From NCBI GenBank assembly GCA_029964075.1, contig CM057140.1, positions 6,218,643 through 6,282,642 of the forward strand: 64,000 nt of DNA, written 5' to 3'. The notes under the pieces are model-generated. The model made no database searches. It saw nothing but the letters and a program-made list of their open reading frames with translations, and was not told the DNA's origin. The translations under genes and the position numbers were made by a program. The DNA comes from Patiria pectinifera. Lineage: Eukaryota; Echinodermata; Asteroidea; Valvatida; Asterinidae. Shown here one piece after another: positions 1 through 64,000 of the stretch. How positions within the stretch are numbered: the first letter of the stretch is position 1; each line of letters opens with the position of its first letter.

Positions 1-1702
1 AAATTTCAGGAATATGCACCTTCAAGCTGCTCACAGACTAGACCAAACTTGGTATTATATTGTACATATGGCATGAATCTAATAAGTTTTGAATTTGATT
101 TTTTTTTAGAACTGTCAACGAAAAAAATCCATGTGTTACGTATGTGTAGCGCCAGATACGTTTACCTATGTTTGCCTTTCCTTTCGACACACGTGAAGGA
201 AGCTGACCTCAAACACCACACCAATCAACAGTGTGTTGGGTGATGACTGATCAAGTGGCGGAAGAAGTAGTTAAGGTCACACAGTTTGTCAAGGGAAGCC
301 TATTTCAACATGAGCGGGCCAGATACGTTACACCAGATACGTTACACCAGATACGTTACTGATTATGAATTCATCATGCAAATGTTATGCTGACGTCAAC
401 AAACATGGGCTACGTCATTGATTCCCACACTGTCTACACGTTTTAAAGTTTCTGAACACATTTAATTGTGATTCATAGAGCGCATGCTTGCCGAGAAGGA
501 TTGTTATGTTGAGCTGAATTTCTGTCGAATATTCTTACAGTTTAGAGTAGCATCATACAATGTTTGTTTTAATGGTAAAATATGTAACTTGTAGAATTTG
601 TAGAAAAAAGATTTTAGAAAGTGAGGGGTACCGTTGTAATTGCACAAAAACTTGATAACATGAAACCAGCATTGTTGGTTTACATAGAATATCTTAGTTT
701 ATTATGGTAACGTATCTGATCAGCCTAGTAACGTATCTGATCAGCTCGGTAACGTATCTGTTCAAATATCAATCTTTAATTTGCGAGCGTAGCTATTATG
801 ATACAATTAAATGTATTGTTCAGACATTATCTCTAAGCTACAGGGACACTTAAATGATGGTTTCGAGGGTTCGGGTGGTAGTGTAGGTGGGTTGGTTGGG
901 GTGAACTTAGGGGTGGGAGTTGGGGCAGCTCAACACACTTGGGAAAAGGAAATTCTGACCTCCATCCTGTGTGCCTAAATTTAATTTTAAATCATTTGGT
1001 CATAGTTGATCAGGATTGTTTGCCATGGGATGCACTAGTTGCATTTTAGTAAAGTCATTAATCGTGATTTGCATGCGCAAAACATATCACGCGAACAAAA
1101 CGTCACATGATTAATCCGTATAATTTATATTCCCCTGCTCTGACCCCCCAAAAATTAAATTAAAAAAAATAAAAAAAATATAACCTTAATAAGAGAACAA
1201 GATGATATTCTAAACGCAGGCGCGGATCCAAATCCACGGTCTCGATCCCCCCGTCATGCTCTGACCCCCTCCCCAAAAAAATCGCAACATTGGGATACAA
1301 AAAAAATATCTGAAAGGCCGACCCCCCTGCAACAATTTCTGGATCCGCCCTGCATTATGGTCCTTGAATTATATATTTCAGTAATTCTTTGTTTTTTTAA
1401 CGATTAATGATGTTTTTTGTTGACAAACAGAATCAACGAAACTTTTTATTTCAGTCTGCCTGTCACAATGTGTACCAATGAAATTCACATGTACTTAAAA
1501 TATCTACGGAATCTTATTTAAAGACATGAATTTTTTGAAGTGGACTTGCGGTAACGTATCTGGTAGATCGTTACACGACGTTTAGAAGACTTAACTTCAA
1601 GTAGTTTTTTCCCCCAAAAATAAAAACATTTGTTGAAAATCGCCTATGTTTTATTCCATGTGTTCATAAAATGCACATTATAACGTAAAGTGACAAAATT
1701 GG
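1..1702. other. Non-coding DNA with dispersed GGTAACGTATCTG motif
   Basis: No gene is recognised in this stretch. The motif GGTAACGTATCTG or a one-base variant occurs on the + strand at 706, 727, 748 and 1550. Its complement CAGATACGTTAC occurs three times at 14-bp spacing at 320, 334 and 348. The open frames here are short and have no recognisable domain. Function unknown. Confidence 0.6.
1216..1353. mobile_element. Short inverted-repeat element (MITE-like)
   Basis: The ends are imperfect inverted repeats: GCAGGCGCGGATCCA on the left, and on the right the complement of GCAGGGCGGATCCA. The interior of about 110 bp is C-rich and non-coding. Termini of the GCGGATCC type are common in non-autonomous DNA transposons of invertebrates. 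I could not see a convincing target-site duplication, so the superfamily is left open. Confidence 0.5.
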
Positions 1703-3387
1703 GTTCATTTCTGCTGTGTGAAACAATGCAAACTCGACTCTTATTGATTGTTTTTTTTTAATTGTCGGGCTCTGACTTTGTTCGTTTACAGGGTGTACAC
1801 ATTTTTATATTTTTACAACAACTTTGGTGTATGAAGTGCGTGGCGTTTTCAATAACATCATCATAATATGATTGATTACAGCAGCTGCTATAAAGTTTTG
1901 TGTAAGCGCTGCTTACTGCGTCATCCCGTATATGGTGTTTCAATTATAAATCTGATTTGCCAGATGTTACCAAAGCAGCTTGGCATTGTGGATCTTACTA
2001 TCCCAATCTCATGGGAAATATTTGTATAATTACCTGTTCATCGAAATGATAATGACTAATTATTAGTTGATGAAAAATAAATGCGAAATTGCAACATGCT
2101 AAGTGATAGATGTAGCAACTGAAATTATGTGCATAGCAAATCGAGACAGACAATGTATGTGCCTTGTTTTCACAATCTAAAAAAACACGATGTTTTCCAA
2201 TTTACCTGTCAAATACTGTCACTCAAATCCCTCTATTTTTAGTCTGTCTTTCACAATGTGTAGCTCCAAAATTCATATTGACTTAAGCCTCCCCATTTTT
2301 TGTTTCAAAGACAATTTTTCTATTAATAAAATAGTGGTAACGTATCTGTTAGGTTGTTAAAACACATTTTAGAAGGTTACATTTCAAGTATTTATGTAAA
2401 AAAATATGGTTTAGTTAAAAATCTGTACTGTTTTGTTCCATGTCCTGGAGCTATTAAACTTTACGATTTTGAGCAGATTTCATATATTCATTGTAGTTGA
2501 TATTTTGTAAAGTCCTAGTTCCAACTTGAACACTTTAACAAAGAATGAGCCAGCAATACCTTTGGGCTTGGGCTTTATAAATGATTTTTCATCAATAAAA
2601 ACTGTCTTTGTGTGTGTCTAGTATGTGTGGTTATTTTATGCACAAGCCTCGCCATTCAAACCGAACTGGTAAAAAATCTCTACGTAATAATTCTGATACG
2701 AAATGGAAGTCACAGACCATACATTATTATTTTAAAAGTCTTTGGAGAAAGGAAATTACTATAATAGAGATACTGTAAGTAAAACACATCCAAAGATGGA
2801 TTTCTATAAAATAAGCGACTTTTTCAAGGGAAAAAAATGTTCCAGAAAACTGAACCTGTCTTACCCCTCGATAAATTTTCCAAGAAATGAGATTCTTTAT
2901 AGGAAAAAAATCAGTGTAGCAGTGTTACATGTAGCCCTTTTTGTCTTAATCAACATTCCATTCATTGCTTAATAATCGTCTTCACGATGGTAAAGACTGA
3001 GGATTCGGTAGTCATTAGCAAACATGATGACTGCGGTTTGAAGGTTAGAAGTTTGCCAACTTGGTTTTAGATAACTCCAAACTTGGTGTGACAAAAGGCT
3101 AGGAATATATCAACAGATGATAATACTTTGAACTGCATTTCATCGTTTTATTAATTAACATGTCAGAAGTTTCTGAAAATAAATGATACATCTTTCCATT
3201 TGTTTACCACGTACCTTGCTATACAAAAGTTCAGTCGTCAGGTTTCACTGAATCGTGGAGGTAGATGAAGCTAGCTGAATCCAGTTTGATTTCGTGCCGT
3301 GCACACGAGGTTAAGGGAAATCAGCATTGGCGAAACTCTACGCATGCGTGTATGAATTTTCATTGATGAATTCTTTGTGAACTGGGG

Positions 3388-4811
3388 TATTGCGCATGCG
3401 TGGGCCGCTGGGCGGTGGCGCACCGTCACATATTGCTTGACTATTCTGCCAAACCCAGGCCGGTGTTGCATAATGATGTATACTGGCTATACCAACGAAA
3501 TGAAACCTTATTAATTGAAGGACATCGGCGTAGGAACCCGGTACAGTACACAAACGATCTGCAAGCCGGACCATGTCACAGATGTTTTCTATTTGTATCT
3601 ACCCTGATCCAGATTCAAGATCTAGCACATCACTTCTTTGAAAACATATTTGCCAGAAATACAAGTTCAAAGACCAGTTCAGAGCTGGGGCCCCTTCATT
3701 TCTACTAAACCCCAAATCGTGATTTGGCCGGCGCATAGGAAATGTTTGGCCTATTCACTGGTCGGCCCCACAACCCGACCACTCTCTGTTATTGTTCTGA
3801 TAAATCTTTCTTTTTTTGTGGACAATACTTCTCCGCGGGTTTTCTCCTAAACGGTTCATGATATGAACTGTAACTTTCAACATATATCGACCCTCATCTT
3901 TAGTGGTGCGTATTACTCTGACGTTATGATGACGTCATTTTTCATCTATAACTCTTGAACAAAACGATCAATTGTTTTCCAACCTTGTAATCAGACAGAC
4001 CATTAATTGATGAACATTTTTTGTTTTGTACGTTAACTCGCTTGACCTTTACTTCTGAGTCTACCGGAAGGTCAATGTTAGATCTATTCAAAACGAAGAC
4101 TTTAGCCTGAAATCAAATAAAGCAACAATTCCTCCAAACTGTTTACGGTATGATCATAAAACATTGTGTGAACTTGTACCATGTAACGAAGATGCTATTA
4201 ATTTTGTTACGTCATCATGACGTCATCAGGCATCAAATTACAAGCAAGGGCAAATTTTGACAAAATAGTTTGCGCTATATCTGTTAAACTTTCGTGTTCG
4301 TTTTTTTTGTGAGGTTGTAGACTATGCCGTGAGATACATTTCTTGTTCCCGGACACAAAACCGCATGACCTTCACTTCCGGTGTTACCGGAAGTGCAATA
4401 TAAAAACCGAATATAACTCAAAAGCAGAAGCATTTTACAACACACATACAAATAAGGAAAGCGGCACATAAAATAGTGTTTGCTTTCTTTAATTTGAAAA
4501 CCATCTGTTTAAATTTTACCAAATCGCCCCTTGATATTCTTTGATTAACCACATACAACTTGGAAGGTTTCAAAATCATGACGTCATCAGACCGGAAGTT
4601 ACTTCTATGAGAATTTGAAACGACCATATTTTAAATTTAATTCTATCAATTGATCCATGCCGATCTTAGCTCAAATAAGACGTCCCGTTACAATGTTCAC
4701 CTTTGCTTCCAATTACTGTGTCGTCATGAAACCGGAAGGTGGGTGTTATGAATACATACATTATTTTATTTCACAATGAACATCACTTCCTGTTTTTGAA
4801 TAATGACGTCA
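3388..4811. promoter_or_regulatory. Block dense in CRE and ETS core motifs
   Basis: The palindromic CRE core TGACGTCA occurs at 3930, 4218, 4579 and 4804. The ETS core ACCGGAAG occurs at 4063, 4386, 4591 and 4731. A GCGCATGCGT motif resembling an NRF1 site lies near 3390. Most are preserved in the sister copies at about 8-9 kb and 12.3-13.8 kb. The motif matches are direct observations; any promoter or enhancer activity is inferred only. Confidence 0.35.
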
Positions 4812-5045
4812 CCAACCAAAAAATAACTTGCATATGTACAAAGAATGTTTACTGAAATTGATCACACCGTTAAAGATGTATTTTTTTACAAAAATAATTG
4901 ATTGTACTGGAAATGTTTTTATTTCGAAATCCCTCGTTCTTACATAAACATATTCATAAGTTAAAGGAAACAAGCAGTGGAAATTCAGCTTATCTTGTTT
5001 TCATGCACATTACTATGTGTCGCAACAATACATACAAGATCTTAA

Positions 5046-5567
5046 AGGGAAGATACAACATTTGCATACATCAAAAAAGGAAATGATCAAATTATCGCGA
5101 AAAACCTAACTGGATTGTTAGGAAATGACAGTCTAATTCTGCTGGTAAAATCGTGGCTCCTGGTGTGCTGACATTTTCAAGAAAACTTGTATTTTTCCAA
5201 CGCTGATCGGCCGACCAGCGTTGGAGGAAACTAGCTTTTTTTCAAAAACTGCTCCTATTTTTTTCAAATGTATTTATTTTGCATTTTCTTTTCGGTTGAT
5301 TACACACCCGGTAAGGGGTACAAGCCTGCTAGACTGATTCTCTGACCTTACAATTCACCCAGTCTATATCTTGCTCTGTTTTATCTTCAGTGGGTTTAGG
5401 AAACCAGACTACAAGAACATGATTGTTTTTTTTTTTTTTGGTTTTCCAGCATCTACAAGCCCAAAACGTGAAACAAGTCAGTTTAACAATATTTGCTATA
5501 ACACACTAATCCTATAAATCAATTTATTTCTGAAAATTGCAGCAAAAGCAAATGTTGTACATTCCTT
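5046..5567. mobile_element. TTAA-flanked MITE inserted in copy A
   Basis: The 522-bp insertion is flanked by TTAA at 5042-5045 and 5568-5571. Its ends are imperfect inverted repeats sharing ACAACATTTGC. Copies B (TTAA at 9097) and C (TTAA at 14009) have the uninterrupted empty site GATCTTAATACTTG. TTAA target duplication is typical of piggyBac-type transposons. No transposase is present, so it is non-autonomous. A 28-bp near-palindrome lies inside at 5197-5224. Confidence 0.85.
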
Positions 5568-7690
5568 TTAATACTTGTTTTCATTGGAAGTGACAAGAAA
5601 GTGGTAGTTTTTCAATCATTAGTAAATCCTTTCATCCATACATAAGTGGGCGCTATTTTGCTATTTGTCACACAAGGTACTCCTTGCCAAAGATGCGTTA
5701 TGAACAGTACAAAATTAGTCCTTAAAAATTACCCACAAAAAAGTTTTGAAGAAATATTTGCCACTACGATTGTCCAAATAAGCTGTTTTACATGATAAAC
5801 AATAAAAGTGGAATTTACTCCAAGAAAATGAACAAAACTTTGATATATATTTGTATACACAAAGCTGTGGAGACACTACGGTTCTGCCTTGAATGACATC
5901 ACGCTTTGGCTCATGAATATGGACATTTTCATTAAGCATAAAAACTTAAATGTTGACATTTCTCTCTTTTTCTGCTACAAAGGAGGTAAAAACTTCATAG
6001 TTACATGGCAAGAAAGCTGTTTTAAATGTATTTAAGTCATATATAGCTTATTACATATTCCCTTTAACTGGACAGTGTTTCATAAAATAGTTGTCTACCC
6101 GACCACTCTGCGTTTGTAACAACAAACGCGAACCTCTAGTTAAACTTGCAACAAACTTTAACTTGATTGTTATTTTTCAGAGAAGGCATAAATTAGTTCA
6201 TTTCTGCTGTGTGAAACAATGCAAACTCGACTCTTATTGGTTGTTTTTTAAATGTTGGGTTCTGACTTTGTTCGTTTACAGGGTAAACACATTTTTATAT
6301 TTTGACAACAACTTTGGAGTATGAAGCGCGTGGCGTTTTCAATAACATCATCATAATATGATTGATTACAGCAGCTGCTATAAAGTTTTGTGTAAGTGCT
6401 GCTTACTGCGTCATCCCGTATATGGTGTTTTAATTATAAAACTGATTTGCCAGATGTTACCAAAGCAGCTTGGCATTGTGGATCTTACTATCCCAATCTC
6501 ATGGGAAATATTTGTATAATTACCTGTTCATCGAAATGATAATGACTAGTTATTAGTTTATGACAAATTAATGCGAAATTGCAACATGCTAAGTGATAGA
6601 TGTAGCAACTGAAATTATGTGCATAGCAAATCGAGACAGACAATTTATGTGCCTTGTTTTCACAATCTAAAAAACACACACGATGTTTTCCAATGTACCT
6701 GTCACTGTCACTCAAATCCCTCTATTTTTAGTCTGTCTTTCACAATGTGTAGCTCCAAAATTCATATTGACTTAAGCCTCCCCAGTTTTTGTTTCAAAGA
6801 CAACTTTTCTATTAATAAAATAGTGGAAACGTATCTGTTAGGTTGTTAAAACACGTTTTAGAAGGTTACATTTCAAGTATTTATGTAAAAAAATATGGTT
6901 TAGTTAAAAATCTGTACTGTTTTGTTCCATGTCCTGGAGCTATTAAACTTTACGATTTTGAGCAGATTTCATATATTCATTAAAGTTGATATTTTCTAAA
7001 GTCCTAGTTCCAACTTGAACACTTTAACGAAGAATGAGCCAGCAATGGCTTTGGGCTTTGGCTTTATAAATGATTTTTCATCAATAAAAACTGTCTTCGT
7101 GTGTGTCTAGTATGTGTGGTTATTTTATGCACAAGCCTCGCCATTCAAACCGAACTGGTAAAAAATCTCTAGTTTATAATTCTGATACGAAATGGAAGTC
7201 ACAGACCATACATTATTATTTTAAAAGTCTTGGGAGAAAGGAAATTACTATAATAGACATACTGTATGTAAAACACATCCAAAGATGGATTTCTTTAAAA
7301 TAAGCGACTTTTCTAGGGAAAAAAATGTTCCGGAAAACTGAACCTGTCTCATCCCTCGATAAATTTTCCAAGGAATGAGATTCTTTAAAGGAAAAAAATC
7401 AGTGTAGCAGTGTTACATGTGGCCCTTTTTGTCTTAATCAACATTTCATTCATTGCTTAATAATCGTCTTCACGATGGTAAAGACTGAGGATTCGCTAGT
7501 CATTGGCAAACATGATGACTGCGGTTTGAAGGTTAGAAGTTTGCCAACTTGGTTTGAGATAACTCCAAACTTGGTGTGACAAAAGGCTAGGAATATATCA
7601 ACAGATGATAATACTTTGAACTGCATTTCATCGTTTTATTAATTAACGTGTCAGAAGTTTCTTAAAATAAATGATACATCTTCCCATTTG

Positions 7691-7800
7691 TTAATAATAA
7701 TAATTATAAATAATAATAATAATAATAATGAACTGTTTTTAAATAACGCAAAATTACAATGAAGTCTCAAAGCGCTTGTGGAAAGTTAAATAGTGAAACC
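7691..7800 (-). mobile_element. SINE-type 3' tail fragment
   Basis: Read on the minus strand, the insertion runs AAGCGCTTTGAGA, then a short AT-rich stretch, then a TTATTATT tail. The AGCGCTTTGAGA plus trinucleotide-tail arrangement is familiar from the 3' ends of tRNA-derived SINEs and their partner LINEs. It is absent from copies A and C at the same position, so it inserted after the tandem duplication. It is 5'-truncated and no RNA polymerase III box is visible. Confidence 0.5.
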
Positions 7801-10509
7801 ACGTATCTTGCTATACAAAAGTTCAGTCGTCAGGTTTCATTGAATCGTGAAGGTAGATGAAGCTAGCTTTGAATCCAGTTTGATTTCGTACCGTGCACAC
7901 GAGGTTAAGGGAAATCAGCATGGGCGACATTCTACGCATGCGTGTATGAATTTTCATTGATAAATTCTTTGTGAACCGGGGTATTGCGCATGCGTGGGCC
8001 GCTGGGCGGTGGCGCACCGTCACATATTGCTTGACTATTCTGGCAAACCCAGGCCGGTGTTGCATAATGATTTATACTGGCTATACCAACGAAATGGAAC
8101 CTTATCAGTTGAAGGACATCGGCGTAAGAACCCGGTACAGTACACACAAACGATCTGCAAGCCGGACCATGTCACAGATGTTTTCTTTTTGTATCTACAC
8201 TGATCCAGATTCAAGATCTAGCACATCACTTCTTCGAAAACATATTTGCCAGAAATACAAGATCAAAGGCCGGTTTAGTGCTGGGGCCCCTTCATTTCTA
8301 CTAATTCTTTTATTGACAAAATAGTTTGCGCTATATCTACTAAACTTTCGTGTTCGTTTTTTCGTGAGGTTGTAGACTATGCCGTGAGAAACATTTCTCG
8401 TTCCCGGACACAAAACCCCATGACCTTCACTTCCGGTGTTACCAGAAGTGCAATATAAAAACCGAAAATAACTCAAAAGCAGTAGCATTTTACTACACAC
8501 ATACAAATTAGGAAAGTGGCACATAAAAAAGTGTTTGCTTTCTTTTAATTGAAAACCATCTGTTCAAATTTTACCAAATCGCCCCTTGATATTCTTTGAT
8601 TAACCACATACAACTTGGAAGGTTTCAAATTAATGACGTCATCAGACCGGAAGTTACTTCTATGAGAGTTTGAAACGACCATATTTTAAATTTAATTCTA
8701 TCAACTGATCCATGCCGATCTTAGCTCAAATAAGATATCCCGTTACAATGTTCACCTTTGCTTCCAAATACTGTGTCGTCATGAAACCGGAAGGTGGGTG
8801 TTATGAATACATACGTTATGTTATTTCACAATGAACATCACTTCCTGTTGTTGGATAATGACGTCACCAACCAAGAAATAACTTGCATGTGTACAAAGAA
8901 TGTTTACTGAAATTGATCAGATCGTTACAGATGAATTTTTTTACAAAAATAATTGATTGTACTGGAAATGATTTTAGTTCAAAATCCCTTGTTCTTACAT
9001 AAAAATAGTCATAACTTGAAGGAAACATGCAGTGGAAATTCAGCTCATCTTGTTTTCATGCACATTACTATGTGTCGCAACAATACATACCAGATCTTAA
9101 TACTTGTTTTTATTGGAAATGACAAGAAAGTGGTAGTTTTTCAATCATTAGTAAATCCTTTCATCAGTAAATAAGAGGACGCTATTTTGCTTTTTTGTCA
9201 CACAAGGTACTCCTTGCCAAAGGTGCGTTATGAACAGTACAAAAATTAGTCCTTCAAAATTACCCACAAAAAAAGCTTTGAAGAAATATTTGCCACTACG
9301 ATTGTCCAAATCAGCTGTTTTACATGATAAACAATAAAAAGTGGAATTTACTCCAAGAAAATGAACAAAATTTGATATATATTTGTATACACAAAGCTAT
9401 GGAGACACTACGGTTCTGCCTTGAATGACATAACGCTTTGGCTCATGAATATGGACATTTTCTTTAAGGATAAAAACTTAAATGTTGACATTTCTCTCTT
9501 TTACAGCTACAAAGGAGGTGGAAACTTCATAGTTACATTGCAAGAAAGATGTTTTAAATGTATTTAAGTCATATAAAGCTTATTACATGTTCCCTTTAAC
9601 TGGACAGTGTTTCATAAAATAGTTGTCTACCCGACCACTCTGCGTTTGTAACAACAGACGCGAACCTCTTTTTAAACTTGCGACAAACTTTAACTTGATT
9701 GTTATTATTCAGAGATGGCAGAAATTAGTCCATTCTTCCAGAAGAAGCATTAGGCTATGCCCATACGGGTGATTATTGAAAACAACATGGTCAGTAAAAA
9801 CCGATTGGCCAGAGTTTTATATGGAAGTCGGCCTAGTGGCCCAAGTGCCATTTTGTTACATTTTTTCAGAAGCATTCAAAGTAACAAAACATAAGTGGGA
9901 GAAAAACACCTTCCTTCATATTATTAACTGCACCACAAATTTGAGCTTAAATATTTGTTAATCAAAAACAGCTTCATCGTGTGTACTTTACGAAAAGTTA
10001 AATCCACAAACGTGCGAATGCAAGGTGAAATAACTATTGACGTTCTAAAAAAAAAAAGATCTGATGTGATATAGAAACTAATGACTATGACTAAGAAACA
10101 CATAAATCTCATATTGGGTATACACGTCTCTAAGTCATAGATGCAATTTGTATAATTATATGTTTGAGTACTATCAGGTTGACATTTCATTGGTTTTTTA
10201 TCGGTTTGTTTTGCGAAGACTAATTTTTTTGTTCTGCGGAAAAGAAATTGTATGAATGTTCAATCAACCAACCATGAGATAATAAACTGACTTGTATGGG
10301 TTGTGGTTTTTCGTTGACTGAATTGAGTGGCGATTACTTATCAAAAATGAGTACAAAAATTGTATGAGTACACGTATTTCTGAATATTCAAAACACTCTA
10401 TAAAAAGGATGACTAATCACCAAACAACTGGACATAATATTTTGTCCAGATTTTATTTTAACATAAACCCTGTGAAGTGTTGCATATTTCCAGAGTGATT
10501 CAGTCATCG

Positions 10510-11945
10510 GATTTCTGTTGACAAGTAAATTAGAGCTTACTTTGATCATAGCTCAATGCTTTGATTCACCTTCTCACTATAAGGGAAGAAATTCTGTTGA
10601 CAATTTAAAGCTTATTTTAATCGGCGCTCTTCATAAACGGTGGATTTAAAATGTTGACCATTTAGAGCTTAATTTCTTTGATTCACCCTCTCAACAAAGG
10701 GACGGATTTCAATTTAACGTTGAGAGCTTACTTTGATTCGCCCTCTCAATATTAGGGTCGATTTCTGTTGCCAATTTAGAGCACTCTGAATAATAAGGTG
10801 CGGATTTCTGTGGACAACTTGGAGGTTAAATTCACCGTCCCATTTAAGGTGGCGGATTTTTGATGACAGTTTAACTTAGGAGTATACTTTGATTCGCCCT
10901 CCAAAAAATTGGGGGCGGAATTTTAAAGTTAGGGGGCCTATATTGATTCACCCTCACAATAAGGGAACATATTTAATTCATGTGATATTTTGATTCCCCC
11001 TCCGAATATGGGATTCTGTAGACAATTTAGAACTTAATTCGATTAGCCTTCTTAATAAGGGGGGGGGATTTCTGATGATAATTTAAAGCTCGACTTTGAT
11101 TCGCCCTTCCAATAAAGGTGCGAATTTCTGTTGACAATATGAAGCTCATTTTGACTCGCCCTCCCAATAATTAGGGACGAGTTTCTGAGTGTTGACAATT
11201 TAAAGCTCACTTTGACTCGCCCTCCCCCCCCCCCAATAAGGGGGCGAGTTTCTGTTGACAATTTAAAGCTCACTTTGATTCGCCATCCCAATAAGGGGGC
11301 TAGTTTCTGTTGACAATAAAGCTTGCTAGCTTGTTGACAATTAAAAGCACACTTCGACTCGCCCTCCTAATAAGGGGGCGAGTTTCTGTTGACAATTTAA
11401 AGCTCTCTTTGATTCGCCCTCCCAATAAAGGGGACAAGGTTCTGTTGACAAATTAAAGCTGTCTTTGTTTCGCCCTCCCAATATAAGGGGCGAGTTTCTG
11501 TTGACAATAAAGCTTGCTAGCTTGTTGACAATTAAAAGCACACTTCGACTCGCCCTCCTAATAAAGGGGCGAGTTTCTGTTGACAATTTAAAGCTCACTT
11601 TGATTCGCCCTCCCAATAAAGGGGGCAAGGTTCTGTTGACAATTTAAAGCTCTCTTTGATTCTCCCTCCCAATAAGGGGCGAGTTTCTGTTGACAATAAA
11701 GTTCACTATAGCTTGTTGACAATTTAAAGCACACTTCGACTCGCGACTCGACCTCCTTATGAGAGGCGAGTTTCCGTTGACAATTTAAAGCTCACATTGA
11801 TTCGCCCTCCCAATAAAGGGGGCGAGTTTCTAGTGACAATTTGAAGCTCTCTTTGACTTGCCCTCCCAGTAAGAGGGCGAATTTTTGTTGACCAGTTAAA
11901 GCTCAATTTGACTCGCCCTCCCAATAAGGGGGCAAGTTTCTGTTG
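10510..11945 (+). repeat. Minisatellite of about 55 bp, forward orientation
   Basis: Each unit contains GTTGACAATTTAAAGCTC, then a TTTGATTCGCCCTCCCAAT block, then GGGGGCGAGTTTCT. Units are diverged before about 11050 and regular after it. Some half-units with CTTGCTAGCTTGTTGACA are interspersed. Frames through it are open only because of unit composition. Confidence 0.9.
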
Positions 11946-14830
11946 ATCATACATAATTATTTTAAAAGTCTTTGGAGAAAGAACATTTCTATAATAGACA
12001 TACTGTATGTAAAACACATCCAAAGATGGATTTCTTTAAAATAAGCGACTTTTGGGGGGAAATCAATTGTTCCAGAAAACTGAACCAGTCTTACCCCTCG
12101 ATAAATTTTCCAAGGAATGAGATTCTTTATGGGAAAAAAATCAGTGTAGCAGTTTAACATGTGGCCCTTTTTGTATAAATCAACATTTCATTCATTACTT
12201 AATAATCGTCTTCACGATGGTAAAGACTGAGGATTTGGTAGTCATTGGCAAACATGATGACTGCAGTTTGAAGTTTAAAAGTTTGCCAACTTAGTGTGAG
12301 GTAACTCGCATGCGTGTATGAATTTTCATTGATAAATTCTTTGTGAACCGGGGTATTGCGCATGCGTGGGCCGCTGGGCGGTGGCGCACCGTCACGTATT
12401 GCTTGACTATTCTGCCAAACCCAGGCCGGTGTTGCATAATGATTTATACTGGCTATACCAACGAAATGGAACCTTATCAATTGAAGGACATCGGCGTAGG
12501 AACCCGGTACAGTACACACAAACGATCTGCAAGCCGGACCATGTCACCGATGTTTTCTGTTTGTATCTACCCTGATCCAGATTCAAGATCTAGCACATCA
12601 CTTCTTCGAAAACATATTTGCCAGAAATACAAGATCAAAGGCCGGTTCAGAGCTGGGGCCCCTTCATTTCTACTAAACCCCAAATCTTGATTTCGCCGGC
12701 GCATAGGCAATTTTTGGCCTATTCACTGGTCTGCCCCACAACCCGACCACTCTCCGTTTTTGTTCTGATAAATCTTTCTTTTTTTCTGGACAATTCTTCT
12801 CGCGGGTTTTCTCCTAAACGGTTTATGATATGAACTTGTAACTTTCAACATATATCGACCCTCATCTTTAGTGGTGCGTATTACTCTGACGTTATGATGA
12901 CGTCATCCTTCATCTATACTCTTTGAACAAAACGATCAATTGTTTTCCAACCTTGTAATCAGATAGACCATTAATTGATGAACATTTTTGGTTCGTACGT
13001 TAACTCGCTTGACCTTTACTTCTGAGTCTACCGGAAGGTCAAAGTTAGATCAATTCAAAACGAAGACTTTAGCCTGAAATCAAAATAAAGCAACAATTCT
13101 TCCAAACGGTTTACGGTATGATCATAAAACCTTGTGTGAACTTGTACCATGTAACGAAGATGCTATTAATTTTGTTACGTCATCATGACGTCATCAGGCA
13201 TCAAATTACAAGCAAGGTCACATTTTGACAAAATAGTTTGCGCTATATCTTTTAAACTTTCGTGTTCGTTTTTTCGTGAGGTTGTAGACTATGCGGTAAG
13301 AAACATTTCTTGTTCCCGGACACAAAACCGCATGACCTTCACTTCCGGTGTTACCGGAAGTGCAATATAAAAACCGAATATAACTCAAAAGCAGAAGCAT
13401 TTTACTACACACATACAAATTAGGAAAATGGCACATAAAATAGTGTTTGTTTTCTTTTATTTGAAAACCATCTGTTCAAATTTTACCAAATCGCCCCTTG
13501 ATATTCTTTGATTAACCACATACAACTTGGAAGGTTTCAAATTCATGACGTCATCAGATCGGAAGTTACTTCTATGAGAATTTGAAACGACCATATTTTA
13601 AATTTAATTCTATCAATTGATCCATGCCGATCTTAGCTCAAATAAGATATCCCGTTACAATGTACACCTTTGCTTCCAAATACTGTGTCGTCATGAAACC
13701 GGAAGGTGGGTGTTATGAATACATACGTTATTTTATTTCACAATGAACATCACTTCCTGTTTTTGAATAATGACGTCACCAACCAAGAAATAACTTGAAT
13801 GTGTACAAAGAATGTTTACTGAAATTGATCACATCGTTAAAGATGATTTTTTTTACAAAAATAATTGATTGTACTGGAAATGATTTTATTTCGAAATCCC
13901 TTGTTCTTACATAAAAATATTCATAACTTGAAGGAAACATGCAGTGGAAATTCAGCTCATCTTGTTTTCATGCACATTACTATGTGTCGCAACAATACAT
14001 ACCAGATCTTAATACTTGTTTTCATAGGAAGTGACAAGAAAGTGGTAGTTTTCAATCATTAGTAAATCCTTTCATCAGTACATAAGAGGGCGCTATTTTG
14101 TTTTTTTGTCACACAAGGTACTCCTTGCCAAAGGTGCGTTATGAACAGTAAACAAATTAGTCCTTCAAAATTACCCACAAACAAGTTTGAAGAAATATTT
14201 GCCACTCCGATTGTCCAAATCAGCTGTTTTACATGATAAACAATAAAAAGTGGAATTTACTCCAAGAAAATGAACAAAACTTTGATATATATTTGTATAC
14301 ACAAAGCTATGGAGACACTACGGTTCTGCATTGAATGACATAACGCTTTGGCTCATGAATATGGACATTTTCTTTAAGCATAAAAACTGAAATGTTGAAA
14401 TTTCTCTCTTTTACTGCTACAAAGGGGTGGAAACTTCATAGTTACATGGCAAGAAAGCTGTTTTAAATGTGTTTAAGTCATAGAAAGCTTATTACATGTT
14501 CCCTTTAACTGGACAGTTTTTTATAAAATAGTTGTCTACCCGACCACTCTGCGTTTGTAACAACAAACGCTAACTTCTCGTTAAACTTGCGACAAAATTT
14601 AACTTGATTGTTATTATTCAGAGATTGCAGAAATTTGTCCATTCTTCCAGAAGAAGCATTAGGCTATGCCCATACGGGTGATTATGGAAAACAACATGGT
14701 CAGTAAAAACCGATTGGCCAGAGTTTTTTTTTATGGAAGTCGGCCTAGTGGCCCAAGTGCCATTTTGTTACATATTTTCAGAAGCATTCAAAGTAACAGA
14801 ACATTAGTGGGAGAAAAACACCTTCCTTAA

Positions 14831-15271
14831 CCCTAAAGGGGCCGGGGGGCGGAATCCGCCCCCCCCCTCAACATTTTCCGTGATAGCCTCTAAAAAAATT
14901 TTTTTCGCGACCCGAGCTGTTATGACTTTTTAGCCTCGAGCTTTGCGCATCTTTTGATACCAAAAACATAAAAATCGGACCACGGGTTGCCGCGTAGCGA
15001 AAAATTTTCCGGCGCTACGCGCCGTAAAAACTGAATTTTCGCATATACGTCGTGTACACAGAGCAGAATTGCCATTCGTACATATGAATAATTAATTAGC
15101 CATAATTCCAAAACCCTTTGACCTATAGTCATGAAATTTCTTGGGTATGTTTAGGAAGAGGTGCTCTATGCATGTGCCGAGTTTCAAAATTTTTCGTCAC
15201 TCGATGGCCGAGATCTTAGGGGGAATCCGCCCCGGCTGAGAGATGGTCAAAATAACCCGGCCCCTTTAGGG
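14831..15271. mobile_element. TTAA-flanked MITE inserted in copy C
   Basis: This 441-bp insertion is flanked by TTAA at 14827-14830 and 15272-15275. Its inverted termini begin CCCTAAAGGGGCCGGG. The sister site in copy B, near 9915-9925, is uninterrupted apart from TTCA in place of TTAA. A TTAA target and CCC-type ends fit the piggyBac superfamily. The interior has no transposase, so it is non-autonomous. Confidence 0.88.
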
Positions 15272-15889
15272 TTAATATTATTAACTGCACCAAAAATGTG
15301 AGCTTAAATATTTGTTAATCAAAAACAGCTTCATCGTGTGTACTTTACGAAAAGTTAAATCCACAAACGTGAGACTGCAAGGTGAAATAACTATTGACGT
15401 TCTAAAAAAAACTACGGTCTGATGTGATATAGAAACTAATGACTATGACTAAGAAACACATAAATCTCATATTGGGTTATAAACTTTTCTAAGTCATAGA
15501 TGCAATTTGTATAATTATATGTTTGAGTACTATTAGGTTGACATTACATTGGTTTTTTATTGGTTTGTTTTGCGAACACTATTTTTTTGTACTGCGAAAA
15601 AGAAATTGTATGAATGTTCAATCAACCAACCATGAGATAATAAACTGACTTGTATGGGTTGTAGTTTTTCGTTGACTGAATTGAGTGGCGATTACTTATC
15701 AAAAATGAGTACAAAAATCACGAAGTACACATATCAGAAGTACACGTATTTCTGAATATTCAAAACACTCTATAAAAAGGATGACCAATCACCAAACAAC
15801 TGGATATTTGTCCAGATTTTATGTTTACATAAACCCTGTGAAGTGTTGCATATTTCCAGAGTGATTCAGTCATCGGATTTCTGTTGACA

Positions 15890-16545
15890 AGTAAATTAGA
15901 GCTTACTTTGATCATAGCTCAATGCTTTGATTCACCTTTTCACTATAAGGGAAGAAGAACTTCTGTTGACAATTTAAAGCTTATTTTAATCGGCGCTGTT
16001 CAAAAACGGTGGATTTAAAATGTTAACCATTTCGAGCTTAATTTCTTTGATTCACCTTCTCAACAAAGGGACGGATTTCAATTTAACGTTGAGAGCTCAC
16101 TTTGATTCGCCCTCTCAATATTAGGGTCGATTTCTGTTGCCAATTTAGAGCACTCTTTGATTCACCCTCTGAATAATAAGGTGCGGATTTCTGTGGACAA
16201 CCTAGAGGTTAAATTCACCGTCCCAGTTAAGGTGGCGGATTTCTGATGACAGTTTAACTTTGGAGTATACTTTGATTCGCCCTCCAAAAGTTGGGGGCGG
16301 ATTTTGAAAGTTAGGGGGCCTATATTGATTCACCCTCCCAATAAGGGAACATATTTAATTCATGTGATATTTTTATTCGCCCTCGAATAGGGACGAGTTT
16401 CTGAGTGTTGACAATTTAAAGCTCACTTTGACTCGTCCCCCCCCCTCCCCCGCCCAATAACGGGGCAATTTTCTGTTGACAATTTAAAGCTCACTTTGAC
16501 ACGCCCTCCCAATAAGGGGCGAGTTTCTGTTGACAGATTAAAGCT
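15890..16545 (+). repeat. Minisatellite of about 55 bp in copy C, forward
   Basis: It is the same family as 10510-11945, starting with the diverged units and ending with regular units at 16390-16545. It meets an inverted array at about 16546. Confidence 0.85.
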
Positions 16546-17795
16546 CGCCCCCTTATTAGGATGGCGAGTCGAAGTGTGTCAACAAGCTAACGAGCTTTAT
16601 TGTCAACAGAAACTCGCCCCCTTATTGGGAGGGCGAATCAAAGAGAGCTTTAAAATCGTCAAGAGAAACTCGCCCCCTTAGGACGGCGGGTCAAATTGTG
16701 CTTTAAATTACCAACAAGCTAGTGAGCTTTAAATGGACTCGCCCCTTATTGGGAGGGCGAATCAAAGAAAGCTTTAATTTTTCAACAGAAACTCGCCCCC
16801 TTATTGGGAGGGCGTGTCAAAGTGAGCTTTATATTATCAACAGAAAGTTTCCCCCTTATCGGGAGGCCAAGTCAAAGTGAGCTTGAAATTGTCAACAAAA
16901 ATTCGCCCCCTAACGGGTAGGACAAGTCAAAGAGAGCTACCAATTGTCAACAGAAACTCACCCCTTTATTGGGAGGGCGAGTCGAAGTGTGCTTTAAAGT
17001 GCTTTAAAGTGTGCTTTAAACAAGCTATAGTGAACTTAATTGTCAACATAAAGTCGCCCCTTATTGGGAGGGAGAATCAAAGAGAGCTTTAAATTGTCAA
17101 CAGAAACTCAGCTTGTCAACAAGCTAGCGAGCTGTATTGTCAACAGAAACTCGCCCCCTTTATTGGGAGGGCGAACCAAAGTGAGCTTTAAATTGTCAAC
17201 AGAAACCTGCCCCCTTACTAGGAAGGCGAGTCGGAGTGTGCTTTTAATTTTCAACAAGCTAGCAAGTTTAATTGTCAACAGAAACTCGCCCCTTATTGGG
17301 AGGGAGAATCAAAGAGAGCTTTAAATTGTCAACAGAAACTCAGCTTGTCAACAAGCTAGCGAGCTTTATTGTCAACAGAAACTCACCCTCTTATTGGGAG
17401 GGCGAATCAAAGAGAGCTTTAAATTGTCAACAGAAAGTCGCCCCCTTATTGGGAGGGCGTGTCAAAGTGAGCTTTATATTATCAACAGAAACTTTCCCCC
17501 TTATTGGGAGGCCGAGTCGAAGTGAGCTTGAAATTGTCAACAAAAACTCGCCCCTTTATTGGGAGGGCGAGTCGAAGTGTGCTTTAAATTGTCAACAAGC
17601 TATAGTGAACTTAATTGTCAACAGAAACTCGCCCCTTATTGGGAGGGAGAATCAAAGAGAGCTTTAAATTGTCAACAGAAACTCGCCCCCTTTATTGGGA
17701 GGGCGAATCAAAGTGAGCTTTAAATTGTCAACAGAAACTCGCCCCCTTATGAGGAGGGCGAGTCGAAGTGTGCTTTTAATTGTCAACAAGTCCAG
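16546..17795 (-). repeat. Minisatellite of about 55 bp, inverted orientation
   Basis: The unit now reads TTTAAATTGTCAACAGAAAC, then CTCGCCCCCTTATTGGGAGG, which is the complement of the upstream arrays. It contains interspersed units with CAACAAGCTAGCGAGC. The head-to-head switch from the forward array is at about 16546. Overlapping open frames here are repeat artefacts. Confidence 0.9.
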
Positions 17796-18070
17796 AAAAT
17801 TATGGCGTGGGGTTCGGGGCCCGCTTAAGGGCCCCTTTTTATTTTTGGATTTTAGATGCTCTGTGGTGCGATCTGAGGCAATTTCTGACCACTTTAACCA
17901 ATTGTTTTTTTGAGGAAAAGATGGTGGTGTACTCATTGCCTGCATTTATTGCGATGTCACATAAAAAAAATAAAAAAAATGGTTTCGTGGTTTTTTTTTT
18001 TTTTTGGGGGGGGGCATGGCCCCCTTTGCCACCCCCCCCCGGATCCGCCCTTGGACGTGGCGGACTTTGA
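17796..18070. mobile_element. Fragment with GGATCCGCCC terminus and poly-G/C tracts
   Basis: A T-tract, a G-tract and a C-tract are followed by GGATCCGCCCTTGGACG. This resembles one end of the GCGGATCC-type non-autonomous transposons (compare 1216-1353). A matching left end was not found, so this may be partial. Confidence 0.35.
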
Positions 18071-19340
18071 TTTTTCGCCTGTGTAGCGCCTAGCAAGAGC
18101 AAAAGGTTCAACTGAAATTTCACAGAAAGTTACATATCATCAATTTCTTAACACTCCCGTTTATAATTACGAATTTATCTACCCGTTAGATAAAATGTTA
18201 GAAGCAAAATTGTATTGGGCGTGATTTCCCGATTTCGTTTCGAAGTGCACATTGAACCCTTTGAAAATTTCCCCAAAATAAGAAAATACAAACTTAGTTG
18301 GGTTTGTAAGTAGAGACAATAATGGTTTATTAGAATTTATCAACTTTACAGAAATATGTAAATGTTAATTTGGTATTTTCAGAGATTTATTCAAGTGCGC
18401 CATGCACGTTAGGGATATACTCAGCCGTTTTTGTGCCAAATTTCCGGATGCCACCGTTTTTGAACTTCAGACTAACTTTCATAACACCGTAATTGTTCAC
18501 AGAGGATAAATGACAAGCATTAATTAGGTAAAAGTACCAGTATTCACTAAATGAATTTGAAGTTTATCAACAAAGAAGTTTGGCAATGTTACAGTCGGGG
18601 TAAACGTCGAAGTGCGCCACGTTATAGGGACTATAGGCGGTGGTCAGCAAAGGCAGCGGTTGAATAACTTGCTGGAGCGAGCACCTTTAATGTTTACTAT
18701 GCAGTGATTGTATGGAATGTCAACTTCACCACATGTAATTTGAGCCACCCGACCCTCACAACCAGCCCATTCACCCTGGCATGTCTGGAGTATCTCTCAG
18801 GCCCCAAACAGCCGTTAAAACCACAGACATAACCCCATTAGACATTCCATTTTGGTCACAGGGGTGATCGAACTAATCCCAATGTTTATAGTGCATTTGT
18901 ACACAAGCCTATGTAAATGTGCACAAGCACACAGGGTTTTCCCGCCAATTCCAACCCCTCCAGTAGGATCACAAGACTGACACCCCCTCTAAAGGACGTA
19001 CTATGGTCCATACTAGGATCTGGTGATAGATGGCCCCGGGTGAGTTTACCACGTGGCCAGGACAATATAAAACATAAGAAATGAGAAGATTCCATATTCC
19101 CTTCTGAATCCCGGTAAATAACGATGTCGATCTTGTCAAGGTATGTTACACCTTACCAGCTCATTGAAGAATGAATATATCACCGCTTGTTTGAGGCTTT
19201 ATTAGCTTATAATACATGTTGTTACGAAGTGAGATGGCCGTCCCATTCTTCTTCGTTGTTGCCATATGAAGCATCCCTGAATTAGAAACAAATACGTTAG
19301 GCCTACATTCAGTCCATTCCAAGTTCATAACTAGCAAGGT

Positions 19341-19344
19341 TTTA

Positions 19345-19404
<60 letters not shown>
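19341..19404. repeat. (TA)n microsatellite
   Basis: About 30 uninterrupted TA dinucleotides are followed by TTTAAAAAATC. Confidence 0.95.
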
Positions 19405-19407
<3 letters not shown>

Positions 19408-19867
19408 AAAAATCACCAATAGGTTAACCAACGGTCAGCATAAGGCCGCTGCTTATAACAAATCGGCGTCGTGACGACCGCTGTCGGTCTTCCTAACGCA
19501 AACGCGCATAAAAATCGGATAGAAATGAAGATCACTCCCATTTTCAGCCAAAATGATGCAAAGATAAATTGTCATTCCTAATTCGAGCACCATTGATTTT
19601 ATTTCAAATTTTTCACCTATTTCAGGACATTTCATTTTAGCTTAATGTCGACCAAATTATCGTTCATGTTGAAAGCTCACATTACAACGACCACCCAAAA
19701 ACTGCTTCTATCATTCAGTTACCACGTCTATATGTTGCTGCAAAGTTACAGAGGGTAATTTGACGAAACATTGTTTCTTTTTTTAGAAACCTTTTTTCGT
19801 TCGAATATCTCAGAGTCTTTGCAGCGAAATTTGATGACAATTTTCTGAGCATTTTCATGTTCTTCAC

Positions 19868-20035
19868 GCCCGCGGCGAGCTGCGCGCGCGTCGACGTAGT
19901 ACGGACATGCGCAGTTAAGGTGATGCGCAGCAAGCTAACTTCATGAACTTGCACCGATAGAGCGGGAAACTGTGTGCGGCGGTCCGGATTTATCTTCGCC
20001 TGGATTCCGCCGAAGAAAAATCAAAGGTTTGTATC
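19868..20035 (+). promoter_or_regulatory. CpG-rich patch, possible promoter or first exon
   Basis: This patch is much richer in CG dinucleotides than its surroundings and holds two ATGCGCAG-type motifs at about 19908 and 19923. It ends in AAATCAAAGGTTTGT, which contains a weak donor-like AAAG/GTTTGT. The first recognised coding exon of the downstream gene has an acceptor site in front of it at 25301-25304, so an upstream non-coding exon is expected. Linking this patch to that role is inference only. Confidence 0.25.
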
Positions 20036-20246
20036 TTCCATCACACAATGAAATCATCTTGTCTATAAAATCTACATCTTGAATAACTGCAGAAATATTC
20101 TGCTAAATTTAATTCACTTGCTTCTCGGTGGATGGTGGAACGTTGCTGCCAAAGTGCCAGCAATAACGCTGGTACTGGGCTAGGCTATATGCCAAGGTAG
20201 CCCTGCCCAGAAACCGGACATAATAGAGCATGGCTAGAGCCTAGAC

Positions 20247-20724
20247 CACTGATCTCTATATAAAGACTGGATAGCTAATAAAGAGCCGCACAATGTACGA
20301 ATTTGACTCCATATTGGTGAGACCGGCTGGTGATCTACAAAGGACAAGTTGCCGTTTTTATAGACAGCATGATTTCTTTTGTAACGTCGCGGTTCACTTG
20401 ACTTATAATTTGAACACCACCACTGACCAAGGTTAACTACAATTTTTTTTAACGTCGTGGTTACTAAAATACCGCAAATATCACTTTTTCGGCGTTTTGC
20501 AATGATAATCACTACGGAAATGTGTCCCTTTTAGAACATCATAATATGTGTACGTGACCAAAATGCGCGTCAACTGTTGATACAACGCGCGTATTTACGC
20601 GTAGAACGTTCGTATTATACGCGGCCATCTTCGTGAGACCGGGGGCGAATTGGTCAATATGCAAAGTCTTCTGTGTGAATGTTGTATGCATATCCGCTAT
20701 CCAGTCTTTATATAGAGATCAGTG
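20247..20724. mobile_element. MITE with 8-bp target-site duplication
   Basis: The 478-bp element has near-perfect 29-bp terminal inverted repeats starting CACTGATCTCTATATAAAGA. It is flanked by GCCTAGAC at 20239-20246 and again at 20725-20732. An 8-bp duplication and CA(C/G)TG-like ends fit the hAT superfamily. No transposase frame is present. Confidence 0.88.
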
Positions 20725-20732
20725 GCCTAGAC

Positions 20733-21445
20733 CCGTGAACGTGGCTTGTAAACTAGACTAGCTTGGTACTACTAGAAGAAAAAACAAATCGCTTTTCTTT
20801 TGGTTCACTCACTCAAGCACATAATGGTATCATTGAAAAGTATCATTGGAAAGTGGCAAAGGTGTTAATTATTGAGGGAAATTAAGTGGATTAAAAAAGT
20901 CATGATGTAGGCAGAGCTTCAAATAAAAACCTACATGTACCTCCATTATTTAGAAGAGGAATTTTGGCCAGATTTTCGACTCGCTCTTCGACATGTTTGG
21001 ACGGTTTGTAGGAGCTACGAATCGACAAAAAATGTCCTCCTCGGTATAGGCCTAGCCCAAGGCCTATGACTTGTACTTTTTGTAGCGTGTGATTTCAAAT
21101 ATTTTGTTCATGCACTACAGTACAGTCATATAAACTCTTTCATCGAATGTTTGTTGAATCAAAATAAGTTGTAAAGTCTCTAATTTTTGAAAATTTGCCA
21201 AACATGCCAAAGAATGACCGTATGCTTTTGCCTAGTTCCGGATAGCGTGTGCACTAACGACCCAACTGCACGTGCGTTAATCGATTTTGTGTGACGTATT
21301 CTGTGCTGGGTCAAACATTTTTGGTCCGTGCGTGAGTTTGATCAACCCCAGACAGTTATTATATCGTTTATGTCAACTACCCCTCCTTCATAAGTGAGCC
21401 CCTGTTTTGTTTGGGGGTACGGACATAATGTGGTTTCCATACGAA
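20733..21445. other. Non-coding DNA, nothing recognised
   Basis: It is AT-rich with no domain-bearing frame, no RNA gene and no obvious repeat structure. Confidence 0.5.
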
Positions 21446-22292
21446 GCAGGTTGTTTCGTACCCAAGTCGTTTCGTACCCAAGTAGTTTCGTACCCAGTCA
21501 GTTATGATGCACAAAGGAGATTAAGCCAGTCATGCAAACCCGCTCCTTTGACATGGCTGACGCGCACCATCATCATAGAGATGTATCAAGTTCCTAGGGA
21601 ATAAGATTGCGTCCTACATAACTGGCTGTCTGTTTCACTGTCAATCATTCTGCCTCAGAATTTGTATTAAAACTGATGAAGTCTCGACAGATGCGGTGAA
21701 AAATCCTTTGGAAAACACATTTGGTCCACTTTTTATGAACGTAATCATCTTCCGATTCGCCCGAGATTGTTTCCCTTTTTGAATTTTTAAAACTTATTTT
21801 GAAAGAATATAACACTGCAGTAACACAATAAAGCAATTTAAAATCTATCGTATGGGGATCTTAACATATTTTTTTTTCATTTCAAAGGAAAAGCCTTATC
21901 CCCTTGAAAACCCGGGTAACTGGAGAATATATACATTAATAGATACATATTTTGTCCCTTTTATTTTTTTCTCCGATGAAGTTTGAAGTAAGTATTCATT
22001 TTTAGGGGGGGGGGAGGGAAATAAACTTCAAACTCATCATATTAAGTAGAGCCTGTTAGTCCCAGAACATTTACTGGCAATTAGCGCGGTAGGCCGGCAA
22101 CTCCACACGGCAAAGTGCATTGACGTATGAACCTCCCAGACTTTTGTTTTTTAAAAGTTTTTTTTTTAAGGTTTTCAATAGAAAAGGATTTGGAACCCTT
22201 TGTCACGTGTGCGATGCATCCTGGGTACGCAATTACCTGGGTGCGAAATGACCTGGAGTGCGAAACGACTTGAAACGACCGACAAATAGCTG
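21446..22292. mobile_element. Element with inverted short-tandem ends
   Basis: The left end has tandem copies of a roughly 16-bp motif, GTTTCGTACCCAAGT, at 21451-21496. The right end at about 22207-22290 has the complementary series with GGGTGCGAAATGACCTGG-type units. The ends are thus inverted arrays of the same motif, resembling the architecture at 22801-23155 but more diverged. The interior is non-coding. Exact borders and target duplication are not resolved. Confidence 0.5.
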
Positions 22293-22792
22293 CGTTACGT
22301 TCAAAACAGAGGTCGTTTTGGACTTGGAAAAAAATTGCTAATGATTTCAAAACTACAACCCGGGTGTGTACGCCCCTCGTTGAAAATGGATTCTTCCATG
22401 CTTCAACAGCGCTTGCTTAGAATTCGCCAAACAAAACATCACGTACATGTACCAGATGTCATCATGCATGTAATTTCCTGCTTGTCAAACATGGACTTTC
22501 CACACATATACACCCGCGACGTAGTTACGCCACCTTAAGCTTTTTGGAAGTTAATTCGGCCATTCAAGTCCGGTGTCTCTAATTGATTTCAAATTTTACA
22601 CTGGTTTCAAAGTACAAGATCATAGAAAAAATGAGTCATATAAGTTTAAGACACGTGTAGTGTGCTCATGCTTGGTAAATTTTGATTATTTACAATTTGC
22701 AATTGATCAGAAAAACCCCAGTGTTTCCAAATTATGTCCAGATCTTGTTTTATGATAGTGTTGGTACCGCAATCCCCTTGTCGGAGCCATAC
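22293..22792. other. Non-coding DNA, nothing recognised
   Basis: It has short open frames without recognisable motifs and no RNA gene or clear repeat. Confidence 0.45.
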
Positions 22793-22800
22793 CTTAAACT

Positions 22801-23155
22801 GGGGCCGTATCATAAGTCCGACGCCTCATAGGTCCGACGCCTCATAAGTCCGAAATTTCGGACTAATGAGGCGTCGGACTTATGAGGCATAACATTTATT
22901 TATTCCGCCTCATAGGTCCGACGCCTCATAAGTCCGACGCCTCGTAAGTCCGACAACGGAAAAACGAGGCGTTTCATTTGTCGGACTTACGAGGCGTCGG
23001 AGCTATGAGACGTCGGAGCTATGAGGCGTCGGACTTATGAGGCGTCGGACCTATGAGGCGTCGGACTTATGGGCCTTTATTTGGTTAGGGGATACGATTT
23101 TGTCGGACTTATGAGGCGTCGGACCTATGAGGCGTCGGACTTATGAGCGGACCCC
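22801..23155. mobile_element. Transposon-like element built of inverted 16-bp minisatellite
   Basis: The 355-bp element begins GGGGCCG and ends CGGACCCC. It is flanked by perfect 8-bp repeats CTTAAACT at 22793-22800 and 23156-23163. Nearly all of the interior consists of CCTCATAAGTCCGACG or CCTCATAGGTCCGACG units. These run forward on the left and as complements on the right, with smaller inversions in between, for example around 22856. The 8-bp duplication suggests DNA-transposon insertion (hAT-like is the commonest such class). No protein is encoded. Confidence 0.85.
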
Positions 23156-23312
23156 CTTAAACTCATGCAAAAACAGGTTTTGAGCACATTTTCAAACCAA
23201 AAATTTTAACCAGTTATAGTAAAGCAATCACTCCACTTTGCATACTTCCGTGACGCGGTATTATTATCTAAACATTAAAAAAGGAAAATATGGTTCATGC
23301 CCAAGTATAGTC

Positions 23313-23986
23313 GGACTCCCTATTATCGCGGCATCCCTATTATTGCGGCATTGGAAATAGCTCTTTTTGCGTTGCCAAAACTCCTTCAAGTGGCTATATT
23401 TATCCAGTTCACCAGTCATTGAGGATTTTTTGCCGAGTTGTATAAAAAGGACGATTAAAAATGTTGTGTCTTTTGTGACTTTCAACGATTTTTAATAAAT
23501 ATACACGTTTTCCAAAACTTGCAAATTTTCCCTCACCGTGTCTGCTAAAAGGTACCGTTTATATTTTAACATTAATCTTTAATTGTGCTCTGTCCATGAA
23601 AGTTCCATTGTCTGGTTCCCATTCTTCAGCTGCAAATGTAAAATGGAGTCGAACGACGATATTTGCAGCGCGAAATCGTAACAACTTTTACGGGATCAAA
23701 ATAAGCACCGCACGTTAGCGAAAATAAAACGGTACATCGTGTAAAGTGAATGGCGCCCCCAATCGCCAATCAGTAGACTTGCCTCAGTGATTTGTGTTCT
23801 CCTTTCGTGGAAGGGCAGGGTCTTAAGAAATCATCCTGCAGAAATATAGTCTGTAATCAACTTGAACTTTACAGGGAAAATATCAGACTTTATTCAGGGG
23901 ATGGTTTGGTCAAACATTAACTTTGAATAAAACAGTTGAGATCATTATAAAAACCACTTCCCGCATACCGCGATAATAGGGAGTCC
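23313..23986. mobile_element. Inverted-repeat element, Tigger/pogo-like ends
   Basis: A 19-bp perfect inverted repeat, GGACTCCCTATTATCGCGG, lies at 23313-23331 and its complement at 23968-23986. Similarity extends a little further out. GGACTCCC followed by TAT..CGCGG resembles pogo/Tigger termini, but outer borders and a TA duplication were not proven. There is no transposase inside. Confidence 0.6.
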
Positions 23987-25300
23987 ACCTCCATTTGCAC
24001 ACGCCGAGCATGTCTATTTTCACAGGCATCGTACACGGAATAAGCCGCACCACCGTCAGATTTTTTTGTATTAATTTGAAAAGAAAGAGTTATACTACAC
24101 AAAAGACAGGACAATTCGAAGAGGTTAGTTGGCAATCTGTATTCTGAACGAGAAACGTGACAAATACCACGATAATATGGCAACCCATCCTAAATCCAAT
24201 CCCCCTCCCGTCACAGGTCAAAAATGGTAAAGTCTTGTTGCTAGGGCATCTACTTCCACATATCCCTCAGGGATTAACAATAGAGTGATTCCGTGCTGTG
24301 AGGCATCGTGCAAATACACACAAAGTATTGCGTGCACGCTTGCCGTGGTTTCCCTGTTCGAGCCCACGCGGGGACAGGATGTTGGCAACATTCCGGTTGG
24401 GAAACTAAATAATCGGGGATAAACATTGTAAAGATAAACACATAGGCCTACATGTACATTGCTATCCATGCGGCCGTATATGGCCACAAAGATTGCACTT
24501 AGAGCCAAACTGAGTACGGGAAATTGCTCAGCCCGACCGCACGGTACCTGGTCCGGAAAAATCTCCCAAAATGAGTACATGTACATGTACCCACCCTGAC
24601 ATTCGTGTTGAATGATGCTACATGTTCATTGTGTAGTATGCATTGACCCCGTCTGTTTGAATGGGCTATTTACACACAATGTTCACAAAGTCTGTGTTGA
24701 ACTTGACTGTGGCAATTTAGAGCAGACTGTTATAGCAGCAAATATCGCTTGATGAGCATGCCCTACATGTAGTGTAGAAATGTTTAATCTGTGGTAAGAA
24801 ATACTTGTGAATACCTGTGAATCAGTATTTGTAGCATTCAACTACATGTACAGATTTTTTTTTTCCGTATCTCAAAAAGAGTAGCTCTACACCTTGCCAT
24901 TTTCAAAAGTCAAAATTTTTGACCAAAAATAATATCACCAGCAAGTGGTTTGACGAAAGCAACATGTATATATACAAGTATCTCTAGAGCCTTAGAATGG
25001 GATGAAAGTGCATTTGAAGTAACTTGCCAAGCTACTGCACTGTATCCTTGATGCTGCTGATAAGTGAGCAATGCTTACCACACAGGTAACTTGTCACATC
25101 AGCCATGAGGGCAAATACTTGCCAACTATTTTATCATTGGGAGAAATTGTTTCATAGGACATTACTGAACTGCTAACAATTTTCTACTAGATCGTGTCTG
25201 ACTGGCAACATTCTAAAGCATGTGTCGTGTATCAAGACTGTTTATCCGTATTACATGTACAATTGTAATACAATAATAATATATGTGTTCAGTTGTGTTC
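23987..25300. other. Flanking DNA upstream of the SET-recombinase gene
   Basis: No coding region is recognised. A weak tRNA B-box-like TGTTCGAGCCC near 24355 could be SINE remnant, but no A box pairs with it. Short ACATGTAC repeats occur near 24575. Confidence 0.4.
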
Positions 25301-25305
25301 ACAGG

Positions 25306-25414
25306 ATGAAGCTGCGACAGCGGAAAAAACAACCAATGGAGGTGTTGAGAAAATACTGCACCCTTGGTGAAGACAGGCCTGGACTTGTTTCACGCTTTGT
25401 TAATACAAATGTTG
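25306..25414 (+). CDS. Exon 1: N-terminal lead into the SET domain
   Basis: The exon encodes 36 residues starting MKLRQRKKQP and ending FVNTNV, plus one base of the next codon. The basic stretch RQRKK is followed by GEDRPGL, which I associate with the lead-in to SET domains of this KMT5A-like family. The donor is GTAAGG at 25415 and an acceptor TTCACAG ends at 25304. The ATG at 25306 is the first in-frame Met after that acceptor, so it may be the start or an internal Met. Confidence 0.7.
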
Positions 25415-28400
25415 GTAAGGATATCCATGTACATGTTCGTAGTTACTGCATTTGTTAAAAGCTCTATTTTTGCTATGGAGGTTGAATTATAATTGTGTTT
25501 TTTACATGCTGGTTTCAGGCATCCCCTTCACCAGGTTCACCCACATTTTCTTGTATTTTTCTTTCAATTCAAATCTTTTTTACCCTGCTTCACAGGACGC
25601 GGTGTCTTCACAACGGTGCCATTTCCAGCTAAGGCATTTCTGCTTGAGTATAGAGGGGACTTCATCCCTTTTAAAGAAGGAGAGAGGCGAGAGAGGGAGT
25701 ACAAGCCTGAAGCTGGAAGTTTTATGTATTTTTTTAAATACAATGGAAAGAGATGGTGGTGAGTACTAGTGCTCTATCCATCAGATTTGTATACAAATTG
25801 CTGTGATGCTAACACTCCTCAAAATACACTGGATCCTGAGTGTCTCATGTATGTTGTATACAACTCTCTGAGCATACTCTGGTTTTCAGTATTAGCCTGC
25901 TGGTCTCCAACCCCAGCCCATGGCAGCGGCTTTGGTAACAACAATGGAATACTTTTTATGCCCCGCGGCGAAGCCGAAGGGGCATACTGTTTCCGCCTTG
26001 TCCTTCCGTGGGTGGGTGTGTGTGTGGGTGTGTGTGTGTCCGGACAAATCTTGTCAGCACGATAACTTGAGAAATACTTAACATATGAACTTCAAATTTG
26101 GTTTGTGTATTGTTCTTGGTAATCCTAAGAACCCTTTTGCATTTGGGACCGGAAGGTCAAGGTCAAGGTCACAGTGACTAAAACAAAAGAAATTTTGTCA
26201 GCGCGATAACTTGAGAAATACTTTACATATGAACTCCAAATTTGGTTTGTGTATTGTTCTTGGTAATTAATCCTAAGAACCCTTTTGCATTTGGGGCCGA
26301 AAGGTCAAGGGTCAAGGTCACAGTGACTAAAACAAAAGAAATTTTGTCAGCGCGACAACTTGAGAAATACTTTACATATGAACTTCCAATTTGGTTTGTG
26401 TATTGTTCTTGGTAATCCTAAGAAGCCTATTGCATTTGGGGCTGAAAGGTCAAGGATCAAGGTCACAGTGGCTGAAACAATAGAAATTTTTTCAGCACGA
26501 TAACTTGAGAAATACTTTACATATGAACTTCAAATTTGGTTTGTGTAATGTTCTTGGTAATCCTAAGAGGCCTATTGCATTTGGGGCTGAAAGGTCAAGG
26601 GTCAAGGTCACAGTGGCTGAAACAATATAATTTTTTTCAGCACGATAACTTGAGAAATACTTAACATATGAACTTCAAATTTGGTTTGTGTATTGTTCTT
26701 GGTAATCCTAAGAAGCCTATTGCATTTGGGGCCAAAAGGTCAAGGGTCAAGGTCCCAGTGGCTAAAACAATACAAATTTTGTCAGCGCGATAACTTGAGA
26801 AATACTTTACATATGAACTAATTCAAATTTGGTTTGTGGATCGTTCTTGGTAATCCAAATAGGCCTATCGCATTGGGGGTCGAAAGGTCAAGGGTCAAGG
26901 TCACAGTGGCTAAAACAATAGAAATCTTGTATTTATTCTGTGATTATAGGGATAAGAGATTAATTCATATAAAACCTACAGAAGACACTAATGCTGTCAA
27001 TGAACGTTCCATGTGACCAAGGTACATGTACATGTAAGTTGATGTTAAAAGAGTGGTGTTATGTCATGGGAACAGTCACGGTTGCGGGGCATTTGTGTTT
27101 GTAAACACACCTGACTTGTTAATTCTGTTGTAAACGCTCCATGAATCTTTTGCTGTTTGCTGCTTCACTGATATAAGAATGTGTGTGCAAAGAATGTGCA
27201 AAAAAACCTTTACAGCTGTAGGTTAAAAGCCACTTTTTTTGTGTTAAAAACCCAAAGTGGCTTTTAACCTACCCCAACCTTTGAAATTTGCAGAATCTTG
27301 GATTCAGCAATGTTAGGATTAAGTTTATACATGTACTTCTGGAAACCTTAAGGCATCCCTTGAGGCAAGCCCTCTCCATCTTACTTTAGCAGGGGTCCTA
27401 ACGCGTTGGGTGTTTGAAAGCAGCCGAAATGATCCCAAAACCGCATTTACAATGGGGCGAAATAAATGAAATTAATCACTGTTTCAATCACAATTTTCCC
27501 TAAGACCCACATGCACCTACCCCTAATGACTATGAGAATTGGTCAGTGGTATTTCAGACCAAGATACCTACTAAATGTGGGGAAAAATGAAGAGCGGAGT
27601 AAACGACATACTTCGTGTACAATTCCCTCCATCACACTACACATGCGTTGAGCCAATGGCGAGTTCGACCATTCAGAGAAAGGGGGGGGGGGCAAATATT
27701 TGTTAGGTCATTTCTGGCGTCATGCCTGGCCGGAAAGAGTTCCATATACGAAGTTCACTTGACACCCCGTGTATAAAGGTTATGACACTGTTCTGAGAAA
27801 TGATCGATGTGTCATCTATGAAAATGCTCGTATTTTTTCACTGCTGAAATTGACTTCTATGACATGTAATTGTTTCTGGGGGGTGATGAATCATTATGGG
27901 GACAACTAAGTAAACCTTGTTTATGGAATTATTTCGGTCTGGCCTGCTGGAAGCAGTGTGATTTGCATTGCGGCACTATATACACCCCGCTCTCTGAATG
28001 ATCGAATCCACAAACAGTCTGGAACTCCACCATTGGCTCAATGCAAGTGTAGCGTGATGGAGGGAATCGTACACGAAGTATGCCCGGAAGTAGCTAGTTA
28101 AGTTGCACTATGAAATTGGTTCACTGGGAAAACCTTACAGAAATGGTTTAAGTCCTATGTGTTATGCCTGGTGTTGGCAGTAATAACTTACTCATGTACT
28201 AACAGTTTGGAACTACATGTACATGTACATTACCAGTTTGATATATTTATACATGTATACTTATTTGTACATGTAATATGCCACTAACACTACAAGTAGT
28301 TATCACACGAGCCCAAGTGGAACATGAAATAATGTCTTGCATCTGTGTCCAGCATAACACAAGGCTGAAGGTATACGGGACACAGATGCATTACATCCGT

Positions 28401-31400
28401 GTTCCACGAGTGCAAGCATGATAACGAATTTATCTTCAAGCAAACTTGACACACAGTATAGATGTTATACATGTAGGGGCCTATTTCTACGAACGCACCT
28501 TTGAATTTACAGTAAATATTGCAGCTGTTCTGTTTGTTTTGCTTTTAGCATAAAAATAGCCCATTGCATTGAGTTTGAATAGCGCATTACCTGAGGTCTG
28601 ATATAAACCGTACAATGCAGTGATACATCACAATACGTTGCCATGGATCAACCAATCAGATTGGCGAATTCAACTTTGCTTGAAGATAAGGTACGTTTTC
28701 TCTACTCTTAATTTTCATCCTGGGCTCAGCACCCAGTTTTGTGCTGGCTGAAAGCACTTGGATTGGAAAAAAGCATTAACAACGACTTCTCATTTACCAT
28801 TGACAATAGTAACTCAAGATAAAACCCTTTCACATCTTATTTCATCTGTATCTAGTGTGGATGCAACCCACTCAGAGGGTTTGGGGAGGTTAATCAATGA
28901 CAGCATTCCTACTGAGGCAAACTGTAAAGCTGTCATTGTCGACGACTGTCCTGGAGGCCTGAAACTCTGTCTGTTTGCCGTAAAAGACATCGACGCTGGA
29001 GAGGAACTGAGATATGATTATGGAGTTAAAGACCTTCCATGGAGAATTAAGGCAAGTAAATTATGTCATAATTGCAATTTCATTTAAGTTTTATGTCTTG
29101 TGCTTTCTTTTCCATGGTGCAAACATAAGGTGCAATGTTTCCTGCCCATTATAAGCAGCAAACAAAAACAAAAACAAGTTCTTTCATACAATGATACATG
29201 TATGTGAAATAACAAGTATTTTAATAAAAATATGGGCTAATGTTATTAGAGCAATTTCAGACTCTTTGGGAACTTCATTAGCTTTTGGCAACAATGCTGT
29301 TTCTGTGGAACAAATAACTCTTATTTAGAATCTGTAAAGAAACAATATACATGTACAAACAAGAGTTATCACTTTTAGTTGGGTATTCTCCCAACCCTTT
29401 GTGTTGAGGGAGCGTCTCAACAGTCGGAACGTTCCGCTGGGCACACTGGCCGTACTTTTCCTGGCATATGTGCCCGCCGGAACGTTCCATCGGAACGGTC
29501 CGCCAGAACGGTCTGCTAGAGGAAATATACTCGCCGAAGTGTGAATATGACGGTTTCCAACCAAGCGAGCTGGTACTCGTATTATGAGCTGGTACATTGG
29601 TTATCGTGCATCTTTGTGTGTGTGTGTGTGTTCACGAAAATGACTGAAAATGGCTCCAGTTGCGCGCGAATCTTGCCGTGACTGAAGATGTGTCACAGAA
29701 GCAACCTTTTTTCCTGTTTGGGTCTCATGTTTTATTGAATCAAACCCCAGATTACTGTTAATTTTATTTCATTGCAAATTGATAACATTAGGCCTAACTT
29801 GTCTAATTCAACAACGTACCTCATCGTCACACAAACGAAAGAAAATATTTAAGATAGGCACATGATACCCATTTACGGATATTCCATCTGGACTGTTCGC
29901 ATTCACAAAGGACCGCGGAACGTTCGCCGTTCCGACGGGCACACAGACCGTTCCAACGAAAGGCTGGAACGTTCCCGTTCCGACTTTTGAGACACTCCCT
30001 TAATGAAAATTTTTTGCAGTGTTCACATGTCCATTTATTATGGGATGCCCAGTAACATCATATGAGTGATCATCACAATAAAATTGTGATGATGAATCAT
30101 TGTTAGAAATGTTAAATGTGTTTTTGATTTCATTTGCATTTTTTGTCTTGTCAGGATTCACAAGCAGAGAACCAACCTGTCCAGAAAATGCCATCACCGC
30201 TGGAACAGTTGTCATTTTGTGGTCTGCGAAAGGTATATTTTTTTAATACAGGCACTTGGTATTGTTTCTGTTGATTTTTTGTTAAGAACACTTTCCACCT
30301 GGACAAGAAGCACCCGCTTATCGGTTGAAAAGAGCCATATTAGCAGGGAGTGTTCATTTTATTGGTAGCAATGCGACATTTATGCGTGCTTTTTATAGTT
30401 CATGAAGTTCAGTTCTGACCAAAAGAGCGTCCGTGGCTAGGAAAATTACACACTCTCTTGGTCCAGCTCGAGGCTCATACTGTCCATTTCTGTGGGGTGT
30501 GGCATCATGAAAAATAAAGTGTTATGTTAAATTGATAATTTTATTGAACAGTATTAGTTAAGAGCTTTCTAACAAGACATCCCTCAAAATTATTTGCCCA
30601 CAATAAGCAATCAAACAATTTGATTTTTTTAAAAATTTAGCACCCATTCATGATTCAGTTTTTGAAGGAAGGTAGTGTATGCATGCGCTTTTGTGACTGC
30701 AGTTTATGTCAGCCATATAGCTATGTAATAACTGAACACGTTGGCTTGTCATACCACAAGATTTGTACATGTACACTCCGAGAACATTTGAATTGTAAAA
30801 AGCTACTTTTAGGCAAGCAAATGCAATCAGGAAAATTTATTGAGGGACAGAATATTCCTTCAGATTTCAGTTTGGAAAAAAAATAATGCTCGGACAGTAC
30901 ACCATTAATAAATATATGAATTGTCTGCCAGCCAAAACATATGGTACATGTACATGTATGTGCAACAAGTGCACGTTAAAAATTTAATAAAAAAGTTCTC
31001 CAGAAAACACATTCTGTGTTGGAAATTTGGATAAATTCAAATTTGCTAGACATACAAGTAATGTGCCTCTGCTCAAATGGTGCATATCTGTCTGTGAAAG
31101 GATTTCCACATTCATCCCTTGTGATTTCCTGAGACAGTTTAGCATTCAGAGTTTCACCCTGTGTTTTCTTTCTTTTCTGTGCATTGCTCAGCCAACAAAA
31201 AGAGGAACAAAGAAGGGGACGATAAAAAAGGACGAGAGTGATGATGAATTTTCGCTGGGAGGTGGTGATGAACTACCACCCTGGCCATCCTCAGGTAAAA
31301 TGTCCACCAAATTCTATAAAACTTTCTCTTGGCAGTTTTTCAGTTAAGGTTTTCCAGAGAATTTGAATGGTCATTCACACTTGCAATGGATTTGTATGAA

Positions 31401-34400
31401 GTGGAGCACCCACAGACGAGCTCTGATGACCTGCTTACGACACATTTTGTGGGTCATTTAGTGTCATTTCAACATAATGGTACTTTAACCCCACAGCTTA
31501 AAATAAGCTACATGCATCTCCACACGTACATACCCATGCAAAGCCAAATTTTCCATCATTTATAAGTTCTTTTAATGGGCTGTGTCCCATAAAATAAAAC
31601 AAAATCGTACATGCAGTGCAGAGGAAATGTATTAGAAATGGCTTTTGGCCTGGAGGTATGCTTTTACTCTTTTTTACTTTATTTATTTTTTTGTTCATAG
31701 GGCCAAAAAAAAAATAGTTCTGCTTCCGATGACATGCCTTTCAAAAATACAATAAACTCCGGCTAAGACAGCACTCTCGGGACCAGAGAATTTGTGACGG
31801 CTTACGCGAATGTTGGCTTCTGCTGCAAGACGTCATTTTGCCGACTTACACAAATTGAATCACGGAGTGAAAAAAATTAATTGAATTTGGGCCTATGCAC
31901 ATCTGTATCTGGATCATGCAAACAAGATTTATGGCTAAAATTCAAAGGCTTTGATTTTACCCTGGTTTATTTCTACATCCCTGGTTGATTCCAGCAAATA
32001 TATCCTCAATGTTTATCATCACAAACAGGCTGTGGTATTGATCACAGAAAGTCATGCAAGACGGCCGATTTAAGCGATATGACGGTTTATACGTTGTCGG
32101 TTTAGCTGGAGTTTACTGAAGGGTCGGTCGGTCAGAAATTTGGGAGGGGGGGGGCAATTCTTTTTTATGCAGATTGAATGGGGTATTCAATTATATACGA
32201 AGTTTTAGCCTGAACTATTTCCATTGCACTATGAAAGCTATACACGAAAGTGAATAAAACCTACCTTTAATTATTGTCAATATATTTACGTTCAATAATT
32301 TCAAAAAATAATGGAAAATTCAGGTCATTCGCAGCATATGCACAACGCTAGTCAAGACGCGGGGAGCTGGCCAAAACTCCGAGGTGTTCGATGCGTGCGT
32401 GTGTGGCGAGCGGCCCACCGTGGGCTGACAGACCTGTTTTTAACGGTCAAAAATTTCGGGAAACACGCGGCATGTATCACTCCAAATACGAGTAGTGCGA
32501 TCTCAAACTTAAATCTTTAACACAGAAAATACATACACAGACAAGCTAGATCAATTCTGTAAATTAACTTGCAAAAATGTTCTTTCTCCATTGGTGTACA
32601 TGTATTCTTGGCATTTTTACGATGTTGAATCCGACCAGTTGACCGTGGCCTGCTCTGCTGGTGCGCTAGTCGCATAGCTATGGACTGGTTTCCGTATTTT
32701 CATCATGTCTTCTAAATTATAGGTGATTATAGTCACCGTGACATCGAATTGCAAAGTAGTTATATCGCGAAGCGAAAGTTTGTAAATATAATGGAGGTTT
32801 CTTTTGAAAAAAAGTGAATGTAAGTAAGAAAACAAATAAATACTAGCATTATTTTATGCAAAAGGGTTGTTAAAAGGTATTTTGAGACAGAAAAGACGAC
32901 AAGACTTTTTTTCATTTATTCAATTTTTGTTTGGAATTGCCGATAAAATTTTTAGGGTTGAAGCCTAAATATAGGGTCGGTCAGGATACCGGAAGCAGAA
33001 CTATTCTCTTTTTTGGGGCCTAATGTAAGCAACAGAATTGGGAAAACATTGTTCATGACACTCTTTCACTGTTCAAAGTTACTAGTTCTCAGAACTGTTT
33101 CTCAAAAGTAAGTTGTACTTTTGACTCGTTTGTAGATGGCATTGGCTTGTGTTTTTATAAATAAACACAGGTCAGTGAGTGTGTCACATATGGCTAAGAC
33201 CAGTTTGTTTTTTCAAGGTATTTCACGTGCTCAGGATTGCGTATGCATGCAAGCTCAGAAATGCGCTCATGCTCAGAACTTTTAAAAAGGACCGGTATGT
33301 TTTCCGCCACCAAGCGCCTCAAGTTGTGAAAGTATCACATGACATGTCAATTGGTCTGGTATTTCATGCAGAAAGGCTGGATGTCATAGTCTATAAACTT
33401 CCAAAGCAAGCATTGAATTAAAAGGCCAAGCTGAAGTCGTTATATTTGACTGCAGTCAGGGAATTTGGTTGAGTTTGGATGGGATGATTCGCCATTTAAT
33501 AATCTATTTCATTATGAATACATGCACATATTATTTTCTTCAAAATTCAGTTTAAGAATTGCTTTTCTTTCTTTGCTGAAGTGCAATGTGAATACAGATG
33601 AATGGCATTGTTCCTTGTGACTGAGGAGAAAGCACCATCAAATCTAGACAAAGCATCCTGTTTCGCAAGGAGTTTTTGTTGAATTGGGTCTAATGTGTGC
33701 CAAATACATGTTAAATTGGCCTCAGAATGTACTTAGAACCTTAACCCATGCTTACCTGCTCTGCAGTGTACGTAGTATTCCATTTAAATAATATTTATTA
33801 ACAGAAAATCAATAAACTGCACAGTGCTCTAGTGGTTTGGAACTTTGCATTGTTGTTTCAAGTGCTACATCAACTAATGGGTTAATGACTCAACTTGTGT
33901 TTTACTTAGGGTCGGACTCTGATTCCAGCAATTATGTCCCCAGCTCCAGTGATGATGAGAGTGATGTGTTTGAGCCACTGCAGCTGCCAAGTTCAAGTAA
34001 GTTGATATTTAATGTGAAGTAATTAGTAAACTCTGAGTTGATTTCCCATTGCTGTAATAGTCCTTTTACCTAACAATTTTTTTTGTACTATAGTCTGGAC
34101 ACTAATTTCAGTGAATTACATGTTGTATGTTAATAGGGAAGGCAAGTTGTACAGTCACCCCGAGTGAACACCATTCCAGTGAAGAAGGTATGGGCAGTTG
34201 CAGTGTTGTGCTTATCAGTGATACCATGAAGGGAATATAAGTCTAATTACATGTACAGCTCATATGTAGTTTTCTACTTTTTGCATTAGAGTTTGATTTT
34301 CCGTTTGCTGCCTTATTTAACTGTTAGGGTTCACTGTTTAGGGTGAAAAAGTAAAACTGGCATTATACTTCTCTATATTTTATGTCAGGAAACTTCGGTT

Positions 34401-37400
34401 TTATGCATCTTTGATTTCTTTCTTTCACCTTCTCAAATAAGTAGTTACCCACCCCTTCCTAGGTTGTCACCAAAAGTTTATTTATTGTTTTATTCATAGA
34501 AATAAAGAGTGTAGTACATACTTGGTAGTAAGATAATTTGTCTTTGGTTTCGGATTTTTCCTTTCCATGCTAGAATGTGAGAAAAGGTGTGGATCTTCAT
34601 CTGAGGTATGTGTAATGCAGGATCTAGGGTTTTTCCAATTTTCAACGTTTTGATGTGTTCTAAAATTTTAATCTACTGGAAATCTGCATATAAAAATGTG
34701 CTTTATCCATTGGGATGCCAGTTTAGCTTCATCTGCATGCCTAATTACTACTAAAATTAATGAGAGTTTTAGTTTTACTTGCACCATTGTGACTTTCATT
34801 TCCTGTAATTCTTTTCTTTTGCATTTTATATTCTCGCTTTATTGTTTTAAAAGCATCCCTGTTGGTTATCAGTCAAGAGATAGTTCTATTGTGTAGTTGA
34901 CATAATATTCTTTTTAGGAATACAGTAAACTCCGGCTAAACCGACAACGTATAAACCGTCATATTGCTTAAATCGACCGTCTGTCAAGATTGTCTCTAAT
35001 GCATTTCCATTGACAAATTTTGTTTCTAAGCCGGCCATTATAAGCCGCCATTTCGCCTATATCGTTACTTTCAGTCTCATTTCCTCAAAGCCACACAAAT
35101 TCCTCTGTATAAGTCGGCATCATGCTCTGGGGTTTATAAGAAGTGTCGAGTGAAAAGTCCCACACACTGCTTTTTATGGCACGGCCCGTGATTGATGCAC
35201 GTGCGCGATCAAAAAGGGGTTTTCCCGATTGCACATCAATACCAGCACCCCCTCTCGACTGCACGCATGCACTCTGTTCATTTTGGGAGTCCCCTTATTG
35301 TACCAGTTCCATGCACATACGAACATACGTGCACAATGTACATGTACACTACATGCACATGGCCGGCCATGGACGTGCAGTATGCAAGTGATCTGTATCG
35401 TACCACTGTTAACGCTTGCCGGTCGCGTTGTCCTTGCTTCGTACGCACATACATGTACATGCATGATTTTCTGTGATCAATACCACAGCCTGTTTGTGAT
35501 GATAAACATTGAGGATATATTTGCTGGAATCAACCAGGGATGTAGAAATAAACCAGGGTAAAATCAAAGCCTTTGAATTTTAGCCATGAATCTTGTTTGC
35601 ATGATCCAGATACAGATGCGCATAGGCTACATGTATAATTCAATCTATTTTTTTCACTCCATGATTCAATTTGTGTATTTGTGTAAGTCGGCAAAATGGC
35701 GTCTTGCAGCAGAAGCCGACATTCGTTTAAGCCGTCACAAATTCTCTGGTCCCGAGAGTGCCGTCTTAGCCGGAGTTTACTGTACTATATTTCCTTTCCC
35801 ATTTTTAGTTTTATGCTCTGGTTTGAAGTGCATGTTTCTCATTTTTTATTTTAATTTCCATTTTGGGGATGATCCTTTACAAAGAGTTAATACCCTCGTT
35901 GCGTTTAACTTTGTATTGTTGATGCATTGTTTTGACCAGATTGAATAGAAATGGCTAACAGGATGTTTTTGTTGAGAGCTCTCTACCATTTTGAGTGACT
36001 GCTCTCTGGGAAATTACAAGTAAGTTTTATACAGTGTGCATGTTCCTTGCCAACTTTAACATGGTTTATTTCCTTAAAATGGTTAAATGTATTGTCAGTA
36101 TGTTGGTTTTTTTTTTCCATTTTGGTTGGAGGTTTTAGGCAAATAGTTTTAAATCTTGTTCTGTAACATAACAAGTTAAAAGGAACGTGTTTTAGTTAGT
36201 AAGGTAAATGTATTTAGGATTTATGGATTTTTTGTTTTCATGGCTATGTAAACTTTAGGTTTTATTTCCTGACAATTGAAGTTGGAAAATGGTGTTTTCA
36301 AAGATAGGATTGCCTAGTCATGCTGTTTGCACACAATTTATGCTTGTTTTTTTTTAAATTTTTTTTTTAGGTTAACCCTGCAACCTCAAGCAGACCTAAG
36401 CGCCCCTGTGTTTACTGCGGGGAAATGCAATCACAGCTCAATAGGCACTTGAGGCGGCGGCATAAAAGTGAAGAGGAGGTAAAGGCTGCTCTTAACCTAC
36501 CAGATCAAGAACGACTTAAAGCAATGGCCACACTGAGAAAAGACGGAATCTACAAAGAAAACCTCACCAGGTTAAACACTAGCGACGGTCACGATGCCAC
36601 ATTGCTAAGGGAGAGGTGTCAAGGGTCATCAGAGGTCGTAATGTGTGGGCAATGCAGGGGTTTTTACAGTAAGCACAGAATTTGGCGGCATAAACAAATA
36701 TGTCATGAAACAGCTGTCAACAAAGTGGCATCCGTTCCTGTGACTTCTCTAGTAGGAGTGAAGGATAAGAAACACGATATGTTCCAGACGAAAATCTTGG
36801 ACAGGTTCCGTGGTGATGAAGTGGGGAATGTTTGTAGAAGTGATTCTATGATCATCAACCTGGGAAAGAAGTTGTGGTCAAAATCTGCTACAAGAGAGAA
36901 GGCAGTTGTAATGAACGACATGAGAAGGCTCGGACACTTGCTGGTCAAATTGAGGCACCTGTCAGGGAAGCCAAATCTGGTTGGGGAGGATCTCATCCGA
37001 CGAGAAAATTTTCCCAAATTAGAGGAAGCTCTGGATGAGTTGACCGAGAAAGAATCAAATGAAATGAAGCATGGGCTTCGTCTCAGTATTGGGTACTTGC
37101 TTAAGAAGGCTGCCAAGGTTATGAAAGCGGTGTACATCATTGATGGTAGGCTTGATCTTGCTGAGGAGGTGGACCGATTCCTTGCAGTACTTGACCTCAG
37201 CTGGGACTTTCTGTTCAACAGAAGCCTGTATGCAGTTGAAGGGAAACGCCAGGCAGTACTTAGGAAGCCTCACTCCATGCCTCTGGAAGAGGATATCATG
37301 AAAATGAAGAACTACACCATCAAGTCTATGAATGAGATCATCAATGACCAGTATTTGGCCTGGGATGAGCATGTGTACACTACTCTTCGGTCATTGATTG

Positions 37401-40360
37401 TGAGTCGCCTGACTCTATTCAACGCTAGAAGAGGGGGTGAACCTGCACGCTTAACAATGTCTGAATGGCAGGATGGTGTATCTCAAGCATGGATAGATCC
37501 TCAGCTCGTCGAGACAGTCAGCGATCCAATGGAAAAGGCTCTGCTGCAGTCATTCAAGTTGATGTACCAAAAAGGCAAAGGGAGTCGAAAGCTTGTCCCA
37601 GTCCTCATTCCCCATGACACTCTGAAACCAATTCAGGTTCTTGTAGAGATGAGGAAAGATGCAGGGGTTTCTTCAGACAACGTATTTTTGTTCGCCTACA
37701 CCCAGAAATCAGCAAATCATGTCAACGGATGGTCGGCGATTAAGGATGTCACCAAGGCTATGGGAAATCAGCTATCAAATCCTTCCAACCTAACCGCTAC
37801 CAAATACAGACACAGGGCGTCAACTCTCTATGCGTTACTTGATGTAGATGAAGGGGAGAGGCATCTCTTCTACAAGCACATGGGACATTCAGAAGCCATA
37901 AATAAGAATGTATACCAGTGTCCCCTTGCCGTCAAGGAGATCACAACAGTAGGCAGATACCTCAACACCATTGACGGAAAGTGTGCCTTTAGTAAGTTTG
38001 CATATAAGAAAAAACGGAACAAAATTTCTTTTGAATTTTTTTGGAGATTGTGTTATTAACTCATACACAGTCATGGATGGCTGAACAGTCATTGTTTTTG
38101 GACAATGAGACAAAGAGGGCTTGGGACCATATTTCCCTTGAAATGCCATAAGCATAAATCCTATTCAGTTCTCCCTCTCTCTTATGAAAAGTTTGTGATG
38201 GATAGGCCAGATGTGTTCACAATGCAGTCAGGTAAATAATTACATATCTAAATGGTTAACTGGAGGACCATGGTCAGGATATTTTTTTTGGAATAATTCT
38301 TGCACTATCTTTACATTTTTGGGTATGAGCGTAGTCAGTCCCTACAAATATTCTCTTCTCTGTAGTCAACCAAACTATCTTGGACATTGATGGTAACTGT
38401 ATGCTCTAACAGCTACACATTTTTTTAGGCCTAAAGCCTATGCAAAGCAAATCATTTCGACCATTAAGATATGTAATGATTCTCCTGACTGCATTGTCAA
38501 CACATATGTCCTTTTCATCACAAACATTTCACAGGAGAGAGGGAGAACTGAATAGGATTTATACTGGCAGTTTGAGTGAAACTTGGTCCCAAGTCCTCTT
38601 TGTCTCATTGTCAAAAAAATGAGCGTTCAGCCATCCATGACCATGTGAACGAATAACACATCATTGGAAAGAGGGAATCTGTGGCTTTAAGTTGCTGCTA
38701 GGCATTTGGTGTAAAATTAACCCAGTCTCCACAAAAGTCAAAAGAAATTTTGTGGTTTTTTTATACCCACTGTATATACATGTTTGCAAACCTTCACCGA
38801 CTAGCCCAGCACTTACCATGTTTGAGATCTTCTCTTTCCTCTTTGGATTCAACTTCCAGGCACAGTATCACAAATGAATGATTTTGAGGCAGGCATGCAA
38901 CATGTCTTGGATTTGCCATTTTCCTTATTTCATTGTTTTTCATGCAGACCATTGTGAATAGAAAAAAAAAACACCATTGTGAATACAAGTAGAAAAAATA
39001 GTAGATGTACAAGGTCTCTTATGGTTTGGAATTGTCTTTTGTTTAATAACTGTAGCATGACAGGTTTGTCATATGGTACTACAACAATCTTTACCTCATT
39101 CAACAATTTTGTGGCAATCCCTAACCCTTTGTATTGTATGTGATTTTGAGCCACGGTGAAGGTGTTTTCCTTGACAATGCTCTAGAAACATATTCCAGTG
39201 CCATTTGTTTTTCTAAATGTGCAGATAAAGTACACAGAGCTGCCTCGGCACTTCCTGCAAAACCCAGCCTGCCCGTTGAAGAACCTAGCCAATCCAGTGC
39301 AGACCTCGGCCCATCCCGGGAAGACTCCAGTCAAGCCAGTAAAACTTCAGAAAACTCAGTGCCATCTACAGCTGCCATGCCAACAAGCAACCACTCATCC
39401 ACTGACCACAATAAGGACACTCATGCCACAGGTAAAACATTCGCCTGTAGCATGTATATGAGGATGCATCTGGCAGAGCCATGTAAATGCTGTACCTTAT
39501 GAAATTGCATAGAATTAGTGCATTTTCCTACAAAACATTAATTATTTTCCTCTTTTGCCCATTAGCAATTTATTTATGTTTCTTTTGACTCCATGTCTTT
39601 CTTAAAAGGTGGACTGACATCAGTCTTTGCTACTCTATCCCAGGCTGTCTTTGATAAGTGCCTGTCTGTTGTTACATTTATTTAGACTTAAAGATATAAA
39701 CTGCCAAGGTCAAAAGTATGCCGCAAAAAATATGAAGGATCAAGTCAATTCCTCCCACATTCAGAACAAGAATTTTCTTCACAAGATCTTAAACTATGTT
39801 CATTTTTAACAGGACGCCTGTACACCCGATGGGCGCAGAAAGAAACTAAAACCCTGCTGCAAGAGTTCAAGCCTTTCATCCAGGACAGATCCAAAACTGG
39901 GACCAAGGGGTCACTTCCCAGTAAGACATAATTTGATCTTTGTTTTATCAAGACATTTTCAAGAAGTGGCTAAGCTGAATGAAACTTATTGGCCAAAAAT
40001 TTGCAGTAAATCATAGGAAAGTGTGTGGGGCAGGTTTTATAAACAATCCCCACTCTTTTAGTTTATAAAACCTGGCCCTTTCTTTCCTTATTAAGTCCCT
40101 GTCTACAGTGAATAGTATTTATAGCAGTACATGTACATGTATTTCTTAAAATGAGGTATTTGCATTACAATGTCGCTGACAGTGTACATGTATTCTGTAT
40201 GTCTGAAGGTAAACAAGAGGTCCTGTCCTTCATCACGAAGCACCCTGAGGTCCTGCCAGGAGCGGTGAACCAGAAGCAGAGGATCCACTTGATCAAAGTC
40301 AAGGTCTTCAATGAACGCACCAAATGGAGAAACAAAGTTTCAACATTATCTAAAATCTAA
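25306..40360 (+). CDS. Chimeric SET (KMT5A/SET8-like) - C2H2 - tyrosine recombinase-like gene, 12 exons
   Basis: Spliced model: 25306-25414, 25596-25758, 28856-29051, 30155-30232, 31192-31294, 33910-33996, 34137-34187, 34574-34605, 36371-37991, 39225-39431, 39813-39920, 40209-40360. All intron phases agree and the total is 2,907 nt, 968 residues plus stop. Order: SET domain (about 37-150), acidic Ser-rich linker (157-273), C2H2 fingers (286-304, 365-385), tyrosine-recombinase-like domain (to about 790), Ser/Pro linker, and a basic Trp-containing C-terminus. KMT5A-type SET domains methylate lysine, classically H4K20; this protein's substrate is unknown. Multi-copy KMT5A-like genes with the NDS/NDD motif and an HMGHS-type C-terminal module are, from memory, present in fish and invertebrates. 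Upstream exons cannot be excluded, because an acceptor precedes the start codon. Nuclear, chromatin- or DNA-related function is inferred from the domains. Confidence 0.85.
25596..25758 (+). CDS. Exon 2: SET domain, first half
   Basis: Residues 37-90 begin GRGVFTTVPF, the glycine-rich first SET motif that contacts the methyl donor. EYRGDFI and FMYFFKYNGKRW follow, matching the KMT5A pattern (EYHGDLI, YMYYF.Y). The acceptor is CTTCACAG, the donor GTGAGT at 25759 and the phase 2. The split codon TG/T encodes the Cys of CVDAT. Confidence 0.88.
25958..27092. mobile_element. ATGCCCCGC-ended repeat element with ~146-bp internal tandem units
   Basis: It starts ATGCCCCGCGGCG and ends GCGGGGCAT, giving short inverted ends. 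Inside are six units of about 146 bp, at about 26061, 26206, 26355, 26500, 26644 and 26790. Each holds AACTTGAGAAATAC, TTTGGTTTGTG and TCAAGGTCA. It lies in intron 2. Similar repeats occur in several marine invertebrate genomes, from memory. Confidence 0.7.
27218..27272. repeat. Perfect 19-bp-stem hairpin
   Basis: GTAGGTTAAAAGCCACTTT at 27218-27236 is exactly complementary to 27254-27272, with a 17-nt loop. It sits in intron 2. It could be a foldback remnant; it is shorter than typical animal microRNA precursors. Confidence 0.8.
27607..28082. mobile_element. Foldback element in intron 2
   Basis: The outer ends are CATACTTCGTGTAC and its complement, and the inverted arms continue for about 60-70 bp with few mismatches (ATTCCCTCCATCAC, then GAGCCAATGG). 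The interior is non-coding. The target duplication is not resolved. Confidence 0.75.
28856..29051 (+). CDS. Exon 3: SET domain, second half with catalytic motifs
   Basis: Residues 91-156 include CVDAT, GRLINDS (101-107), CLFAVKDIDAGEEL and RYDYG (143-147). These are the SET motifs for cofactor binding and the catalytic Tyr. The canonical NHS is NDS here, with Asp106 in place of His. The acceptor is TATCTAG. The best donor is GCAAGT at 29052, a GC-AG intron, which gives phase 0 and joins cleanly to exon 4. Confidence 0.85.
29407..30000. mobile_element. Inverted-repeat element in intron 3
   Basis: The termini are AGGGAGCGTCTCAACAGTC and the complement of AGGGAGTGTCTCAAAAGTC. Subterminal GGAACGTTCC palindromes recur inside both ends. 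The interior of about 500 bp carries a GT microsatellite and no transposase. Confidence 0.7.
30155..30232 (+). CDS. Exon 4: linker
   Basis: The 26 codons start DSQAENQPVQKMPSPLEQ and end GLRK, phase 0 on both sides, between acceptor TTGTCAG and donor GTATAT. No domain is recognised. A second frame is also open across the exon, so phase 0 rests on the GC donor of exon 3. Confidence 0.6.
31192..31294 (+). CDS. Exon 5: basic-to-acidic linker
   Basis: It encodes PTKRGTKKGTIKKDESDDEF then GGGDELPPWPSS, a basic patch that could be a nuclear localisation signal followed by an acidic run. The acceptor is TTGCTCAG and the donor GTAAAA, phase 0 to 1. Confidence 0.65.
31750..32118 (-). mobile_element. 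Tigger/pogo-like MITE, internally deleted, intron 5
   Basis: On the minus strand it starts CAGTAAACTCC(A/G)GCTAA. It matches the two ends of the 860-bp element at 34923-35782 in opposite orientation but lacks most of that element's interior. CAGTAAACTC ends fit the Tigger/pogo group of Tc1-mariner elements, which target TA. Confidence 0.7.
33910..33996 (+). CDS. Exon 6: acidic serine-rich linker
   Basis: It encodes GSDSDSSNYVPSSSDDESDV then FEPLQLPSS, a low-complexity acidic stretch with casein-kinase-like Ser-Asp context. The acceptor is TTACTTAG, the donor GTAAGT and the phase 1 to 1. Confidence 0.65.
34137..34187 (+). CDS. Exon 7: small linker exon
   Basis: The 51-nt exon encodes KASCTVTPSEHHSSEE, phase 1 to 1, so it could be skipped without a frameshift. 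The acceptor is TTAATAG and the donor GTATGG. Confidence 0.5.
34574..34605 (+). CDS. Exon 8: micro-exon
   Basis: The 32-nt exon encodes ECEKRCGSSSE. It converts phase 1 to phase 0, as the next exon requires. The acceptor is CATGCTAG and the donor GTATGT. Support comes from phase agreement and good splice sites; RNA evidence would be decisive. Confidence 0.45.
34923..35782 (+). mobile_element. Tigger/pogo-like non-autonomous element, intron 8
   Basis: It has terminal inverted repeats CAGTAAACTCCGGCTAA and a TA on each side (34921-34922, 35783-35784). The interior has ACATGTAC-rich sequence but no transposase motif. Open frames within it are not supported as genes. Confidence 0.78.
36371..37991 (+). 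CDS. Exon 9: two C2H2 fingers and tyrosine recombinase-like domain
   Basis: This 1,621-nt uninterrupted exon encodes residues 274-813. Finger 1 is C286-x2-C289-x9-H299-x4-H304. Finger 2 is C365-x2-C368-x11-H380-x4-H385. A helical region follows, then recombinase motifs: ARRGGEPARL (box I Arg about 627), KGKGSRKLVPVLIP (beta-hairpin Lys), TKYRHRAST (box II Arg 753, with Thr where His is usual), HMGHS (His 779) and NVYQ (Tyr 788). The Arg-to-His and His-to-Tyr spacings match tyrosine recombinases. Such enzymes cut and rejoin DNA through the Tyr; activity here is unproven. The donor is GTAAGT at 37992. Confidence 0.85.
38049..38660. mobile_element. Long-arm foldback element directly after exon 9
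   Basis: The two arms, 38049-38265 and 38440-38660, are inverted copies of each other with moderate divergence. Shared blocks include TCATGGATGGCTGAAC, TTCAGTTCTCCCTCTCTC and ACAATGCAGTCAGG. It begins 57 bp after the exon 9 donor and separates it from exon 10. Ends TGTGTTATT and AATAACACA mark the borders. Confidence 0.75.
39225..39431 (+). CDS. Exon 10: Ser/Pro/Thr-rich linker
   Basis: It begins KVHRAASALPAKPSLPVEEP and ends DTHATG. The composition suggests a disordered tether between the recombinase-like domain and the C-terminal module. The acceptor is AATGTGCAG and the donor GTAAAA, phase 1 to 1. Confidence 0.65.
39813..39920 (+). CDS. Exon 11: C-terminal module, first part
   Basis: It encodes GRLYTRWAQKETKTLLQEFK, then PFIQDRSKTGTKGSLP. 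The W-x-x-x-E pattern followed by an amphipathic helix resembles Myb/SANT-like DNA-binding modules that close related genes, by memory of the family. The acceptor is TTTAACAG and the donor GTAAGA, phase 1 to 1. Confidence 0.65.
40209..40360 (+). CDS. Exon 12: C-terminal module and stop codon
   Basis: It encodes KQEVLSFITKHPEVLPGAVN, then a Lys/Arg-rich tail ending LSKI before TAA. It completes the Trp/basic module begun in exon 11. No AATAAA signal is visible between the stop and 40530, where a large palindrome starts. The 3' end of the mRNA is therefore not placed. Confidence 0.65.
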
Positions 40361-40529
40361 ATTCCAAAAAATTAGATCTAGATCAGAGTGTGTTTTTATT
40401 TACATCAGCAATGCCTTGGGGCTTTGCTATTCTATTTTCTTTGTTTTTTTCGGGAGGGTTCTTCTCTTTTTCCAATTCAGTTCACAGACATTTTTAAGTT
40501 CAATCCACCTCATACAGCTTTTAGACATG

Positions 40530-43330
40530 CTATTTCAAGATATGGCAAATTTATGATGACGTTCATCGCGGTAATGTGACATGCATGTGAAATTGATTTT
40601 TTTCTTTGGATGAAGGATAAGGGTTGAATACGGAATGATGAAGTATGGCTGCAAAATAGGGGTAGATGCAGAGTGGGGGTTGAATGAAGGAAGGGATTGG
40701 ATGCAGGATTGGGTTAGCATGCAGAGTTGCATCAGGATGTTAGATTGGGATAGGATGCAGGATTGGGGTAGGATGCAGGATTAGGGGAAGGGATGTTGGT
40801 TTGGGGTTGGATGCAGGATGGAGGTTGGATGCAGGATTAGGGGTAGGATGTTGGTTTGGGGGTACGATGTTGGTTTGGGGCTTGATGCAGGATTGGGGGT
40901 ACGATGTTGGTTTGGGGCTGGATGCAGGATTGGGGTAGGATGCAGGATTGGGGGTAGGATGCAGGATTGGGGTAGAATGATGGATGGGGGTAGGATGCAG
41001 GATTGGGGGTAGGATGCAGGATATGGGTAGGATGCAGGATTTGGGGTAGGATGCAGGATTGGGGGTAGGATGCAGGATTGGGGGTAGGATGCAGGATTTG
41101 GGTTAGGATGCAGGATTGGGGTTAGGATGCAGGATTGGGGTAAGGATGCAGGATTGGGGTTAAGGATGCAGGATTGGGGTAGGATGCAGGATTGGGGGTA
41201 GGATGCAGGATTGGGGGTAAGGATGCAGGATTGGGGAAGGATGCAGGATATGGGTAGGATGCAGGATTGGGGGTAGGATGCAGGATTGGGGGTAGGATGC
41301 AGGATTGGGGGTAGGATGCAGGATTGGGGGTAAGAATGCAGGATTGGGGGGAGGATGCAGGATTGGGGTAAGGATGCAGGATTGGGGGTAGGATGCAGGA
41401 TTGGGGGTAGGATGCAGGATATGGGTAGGATGCAGGATTGGGGGTAGGATGCAGGATATGGGTAGGATGCAGGATTGGGGGTAGGATGCAGGATTGGGGG
41501 TAGGATGCAGGATTGGGGGTAAGGATGCAGGATTGGGGGTAGGATGCAGGATTGGGGGTAAGGATGCAGGATTGGGGGTAAGGATGCAGGATTGGGGGTA
41601 GGATGCAGGATATGGGTAGGATGCAGGATTTGGGGTTGCATGCAGAATTGGGGGTAGGATGCAGGATTGGGGGTAACGATGCAGGATTGGGGGAAAGGAT
41701 GAAGGATTGGGGTAGGATGCAGGACTGGGGGTAAGGATGCAGGATTGGGGGTAGGATGCAGGATATGGGTAGGATGCAGGATTTGGGGTAAGGATACAAG
41801 ATTGGGGGTAGGATGCAGGATATGGGTAGGATGCAGGATTGAGGGTTGGATGCAGGATTGGGGGTAGGATGCAGGATTGGGTGTAGGATGCAGGATTAGG
41901 GTAGGATGCAGGATTGGGGGTAGGATGCAGTATTAGGGGTAGGATGCAGGATTGGGGGTAAGGATGCAGGATTGGGGGTAACGATGCAGGATTGGGGGTA
42001 GGATGCAGGATATGGGTAGGATGCAGGATTGAGGGTTGGATGCAGGTTTGGGGGTGAGGATGCAGGATTTGGGGTAGGATGCAGGATTGGGGGTAGGATG
42101 CAGGATTGGGGGTAGGATGCAGGATTGGGGGTAGGATGCAGGATTCTGGGTAGGATGCAGGATTGGGGGTAGGATGCAGGATTGGGGGTAGGATGCAGGA
42201 TTAGGGTAGGATGCAGGATGGAGGTGTGATGCAGGATTGGGGGTAGGATGCAGGATGGGGGTAAGGATGCAGGATTGAGGGTAGGATGCAGGATTGGGGT
42301 AGGATGCAGGATTGGGGGTAGGATGCAGGATTGGGGGTAGGATGCAGGGGGGGGTAAGGATGCACGATTGAGGGTAGGATGCAGGATTCGGGGTAGGATG
42401 CAGGATTGGGGTAGGATGCAGGATTGGGGGTAGGATGCAGGATTAGGGTAGGATGCAGGATGGAGGTGTGATGCAGGATTGGGGGTGGGATGCAGGTTTG
42501 GGGTAGGATGCAGGATTGGGGGTAGGATGCAGGATTGGGATAGGATGCAGGATTGGGGGTAGGATGCAGGATTGGGGGTAGGATGCATCATAACCCAATC
42601 CCGCATCGTACCACCAATCCCGCATCCTACCCCAATCCTGCATACTACCCAAATCCTGCATCCTACCCCCATCCATCATTCTACCCCCAAACCTGCGTCC
42701 TACCCTAATCCTGCATCCTACCCCAATCCTGCATCCTACCCCCAATCCTGCATACTATCCCAATCCTGCATCCTACCCCCAATCCTGCATCCTACCCTCA
42801 ATCCTGCATCCAGCCCCAAACCAACATCGTACCCCCAATTCTGCATCCAGCCCCAAACCAACATCGTACCCCCAAACCAACATCCTACCCCAATCCTGCA
42901 TCCTACCCCAATCCTGCATCCAGCCCCAAACCAACATCGTACCCCTAAACCTGCATCCAGCCCCAAACCAACATCGTACCCCCAAACCATCATCCTACCC
43001 CTAATCCTGCATCCAACCTCCATCCTGCATCCAACCCCAAACCAACATCCCTTCCCCTAATCCTGCATCCTACCCCAATCCTGCATCCTACCCCAATCCT
43101 GCATCCTATCCCAATCTAACATCCTGATGCAACTCTGCATGCTAACCCAATCCTGCATCCAATCCCTTCCTTCATTCAACCCCCACTCTGCATCTACCCC
43201 TATTTTGCAGCCATACTTCATCATTCCGTATTCAACCCTTATCCTTCATCCAAAGAAAAAAAATCAGTTTCACATGCATGTCACATTACCGCGATGAACG
43301 TCATCATAAATTTGCCATATCTTGAAATAG
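40530..43330. repeat. Large palindrome with 19-bp minisatellite core
   Basis: The outer arms are inverted copies: CTATTTCAAGATATGGC at 40530 pairs with GCCATATCTTGAAATAG ending at 43330. Identity is very high for at least several hundred bases. The core is GGATGCAGGATTGGGGGTA repeated close to 97 times on the + strand (about 40730-42590). It then switches to the complement for about 29 units (42590-43150). Minus-strand frames of 225-286 codons here arise because the unit has no stop in any frame on that strand. Confidence 0.93.
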
Positions 43331-45440
43331 ATTGAGGTTGGATGCTGGGTTGGGGGTAGGATGCATGATTAGGGGTAGGATGCAGGATTGGGGTAGAATG
43401 ATGGATGGGGGTTGAATGCAGGATTTGGGGTAGGATGTTGGATGGGGGTTGGATGCAAGATTTGGGTAGTTAGTTTGATAGGGAAGTATGCGGGGCAGGG
43501 TTGGATGCAGTGGGCACGGCTGGGATGGAGGAGTGGGGTTGGATGCTGGCCGGGGTTCTTAGTATCAATTCTTGGCTGGAGAGAAGCAAGGGAGGATAGT
43601 AGGTCCGAGCTTCGGTAGGGAAAGTTGAATGGGTGAAAATAAAAATATTTCAGATGAATTGTTTTAACAAATGTTGCGGATGAATTATAGGTTGAAACTT
43701 GAAATATTGCGGATGAAACTTTTGTTTAAATTGAAAGTGTTGAAGATGAATTGTTGGTTAAATCTTGAAATATTGCAGTTGAAACACAGTTGATGTTGTA
43801 GTAGGATGTGAGAAGGAGTTGGATGCAGTGTTTGGGTTGGGGTAGAATTCTGGATGGGGGGGTGGATGAAGGATTTGGGTGGGATGTTTGATGGGGTAGG
43901 ATTTGGGATAGTGTTGATGACGGTTGGATTCTGGGTGGGGTTCTGGTATGAACCCCATGAATTGTTATTAAAATTGAAAATGTTGCAGATGAATTGTAGG
44001 TTGAAACTTAAAATATTGCGGATGAAATTTTGGTTTAAATTGAAAGTATTAAGGATAAATTGTTATTAAAATTGAAAATGTTGCGGGTGAATTGTAGGTT
44101 GAAACTAAAAATGTTGCGGATGAAACTTTGGTTTAAATTGAAAGTATTGAAGATGAATTGTTATTAAAATTGAAAATGTTGCTGATAAATTGTAGGTTGA
44201 AACTTAAAATATTGCGGATGAAACTTTGGTTTAAATTGAAAGTACTGAAGATGAATTATTAAAACTGAAAATGTTATGGATGAATTTTAGGTTGAAACTT
44301 AAAATATTGCACATGAAATCTTGGTTTAAATTGAAAGTATGGAAGATGAATTGTTATTAAAATTGAAAATGTTGCGGATGAATTGTAGGTTGAAACTTAA
44401 AATGTTGCGGATGAAACTTTGGTTTAAATTGAAAGTATTGAAGATGAATTGTTATTAAAATTGAAAATGTTGCGGATGAATTGTAGGTTGGAACTTAAAA
44501 TATTGCGGATGAAACTTTGGTTTAAATTGAAAGTACTGAAGATGAATTATTAAAATTGAAAATGTGGCGATGAATTGTAGGTTGGGACTTAAAATATTGC
44601 GGATGAAACTTTGGTTTAAATTTGAAAGTATTGAAGATTAATTGTTGGTTAAATCTTGAAACACTGCAGTTAAAATATAGTTGATGTTGTAGTAGGATGT
44701 TGGATGGATTTGGATGCAGTGTTTGGGTTGGATGCAGGTTTCGGGATACGATGTTGGATGAGGGTTTGATGCAGAATTGGGCTAGAATGTTGGATAGGGG
44801 GTTGGATGCAGGATTTGGGTAGGATGTTTGATAGGGTAGGATGTGGGGTAGTGTTGAGGGTTGGATTCTGGGTTGGAGAGAAGCAAGGGAGGAAAGTAGG
44901 TCCGAGCTGGGGTAGGGATAGCTGAATTGGTGAAAATAGAAATATTCTAGATGAATTGTTAATCAAAATTTAAAAATGTTGTGCATGAATTGTAGTTTGA
45001 AACTTGAAATATTGCGGATGAAACTTTCGTTTAAAATGAAAGTATTGAAGATGAAGTGTTTTAAAATTGAAAATGTTGCAGATGAATTGTTAGTGAAATT
45101 GAAAATATCGCGCAGGAATTGGTGAAATTGAAACAGTTGCAGAGGAATTGTTATTTAAATTGGAAATATTGCGGAGCGTTTATTGAAATTGAAAATATTG
45201 CAGATGGATCATTTTTAATATTGGAGATGTTGCGATTAAAAGTATTCCGGAGGAATTGGTAAATTTGAAACTGTTGCACAGGATTTTTTATTTGAATTGA
45301 AAATATGGCTGAGGAAGTATTGAAATTGAAAATATTGCAGATGAATTTTTGAAATTGAAAAAACTGCAGATAAATTGTTATTAAACCAGTAAATACTGTG
45401 GACGAAGGAGTGGTTGGAAAGATGACGGATGAATCATTAC
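43331..45440 (+). repeat. Satellite DNA: degenerate GGATG units and ~98-bp higher-order repeat
   Basis: Degenerate relatives of the 19-bp unit recur at 43330-43570, 43800-43950 and 44690-44870. Between and after them is a unit of about 98 bp built from ATTGAAAATGTTGCGGATGA, TTGTAGGTTGAAACTTAAAA and GGTTTAAATTGAAAG blocks. It becomes irregular beyond 45060. It is non-coding. Confidence 0.85.
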
Positions 45441-45479
45441 TGTGAACTGAGCTGAACTGAATGTGAACTGAATCTGCTT

Positions 45480-45560
45480 GACCTGACGAAGGTAGACAGT
45501 TACCGAAAGCTCGGCGATAAGATTAATTCAGAGCGCAGACTATATTGTTCTCAGTATTCT
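45480..45560 (+). other. Retroelement 3'-end-like motif
   Basis: CTGACGAAGG followed by ACCGAAAGCTCGGCG resembles the conserved region near the ends of Penelope-like and some other retroelements. No reverse transcriptase reading frame is nearby, so this is a fragment at most. Confidence 0.3.
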
Positions 45561-46767
45561 GATTACGGTTAAGGAGGATCAACTGCCATTCTTTCATACA
45601 CCCTTGCTATCCTGTGTCTGGATTCGTGTTCTTGTACTTATCCACCACCATTGAAAAGATGCCAACAGATGCCAACGGTGCATTCATTTCAATTCTAGGG
45701 TTCAACCTAGCAAGTCAAACTACCTTGAAGGTGCACAATACACAAGCTATGAGCAAGCGGCACTTTAAATCCACCTGCAGTAGTCACCGCTATTTTTCCG
45801 CTTTCACTAATACCTGCCGGCGGTGGTGGCAAGTCCAGTATGGGGATCGGATTAATAGTATATACATCTGGTACGGAAATCAACAAGTAGAGGAGTCTGA
45901 TCGGGGTATTATTTAAAAACCAGTGGACCATCAGACAAGTTCCACCTCTATACAGCGAAGGCTTTCAATTCGAGTCTTACACGTAAAACATGTTATCATT
46001 GCCCCCGTCCGATCCGATCATTTAGGAAAAATCACATGTTAACAAAAGAAGGTAAACTGCCATTCTTTCATACACGCTTGCAATCCTGTGTCTGGATTCG
46101 TGATCTTAAACTTATCCACCACCATTGAAAAGATGCCAACAGATCAGAGGGACACTATACGGTCTTTAAGCTTTGATTGCTATTTGCGGAAAGAAGAAGG
46201 AAAAGGGGCTTTGAAGTTGGAACAATCCCTAACTTCCCCTCTCCTCCCATAACACACACACCCACTGATCTTTGAACCCCGCCTTTGCCTTTGTTTATTT
46301 GCTCCACTTGTTAATTTAACCATCTCTCAAAGATAACCCAAACTGCACTGTTGGCTGCTATTTCGATCCGCTACAGTCCACGTACCTTGTTCCTTTGTAA
46401 TTCCATCCTGAGAATGACTTTGCCTTTTAATAGTATTTTACACTGTTTCATTCAACAATAGGTTTGTAAATATATTCAGTAAAAAGACGGGTGTCTTTTG
46501 AGCTATAAAATTATCTGGTCAACGTATGACTGTTATAATACTATAACATACGGTCGTAGCAAGGCGGCTCATTTTAAGACTGGTCTCATTAAAGTGGCTA
46601 TATTGCATGATGGTCACGGTAAGGGGGATATAAAATCAACATCAAAATTCTTTCCCATTATGATCAGACGATTTCTTAGTAATCAGTTAATTTCATTCCT
46701 ATATTATGAGACATAATTCAGACAGCCATCAACGGGCAGCCATCTTTTTCTTGATACTGATGCTATG

Positions 46768-47253
46768 CAGCCTGTCTAAAAAAAAAAAAAGAAGGTACAA
46801 TCAGAAGAAAAAAATTGGCTCAATATGAAAATCCTAAATAATTTATTCTTACTTGGCATAATATTAAAGAACAAGACTGAGCTTTCCAATAGTGTTTGTT
46901 TGATCTAATTCGGTTTTGTCAACTCAGAGATATAATCAATTTAATGAGATACACCAAAATCGATTTTGTGCAACCTTTATGTATGGGCAGAGTTGTTTCG
47001 AGTACTGGGCCATGCTGTCTTGAAGCTCACAAAAGATTGCAAGCAGAAAGTATCACAAACTCGATTTTTGTGTTCCGCAGTAAACTGGAATTATCTGTGG
47101 ATTTACAAAAGCAAATGAGATGAAACAAAAAGTATTGGAAAGCCTGGTCTTTTTTTCTTTAATGTGATGCTCAAAACGACTTACTTATGTTCAGATTTAA
47201 TATTCAAAGAAAAAAATTGTTTTTCGATTGTACCATTTTTTTTAGACAGGCTG
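46768..47253. mobile_element. Inverted-repeat insertion in tandem unit 1
   Basis: The ends are CAGCCTGTCTAAAA and its complement TTTTAGACAGGCTG. The 486-bp segment is missing from units 3 and 4, which read straight across at GATGCTATAGTATAATC. The 75-codon frame inside starts with TTG and has no recognised domain. Confidence 0.78.
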
Positions 47254-48544
47254 TGATATAGGCCTATTATAATCATTTTGGAGAAAGTCAATGCGGATCA
47301 TCTTATTTATTCAGTAAAAGTCACCGGCATCCAACAGGCTTTTTTCCGCGGGGATACTCCTGCCTTACAGTGAAACAGAAACGCTTTGATCCTTGGTTTT
47401 ACCTTGAACATTAAATTCACATATTGCAAACTTTAACCGTTGTCCTCATCAACGGTGCATTCATTTCAATTTTAGGGTTCAACCTAGCAAGTAAAACTAC
47501 ATCATTGAGGTGCACAGTAAACAAGCTATGAGCAAGTGGGACTTTAAATCCACCGGCAGAAGTCGCCGCTATTTTTCCGCTTTCGCTGATACCTGCCGGC
47601 GGCGGTGGCAAGTCCAGTATGGGGATGGGATTAATAGTATATACATCTGGTACGGAAATCAACAAGTAGAGGAGTCTGATCGGGGTATTATTTAAAAAAA
47701 CCAGTGGACCATCAGACAAGTTCCACCTCTATACAGCGAAGGCTTTCAATTCGAGTCTTACACGTAAAACATGTTATCATTGCCCCCTCCGATCCGATCA
47801 GCTAGGAAAAATCACGTTAACAAAAGAAGGTAAACTGCCATTCTTTCATACACGCTTGCAATCCTGTGTCTGGATTCGTGATCTTATACTTATCCACCAC
47901 CATTGAAAAGATGCCAACAGATCAGAGGGACACTATATGGTCTTTAAGCTTTGATTGCTATTTGTGGTAAGAAGAAGGAAAAGGGGCTTTGTGGTTGGAA
48001 CAATCCCTAACTTCCCTCTCCTCCCATAACACACACACCCACTGATCTTTGAACCCCGCCTTTCACTTTGTTTATTTGCTCCACTTGTTAATTTAACCAT
48101 CTCTCAAAGATAACCCAAACTGCACTGTTGGCTGCTATTTCGATCCGCTACAGTCCACGTACCTTGTTCCTTTGTAATTCCATCCTGAGAATGACTTTGC
48201 CTTTTAATAGTATTTTACACTGTTTCATTCAACAATAGGTTTGTAAATATATTCAGCGAAAAGACTGGTGTCTTTTGAGCTATAAAATTATCTGGTCAAC
48301 GTATGACTGTTATATTACTATAACATACGGTCGTAGCAAGGCGGCTCATTCTAAGACTGGTCTCATTAAAGTGGCTATATTGCATGATGGTCACTGTAAG
48401 GGGGGTATAAAATCAACATCAAAATTCTTCCCTATTATGATCAGACGATTTCTTAGTAATCAGTTAATTTCATTCCTATGTTATGAGACATAATTCAGAC
48501 AGCCATCAACGGGCAGCCATCTTTTTCTTGATACTGATGCTATG

Positions 48545-49026
48545 CAGCCTGTCTAAATGAAAAAGTGGTACAATCAGAAAAAAATTGGCTCAATATGAAA
48601 ATCCAAAATAATTAATTGTTACTCGGCATAATATTAAAGAACAAGACTGGGCTTTCCAATAGTGTTTGTTTGATCTAATTCGGTTTTGTCAACTCAGAGA
48701 TATAATCAATTTAATGAGATACACCAAAATCGATTTTGTGCCACTTTTATGTATGGGCAGAGTTGTTTCGAGTACTGGGCCATGCTGTCTTGAAGCTCAC
48801 AAAAGATTGCAAGCAGAAAGTATCACAAACTCGATTTTTGTGTTCCGCAGTAAACTAGAATTATCTGTGGATTTACAAAAGCAAATGAGATGAAACAAAA
48901 AGTATTGGAAAGCCTGGTCTTTTTTTCTTTAATAAGATGCTCAAAACGACTTACTTATGTTGAGATTTAATATTCAAAGAAAAAAAATTGTTTTTCGATT
49001 GTACCATTTTTTTTTTAAACAGGCTG
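48545..49026. mobile_element. Inverted-repeat insertion in tandem unit 2
   Basis: It is the same element at the same relative position as in unit 1, with slightly eroded ends (GTCTAAATGA on the left, TTTAAACAGGCTG on the right). Shared position means it was duplicated along with the unit. Confidence 0.78.
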
Positions 49027-52010
49027 TGGTATAGGCCTATTATAATCATTTTGGAGACAGTCAATGCGGATCATCTTATTTATTCAGTAAATGTCGCCGG
49101 CATCCAACAGGCTTTTTTCCGCGGGGGATACTCCTGCCTTACAGTGAAACAGAAACGCTTTGATCCTTGGTTTTACCTTGAACATTAAATTCACTTATTG
49201 CAAACTTTAACCGTTGTCCTCATCAACGGTGCATTTATTTCAATTTTAGGGTTCAACCTAGCAAGTAAAACTACATCATTGAGGTGCACAGTAAACAAGC
49301 TATGAGCAAGTGGGACTTTAAATCCACCGGCAGAAGTCACCGCTATTTTTCCGCTTCCGCTGATACCTGCCGGCGGCGGTGGCAAGTCCAGTATGGGGAT
49401 CGGATTAATAGTATATACATCTGGTACGGAAATCAACAAGTAGAGGAGTCTGATCGGGGTATTATTAAAAAAAAACCAGTGGACCATCAGACAAGTTCCA
49501 CCTCTATACAGCGAAGGCTTTCAATTCGAGTCTTACACGTAAAACATGTTATCATTGCCCCCTCCGATCCGATCAGCTAGGAAAAATCACATGTTAACAA
49601 AAGAAGGTAAACTGCCATTCTTTCATACACCCTTGCAATCCTGTGTCTGGATTCGTGATCTTATACTTATCCACCACCATTGAAAAGATGCTAACAGATC
49701 AGAGGGACACTATACGATCTTTAAGCTTTGATTGCTATTTGCGGAAAGAAGAAGGAAAAGGGGCTTTGTGGTTGGAACAATCCCTAACTTCCCCTCTCCT
49801 CCCATAACACACACACCCACTGATCTTTGAACCCAGCCTTTGCCTTTGTTTATTTGCTCCACTTGTTAATTTTACAATCTCTCAAAGATAACCCAAACTG
49901 CACTGTTGGCTGCTATTTCGATCCGCTACAGTCCACCTTGAGTCCTTTGTAATTCCATCCTGAGAATGACTTTGCCTTTTAATAGTATTTTACACTGTTT
50001 CATTCAACAATAGGTTCGTAAATATATTCAGTGAAAAGACGGTCGTCTTTTGAGCTATAAAATTATCTGGTCAACGTATGACTGTTATATTACTATAACA
50101 TACGGTCGTAGCAAGGCGGCTCATTTTAAGACTGGTCTCATTAAAGAGGCTATATTGCATGATGGTCACTGTAAGGGGTATATAAAATCAACATCAAAAG
50201 TCTGTCCTATTATGATCCGGGTATTTCTTAGTAAGCAGTTAATTTCATTCCTATATTAGACAGCCATCAACGGGCAGTCATCTTTTTCTTGATACTGATG
50301 CTATAGTATAATCATTCTGGGGAAAGTCAATGCTGAACATCCTATTTATTCAGTAAAGGTCGTCGGTATCTAATAACATTCTTTTCCACGGGGATATTTT
50401 GCTCCCTTACAGTAAATCTAAGCTTGCTTTGATACTTGATTTTACGTTGAACATTAAATTGACATATTGCAAACGTTAACCGTGGTCCTCATCAACGGTG
50501 CATTCATTTCAATTTTAGGGTTCAACCTAGCAAGTAAAACTACATCATTGAGGTACACAGTAAACAAGCTATGAGCAAGTGGGACTTTAAATCCACCGGC
50601 AGAAGTCGCCGCTATTTTTCCGTTTTCACTGATACCTGCCGGCGGCGGTGGCAAGTCCAGTATGGGGATGGGATTAATAGTATATACATCTGGTACGGAA
50701 ATCAACAAGTAGAGGAGTCTGATCGGGGTATTATTTAAAAACCAGTGGACCATCAGACAACTTCCACCTCTATACAGCGAAGGCTGTCAATTCGAGTCTT
50801 ACACGTAAAACATGTTATCATTGCCCCCTCCGATCCGATCAGTTAGGAAAAATCACATGTTAACAAAAGAAGGTAAACTGCCATTCTTTCATACACCCTT
50901 GCAATCCTGTGTCTGGATTCGTGATCTTATACTTATCCACCACCATTGAAAAGATGCCAACAGATCAGAGGGACACTATACGATCTTTAAGCTTTGATTG
51001 CTATTTGCGGAAAGAAGAAGGAAAAGGGGCTTTGTGGTTGGAACAATCCCTAACTTCCCCTCTCCTCCCATAACACACACACCCACTGATCTTTGAACCC
51101 CGCCTTTGCCTTTGTTTATTTGCTCCACTTGTTAATTTTACAATCTCTCAAAGATAACCCAAACTGCACTGTTGGCTGCTATTTCGATCCGCTACAGTCC
51201 ACCTTGAGTCCTTTGTAATTCCATCCTGAGAATGACTTTGCCTTTTAATAGTATTTTACACTGTTTCATTCAACAATAGGTTCGTAAATATATTCAGTGA
51301 AAAGACGGTCGTCTTTTGAGCTATAAAATTATCTGGTCAACGTATGACTGTTATATTACTATAACATACGGTCGTAGCAAGGCGGCTCATTTTAAGACTG
51401 GTCTCATTAAAGAGGCTATATTGCATGATGGTCACGGTAAGGGGGATATAAAATCAACATCAAAATTCTTTCCTATTATGATCAGACGATTTCTTAGTAA
51501 TCAGTTAATTTCATTCCTATATTAGACAGCCATCAACGGGCAGTCATCTTTTTCTTGATACTGATGCTATAGTATAATCATTCTGGGGAAAGTCAATGCT
51601 GAACATCCTATTTATTCAGTAAAGGTCGTCGGTATCTAATAACATTCTTTTCCGCGGGGATATTTTGCTCCCTTACAGTAAATCTAAGCTTGCTTTGATA
51701 CTTGATTTTACGTTGAACATTAAATTGACATATTGCAAACGTTAACCGTGGTCCTCATCAACGGTGCATTCATTTCAATTTTAGGGTTCAACCTAGCAAG
51801 TAAAACTACATCATTGAGGTACACAGTAAACAAGCTATGAGCAAGTGGGACTTTAAATCCACCGGCAGAAGTCGCCGCTATTTTTCCGTTTTCACTGATA
51901 CCTGCCGGCGGCGGTGGCAAGTCCAGTATGGGGATGGGATTAATAGTATACGCATCTGGTACGGAAATCAACAAGTAGAGGAGTACAATGTACAGGTCGG
52001 GGTATTATTA

Positions 52011-53905
<1,895 letters not shown>

Positions 53906-54089
53906 TATATTTTGGTTTGTATAGATTTTGTAATTGTATCTTTTGTAATCAATATTTTCATTTGTTAATGAAATTTTCCAAAGAAGCTTTGCCTAAAAAA
54001 TAATGAGGGGCTTATCACAGTTTAATTTCAACAGCACAATATCGCTAGGACCTATCCTTACGTGCTTAGCTGTTATGCTGTCATCTTCC

Positions 54090-54443
54090 CGACCCGTGGC
54101 AAGGGTGGCTTGTGCGTAAAGCGCTCGCCTCTCACCTAGGTGACCACGGTTCAAATCCTGGCCGCGGATCGCATGTGAGTAGAGTTGTGCGTTGGTTCTC
54201 TCCTGTGCCATGAGGGTTTTTCTCCGGGCCCTCCGGTTTTACTCCCTCCGGAAACATCAAACACTTTCGATCTCAGGCTGTGCTCCGTGGTCATATATGG
54301 GTCGATGTGGCCGGCAGCCATAGGCGCCTTTACGTGCCAGCGGCCCGACCACGTTGTAGCCGCGTCCTTCGCAATTCAGCATACCAGCTGCGAGTAAGGA
54401 TGATTAGCCTCCCAAATTATTATTATTATTATTATTATTATAA
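54090..54443 (+). mobile_element. tRNA-derived SINE
   Basis: The tRNA-like head has an A box TGGCTTGTGCGTAAAGCG at about 54107 and a B box GGTTCAAATCC at 54148-54158. A non-tRNA body follows, with the TTTTTCTCCGGGCCCTCCGG motif familiar from metazoan SINEs. The (ATT)n tail is at 54415-54443. It is transcribed by RNA polymerase III in principle; the mobilising LINE is not in the window. Open frames here are artefacts. Confidence 0.8.
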
Positions 54444-54552
54444 TTTGAAATACACGTAGTCTGAAAACTATCGTTAAATTCACGGCCTTTTGTTTTAGTG
54501 AGGCCATCAGTTGAGTATTTATGTTTCTTAGTTTCAACTGGCTGTATCATGG

Positions 54553-54623
54553 GGGGACATAGCTCGGTGGTAGAGCGTTCGACCGCAGATCGAAAGGTCC
54601 CTGCTTCGAATCCAGGTGTCCCT
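54553..54623 (+). tRNA. tRNA-Cys (GCA)
   Basis: The 71-nt cloverleaf has acceptor GGGGACA/TGTCCCT with a G-U closing pair, D arm GCTC-GGTGGTA-GAGC and anticodon arm TTCGA-CCGCAGA-TCGAA. The anticodon GCA reads Cys codons. The T arm is CCTGC-TTCGAAT-CCAGG, with one C-C mismatch that the second copy does not have. A T-run terminator follows about 10 nt downstream. The mismatch may weaken it; otherwise it looks functional. Confidence 0.8.
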
Positions 54624-54777
54624 TCACATTCAGTTTTTGTTCCGGATTGTGTCAGAGTTTTCAACCCTGCAATACACAGGGACGTAGCAGGACCGATTCA
54701 AAGGTGGGAGTTGGAGAGAACATTTGCCGACAGACCTTATGGGAGGCCAATCAGATTTTTTTTGGCGGTCATTCGGG

Positions 54778-54835
54778 CATGGGCGTCGCGAGGGGGGGGG
54801 CAAGGGGGGGCACTTGCCCCCCCCTGGAAAAGCAA

Positions 54836-54867
<32 letters not shown>

Positions 54868-55042
54868 AAGAAAAAGAGGCGCGAAGACAAAGTGGTGTAA
54901 ATTTAATGAGTTGGGGGGGGGGGGCAGAATGTCCCTGCCCCCCTCTAAAACTGATAAATCGAGAATGTGTTGAGAAATACAAGCATTTTTTGGCAAAATT
55001 TTTTTTTGCCCCCCTCTAGAAAAAATCCTGGCGACGCCCATG
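54778..55042. mobile_element. MITE with 8-bp target-site duplication
   Basis: This 265-bp element has inverted ends CATGGGCGTCGC and CATTCGGG duplicated at 54770-54777 and 55043-55050. The interior is poly-G, poly-A and poly-C rich. The duplicated locus at about 58815 lacks it, giving an empty site. An 8-bp duplication fits hAT-type transposition. The protein frames through its A-tract are artefacts. Confidence 0.88.
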
Positions 55043-55451
55043 CATTCGGGTTGTCGTGAATAAAAAAAAAAAAAGTGGGATGGGTTAGTAGGCTTGGACA
55101 CCATCGTCTAAGGCAGGTTGCGAGGCATGTGCTTGTCTCTGGGGCGACGTCGCGTCCGGCACGGGGTAGTGATACCCTTTCACTCTGTCGCGGCATTAAG
55201 AGTCTCAGCCGGTTTAGTAGCGAACCACCAAATAAAAATACAGAACAAGAGCTCAGCACACGGGCATCGAAGAGTGATGTGGGTTTTCACCTCTCCACCG
55301 CTCCTTCCCCAAGTCTTTTTTTCGGTGACATAAAATCACAAAATCGTTCGTTGTTCCTGACTACTTCCAGCACGAAGGGTCTGGCGGCAAATTGACCCAG
55401 CCGCGAGGGGCAAGACGGCGGCTGGGAATCCCGAAGATCACACGGTAGGGA

Positions 55452-55638
55452 CAGGGGTGTAGCCGGGAATTTTTCAGTGGGGGGCGCTGGGGGGCTGGAA
55501 CATTTCAGGGGGGGGGGGCGCCATGTAGATCAATGATATTTTTTTTAGAAACTCAAAATCTCAGAGGGGGGGCGACTGGGGGGGAACAAGGTTTCATGAG
55601 TGGGGCTGTCGTCCCCCACGCCTGTGGCTACGCCACTT
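55452..55638. mobile_element. Second MITE with 8-bp target-site duplication
   Basis: This 187-bp element has ends CAGGGGTGTAGCC and the complement of AAGTGGCGTAGCC. It is flanked by GGTAGGGA at 55444-55451 and 55639-55646. The interior is G-rich. The sister locus near 59465 reads CCGTAGGCAAGGG without it. It is hAT-like by target size and end motif. Confidence 0.85.
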
Positions 55639-55646
55639 GGTAGGGA

Positions 55647-56244
55647 GCACACTAATCTGCAACCTCGTTAAATTAGTCAATTTCAAACAGTGATATTTAG
55701 TAGCAGCATGACTTTAAAATTAAAACAAGTGTCCTGTTAGACATAAAAAAGAATATTGACTCCTTTTATCTAAGAAATTAATGAAGAAACTCGCATTCAT
55801 TGGGATGGGGAGAAAAATCATTTAACTCGCGCTTTCCACAGAAAACGCCCGGCATGTCAACGTATTGACGCCGCGGTAAATCGATATTACGCATACGCAT
55901 GTTCCATGTTGCCGAGTTGTGCGAAGCGGGATTGGAACTCTATTTTGCCCGTGCGTCGCGGCGGACCGTGTGGCATTGTCTGGTCGATTAGCGGTGTGGC
56001 CAAAACACAGTGCGATGGTCTGCGGAAAAATCGACTTTTTTCATTATGATATTAATATGAGCGATGGAAAGCTGATAAATTATAAAGTCAACTACTTCGT
56101 TTGGAACCACTCAAACACAGGAACAATGCGCTTCATCTAGTAACACAGCAATTTCTTCCCTTCAGAAAAATGTTATGCCGCCGACCGACTAACCCTAACT
56201 ATTGCCTCTATCCATGGGACCCACAGCTAAGTAATTTTTTTTTA
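55647..56244. other. Non-coding DNA, nothing recognised
   Basis: A CG-rich patch around 55860-56000 has some promoter-like CpG density but no supported exon or transcript. Confidence 0.4.
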
Positions 56245-57183
56245 TAAGGGGCCATTCAGAATTTTCAATGTTTTAAAATTTCGATTTTTTTTTTCCAAAT
56301 TATTTTGACCCACCCACACACCCGTAATTTCGATTAATAAAAAACTGAACATGTACATGTACATGTACATGCACTTGCATGTACATGTACATATACTTGA
56401 ACATGAACATGTATACCCCTGTACATGTGTGTCTAGTTCAGTGACGGCGTGAAGTTGTCGGTCTTCCTCTTTTGCACTGAGCAGTTTTCTTGTGTTTTGC
56501 CAGCTGATATGCTGTTGGGAATGACAGGTTGCAGTTCAAGTTTGGAAGCCACAAAGATGACCGTAGTATTGTCGTTTTCTGGATGAGGTGGATGACATTG
56601 TGACATACGAGGTTGTGCCTGTCACGTGAGGTAGCTGAGAAAAACATTCGCTCGTACCCCCCTCCCTCCCTGTCTGCAGGGCGGGGGGTACGAGCGAAAG
56701 AAAAACATCAGGTTTGGGCAGACATCACATCACAGGCTGCGGTTCTCCTAGTCTTGGAGTCCAGTGGTTGAATAGTCCAGTTTTTATAGCGATTTGGTAA
56801 TCTACGCCCGCGGCGTGTTATAGAGCCGATCTAGTACACCTAGTACCCTGCTGCCTCTGCACGGCCTAACCGCTACAAACGCCCGGCGTCCAAGTCTACT
56901 GAAAAACCACCTCCCTCTCATGCCACAGTGGGTCTATATACACGTACATGACGTACATGTACAGTACATACAGGGGACGAAGTTGGAAAAGAAACACGCA
57001 TCGCGATATCGGAACGCTTGCGCGTAGTTCAGGCAAGTCAAAAGATCTATCTTTCTTTTCTTTTTTTATCTTTTTCCATGGAAAGTGAATTTCGATTTTC
57101 AATTATTTAGCTTGACCCACCCACCCACAATTTGGAAAAAAAATCGAAATGTTAAAACATCGAAAATTCTGAATGGCCTCTAA
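56245..57183. mobile_element. Foldback element with GGCCATTCAGAATTTTC ends
   Basis: The left arm at 56250-56320 and right arm at 57110-57178 are inverted copies, sharing GGCCATTCAGAATTTTC and ATTTCGATTTTTTTTCCAAA. The interior has ACATGTAC repeats at 56350-56430 and a strong hairpin at 56647-56698. Confidence 0.75.
56647..56698. repeat. 16-bp-stem hairpin
   Basis: TTCGCTCGTACCCCCC is followed by a 20-nt spacer and the exact complement GGGGGGTACGAGCGAA. Confidence 0.85.
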
Positions 57184-58539
57184 GACCTGTTGCAACGAGT
57201 AACAATTACAGATTAGGTCTACACACAGGCATTCAAATCTAAATTAGATTCTGATTACATTGAGTCAGGACTGAAAATTACTTTTTACTGCCAGATTTTG
57301 TGTTTTGGATATGACGAACAAAGTACAAGTCAACTCTTCTTTTTCCTGAAATATTGATGCCATTTTTTTCTTTGCAAGTTTTCCTTCAGTCATGGAGGTG
57401 GGAAAACGTCCATGTGTCATTGTATTTATGGACATTCATCAGTTCGTAGAACGGTAAATGATCAGCGGTGGACAACGGAATTTTGTGATCTTTTTATTAA
57501 AAAAGACATAACTCTGTAAATAAAGTTGTTTTTATAAACTTCCAACAATATTCTACACGCCATACTTTCTGGTTATTATAAAATCGATACGCACGCGGAG
57601 GGGTAAAAACTACATGTGAGTGGGGAGTCACGGATCGGGGGAGTCACAATTTACCTCGGCAAGGAAATCCGCCCATGTGATAACGATCAATAGACAAATT
57701 GAATGAAAGTCATTACATTGTGGCCTTTATTAACCCCACAAATTATACCTTTCAAACAGATGTTATAATTGTTATTGGGTAATATAATGTTCCTGCAGAT
57801 CACGCCGCAGATAATGTTACATGACGCACGTCAGAAGACTACGAATGAAGTGAGATATATCGCACCTGCATTCATTGGACTATTCTCCATGTCGAGTATA
57901 TTTCTTGAACTTTATGTAATGCAAGGTGAGTCTAAACGAAAGTGACCAAATTAGAAAAAAATAGTTAAAAATATGAGGCTCACTCCATTTCATAAATATG
58001 GCATAGGAATACCAAAATCAGGCTTCAATGGACTTTCGGATGAGCCTACATCCTTTGAAAAAAATCGGCAATTATTAAAGGGGCATATCGTCCTTAAATC
58101 ACCGACAATTTTATTATGATACCAGTGAAAAGACAAACCATGTCTACCTTTCAGCACGGATGCTACAGAAGTTGGGTGCCCCCACACTTTAACAAAGCCA
58201 AAATACATTTAAAAAATTAAATAATGGGATGGTAAAGTTCCAAGATTTATTTTTAAATTGCCTAATTAAGGGTGCAGGAGGAATCATCGTAGATTTCACA
58301 ATTTTCCCTGGGCTGCCGTCGGACCCCCAACAAGCAGGGCGTGCCCTCGACACGCCTTCACTTAACCTCCATCCCCTGTGTATTCCCCGTTTCCTCAAGG
58401 CTGGACCCGTAACCGCACCTGAAGCATAACACAAAATACTTAGTAATTTTTAAGTTTTGAAAAAAAAATACAAAGGAATCCCCCACCAAATTGCGTCCTG
58501 CATAATCTTGTAGTCAACTATCACCAAATTCAGGACTTA
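57184..58539. other. Non-coding DNA, nothing recognised
   Basis: It has short chance frames only. No RNA gene, tandem repeat or clear inverted repeat was seen. Confidence 0.45.
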
Positions 58540-59480
58540 TAGCGAGGCATCAGTTGCGTATTTATGTTTCTTAGTTTGAAATAGGTGTAGCGTGGGGGGG
58601 TGGGGGTGGTTGAGCGTTCGACCGCAGATCGAAAGGTCCCTGGTTCGAATCCAGGTGTCCGTTCACATTTTGTTTTGTTCCAGGTGGTGCGAGAGTTTAC
58701 AACCCATGGCATATACACATTGACGTAGCAAGACTGATTTAAGAGTGGGAGTTGGGGAGCAAATTTACCGACAGACCGTCGTGGATCTGGAAGGAAGTCA
58801 GACTTTTTTATCGGTCACCTGAGTTGGCTTGAAATAAAACAAAGTTGGGACGGGGTAGTAGGTTTGAACATGCATCGTCCAAGGCAGGTTGCGAGGGTTG
58901 TGCTTGTCTCTGGTGCGACTTCGCGATCGGCACAGGGTAGCAATACCCCTTCACTCATTTGCGGCAGTAACAGTCTCAGCCGGCTAACGAACCACTAAAT
59001 CAAAACACAGAACAAGGGCTCAAGACACGGGAATCGCTAGAAGACTGATGTGGGGTTTCACACCTTCACCGCCCCTTCCCCAAATCTTTTTTGTGTGACA
59101 AAAATCACCAAATCGTCCGTCGTTCCCGGCATTAAGAGTATCAGCCGGCTAACGAACCGCTAAAACACGGAACAAGTCACGTCAACACTCGTACTTTGCT
59201 AGAACAGGGGTGTGACGCTTCACCCCTCAACCCCACCCCCACCCCCACCCGAAAGAGGATGTCTTTTTGTGTGACAAAATCGTCTGTCGGCAAATTTTTA
59301 TTACCTGAAAAAAAAGCTCCTGACCACTTTCAGCACTGAGAGTCTGGCGGTAAATTTGGTGTCATTAAGCAACGAATCCCATGGTGAAATAACTTTTGAT
59401 TTTTGTTTTGACAATGCCGCGCGAGGCAAGCTGGCCGGAATCTTGAGGAATCCTGGAGTTCATACCGTAGGCAAGGGTGA
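58540..59480 (+). repeat. tRNA-Cys locus duplication, copy 2
   Basis: It is homologous to 54505-55445, about 4.04 kb downstream in the same orientation, and carries neither of the two MITEs found in or beside copy 1. It serves as the empty-site reference for both. Confidence 0.75.
58594..58663 (+). pseudogene. tRNA-Cys pseudogene
   Basis: The anticodon arm (GCA) and T arm (CCTGG-TTCGAAT-CCAGG) are intact. The 5' acceptor strand and the D arm have decayed into a G-rich run, and the 3' acceptor ends TGTCCG. Pairing of the acceptor stem is lost. Confidence 0.75.
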
Positions 59481-59773
59481 ATTGGGGGGGGGGGCTGGGG
59501 GTGGCAAGGGAAAGATGTCTTAAATGTCCAGTATGTTATCTTTCCGAAATCAAGGAAATGCGGAAAATCGGATATTCACTTTTAATAGGTTTCCGTAGAC
59601 AGCTAGGCCTACTGTGTTTCGCTCGAAATTAAAAAGCGCGGGAGAAACAGAACTAGGTTCGGATCCCACTTTTTCCAAGCTATTTTGTTTCCGTTGCAAC
59701 TTTTTTTTCCCTTGCTGAAATCAGTTTAACACACTACGCAGAATTTTTTGAAATATTTTGTTCATAACCCTAC
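59481..59773. other. Short non-coding stretch
   Basis: It contains a G-rich run near 59485 and otherwise nothing recognised. Confidence 0.45.
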
Positions 59774-59949
59774 AATACGGGCGATTCCCAATAGTGCGCC
59801 TCCAAGAGTTTGCAACGCGTTGGCCAATCACAATGCGCAAAATCTGTCGACCCAATGCGCGTTTGGAAAAGGTCGACTGATTTCGCGCATTGTGATTGGC
59901 CAACGCGTTGCAAACTCTTGGAGGCGCGCTATTGGGAATCGCCCGTATT
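59774..59949. mobile_element. Near-perfect foldback element, 176 bp
   Basis: The two arms of about 78 bp are inverted copies with only three or so mismatches. They begin AATACGGGCGATTCCCAATA and include TTGGCCAATC, around a loop of about 20 nt. High arm identity suggests recent origin or arm-to-arm conversion. Confidence 0.88.
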
Positions 59950-60024
59950 AAGCAAAAATATGTTATGCCGACCTAGCCTACTTTTTTCTATCCTTGTGAC
60001 CCGAAGCAAAAGTGTTATTTTTTT

Positions 60025-60513
60025 ATATGGGTGCAGACCTGCAAATCGACTCCCATAAGACCCCGATGGTAATTGGGCGTATACTTCTAAAAAAATATTT
60101 AAAACACTCACAACTCTCCAAGGTGTTTGAGACACACATCAAATTAAAGCCTATTTCATCCGCTTTTATGTTCTGTTCCTTTTTTTTGGGGGGGGGGGGT
60201 TAACTGATAACATCTGGTAGAAAATTCAATCCAAAGATGATCAATCCTAAAAGCAGTACTAAAGACCATCGCCACTTTGAAAATGGACGCCTACGCTCCA
60301 TAGCAAAATAGAGCTGGCCATTTTGGGCCTATTCATCCAAATTTCACAGAAATACGAGCTGACAGTCCTCTGCACGGCTTCCACCCTTCTGTTTTACAAA
60401 TCATCAAGTTCACGGCACTCAAAATGTTCTAATACCTGAGAATTTGAAGGCCTACAAATTGTGATTTGGCCCTCGTAAGCAATTCTTGGCCTATTACAGA
60501 TCTGCACCCATAT
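60025..60513. mobile_element. Inverted-repeat element, 489 bp
   Basis: The ends are ATATGGGTGCAGA and the exact complement TCTGCACCCATAT, with weaker similarity inward. The interior is non-coding and contains a G-tract at about 60186-60200. Confidence 0.65.
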
Positions 60514-60769
60514 GAAGTATTGAACTGAGTAAGAATTACAAATATACACACAGGACGGTATTCAAATCTAAATAAGACTCCGGTATAAATACCGACCCCA
60601 CGAAGTAACACTCCACGTGTTAAACTATATTTTTCCCCCGATTTTAAGTTTTTTACATTTGTAAACATAATTCATCAAGGCCTTCCATTGCACGAAATTA
60701 GTCAAAGCTTCAAGAGCTTTACTTTAATAATTAGTACAGGCAATATAAGGTTTCTCCTCAAACAAATTG

Positions 60770-63700
60770 CAACAGAATTTTTTCACCACAGTGCATTTCC
60801 ATAAGGTCCCTAAAATGACATACTAAAAGTCTTAAGAAATCGAGGTGGTGAAAATATGCCTAATTTGCATAAATCCAAAATGGCCGCATATGTTAGGGCT
60901 TTCGCATTGATTTGGGTCATATTTCTCATACTAGGTAGATTTTGGAGGTAATTTAAACGACAGTTTTAGTCCTTTTACATTGATTTACTCACTATTCTAG
61001 TCCTAAGTAAATTCCAAGATCCCTATGTTTCTGAAATTTTCCAAATGCCGTATAATTTGCATAAATGCCGTATATCAATTTCCCTAAATTAAAGTTAAAA
61101 TAATGGATGTCATGTGTGGACATGTACCAATTGAATTTTCCCTGATGATCCAAGTCAAATTTCACAACACAGTGCATTGCTATAAGGTCCCTAAAAAAGT
61201 TGTTAAAAAACCAAGTGGTGGAAATATGCCTAATTTGCATAAATTCAAAAGGCCGCTAATTACATGATTTTCATAAGATTTGCGGCCATAATAGTATATA
61301 AGCCGTTGTGTACTTTTGCTTTTTTTTCGTTTAAGAAGGATTTTTTGCCATTTTTGGAAAGAGTTTACCTCCCTAAGCCGGAAATGCATTGGAGACATTT
61401 TTCCCAGCTACCATGTGTCGGCCATCTTGGATTTCAAAATGGCGCCCATTTCGAGCCTAATTTGTATCATAACTTCGGACTTGATTGTCACATGAAGTTC
61501 ATTTTGATGGCAAACCCAATGTTTTGATACCAAGGAACCTGAGTACATTATTGTTTATGGTGTACACCAAATGGATGGCAGCCATCTTGGATATTTCAAA
61601 TATATGGCCGCCATTTGCGGCTTATTTGCATAATAAATTTGGACTCGAATGGCGTACGGAGTCAATTTCGGTGCAAACCCCATACATTTGATACCAAGTA
61701 ATCTTAATGACCAATTGCTGATGATGTATCCCAGATGGATGGCAGCCATCTTGGATTTTTTTTCAAAATAGCCGCCATCTTGGATTTCATTTATAATAAC
61801 ATTGCACCTGAATGTCCTATGAAGTCCATGTATTTGAATGAACTCAAGTAAATCACTGTGGACGGGGTACTTACAGTTGATGTCAGCCATCTTAGATATT
61901 TCATAATTGCCGCCATTCTGAACTATTTGCATATTAATTTTGGACTTGAATGTCGTATGACGTCACTAGTGGTGGCAAAGCCCACAAATTTGATACCAAG
62001 GAATCCAATTAACACATTTAGGCATCCCAAATGGATGGCAGCCATATTGGATATTCAAAAATAGCGTCCATCTTGGATTTCATTTAAATAATAAGGTGTC
62101 ACCCGAATGTCGTATGAAGTCCATTTTGGTGGCAAACTACATATGTTCTTGATACCAAGGAACCCAAGTTAATCATTGTTGATGGGGTACTCCACTGGGA
62201 GTATATCCCATCAACAATGATTTTCTCGGGTTCCTTGGTATCAAAACATGGGGTTAGCCATCAAAATGAACTTCATATGACAATCAGGTCCGAAGTTAGA
62301 TACAAAATAGGCCCGAAATGGCGGCCAATTTGAATTCCAAGATGGCCGCCACATGGTAGAAGGAAAAAAATGGATTTCCAGCTTAAGAAGGTAAACTCTA
62401 TCCAAATATGAGAAAAATTCCTTCTTTAGCAAAGAAGCTATGCAATGGCCAAAAATACGACATAATATACTATATCTAATAACTCTCGTCCTAATTTGCT
62501 TTTCGGGGTACTTTAAACAACATTTTGTCATTTGACATTGGGGTCATTCAGTGTCAAATCACCCCCAACACTTTTAAATGTTAAACCCCAACCTCTTCAA
62601 ATTGGTTCATATTTAGTTTATGGGAAATTTCGGCTGAAAAGCCCAAATTTTAAGTTTTAGCGCCACTCCCGGACAAACGGTTTTCGCGCTACCGCCCAGG
62701 CAATTTTGGTCAAAATGGACATTGCTGCCATTTTTTAAATGACCATATCTCTTTATATCTCTTTAATCTGTGAGCCAAATTTGTTAATCTTGATTTCTTT
62801 TGAAAGGGTTCATCATGAGAAATCCAAATTTACCGTTGTTTTTCATGTCGGGGTTATTTGAAGTACATGTATAATGACATTTTGAGCCTTACCTTGAATT
62901 TGATCTAACAGATCAACCGACATTGAGACAAACTTGGATGAAAATTAAACCCCAACATGTTTTCTACAAAATATCAAAAATAGAGTATAATATTTTTGGT
63001 TTGTTTTTTGGCTCATCTCAAAGTTGGCATAGGCTACGTGTTGCAAAATGTGATATCCCTATGCAGTGTACTAGTAGATTTAAAGTAGGGATTTTTGTCC
63101 CTGAAATGTGTTCATGTACAGGGTGTCACAAGACTGTTAAAATTATTCCTTTTACTTTCTGAGCTGATTTATTAATCACTAAAATTACGTAAAATCACGT
63201 AATTCCTTTCCCTTTGCATACCACATGGGCTTGCACCCATGTGGGAGGGGTATAAAACCCTCGCCCACGTATTTTCGGATTGAGTTTTGCGGTTTTTGGT
63301 TTATTTCTTTCCCGTAATATATAATTTGATTTTGTGATTGATGAATCCTGTGTTGAATCCAATGAGCTATTTCTTGATTTTTGGTTGAGAAGAGCGGCGC
63401 AAGGGTTCGCTCTGCGACACAGGGATATCACATTTTCCAACACTTATACCAACTTTGATAATAGCTAGAAACCTATTAACAAAAAATATTACACCCCCAT
63501 AGGAAACATTGAATCTCAAAATATACCTGGGACTGGAATGATGATAAAATCAATGTCAAAGGACAACTTGTTGTTCAAAGTACCCCAAAAGGCAATGCAG
63601 GAAGAGAGTTATGGCCAAATCAAAAATCATGTAATTAGTTGCCATTTTGAATTCATGCAATCTAGGCATATTTCCACCACTTGGATTTCTTCCCTTTTTA

Positions 63701-64000
63701 AAGGAAACGTATAGCAATGCACCATGGTGTGAAATTTATCTATGTACATGACTGAACTTAGATTATCAGGGAAAATTTAATTGTGACATGTCCACACATG
63801 ACAGCCATAATTTTAATATTAACAAATTATTTACGCAAATTATTATAGGCATATCGCAAATTTGGGAAACATAGGGATATTGAAAGTTTCCAAGGTCTAG
63901 AATGATGAGTAATTCAATGTAAAAGGACTAAAATTGTTGTTTAAAATACCTCAAAAAGCTACCTAGTATATGAAATATGACCAAATCAGTGGGAAAGTCC
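60770..64000. repeat. Nested direct and inverted repeats running off the window
   Basis: A module with TAAGGTCCCTAAAA and ATATGCCTAATTTGCATAAA is present at about 60800-60900 and 61170-61260. It is inverted at about 63640-63740 and 63880-64000. A second inverted pair is centred at about 62193, where TGATGGGGTACTCC meets its complement. Its left arm contains about five units of roughly 150 bp with ATGGATGGCAGCCATCTTGG. No gene is supported. Confidence 0.85.
63222..63257 (+). promoter_or_regulatory. Palindrome followed by TATA-like box
   Basis: CCACATGGG-CTTGCA-CCCATGTGG is a perfect 9-bp inverted repeat, followed within about 5 nt by GGGTATAAAA. This resembles a core promoter, but no downstream coding exon was recognised. 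Confidence 0.25.

Follow-up and report, generated by a model that had tools for sequence, protein, structure and literature searches.

A gene of the asteroid Patiria pectinifera that joins a SET domain to a divergent tyrosine recombinase (YR) lies, in our reading, within a mobile element, and we estimate the probability at about 0.75 that this element is an autonomous tyrosine-recombinase DNA transposon, which lands in dinucleotide-repeat DNA and has its SET domain fused to its recombinase. The gene was followed in a stretch of 64,000 nucleotides, here called the window (C12:6218643-6282642), and the genome survey was carried out in one assembly of 613.5 Mb with 1020 contigs.

On the plus strand of the window, twelve exons between positions 25306 and 40360 were joined at the sequence level into a single frame of 968 amino acids with consistent phases and splice sites. 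Ten of the eleven introns are GT-AG and one, following exon 3, is GC-AG; exon boundaries were set by eye and by reading frame. Exon 1 (25306-25414) contains the first ATG of the model, and exons 2 (25596-25758) and 3 (28856-29051, with the GC donor) encode the N- and C-terminal halves of the SET domain; all three agree with the frame and have matches in a relative on C4, the two SET exons having PDB matches as well. Exons 4-8 (30155-30232, 31192-31294, 33910-33996, 34137-34187 and 34574-34605), which encode an acidic linker, were placed by phase and splice sites only, exon 4 having in addition a weak match in the C4 relative (E 0.01). Exon 9 (36371-37991), with zinc-finger-like motifs and the recombinase, is backed by its C4 match, by motifs and by profiles. 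Exons 10-12 (39225-39431, 39813-39920 and 40209-40360) were again placed by phase and splice sites; the C-terminal region that they encode looks Myb-like and resembles the C-terminus of the L036 ORF, in both respects by eye only, and gave no Pfam match above the cut-off. The C4 relative retains exons 1, 2, 3 and 9 in the same order and on the same strand, with about 60% identity in exon 9, and no convincing match to exons 5-8 and 10-12 was found there. The earlier note on this DNA, which gave no exon boundaries of its own, had claimed one 12-exon gene at 25306-40360 with a KMT5A-type SET domain and a zinc-finger tyrosine recombinase. Frame, phases, splice sites and single ORFs at other loci bear out the gene, and both domain names hold; the span is correct for the gene and comprises less than half of the element (19405-53644).

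The spliced SET sequence from the window (136 amino acids) matches the whole Pfam SET model over its positions 1-105 (3e-17). Among 98 matching distinct PDB sequences the 14 best are all KMT5A/SETD8 (2.4e-22 to 2.2e-20), with the next at 4.2e-12, and judged by these matches the N-terminus of the window gene is a KMT5A-type SET domain. KMT5A methylates H4K20; fish and invertebrate genomes contain multi-copy genes called KMT5A-like, which may, we presume, belong to the same family as the SET-YR genes. In the window, C4, C10 and TG-family (a second family, described below) sequences, the coding sequence of the SET domain is interrupted at the corresponding point (splice sites were fully checked in the window only), which suggests a single capture before the families parted. 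The intron at this place holds six tandem units of 145 bases in the window (26046-26930). Between the window and C4, nonsynonymous and synonymous values are 0.31 and 0.77 over 118 SET codons and 0.28 and 0.85 over 530 YR codons, for which no ratio is given because synonymous sites are saturated; at the level of this comparison both halves are under amino-acid constraint.

The window copy has Asp in place of the His in the NHS motif of KMT5A and hence no intact NH. The motif reads NDS in the window, NDA on C4 and C10, NDD at 10.07 Mb on C3, NQG on C20 and NHG in the TG family, so that NH is retained in the TG family only and is ND or NQ elsewhere. Since the motif varies among families, methyltransferase activity of the element SET domain is plausible at most. 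It is quite possible, though we lean the other way, that the element is mobile and its SET domain no longer an enzyme, having become a chromatin- or protein-binding module. The change of the His to Asp or Gln in most families examined speaks for this, whereas the Asn and the YDYG-type motif are preserved in most sequences examined, the TG family keeps NH, and PRDM9 is active without the His of the NHS motif.

The gene is part of an element of 34.2 kb (19405-53644, plus strand). A copy on C19 is collinear with this whole interval; on either side the two copies cease to match at one and the same point, beyond which their flanks are unlike. The two copies show 49 mismatches and 55 gap openings in about 19.3 kb of aligned columns, compared in four stretches, two of which overlap by about 260 bases, with the tandem-repeat part left out. 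The element is bordered by an (AT)26 tract on the left (19353-19404) and an (AT)93 tract on the right (53645-53830); apart from these two edge tracts, the only AT run of at least 8 units in the window is one of 9 units immediately behind the right tract. The left-end sequence used for the copy search (19405-19434, plus strand) was found at three places in the genome (reversed control 0), each time with an AT tract in front of it, of 26 units in the window, 8 on C19 and 37 on C7, where 10-12 bases of TTTATTTATTT stand between tract and end sequence. The right-end sequence likewise occurs at three places, followed by 93, 81 and 4 AT units. Two copies of the window family have both ends; by pattern search the left end of the copy at 15.68 Mb on C7 and the right end of the copy at 18.70 Mb on C7 were not found. 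In a third copy (C7, 18.67-18.71 Mb) most exons are near-identical, exons 6-8 lying outside the compared sequence. When the terminal 700 bases on either side of the window element were compared, a single inverted match of 17 bases and no direct repeats came out. A search for an empty site with the left flank only listed 41 matches, one of them full-length (the window itself) and the other 40 confined to the repeat at 18700-19122. This repeat, just left of the element, is interspersed; it has at least 39 other copies, about 400-420 bases long and 98-100% identical, and one fragment.

Of ten non-repetitive ORFs of at least 110 amino acids, taken from the window element and one TG element, none matched a Pfam family at E up to 0.1, and the remaining element sequence consists of intron, minisatellite and repeat. 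Further cargo genes were rejected on this basis, within a scan of non-repetitive ORFs of at least that length. As far as can be recognised from its sequence, the SET-YR gene is the only gene of the window element, and as the element has been copied recently, a mobile element thus appears to carry its own chromatin-type domain. The minisatellite (40659-43200) has units of 18-19/37 bases (GATTGGGGGTAGGATGCAG) and changes strand near 42584. Downstream of the gene, 45673-52058 contains several long direct repeats with units near 1.2-1.8 kb that are about 94-96% alike, and introns 5 and 8 share about 325 bases in inverted orientation (31748-32058 and 35460-35784), whose copies are about 91-92% alike across element copies.

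The second family, the TG family, came to light through three copies with common ends, whose 4.6 kb around the YR are 96.7-98.2% alike. Its left-end sequence was found at 10 places and its right-end sequence at 13, distributed over several contigs and next to flanks that differ; the ends pair into ten elements of 15.3-18.1 kb, leaving three right ends unpaired. GTGT precedes the end at all ten left ends. Of the 13 right ends, 10 have five or more consecutive TG units within 40 bases, as do 3 of the 10 left ends. The remaining flanks are by eye mostly TG-rich or alternating purine/pyrimidine, and one lone right end (C7, 21.2 Mb) has neither kind of flank. GT/AC runs of at least six units occur at 0.035 per kb in the sequence examined, which is a non-random sample. 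From these flanks TG-rich DNA is the likely target of the TG family; the tracts could also belong partly to the element ends and not to the target, 7 of the 10 left ends having no five-unit run. No direct or inverted repeats were found in 700 bases at each TG-family end. SET and YR matches are present in all ten elements, the YR match being open throughout in four and interrupted by stops in six. In a TG element, the start of an ORF that by eye contains a segment like window exon 1 lies about 200 bases or less from the left end, and the gene thus seems to occupy most of the element's length. To the right of the window element, 178 bases (59772-59949) are 93% like a stretch that occurs in both orientations inside the TG-family sequences L039, L041 and L043; this is probably an unrelated small repeat.

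We consider it very unlikely that the copies are a domesticated host gene family, composed of SET and a former recombinase, that spread through segmental duplications whose breakpoints coincide with simple repeats. Such a family would fit the many degraded copies and the concentration of 43 of the 86 YR loci found on C7, which makes up 7.3% of the assembly, but the same end sequences recur with differing flanks at the 10 left and 13 right places of the TG family, and the YR motif residues are preserved. A single domesticated gene was rejected for the same recurrence of the ends at several places. The earlier note had offered three roles for the protein, namely domesticated control of mobile DNA, programmed rearrangement, and a transposon protein with a chromatin module. 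The element that holds the gene is present in several copies with constant ends and unlike flanks, and 49 mismatches in about 19.3 kb separate the window and C19 copies; this gives no support to the first two roles and fits the third best.

Exon 9 encodes two zinc-finger-like Cys/His motifs and a domain that we take as a divergent YR from its motifs, weak profile scores and the behaviour of the element. All ten aligned family members share R-x-G-E, GK, R and T without variation, and GH with a Tyr nine residues on, the spacing of YRs, is found in all nine rows that reach this region; R, K, R, H and Y thus follow each other in the family alignment in the order, and with the GH-to-Y spacing, of YRs. 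The His of box II (HxxR) is replaced by Thr in all ten rows, and this Thr aligns with the Xer His. One of the ten members matches a PHROG integrase family over the expected region (1.2e-4), and hhalign against XerD/XerC/FimB/FimE gave E 6e-4 at a probability of 28.6% with GK, R, GH and Y in register. Pfam gave no YR match for exon 9; among the 11 Pfam families matched by the ten members at E up to 1 there is no YR, DUF3504, integrase or DUF3435 model. PDB profile searches with the exon 9 family found no YR, and a scan of IMG/VR for relatives gave 20 pattern matches, none of which was confirmed. These missing Pfam and PDB matches are what would be said for a recombinase that is not a YR, with copies that arose otherwise, for instance through capture by a different transposon. 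We hold this to be highly improbable in view of the order and spacing of the motifs, the PHROG match and the Xer alignment, and of the ORFs scanned, among which there was no other transposase.

At three other loci the C-terminal half of SET, a repetitive acidic linker, zinc motifs and the YR lie within one unspliced ORF, of 1359 amino acids on C20, 1117 on C10 and 1310 on C3, where the YR is cut short. The linker in the single-ORF copies (L031 1-1268, L051 and L049) consists of in-frame peptide repeats with a motif that differs per family. Genome-wide, at least 87 SET matches fall into at least 67 loci, host SET genes included, and at least 134 YR matches into at least 86 loci; all these counts are lower bounds because the searches score best candidates only. 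A YR on the same strand lies no more than 15 kb downstream at 34 of the 67 SET loci, again a lower bound (24 with the first YR search alone, 34 after a second was added), while none of the 67 has a YR on the opposite strand and two have one upstream. Chance neighbourhood was rejected, as 1000 shuffles with random placement gave a mean of 0.39 SET loci with a downstream YR and a maximum of 5, with the lengths of some contigs entered as round approximations. A reading in which the element has separate, neighbouring SET and YR genes that the window model joins in error is hardly credible and was rejected, for although window exons 5-8 and 10-12 are based on phase and splice consensus only, the single unspliced ORFs of 1359 and 1117 amino acids contain both the C-terminal half of SET and the YR.

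Several known systems resemble the SET-YR elements in part. SETMAR likewise combines a SET domain with a transposon enzyme, a mariner transposase, but is a host gene, whereas the SET-YR fusion is itself mobile; PDB chain 3bo5, among our SET matches, is presumably SETMAR. The fungal Starship has a DUF3435 captain, unlike our elements, as DUF3435 is absent from the Pfam families matched by the YR members. Cryptons are YR DNA transposons in which no reverse transcriptase was found, without terminal repeats, and occur in animals including sea urchin (Kojima and Jurka 2011, PMC3212892); according to that work animal Cryptons have no C-terminal domain. The window element is similarly, in our reading, a YR transposon without long terminal repeats. 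Unlike animal Cryptons, the SET-YR gene has an N-terminal SET domain and a C-terminal region, the elements measure 15-34 kb, and the absence of DUF3504 and integrase models from the 11 Pfam families matched (ten members, E up to 1) does not place them in the Crypton/DUF3504 clade. HarbingerS and MuDR transposons of Phytophthora have incorporated SET histone methyltransferase genes (PMC12730594, 2025) and are thus also DNA transposons with a SET gene; they belong to other superfamilies, in an oomycete, and the sections of that paper drawn on here describe neither a YR fusion nor a KMT5A-type domain. For endogenous nimaviruses, YRs with a zinc-binding domain, partly encoded by multi-exon genes, and integration into simple repeats have been described (PMC10871703), which resembles the multi-exon SET-YR gene with its zinc motifs, YR and simple-repeat sites. 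The targets of nimaviral YRs are telomere repeats or 28S rDNA, and (AT/TA)n insertions are there made by a DDE enzyme (PMC10871703). No viral gene was recognised in the SET-YR elements, and SET goes without mention for the nimaviral YRs in the passages of that source on which we rely. The DIRS retrotransposons of Symbiodinium are also YR elements with an acquired epigenetic writer; according to PMC5890265 these are DNA methyltransferases that share the ORF of the reverse transcriptase and not that of the YR. Our elements probably differ from these retrotransposons, whose writer modifies DNA and lies outside the YR ORF: a scan limited to ten ORFs and part of the frames gave no reverse transcriptase, and the comparison of the ends showed no long terminal repeats. 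Each ingredient, SET in transposons and YRs that target simple repeats, therefore has precedent, and a transposon with SET and YR in one chain was not found reported in the literature searched, most subscription journals and Repbase Reports being outside the search.

As a mechanism for the transposon we propose that the YR would recombine repeat-like cores at the two ends of the element and so release it as a circle, which would insert by recombination between its core and a chromosomal dinucleotide tract. Any target duplication would then be hidden in the repeat, and the lack of long terminal repeats together with tracts that continue the element edge is as expected if a short core of the circle, rich in AT or TG, is recombined by the YR with a chromosomal tract. 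Least certain is the part of the SET domain, which may modify a histone or another chromatin protein at the donor or target, or counter host silencing; if so, this would be the reason why it stays fused to the site-binding enzyme. Candidate roles are local histone modification, evasion of silencing and tethering. H4K20me1, the KMT5A-type mark, follows the replication cycle, and a more far-reaching version, which we regard as improbable, is that SET steers the transposon by reading or writing replication-linked chromatin, timing excision and re-insertion into dinucleotide tracts to a phase that raises copy number. Were this true, the recombinase encoded by the element would come with a chromatin writer of its own, timed to replication.

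SET has been kept in one chain with the YR across families whose recombinases are about 25% identical, which suggests a role for chromatin modification or binding in the movement or persistence of these elements. The SET-YR elements may serve as a test system for how a site-specific recombinase finds its targets in chromatin and why dinucleotide repeats are landing sites, and could be used to test whether eukaryotic recombinases with a preference for TG or AT tracts exist as tools.
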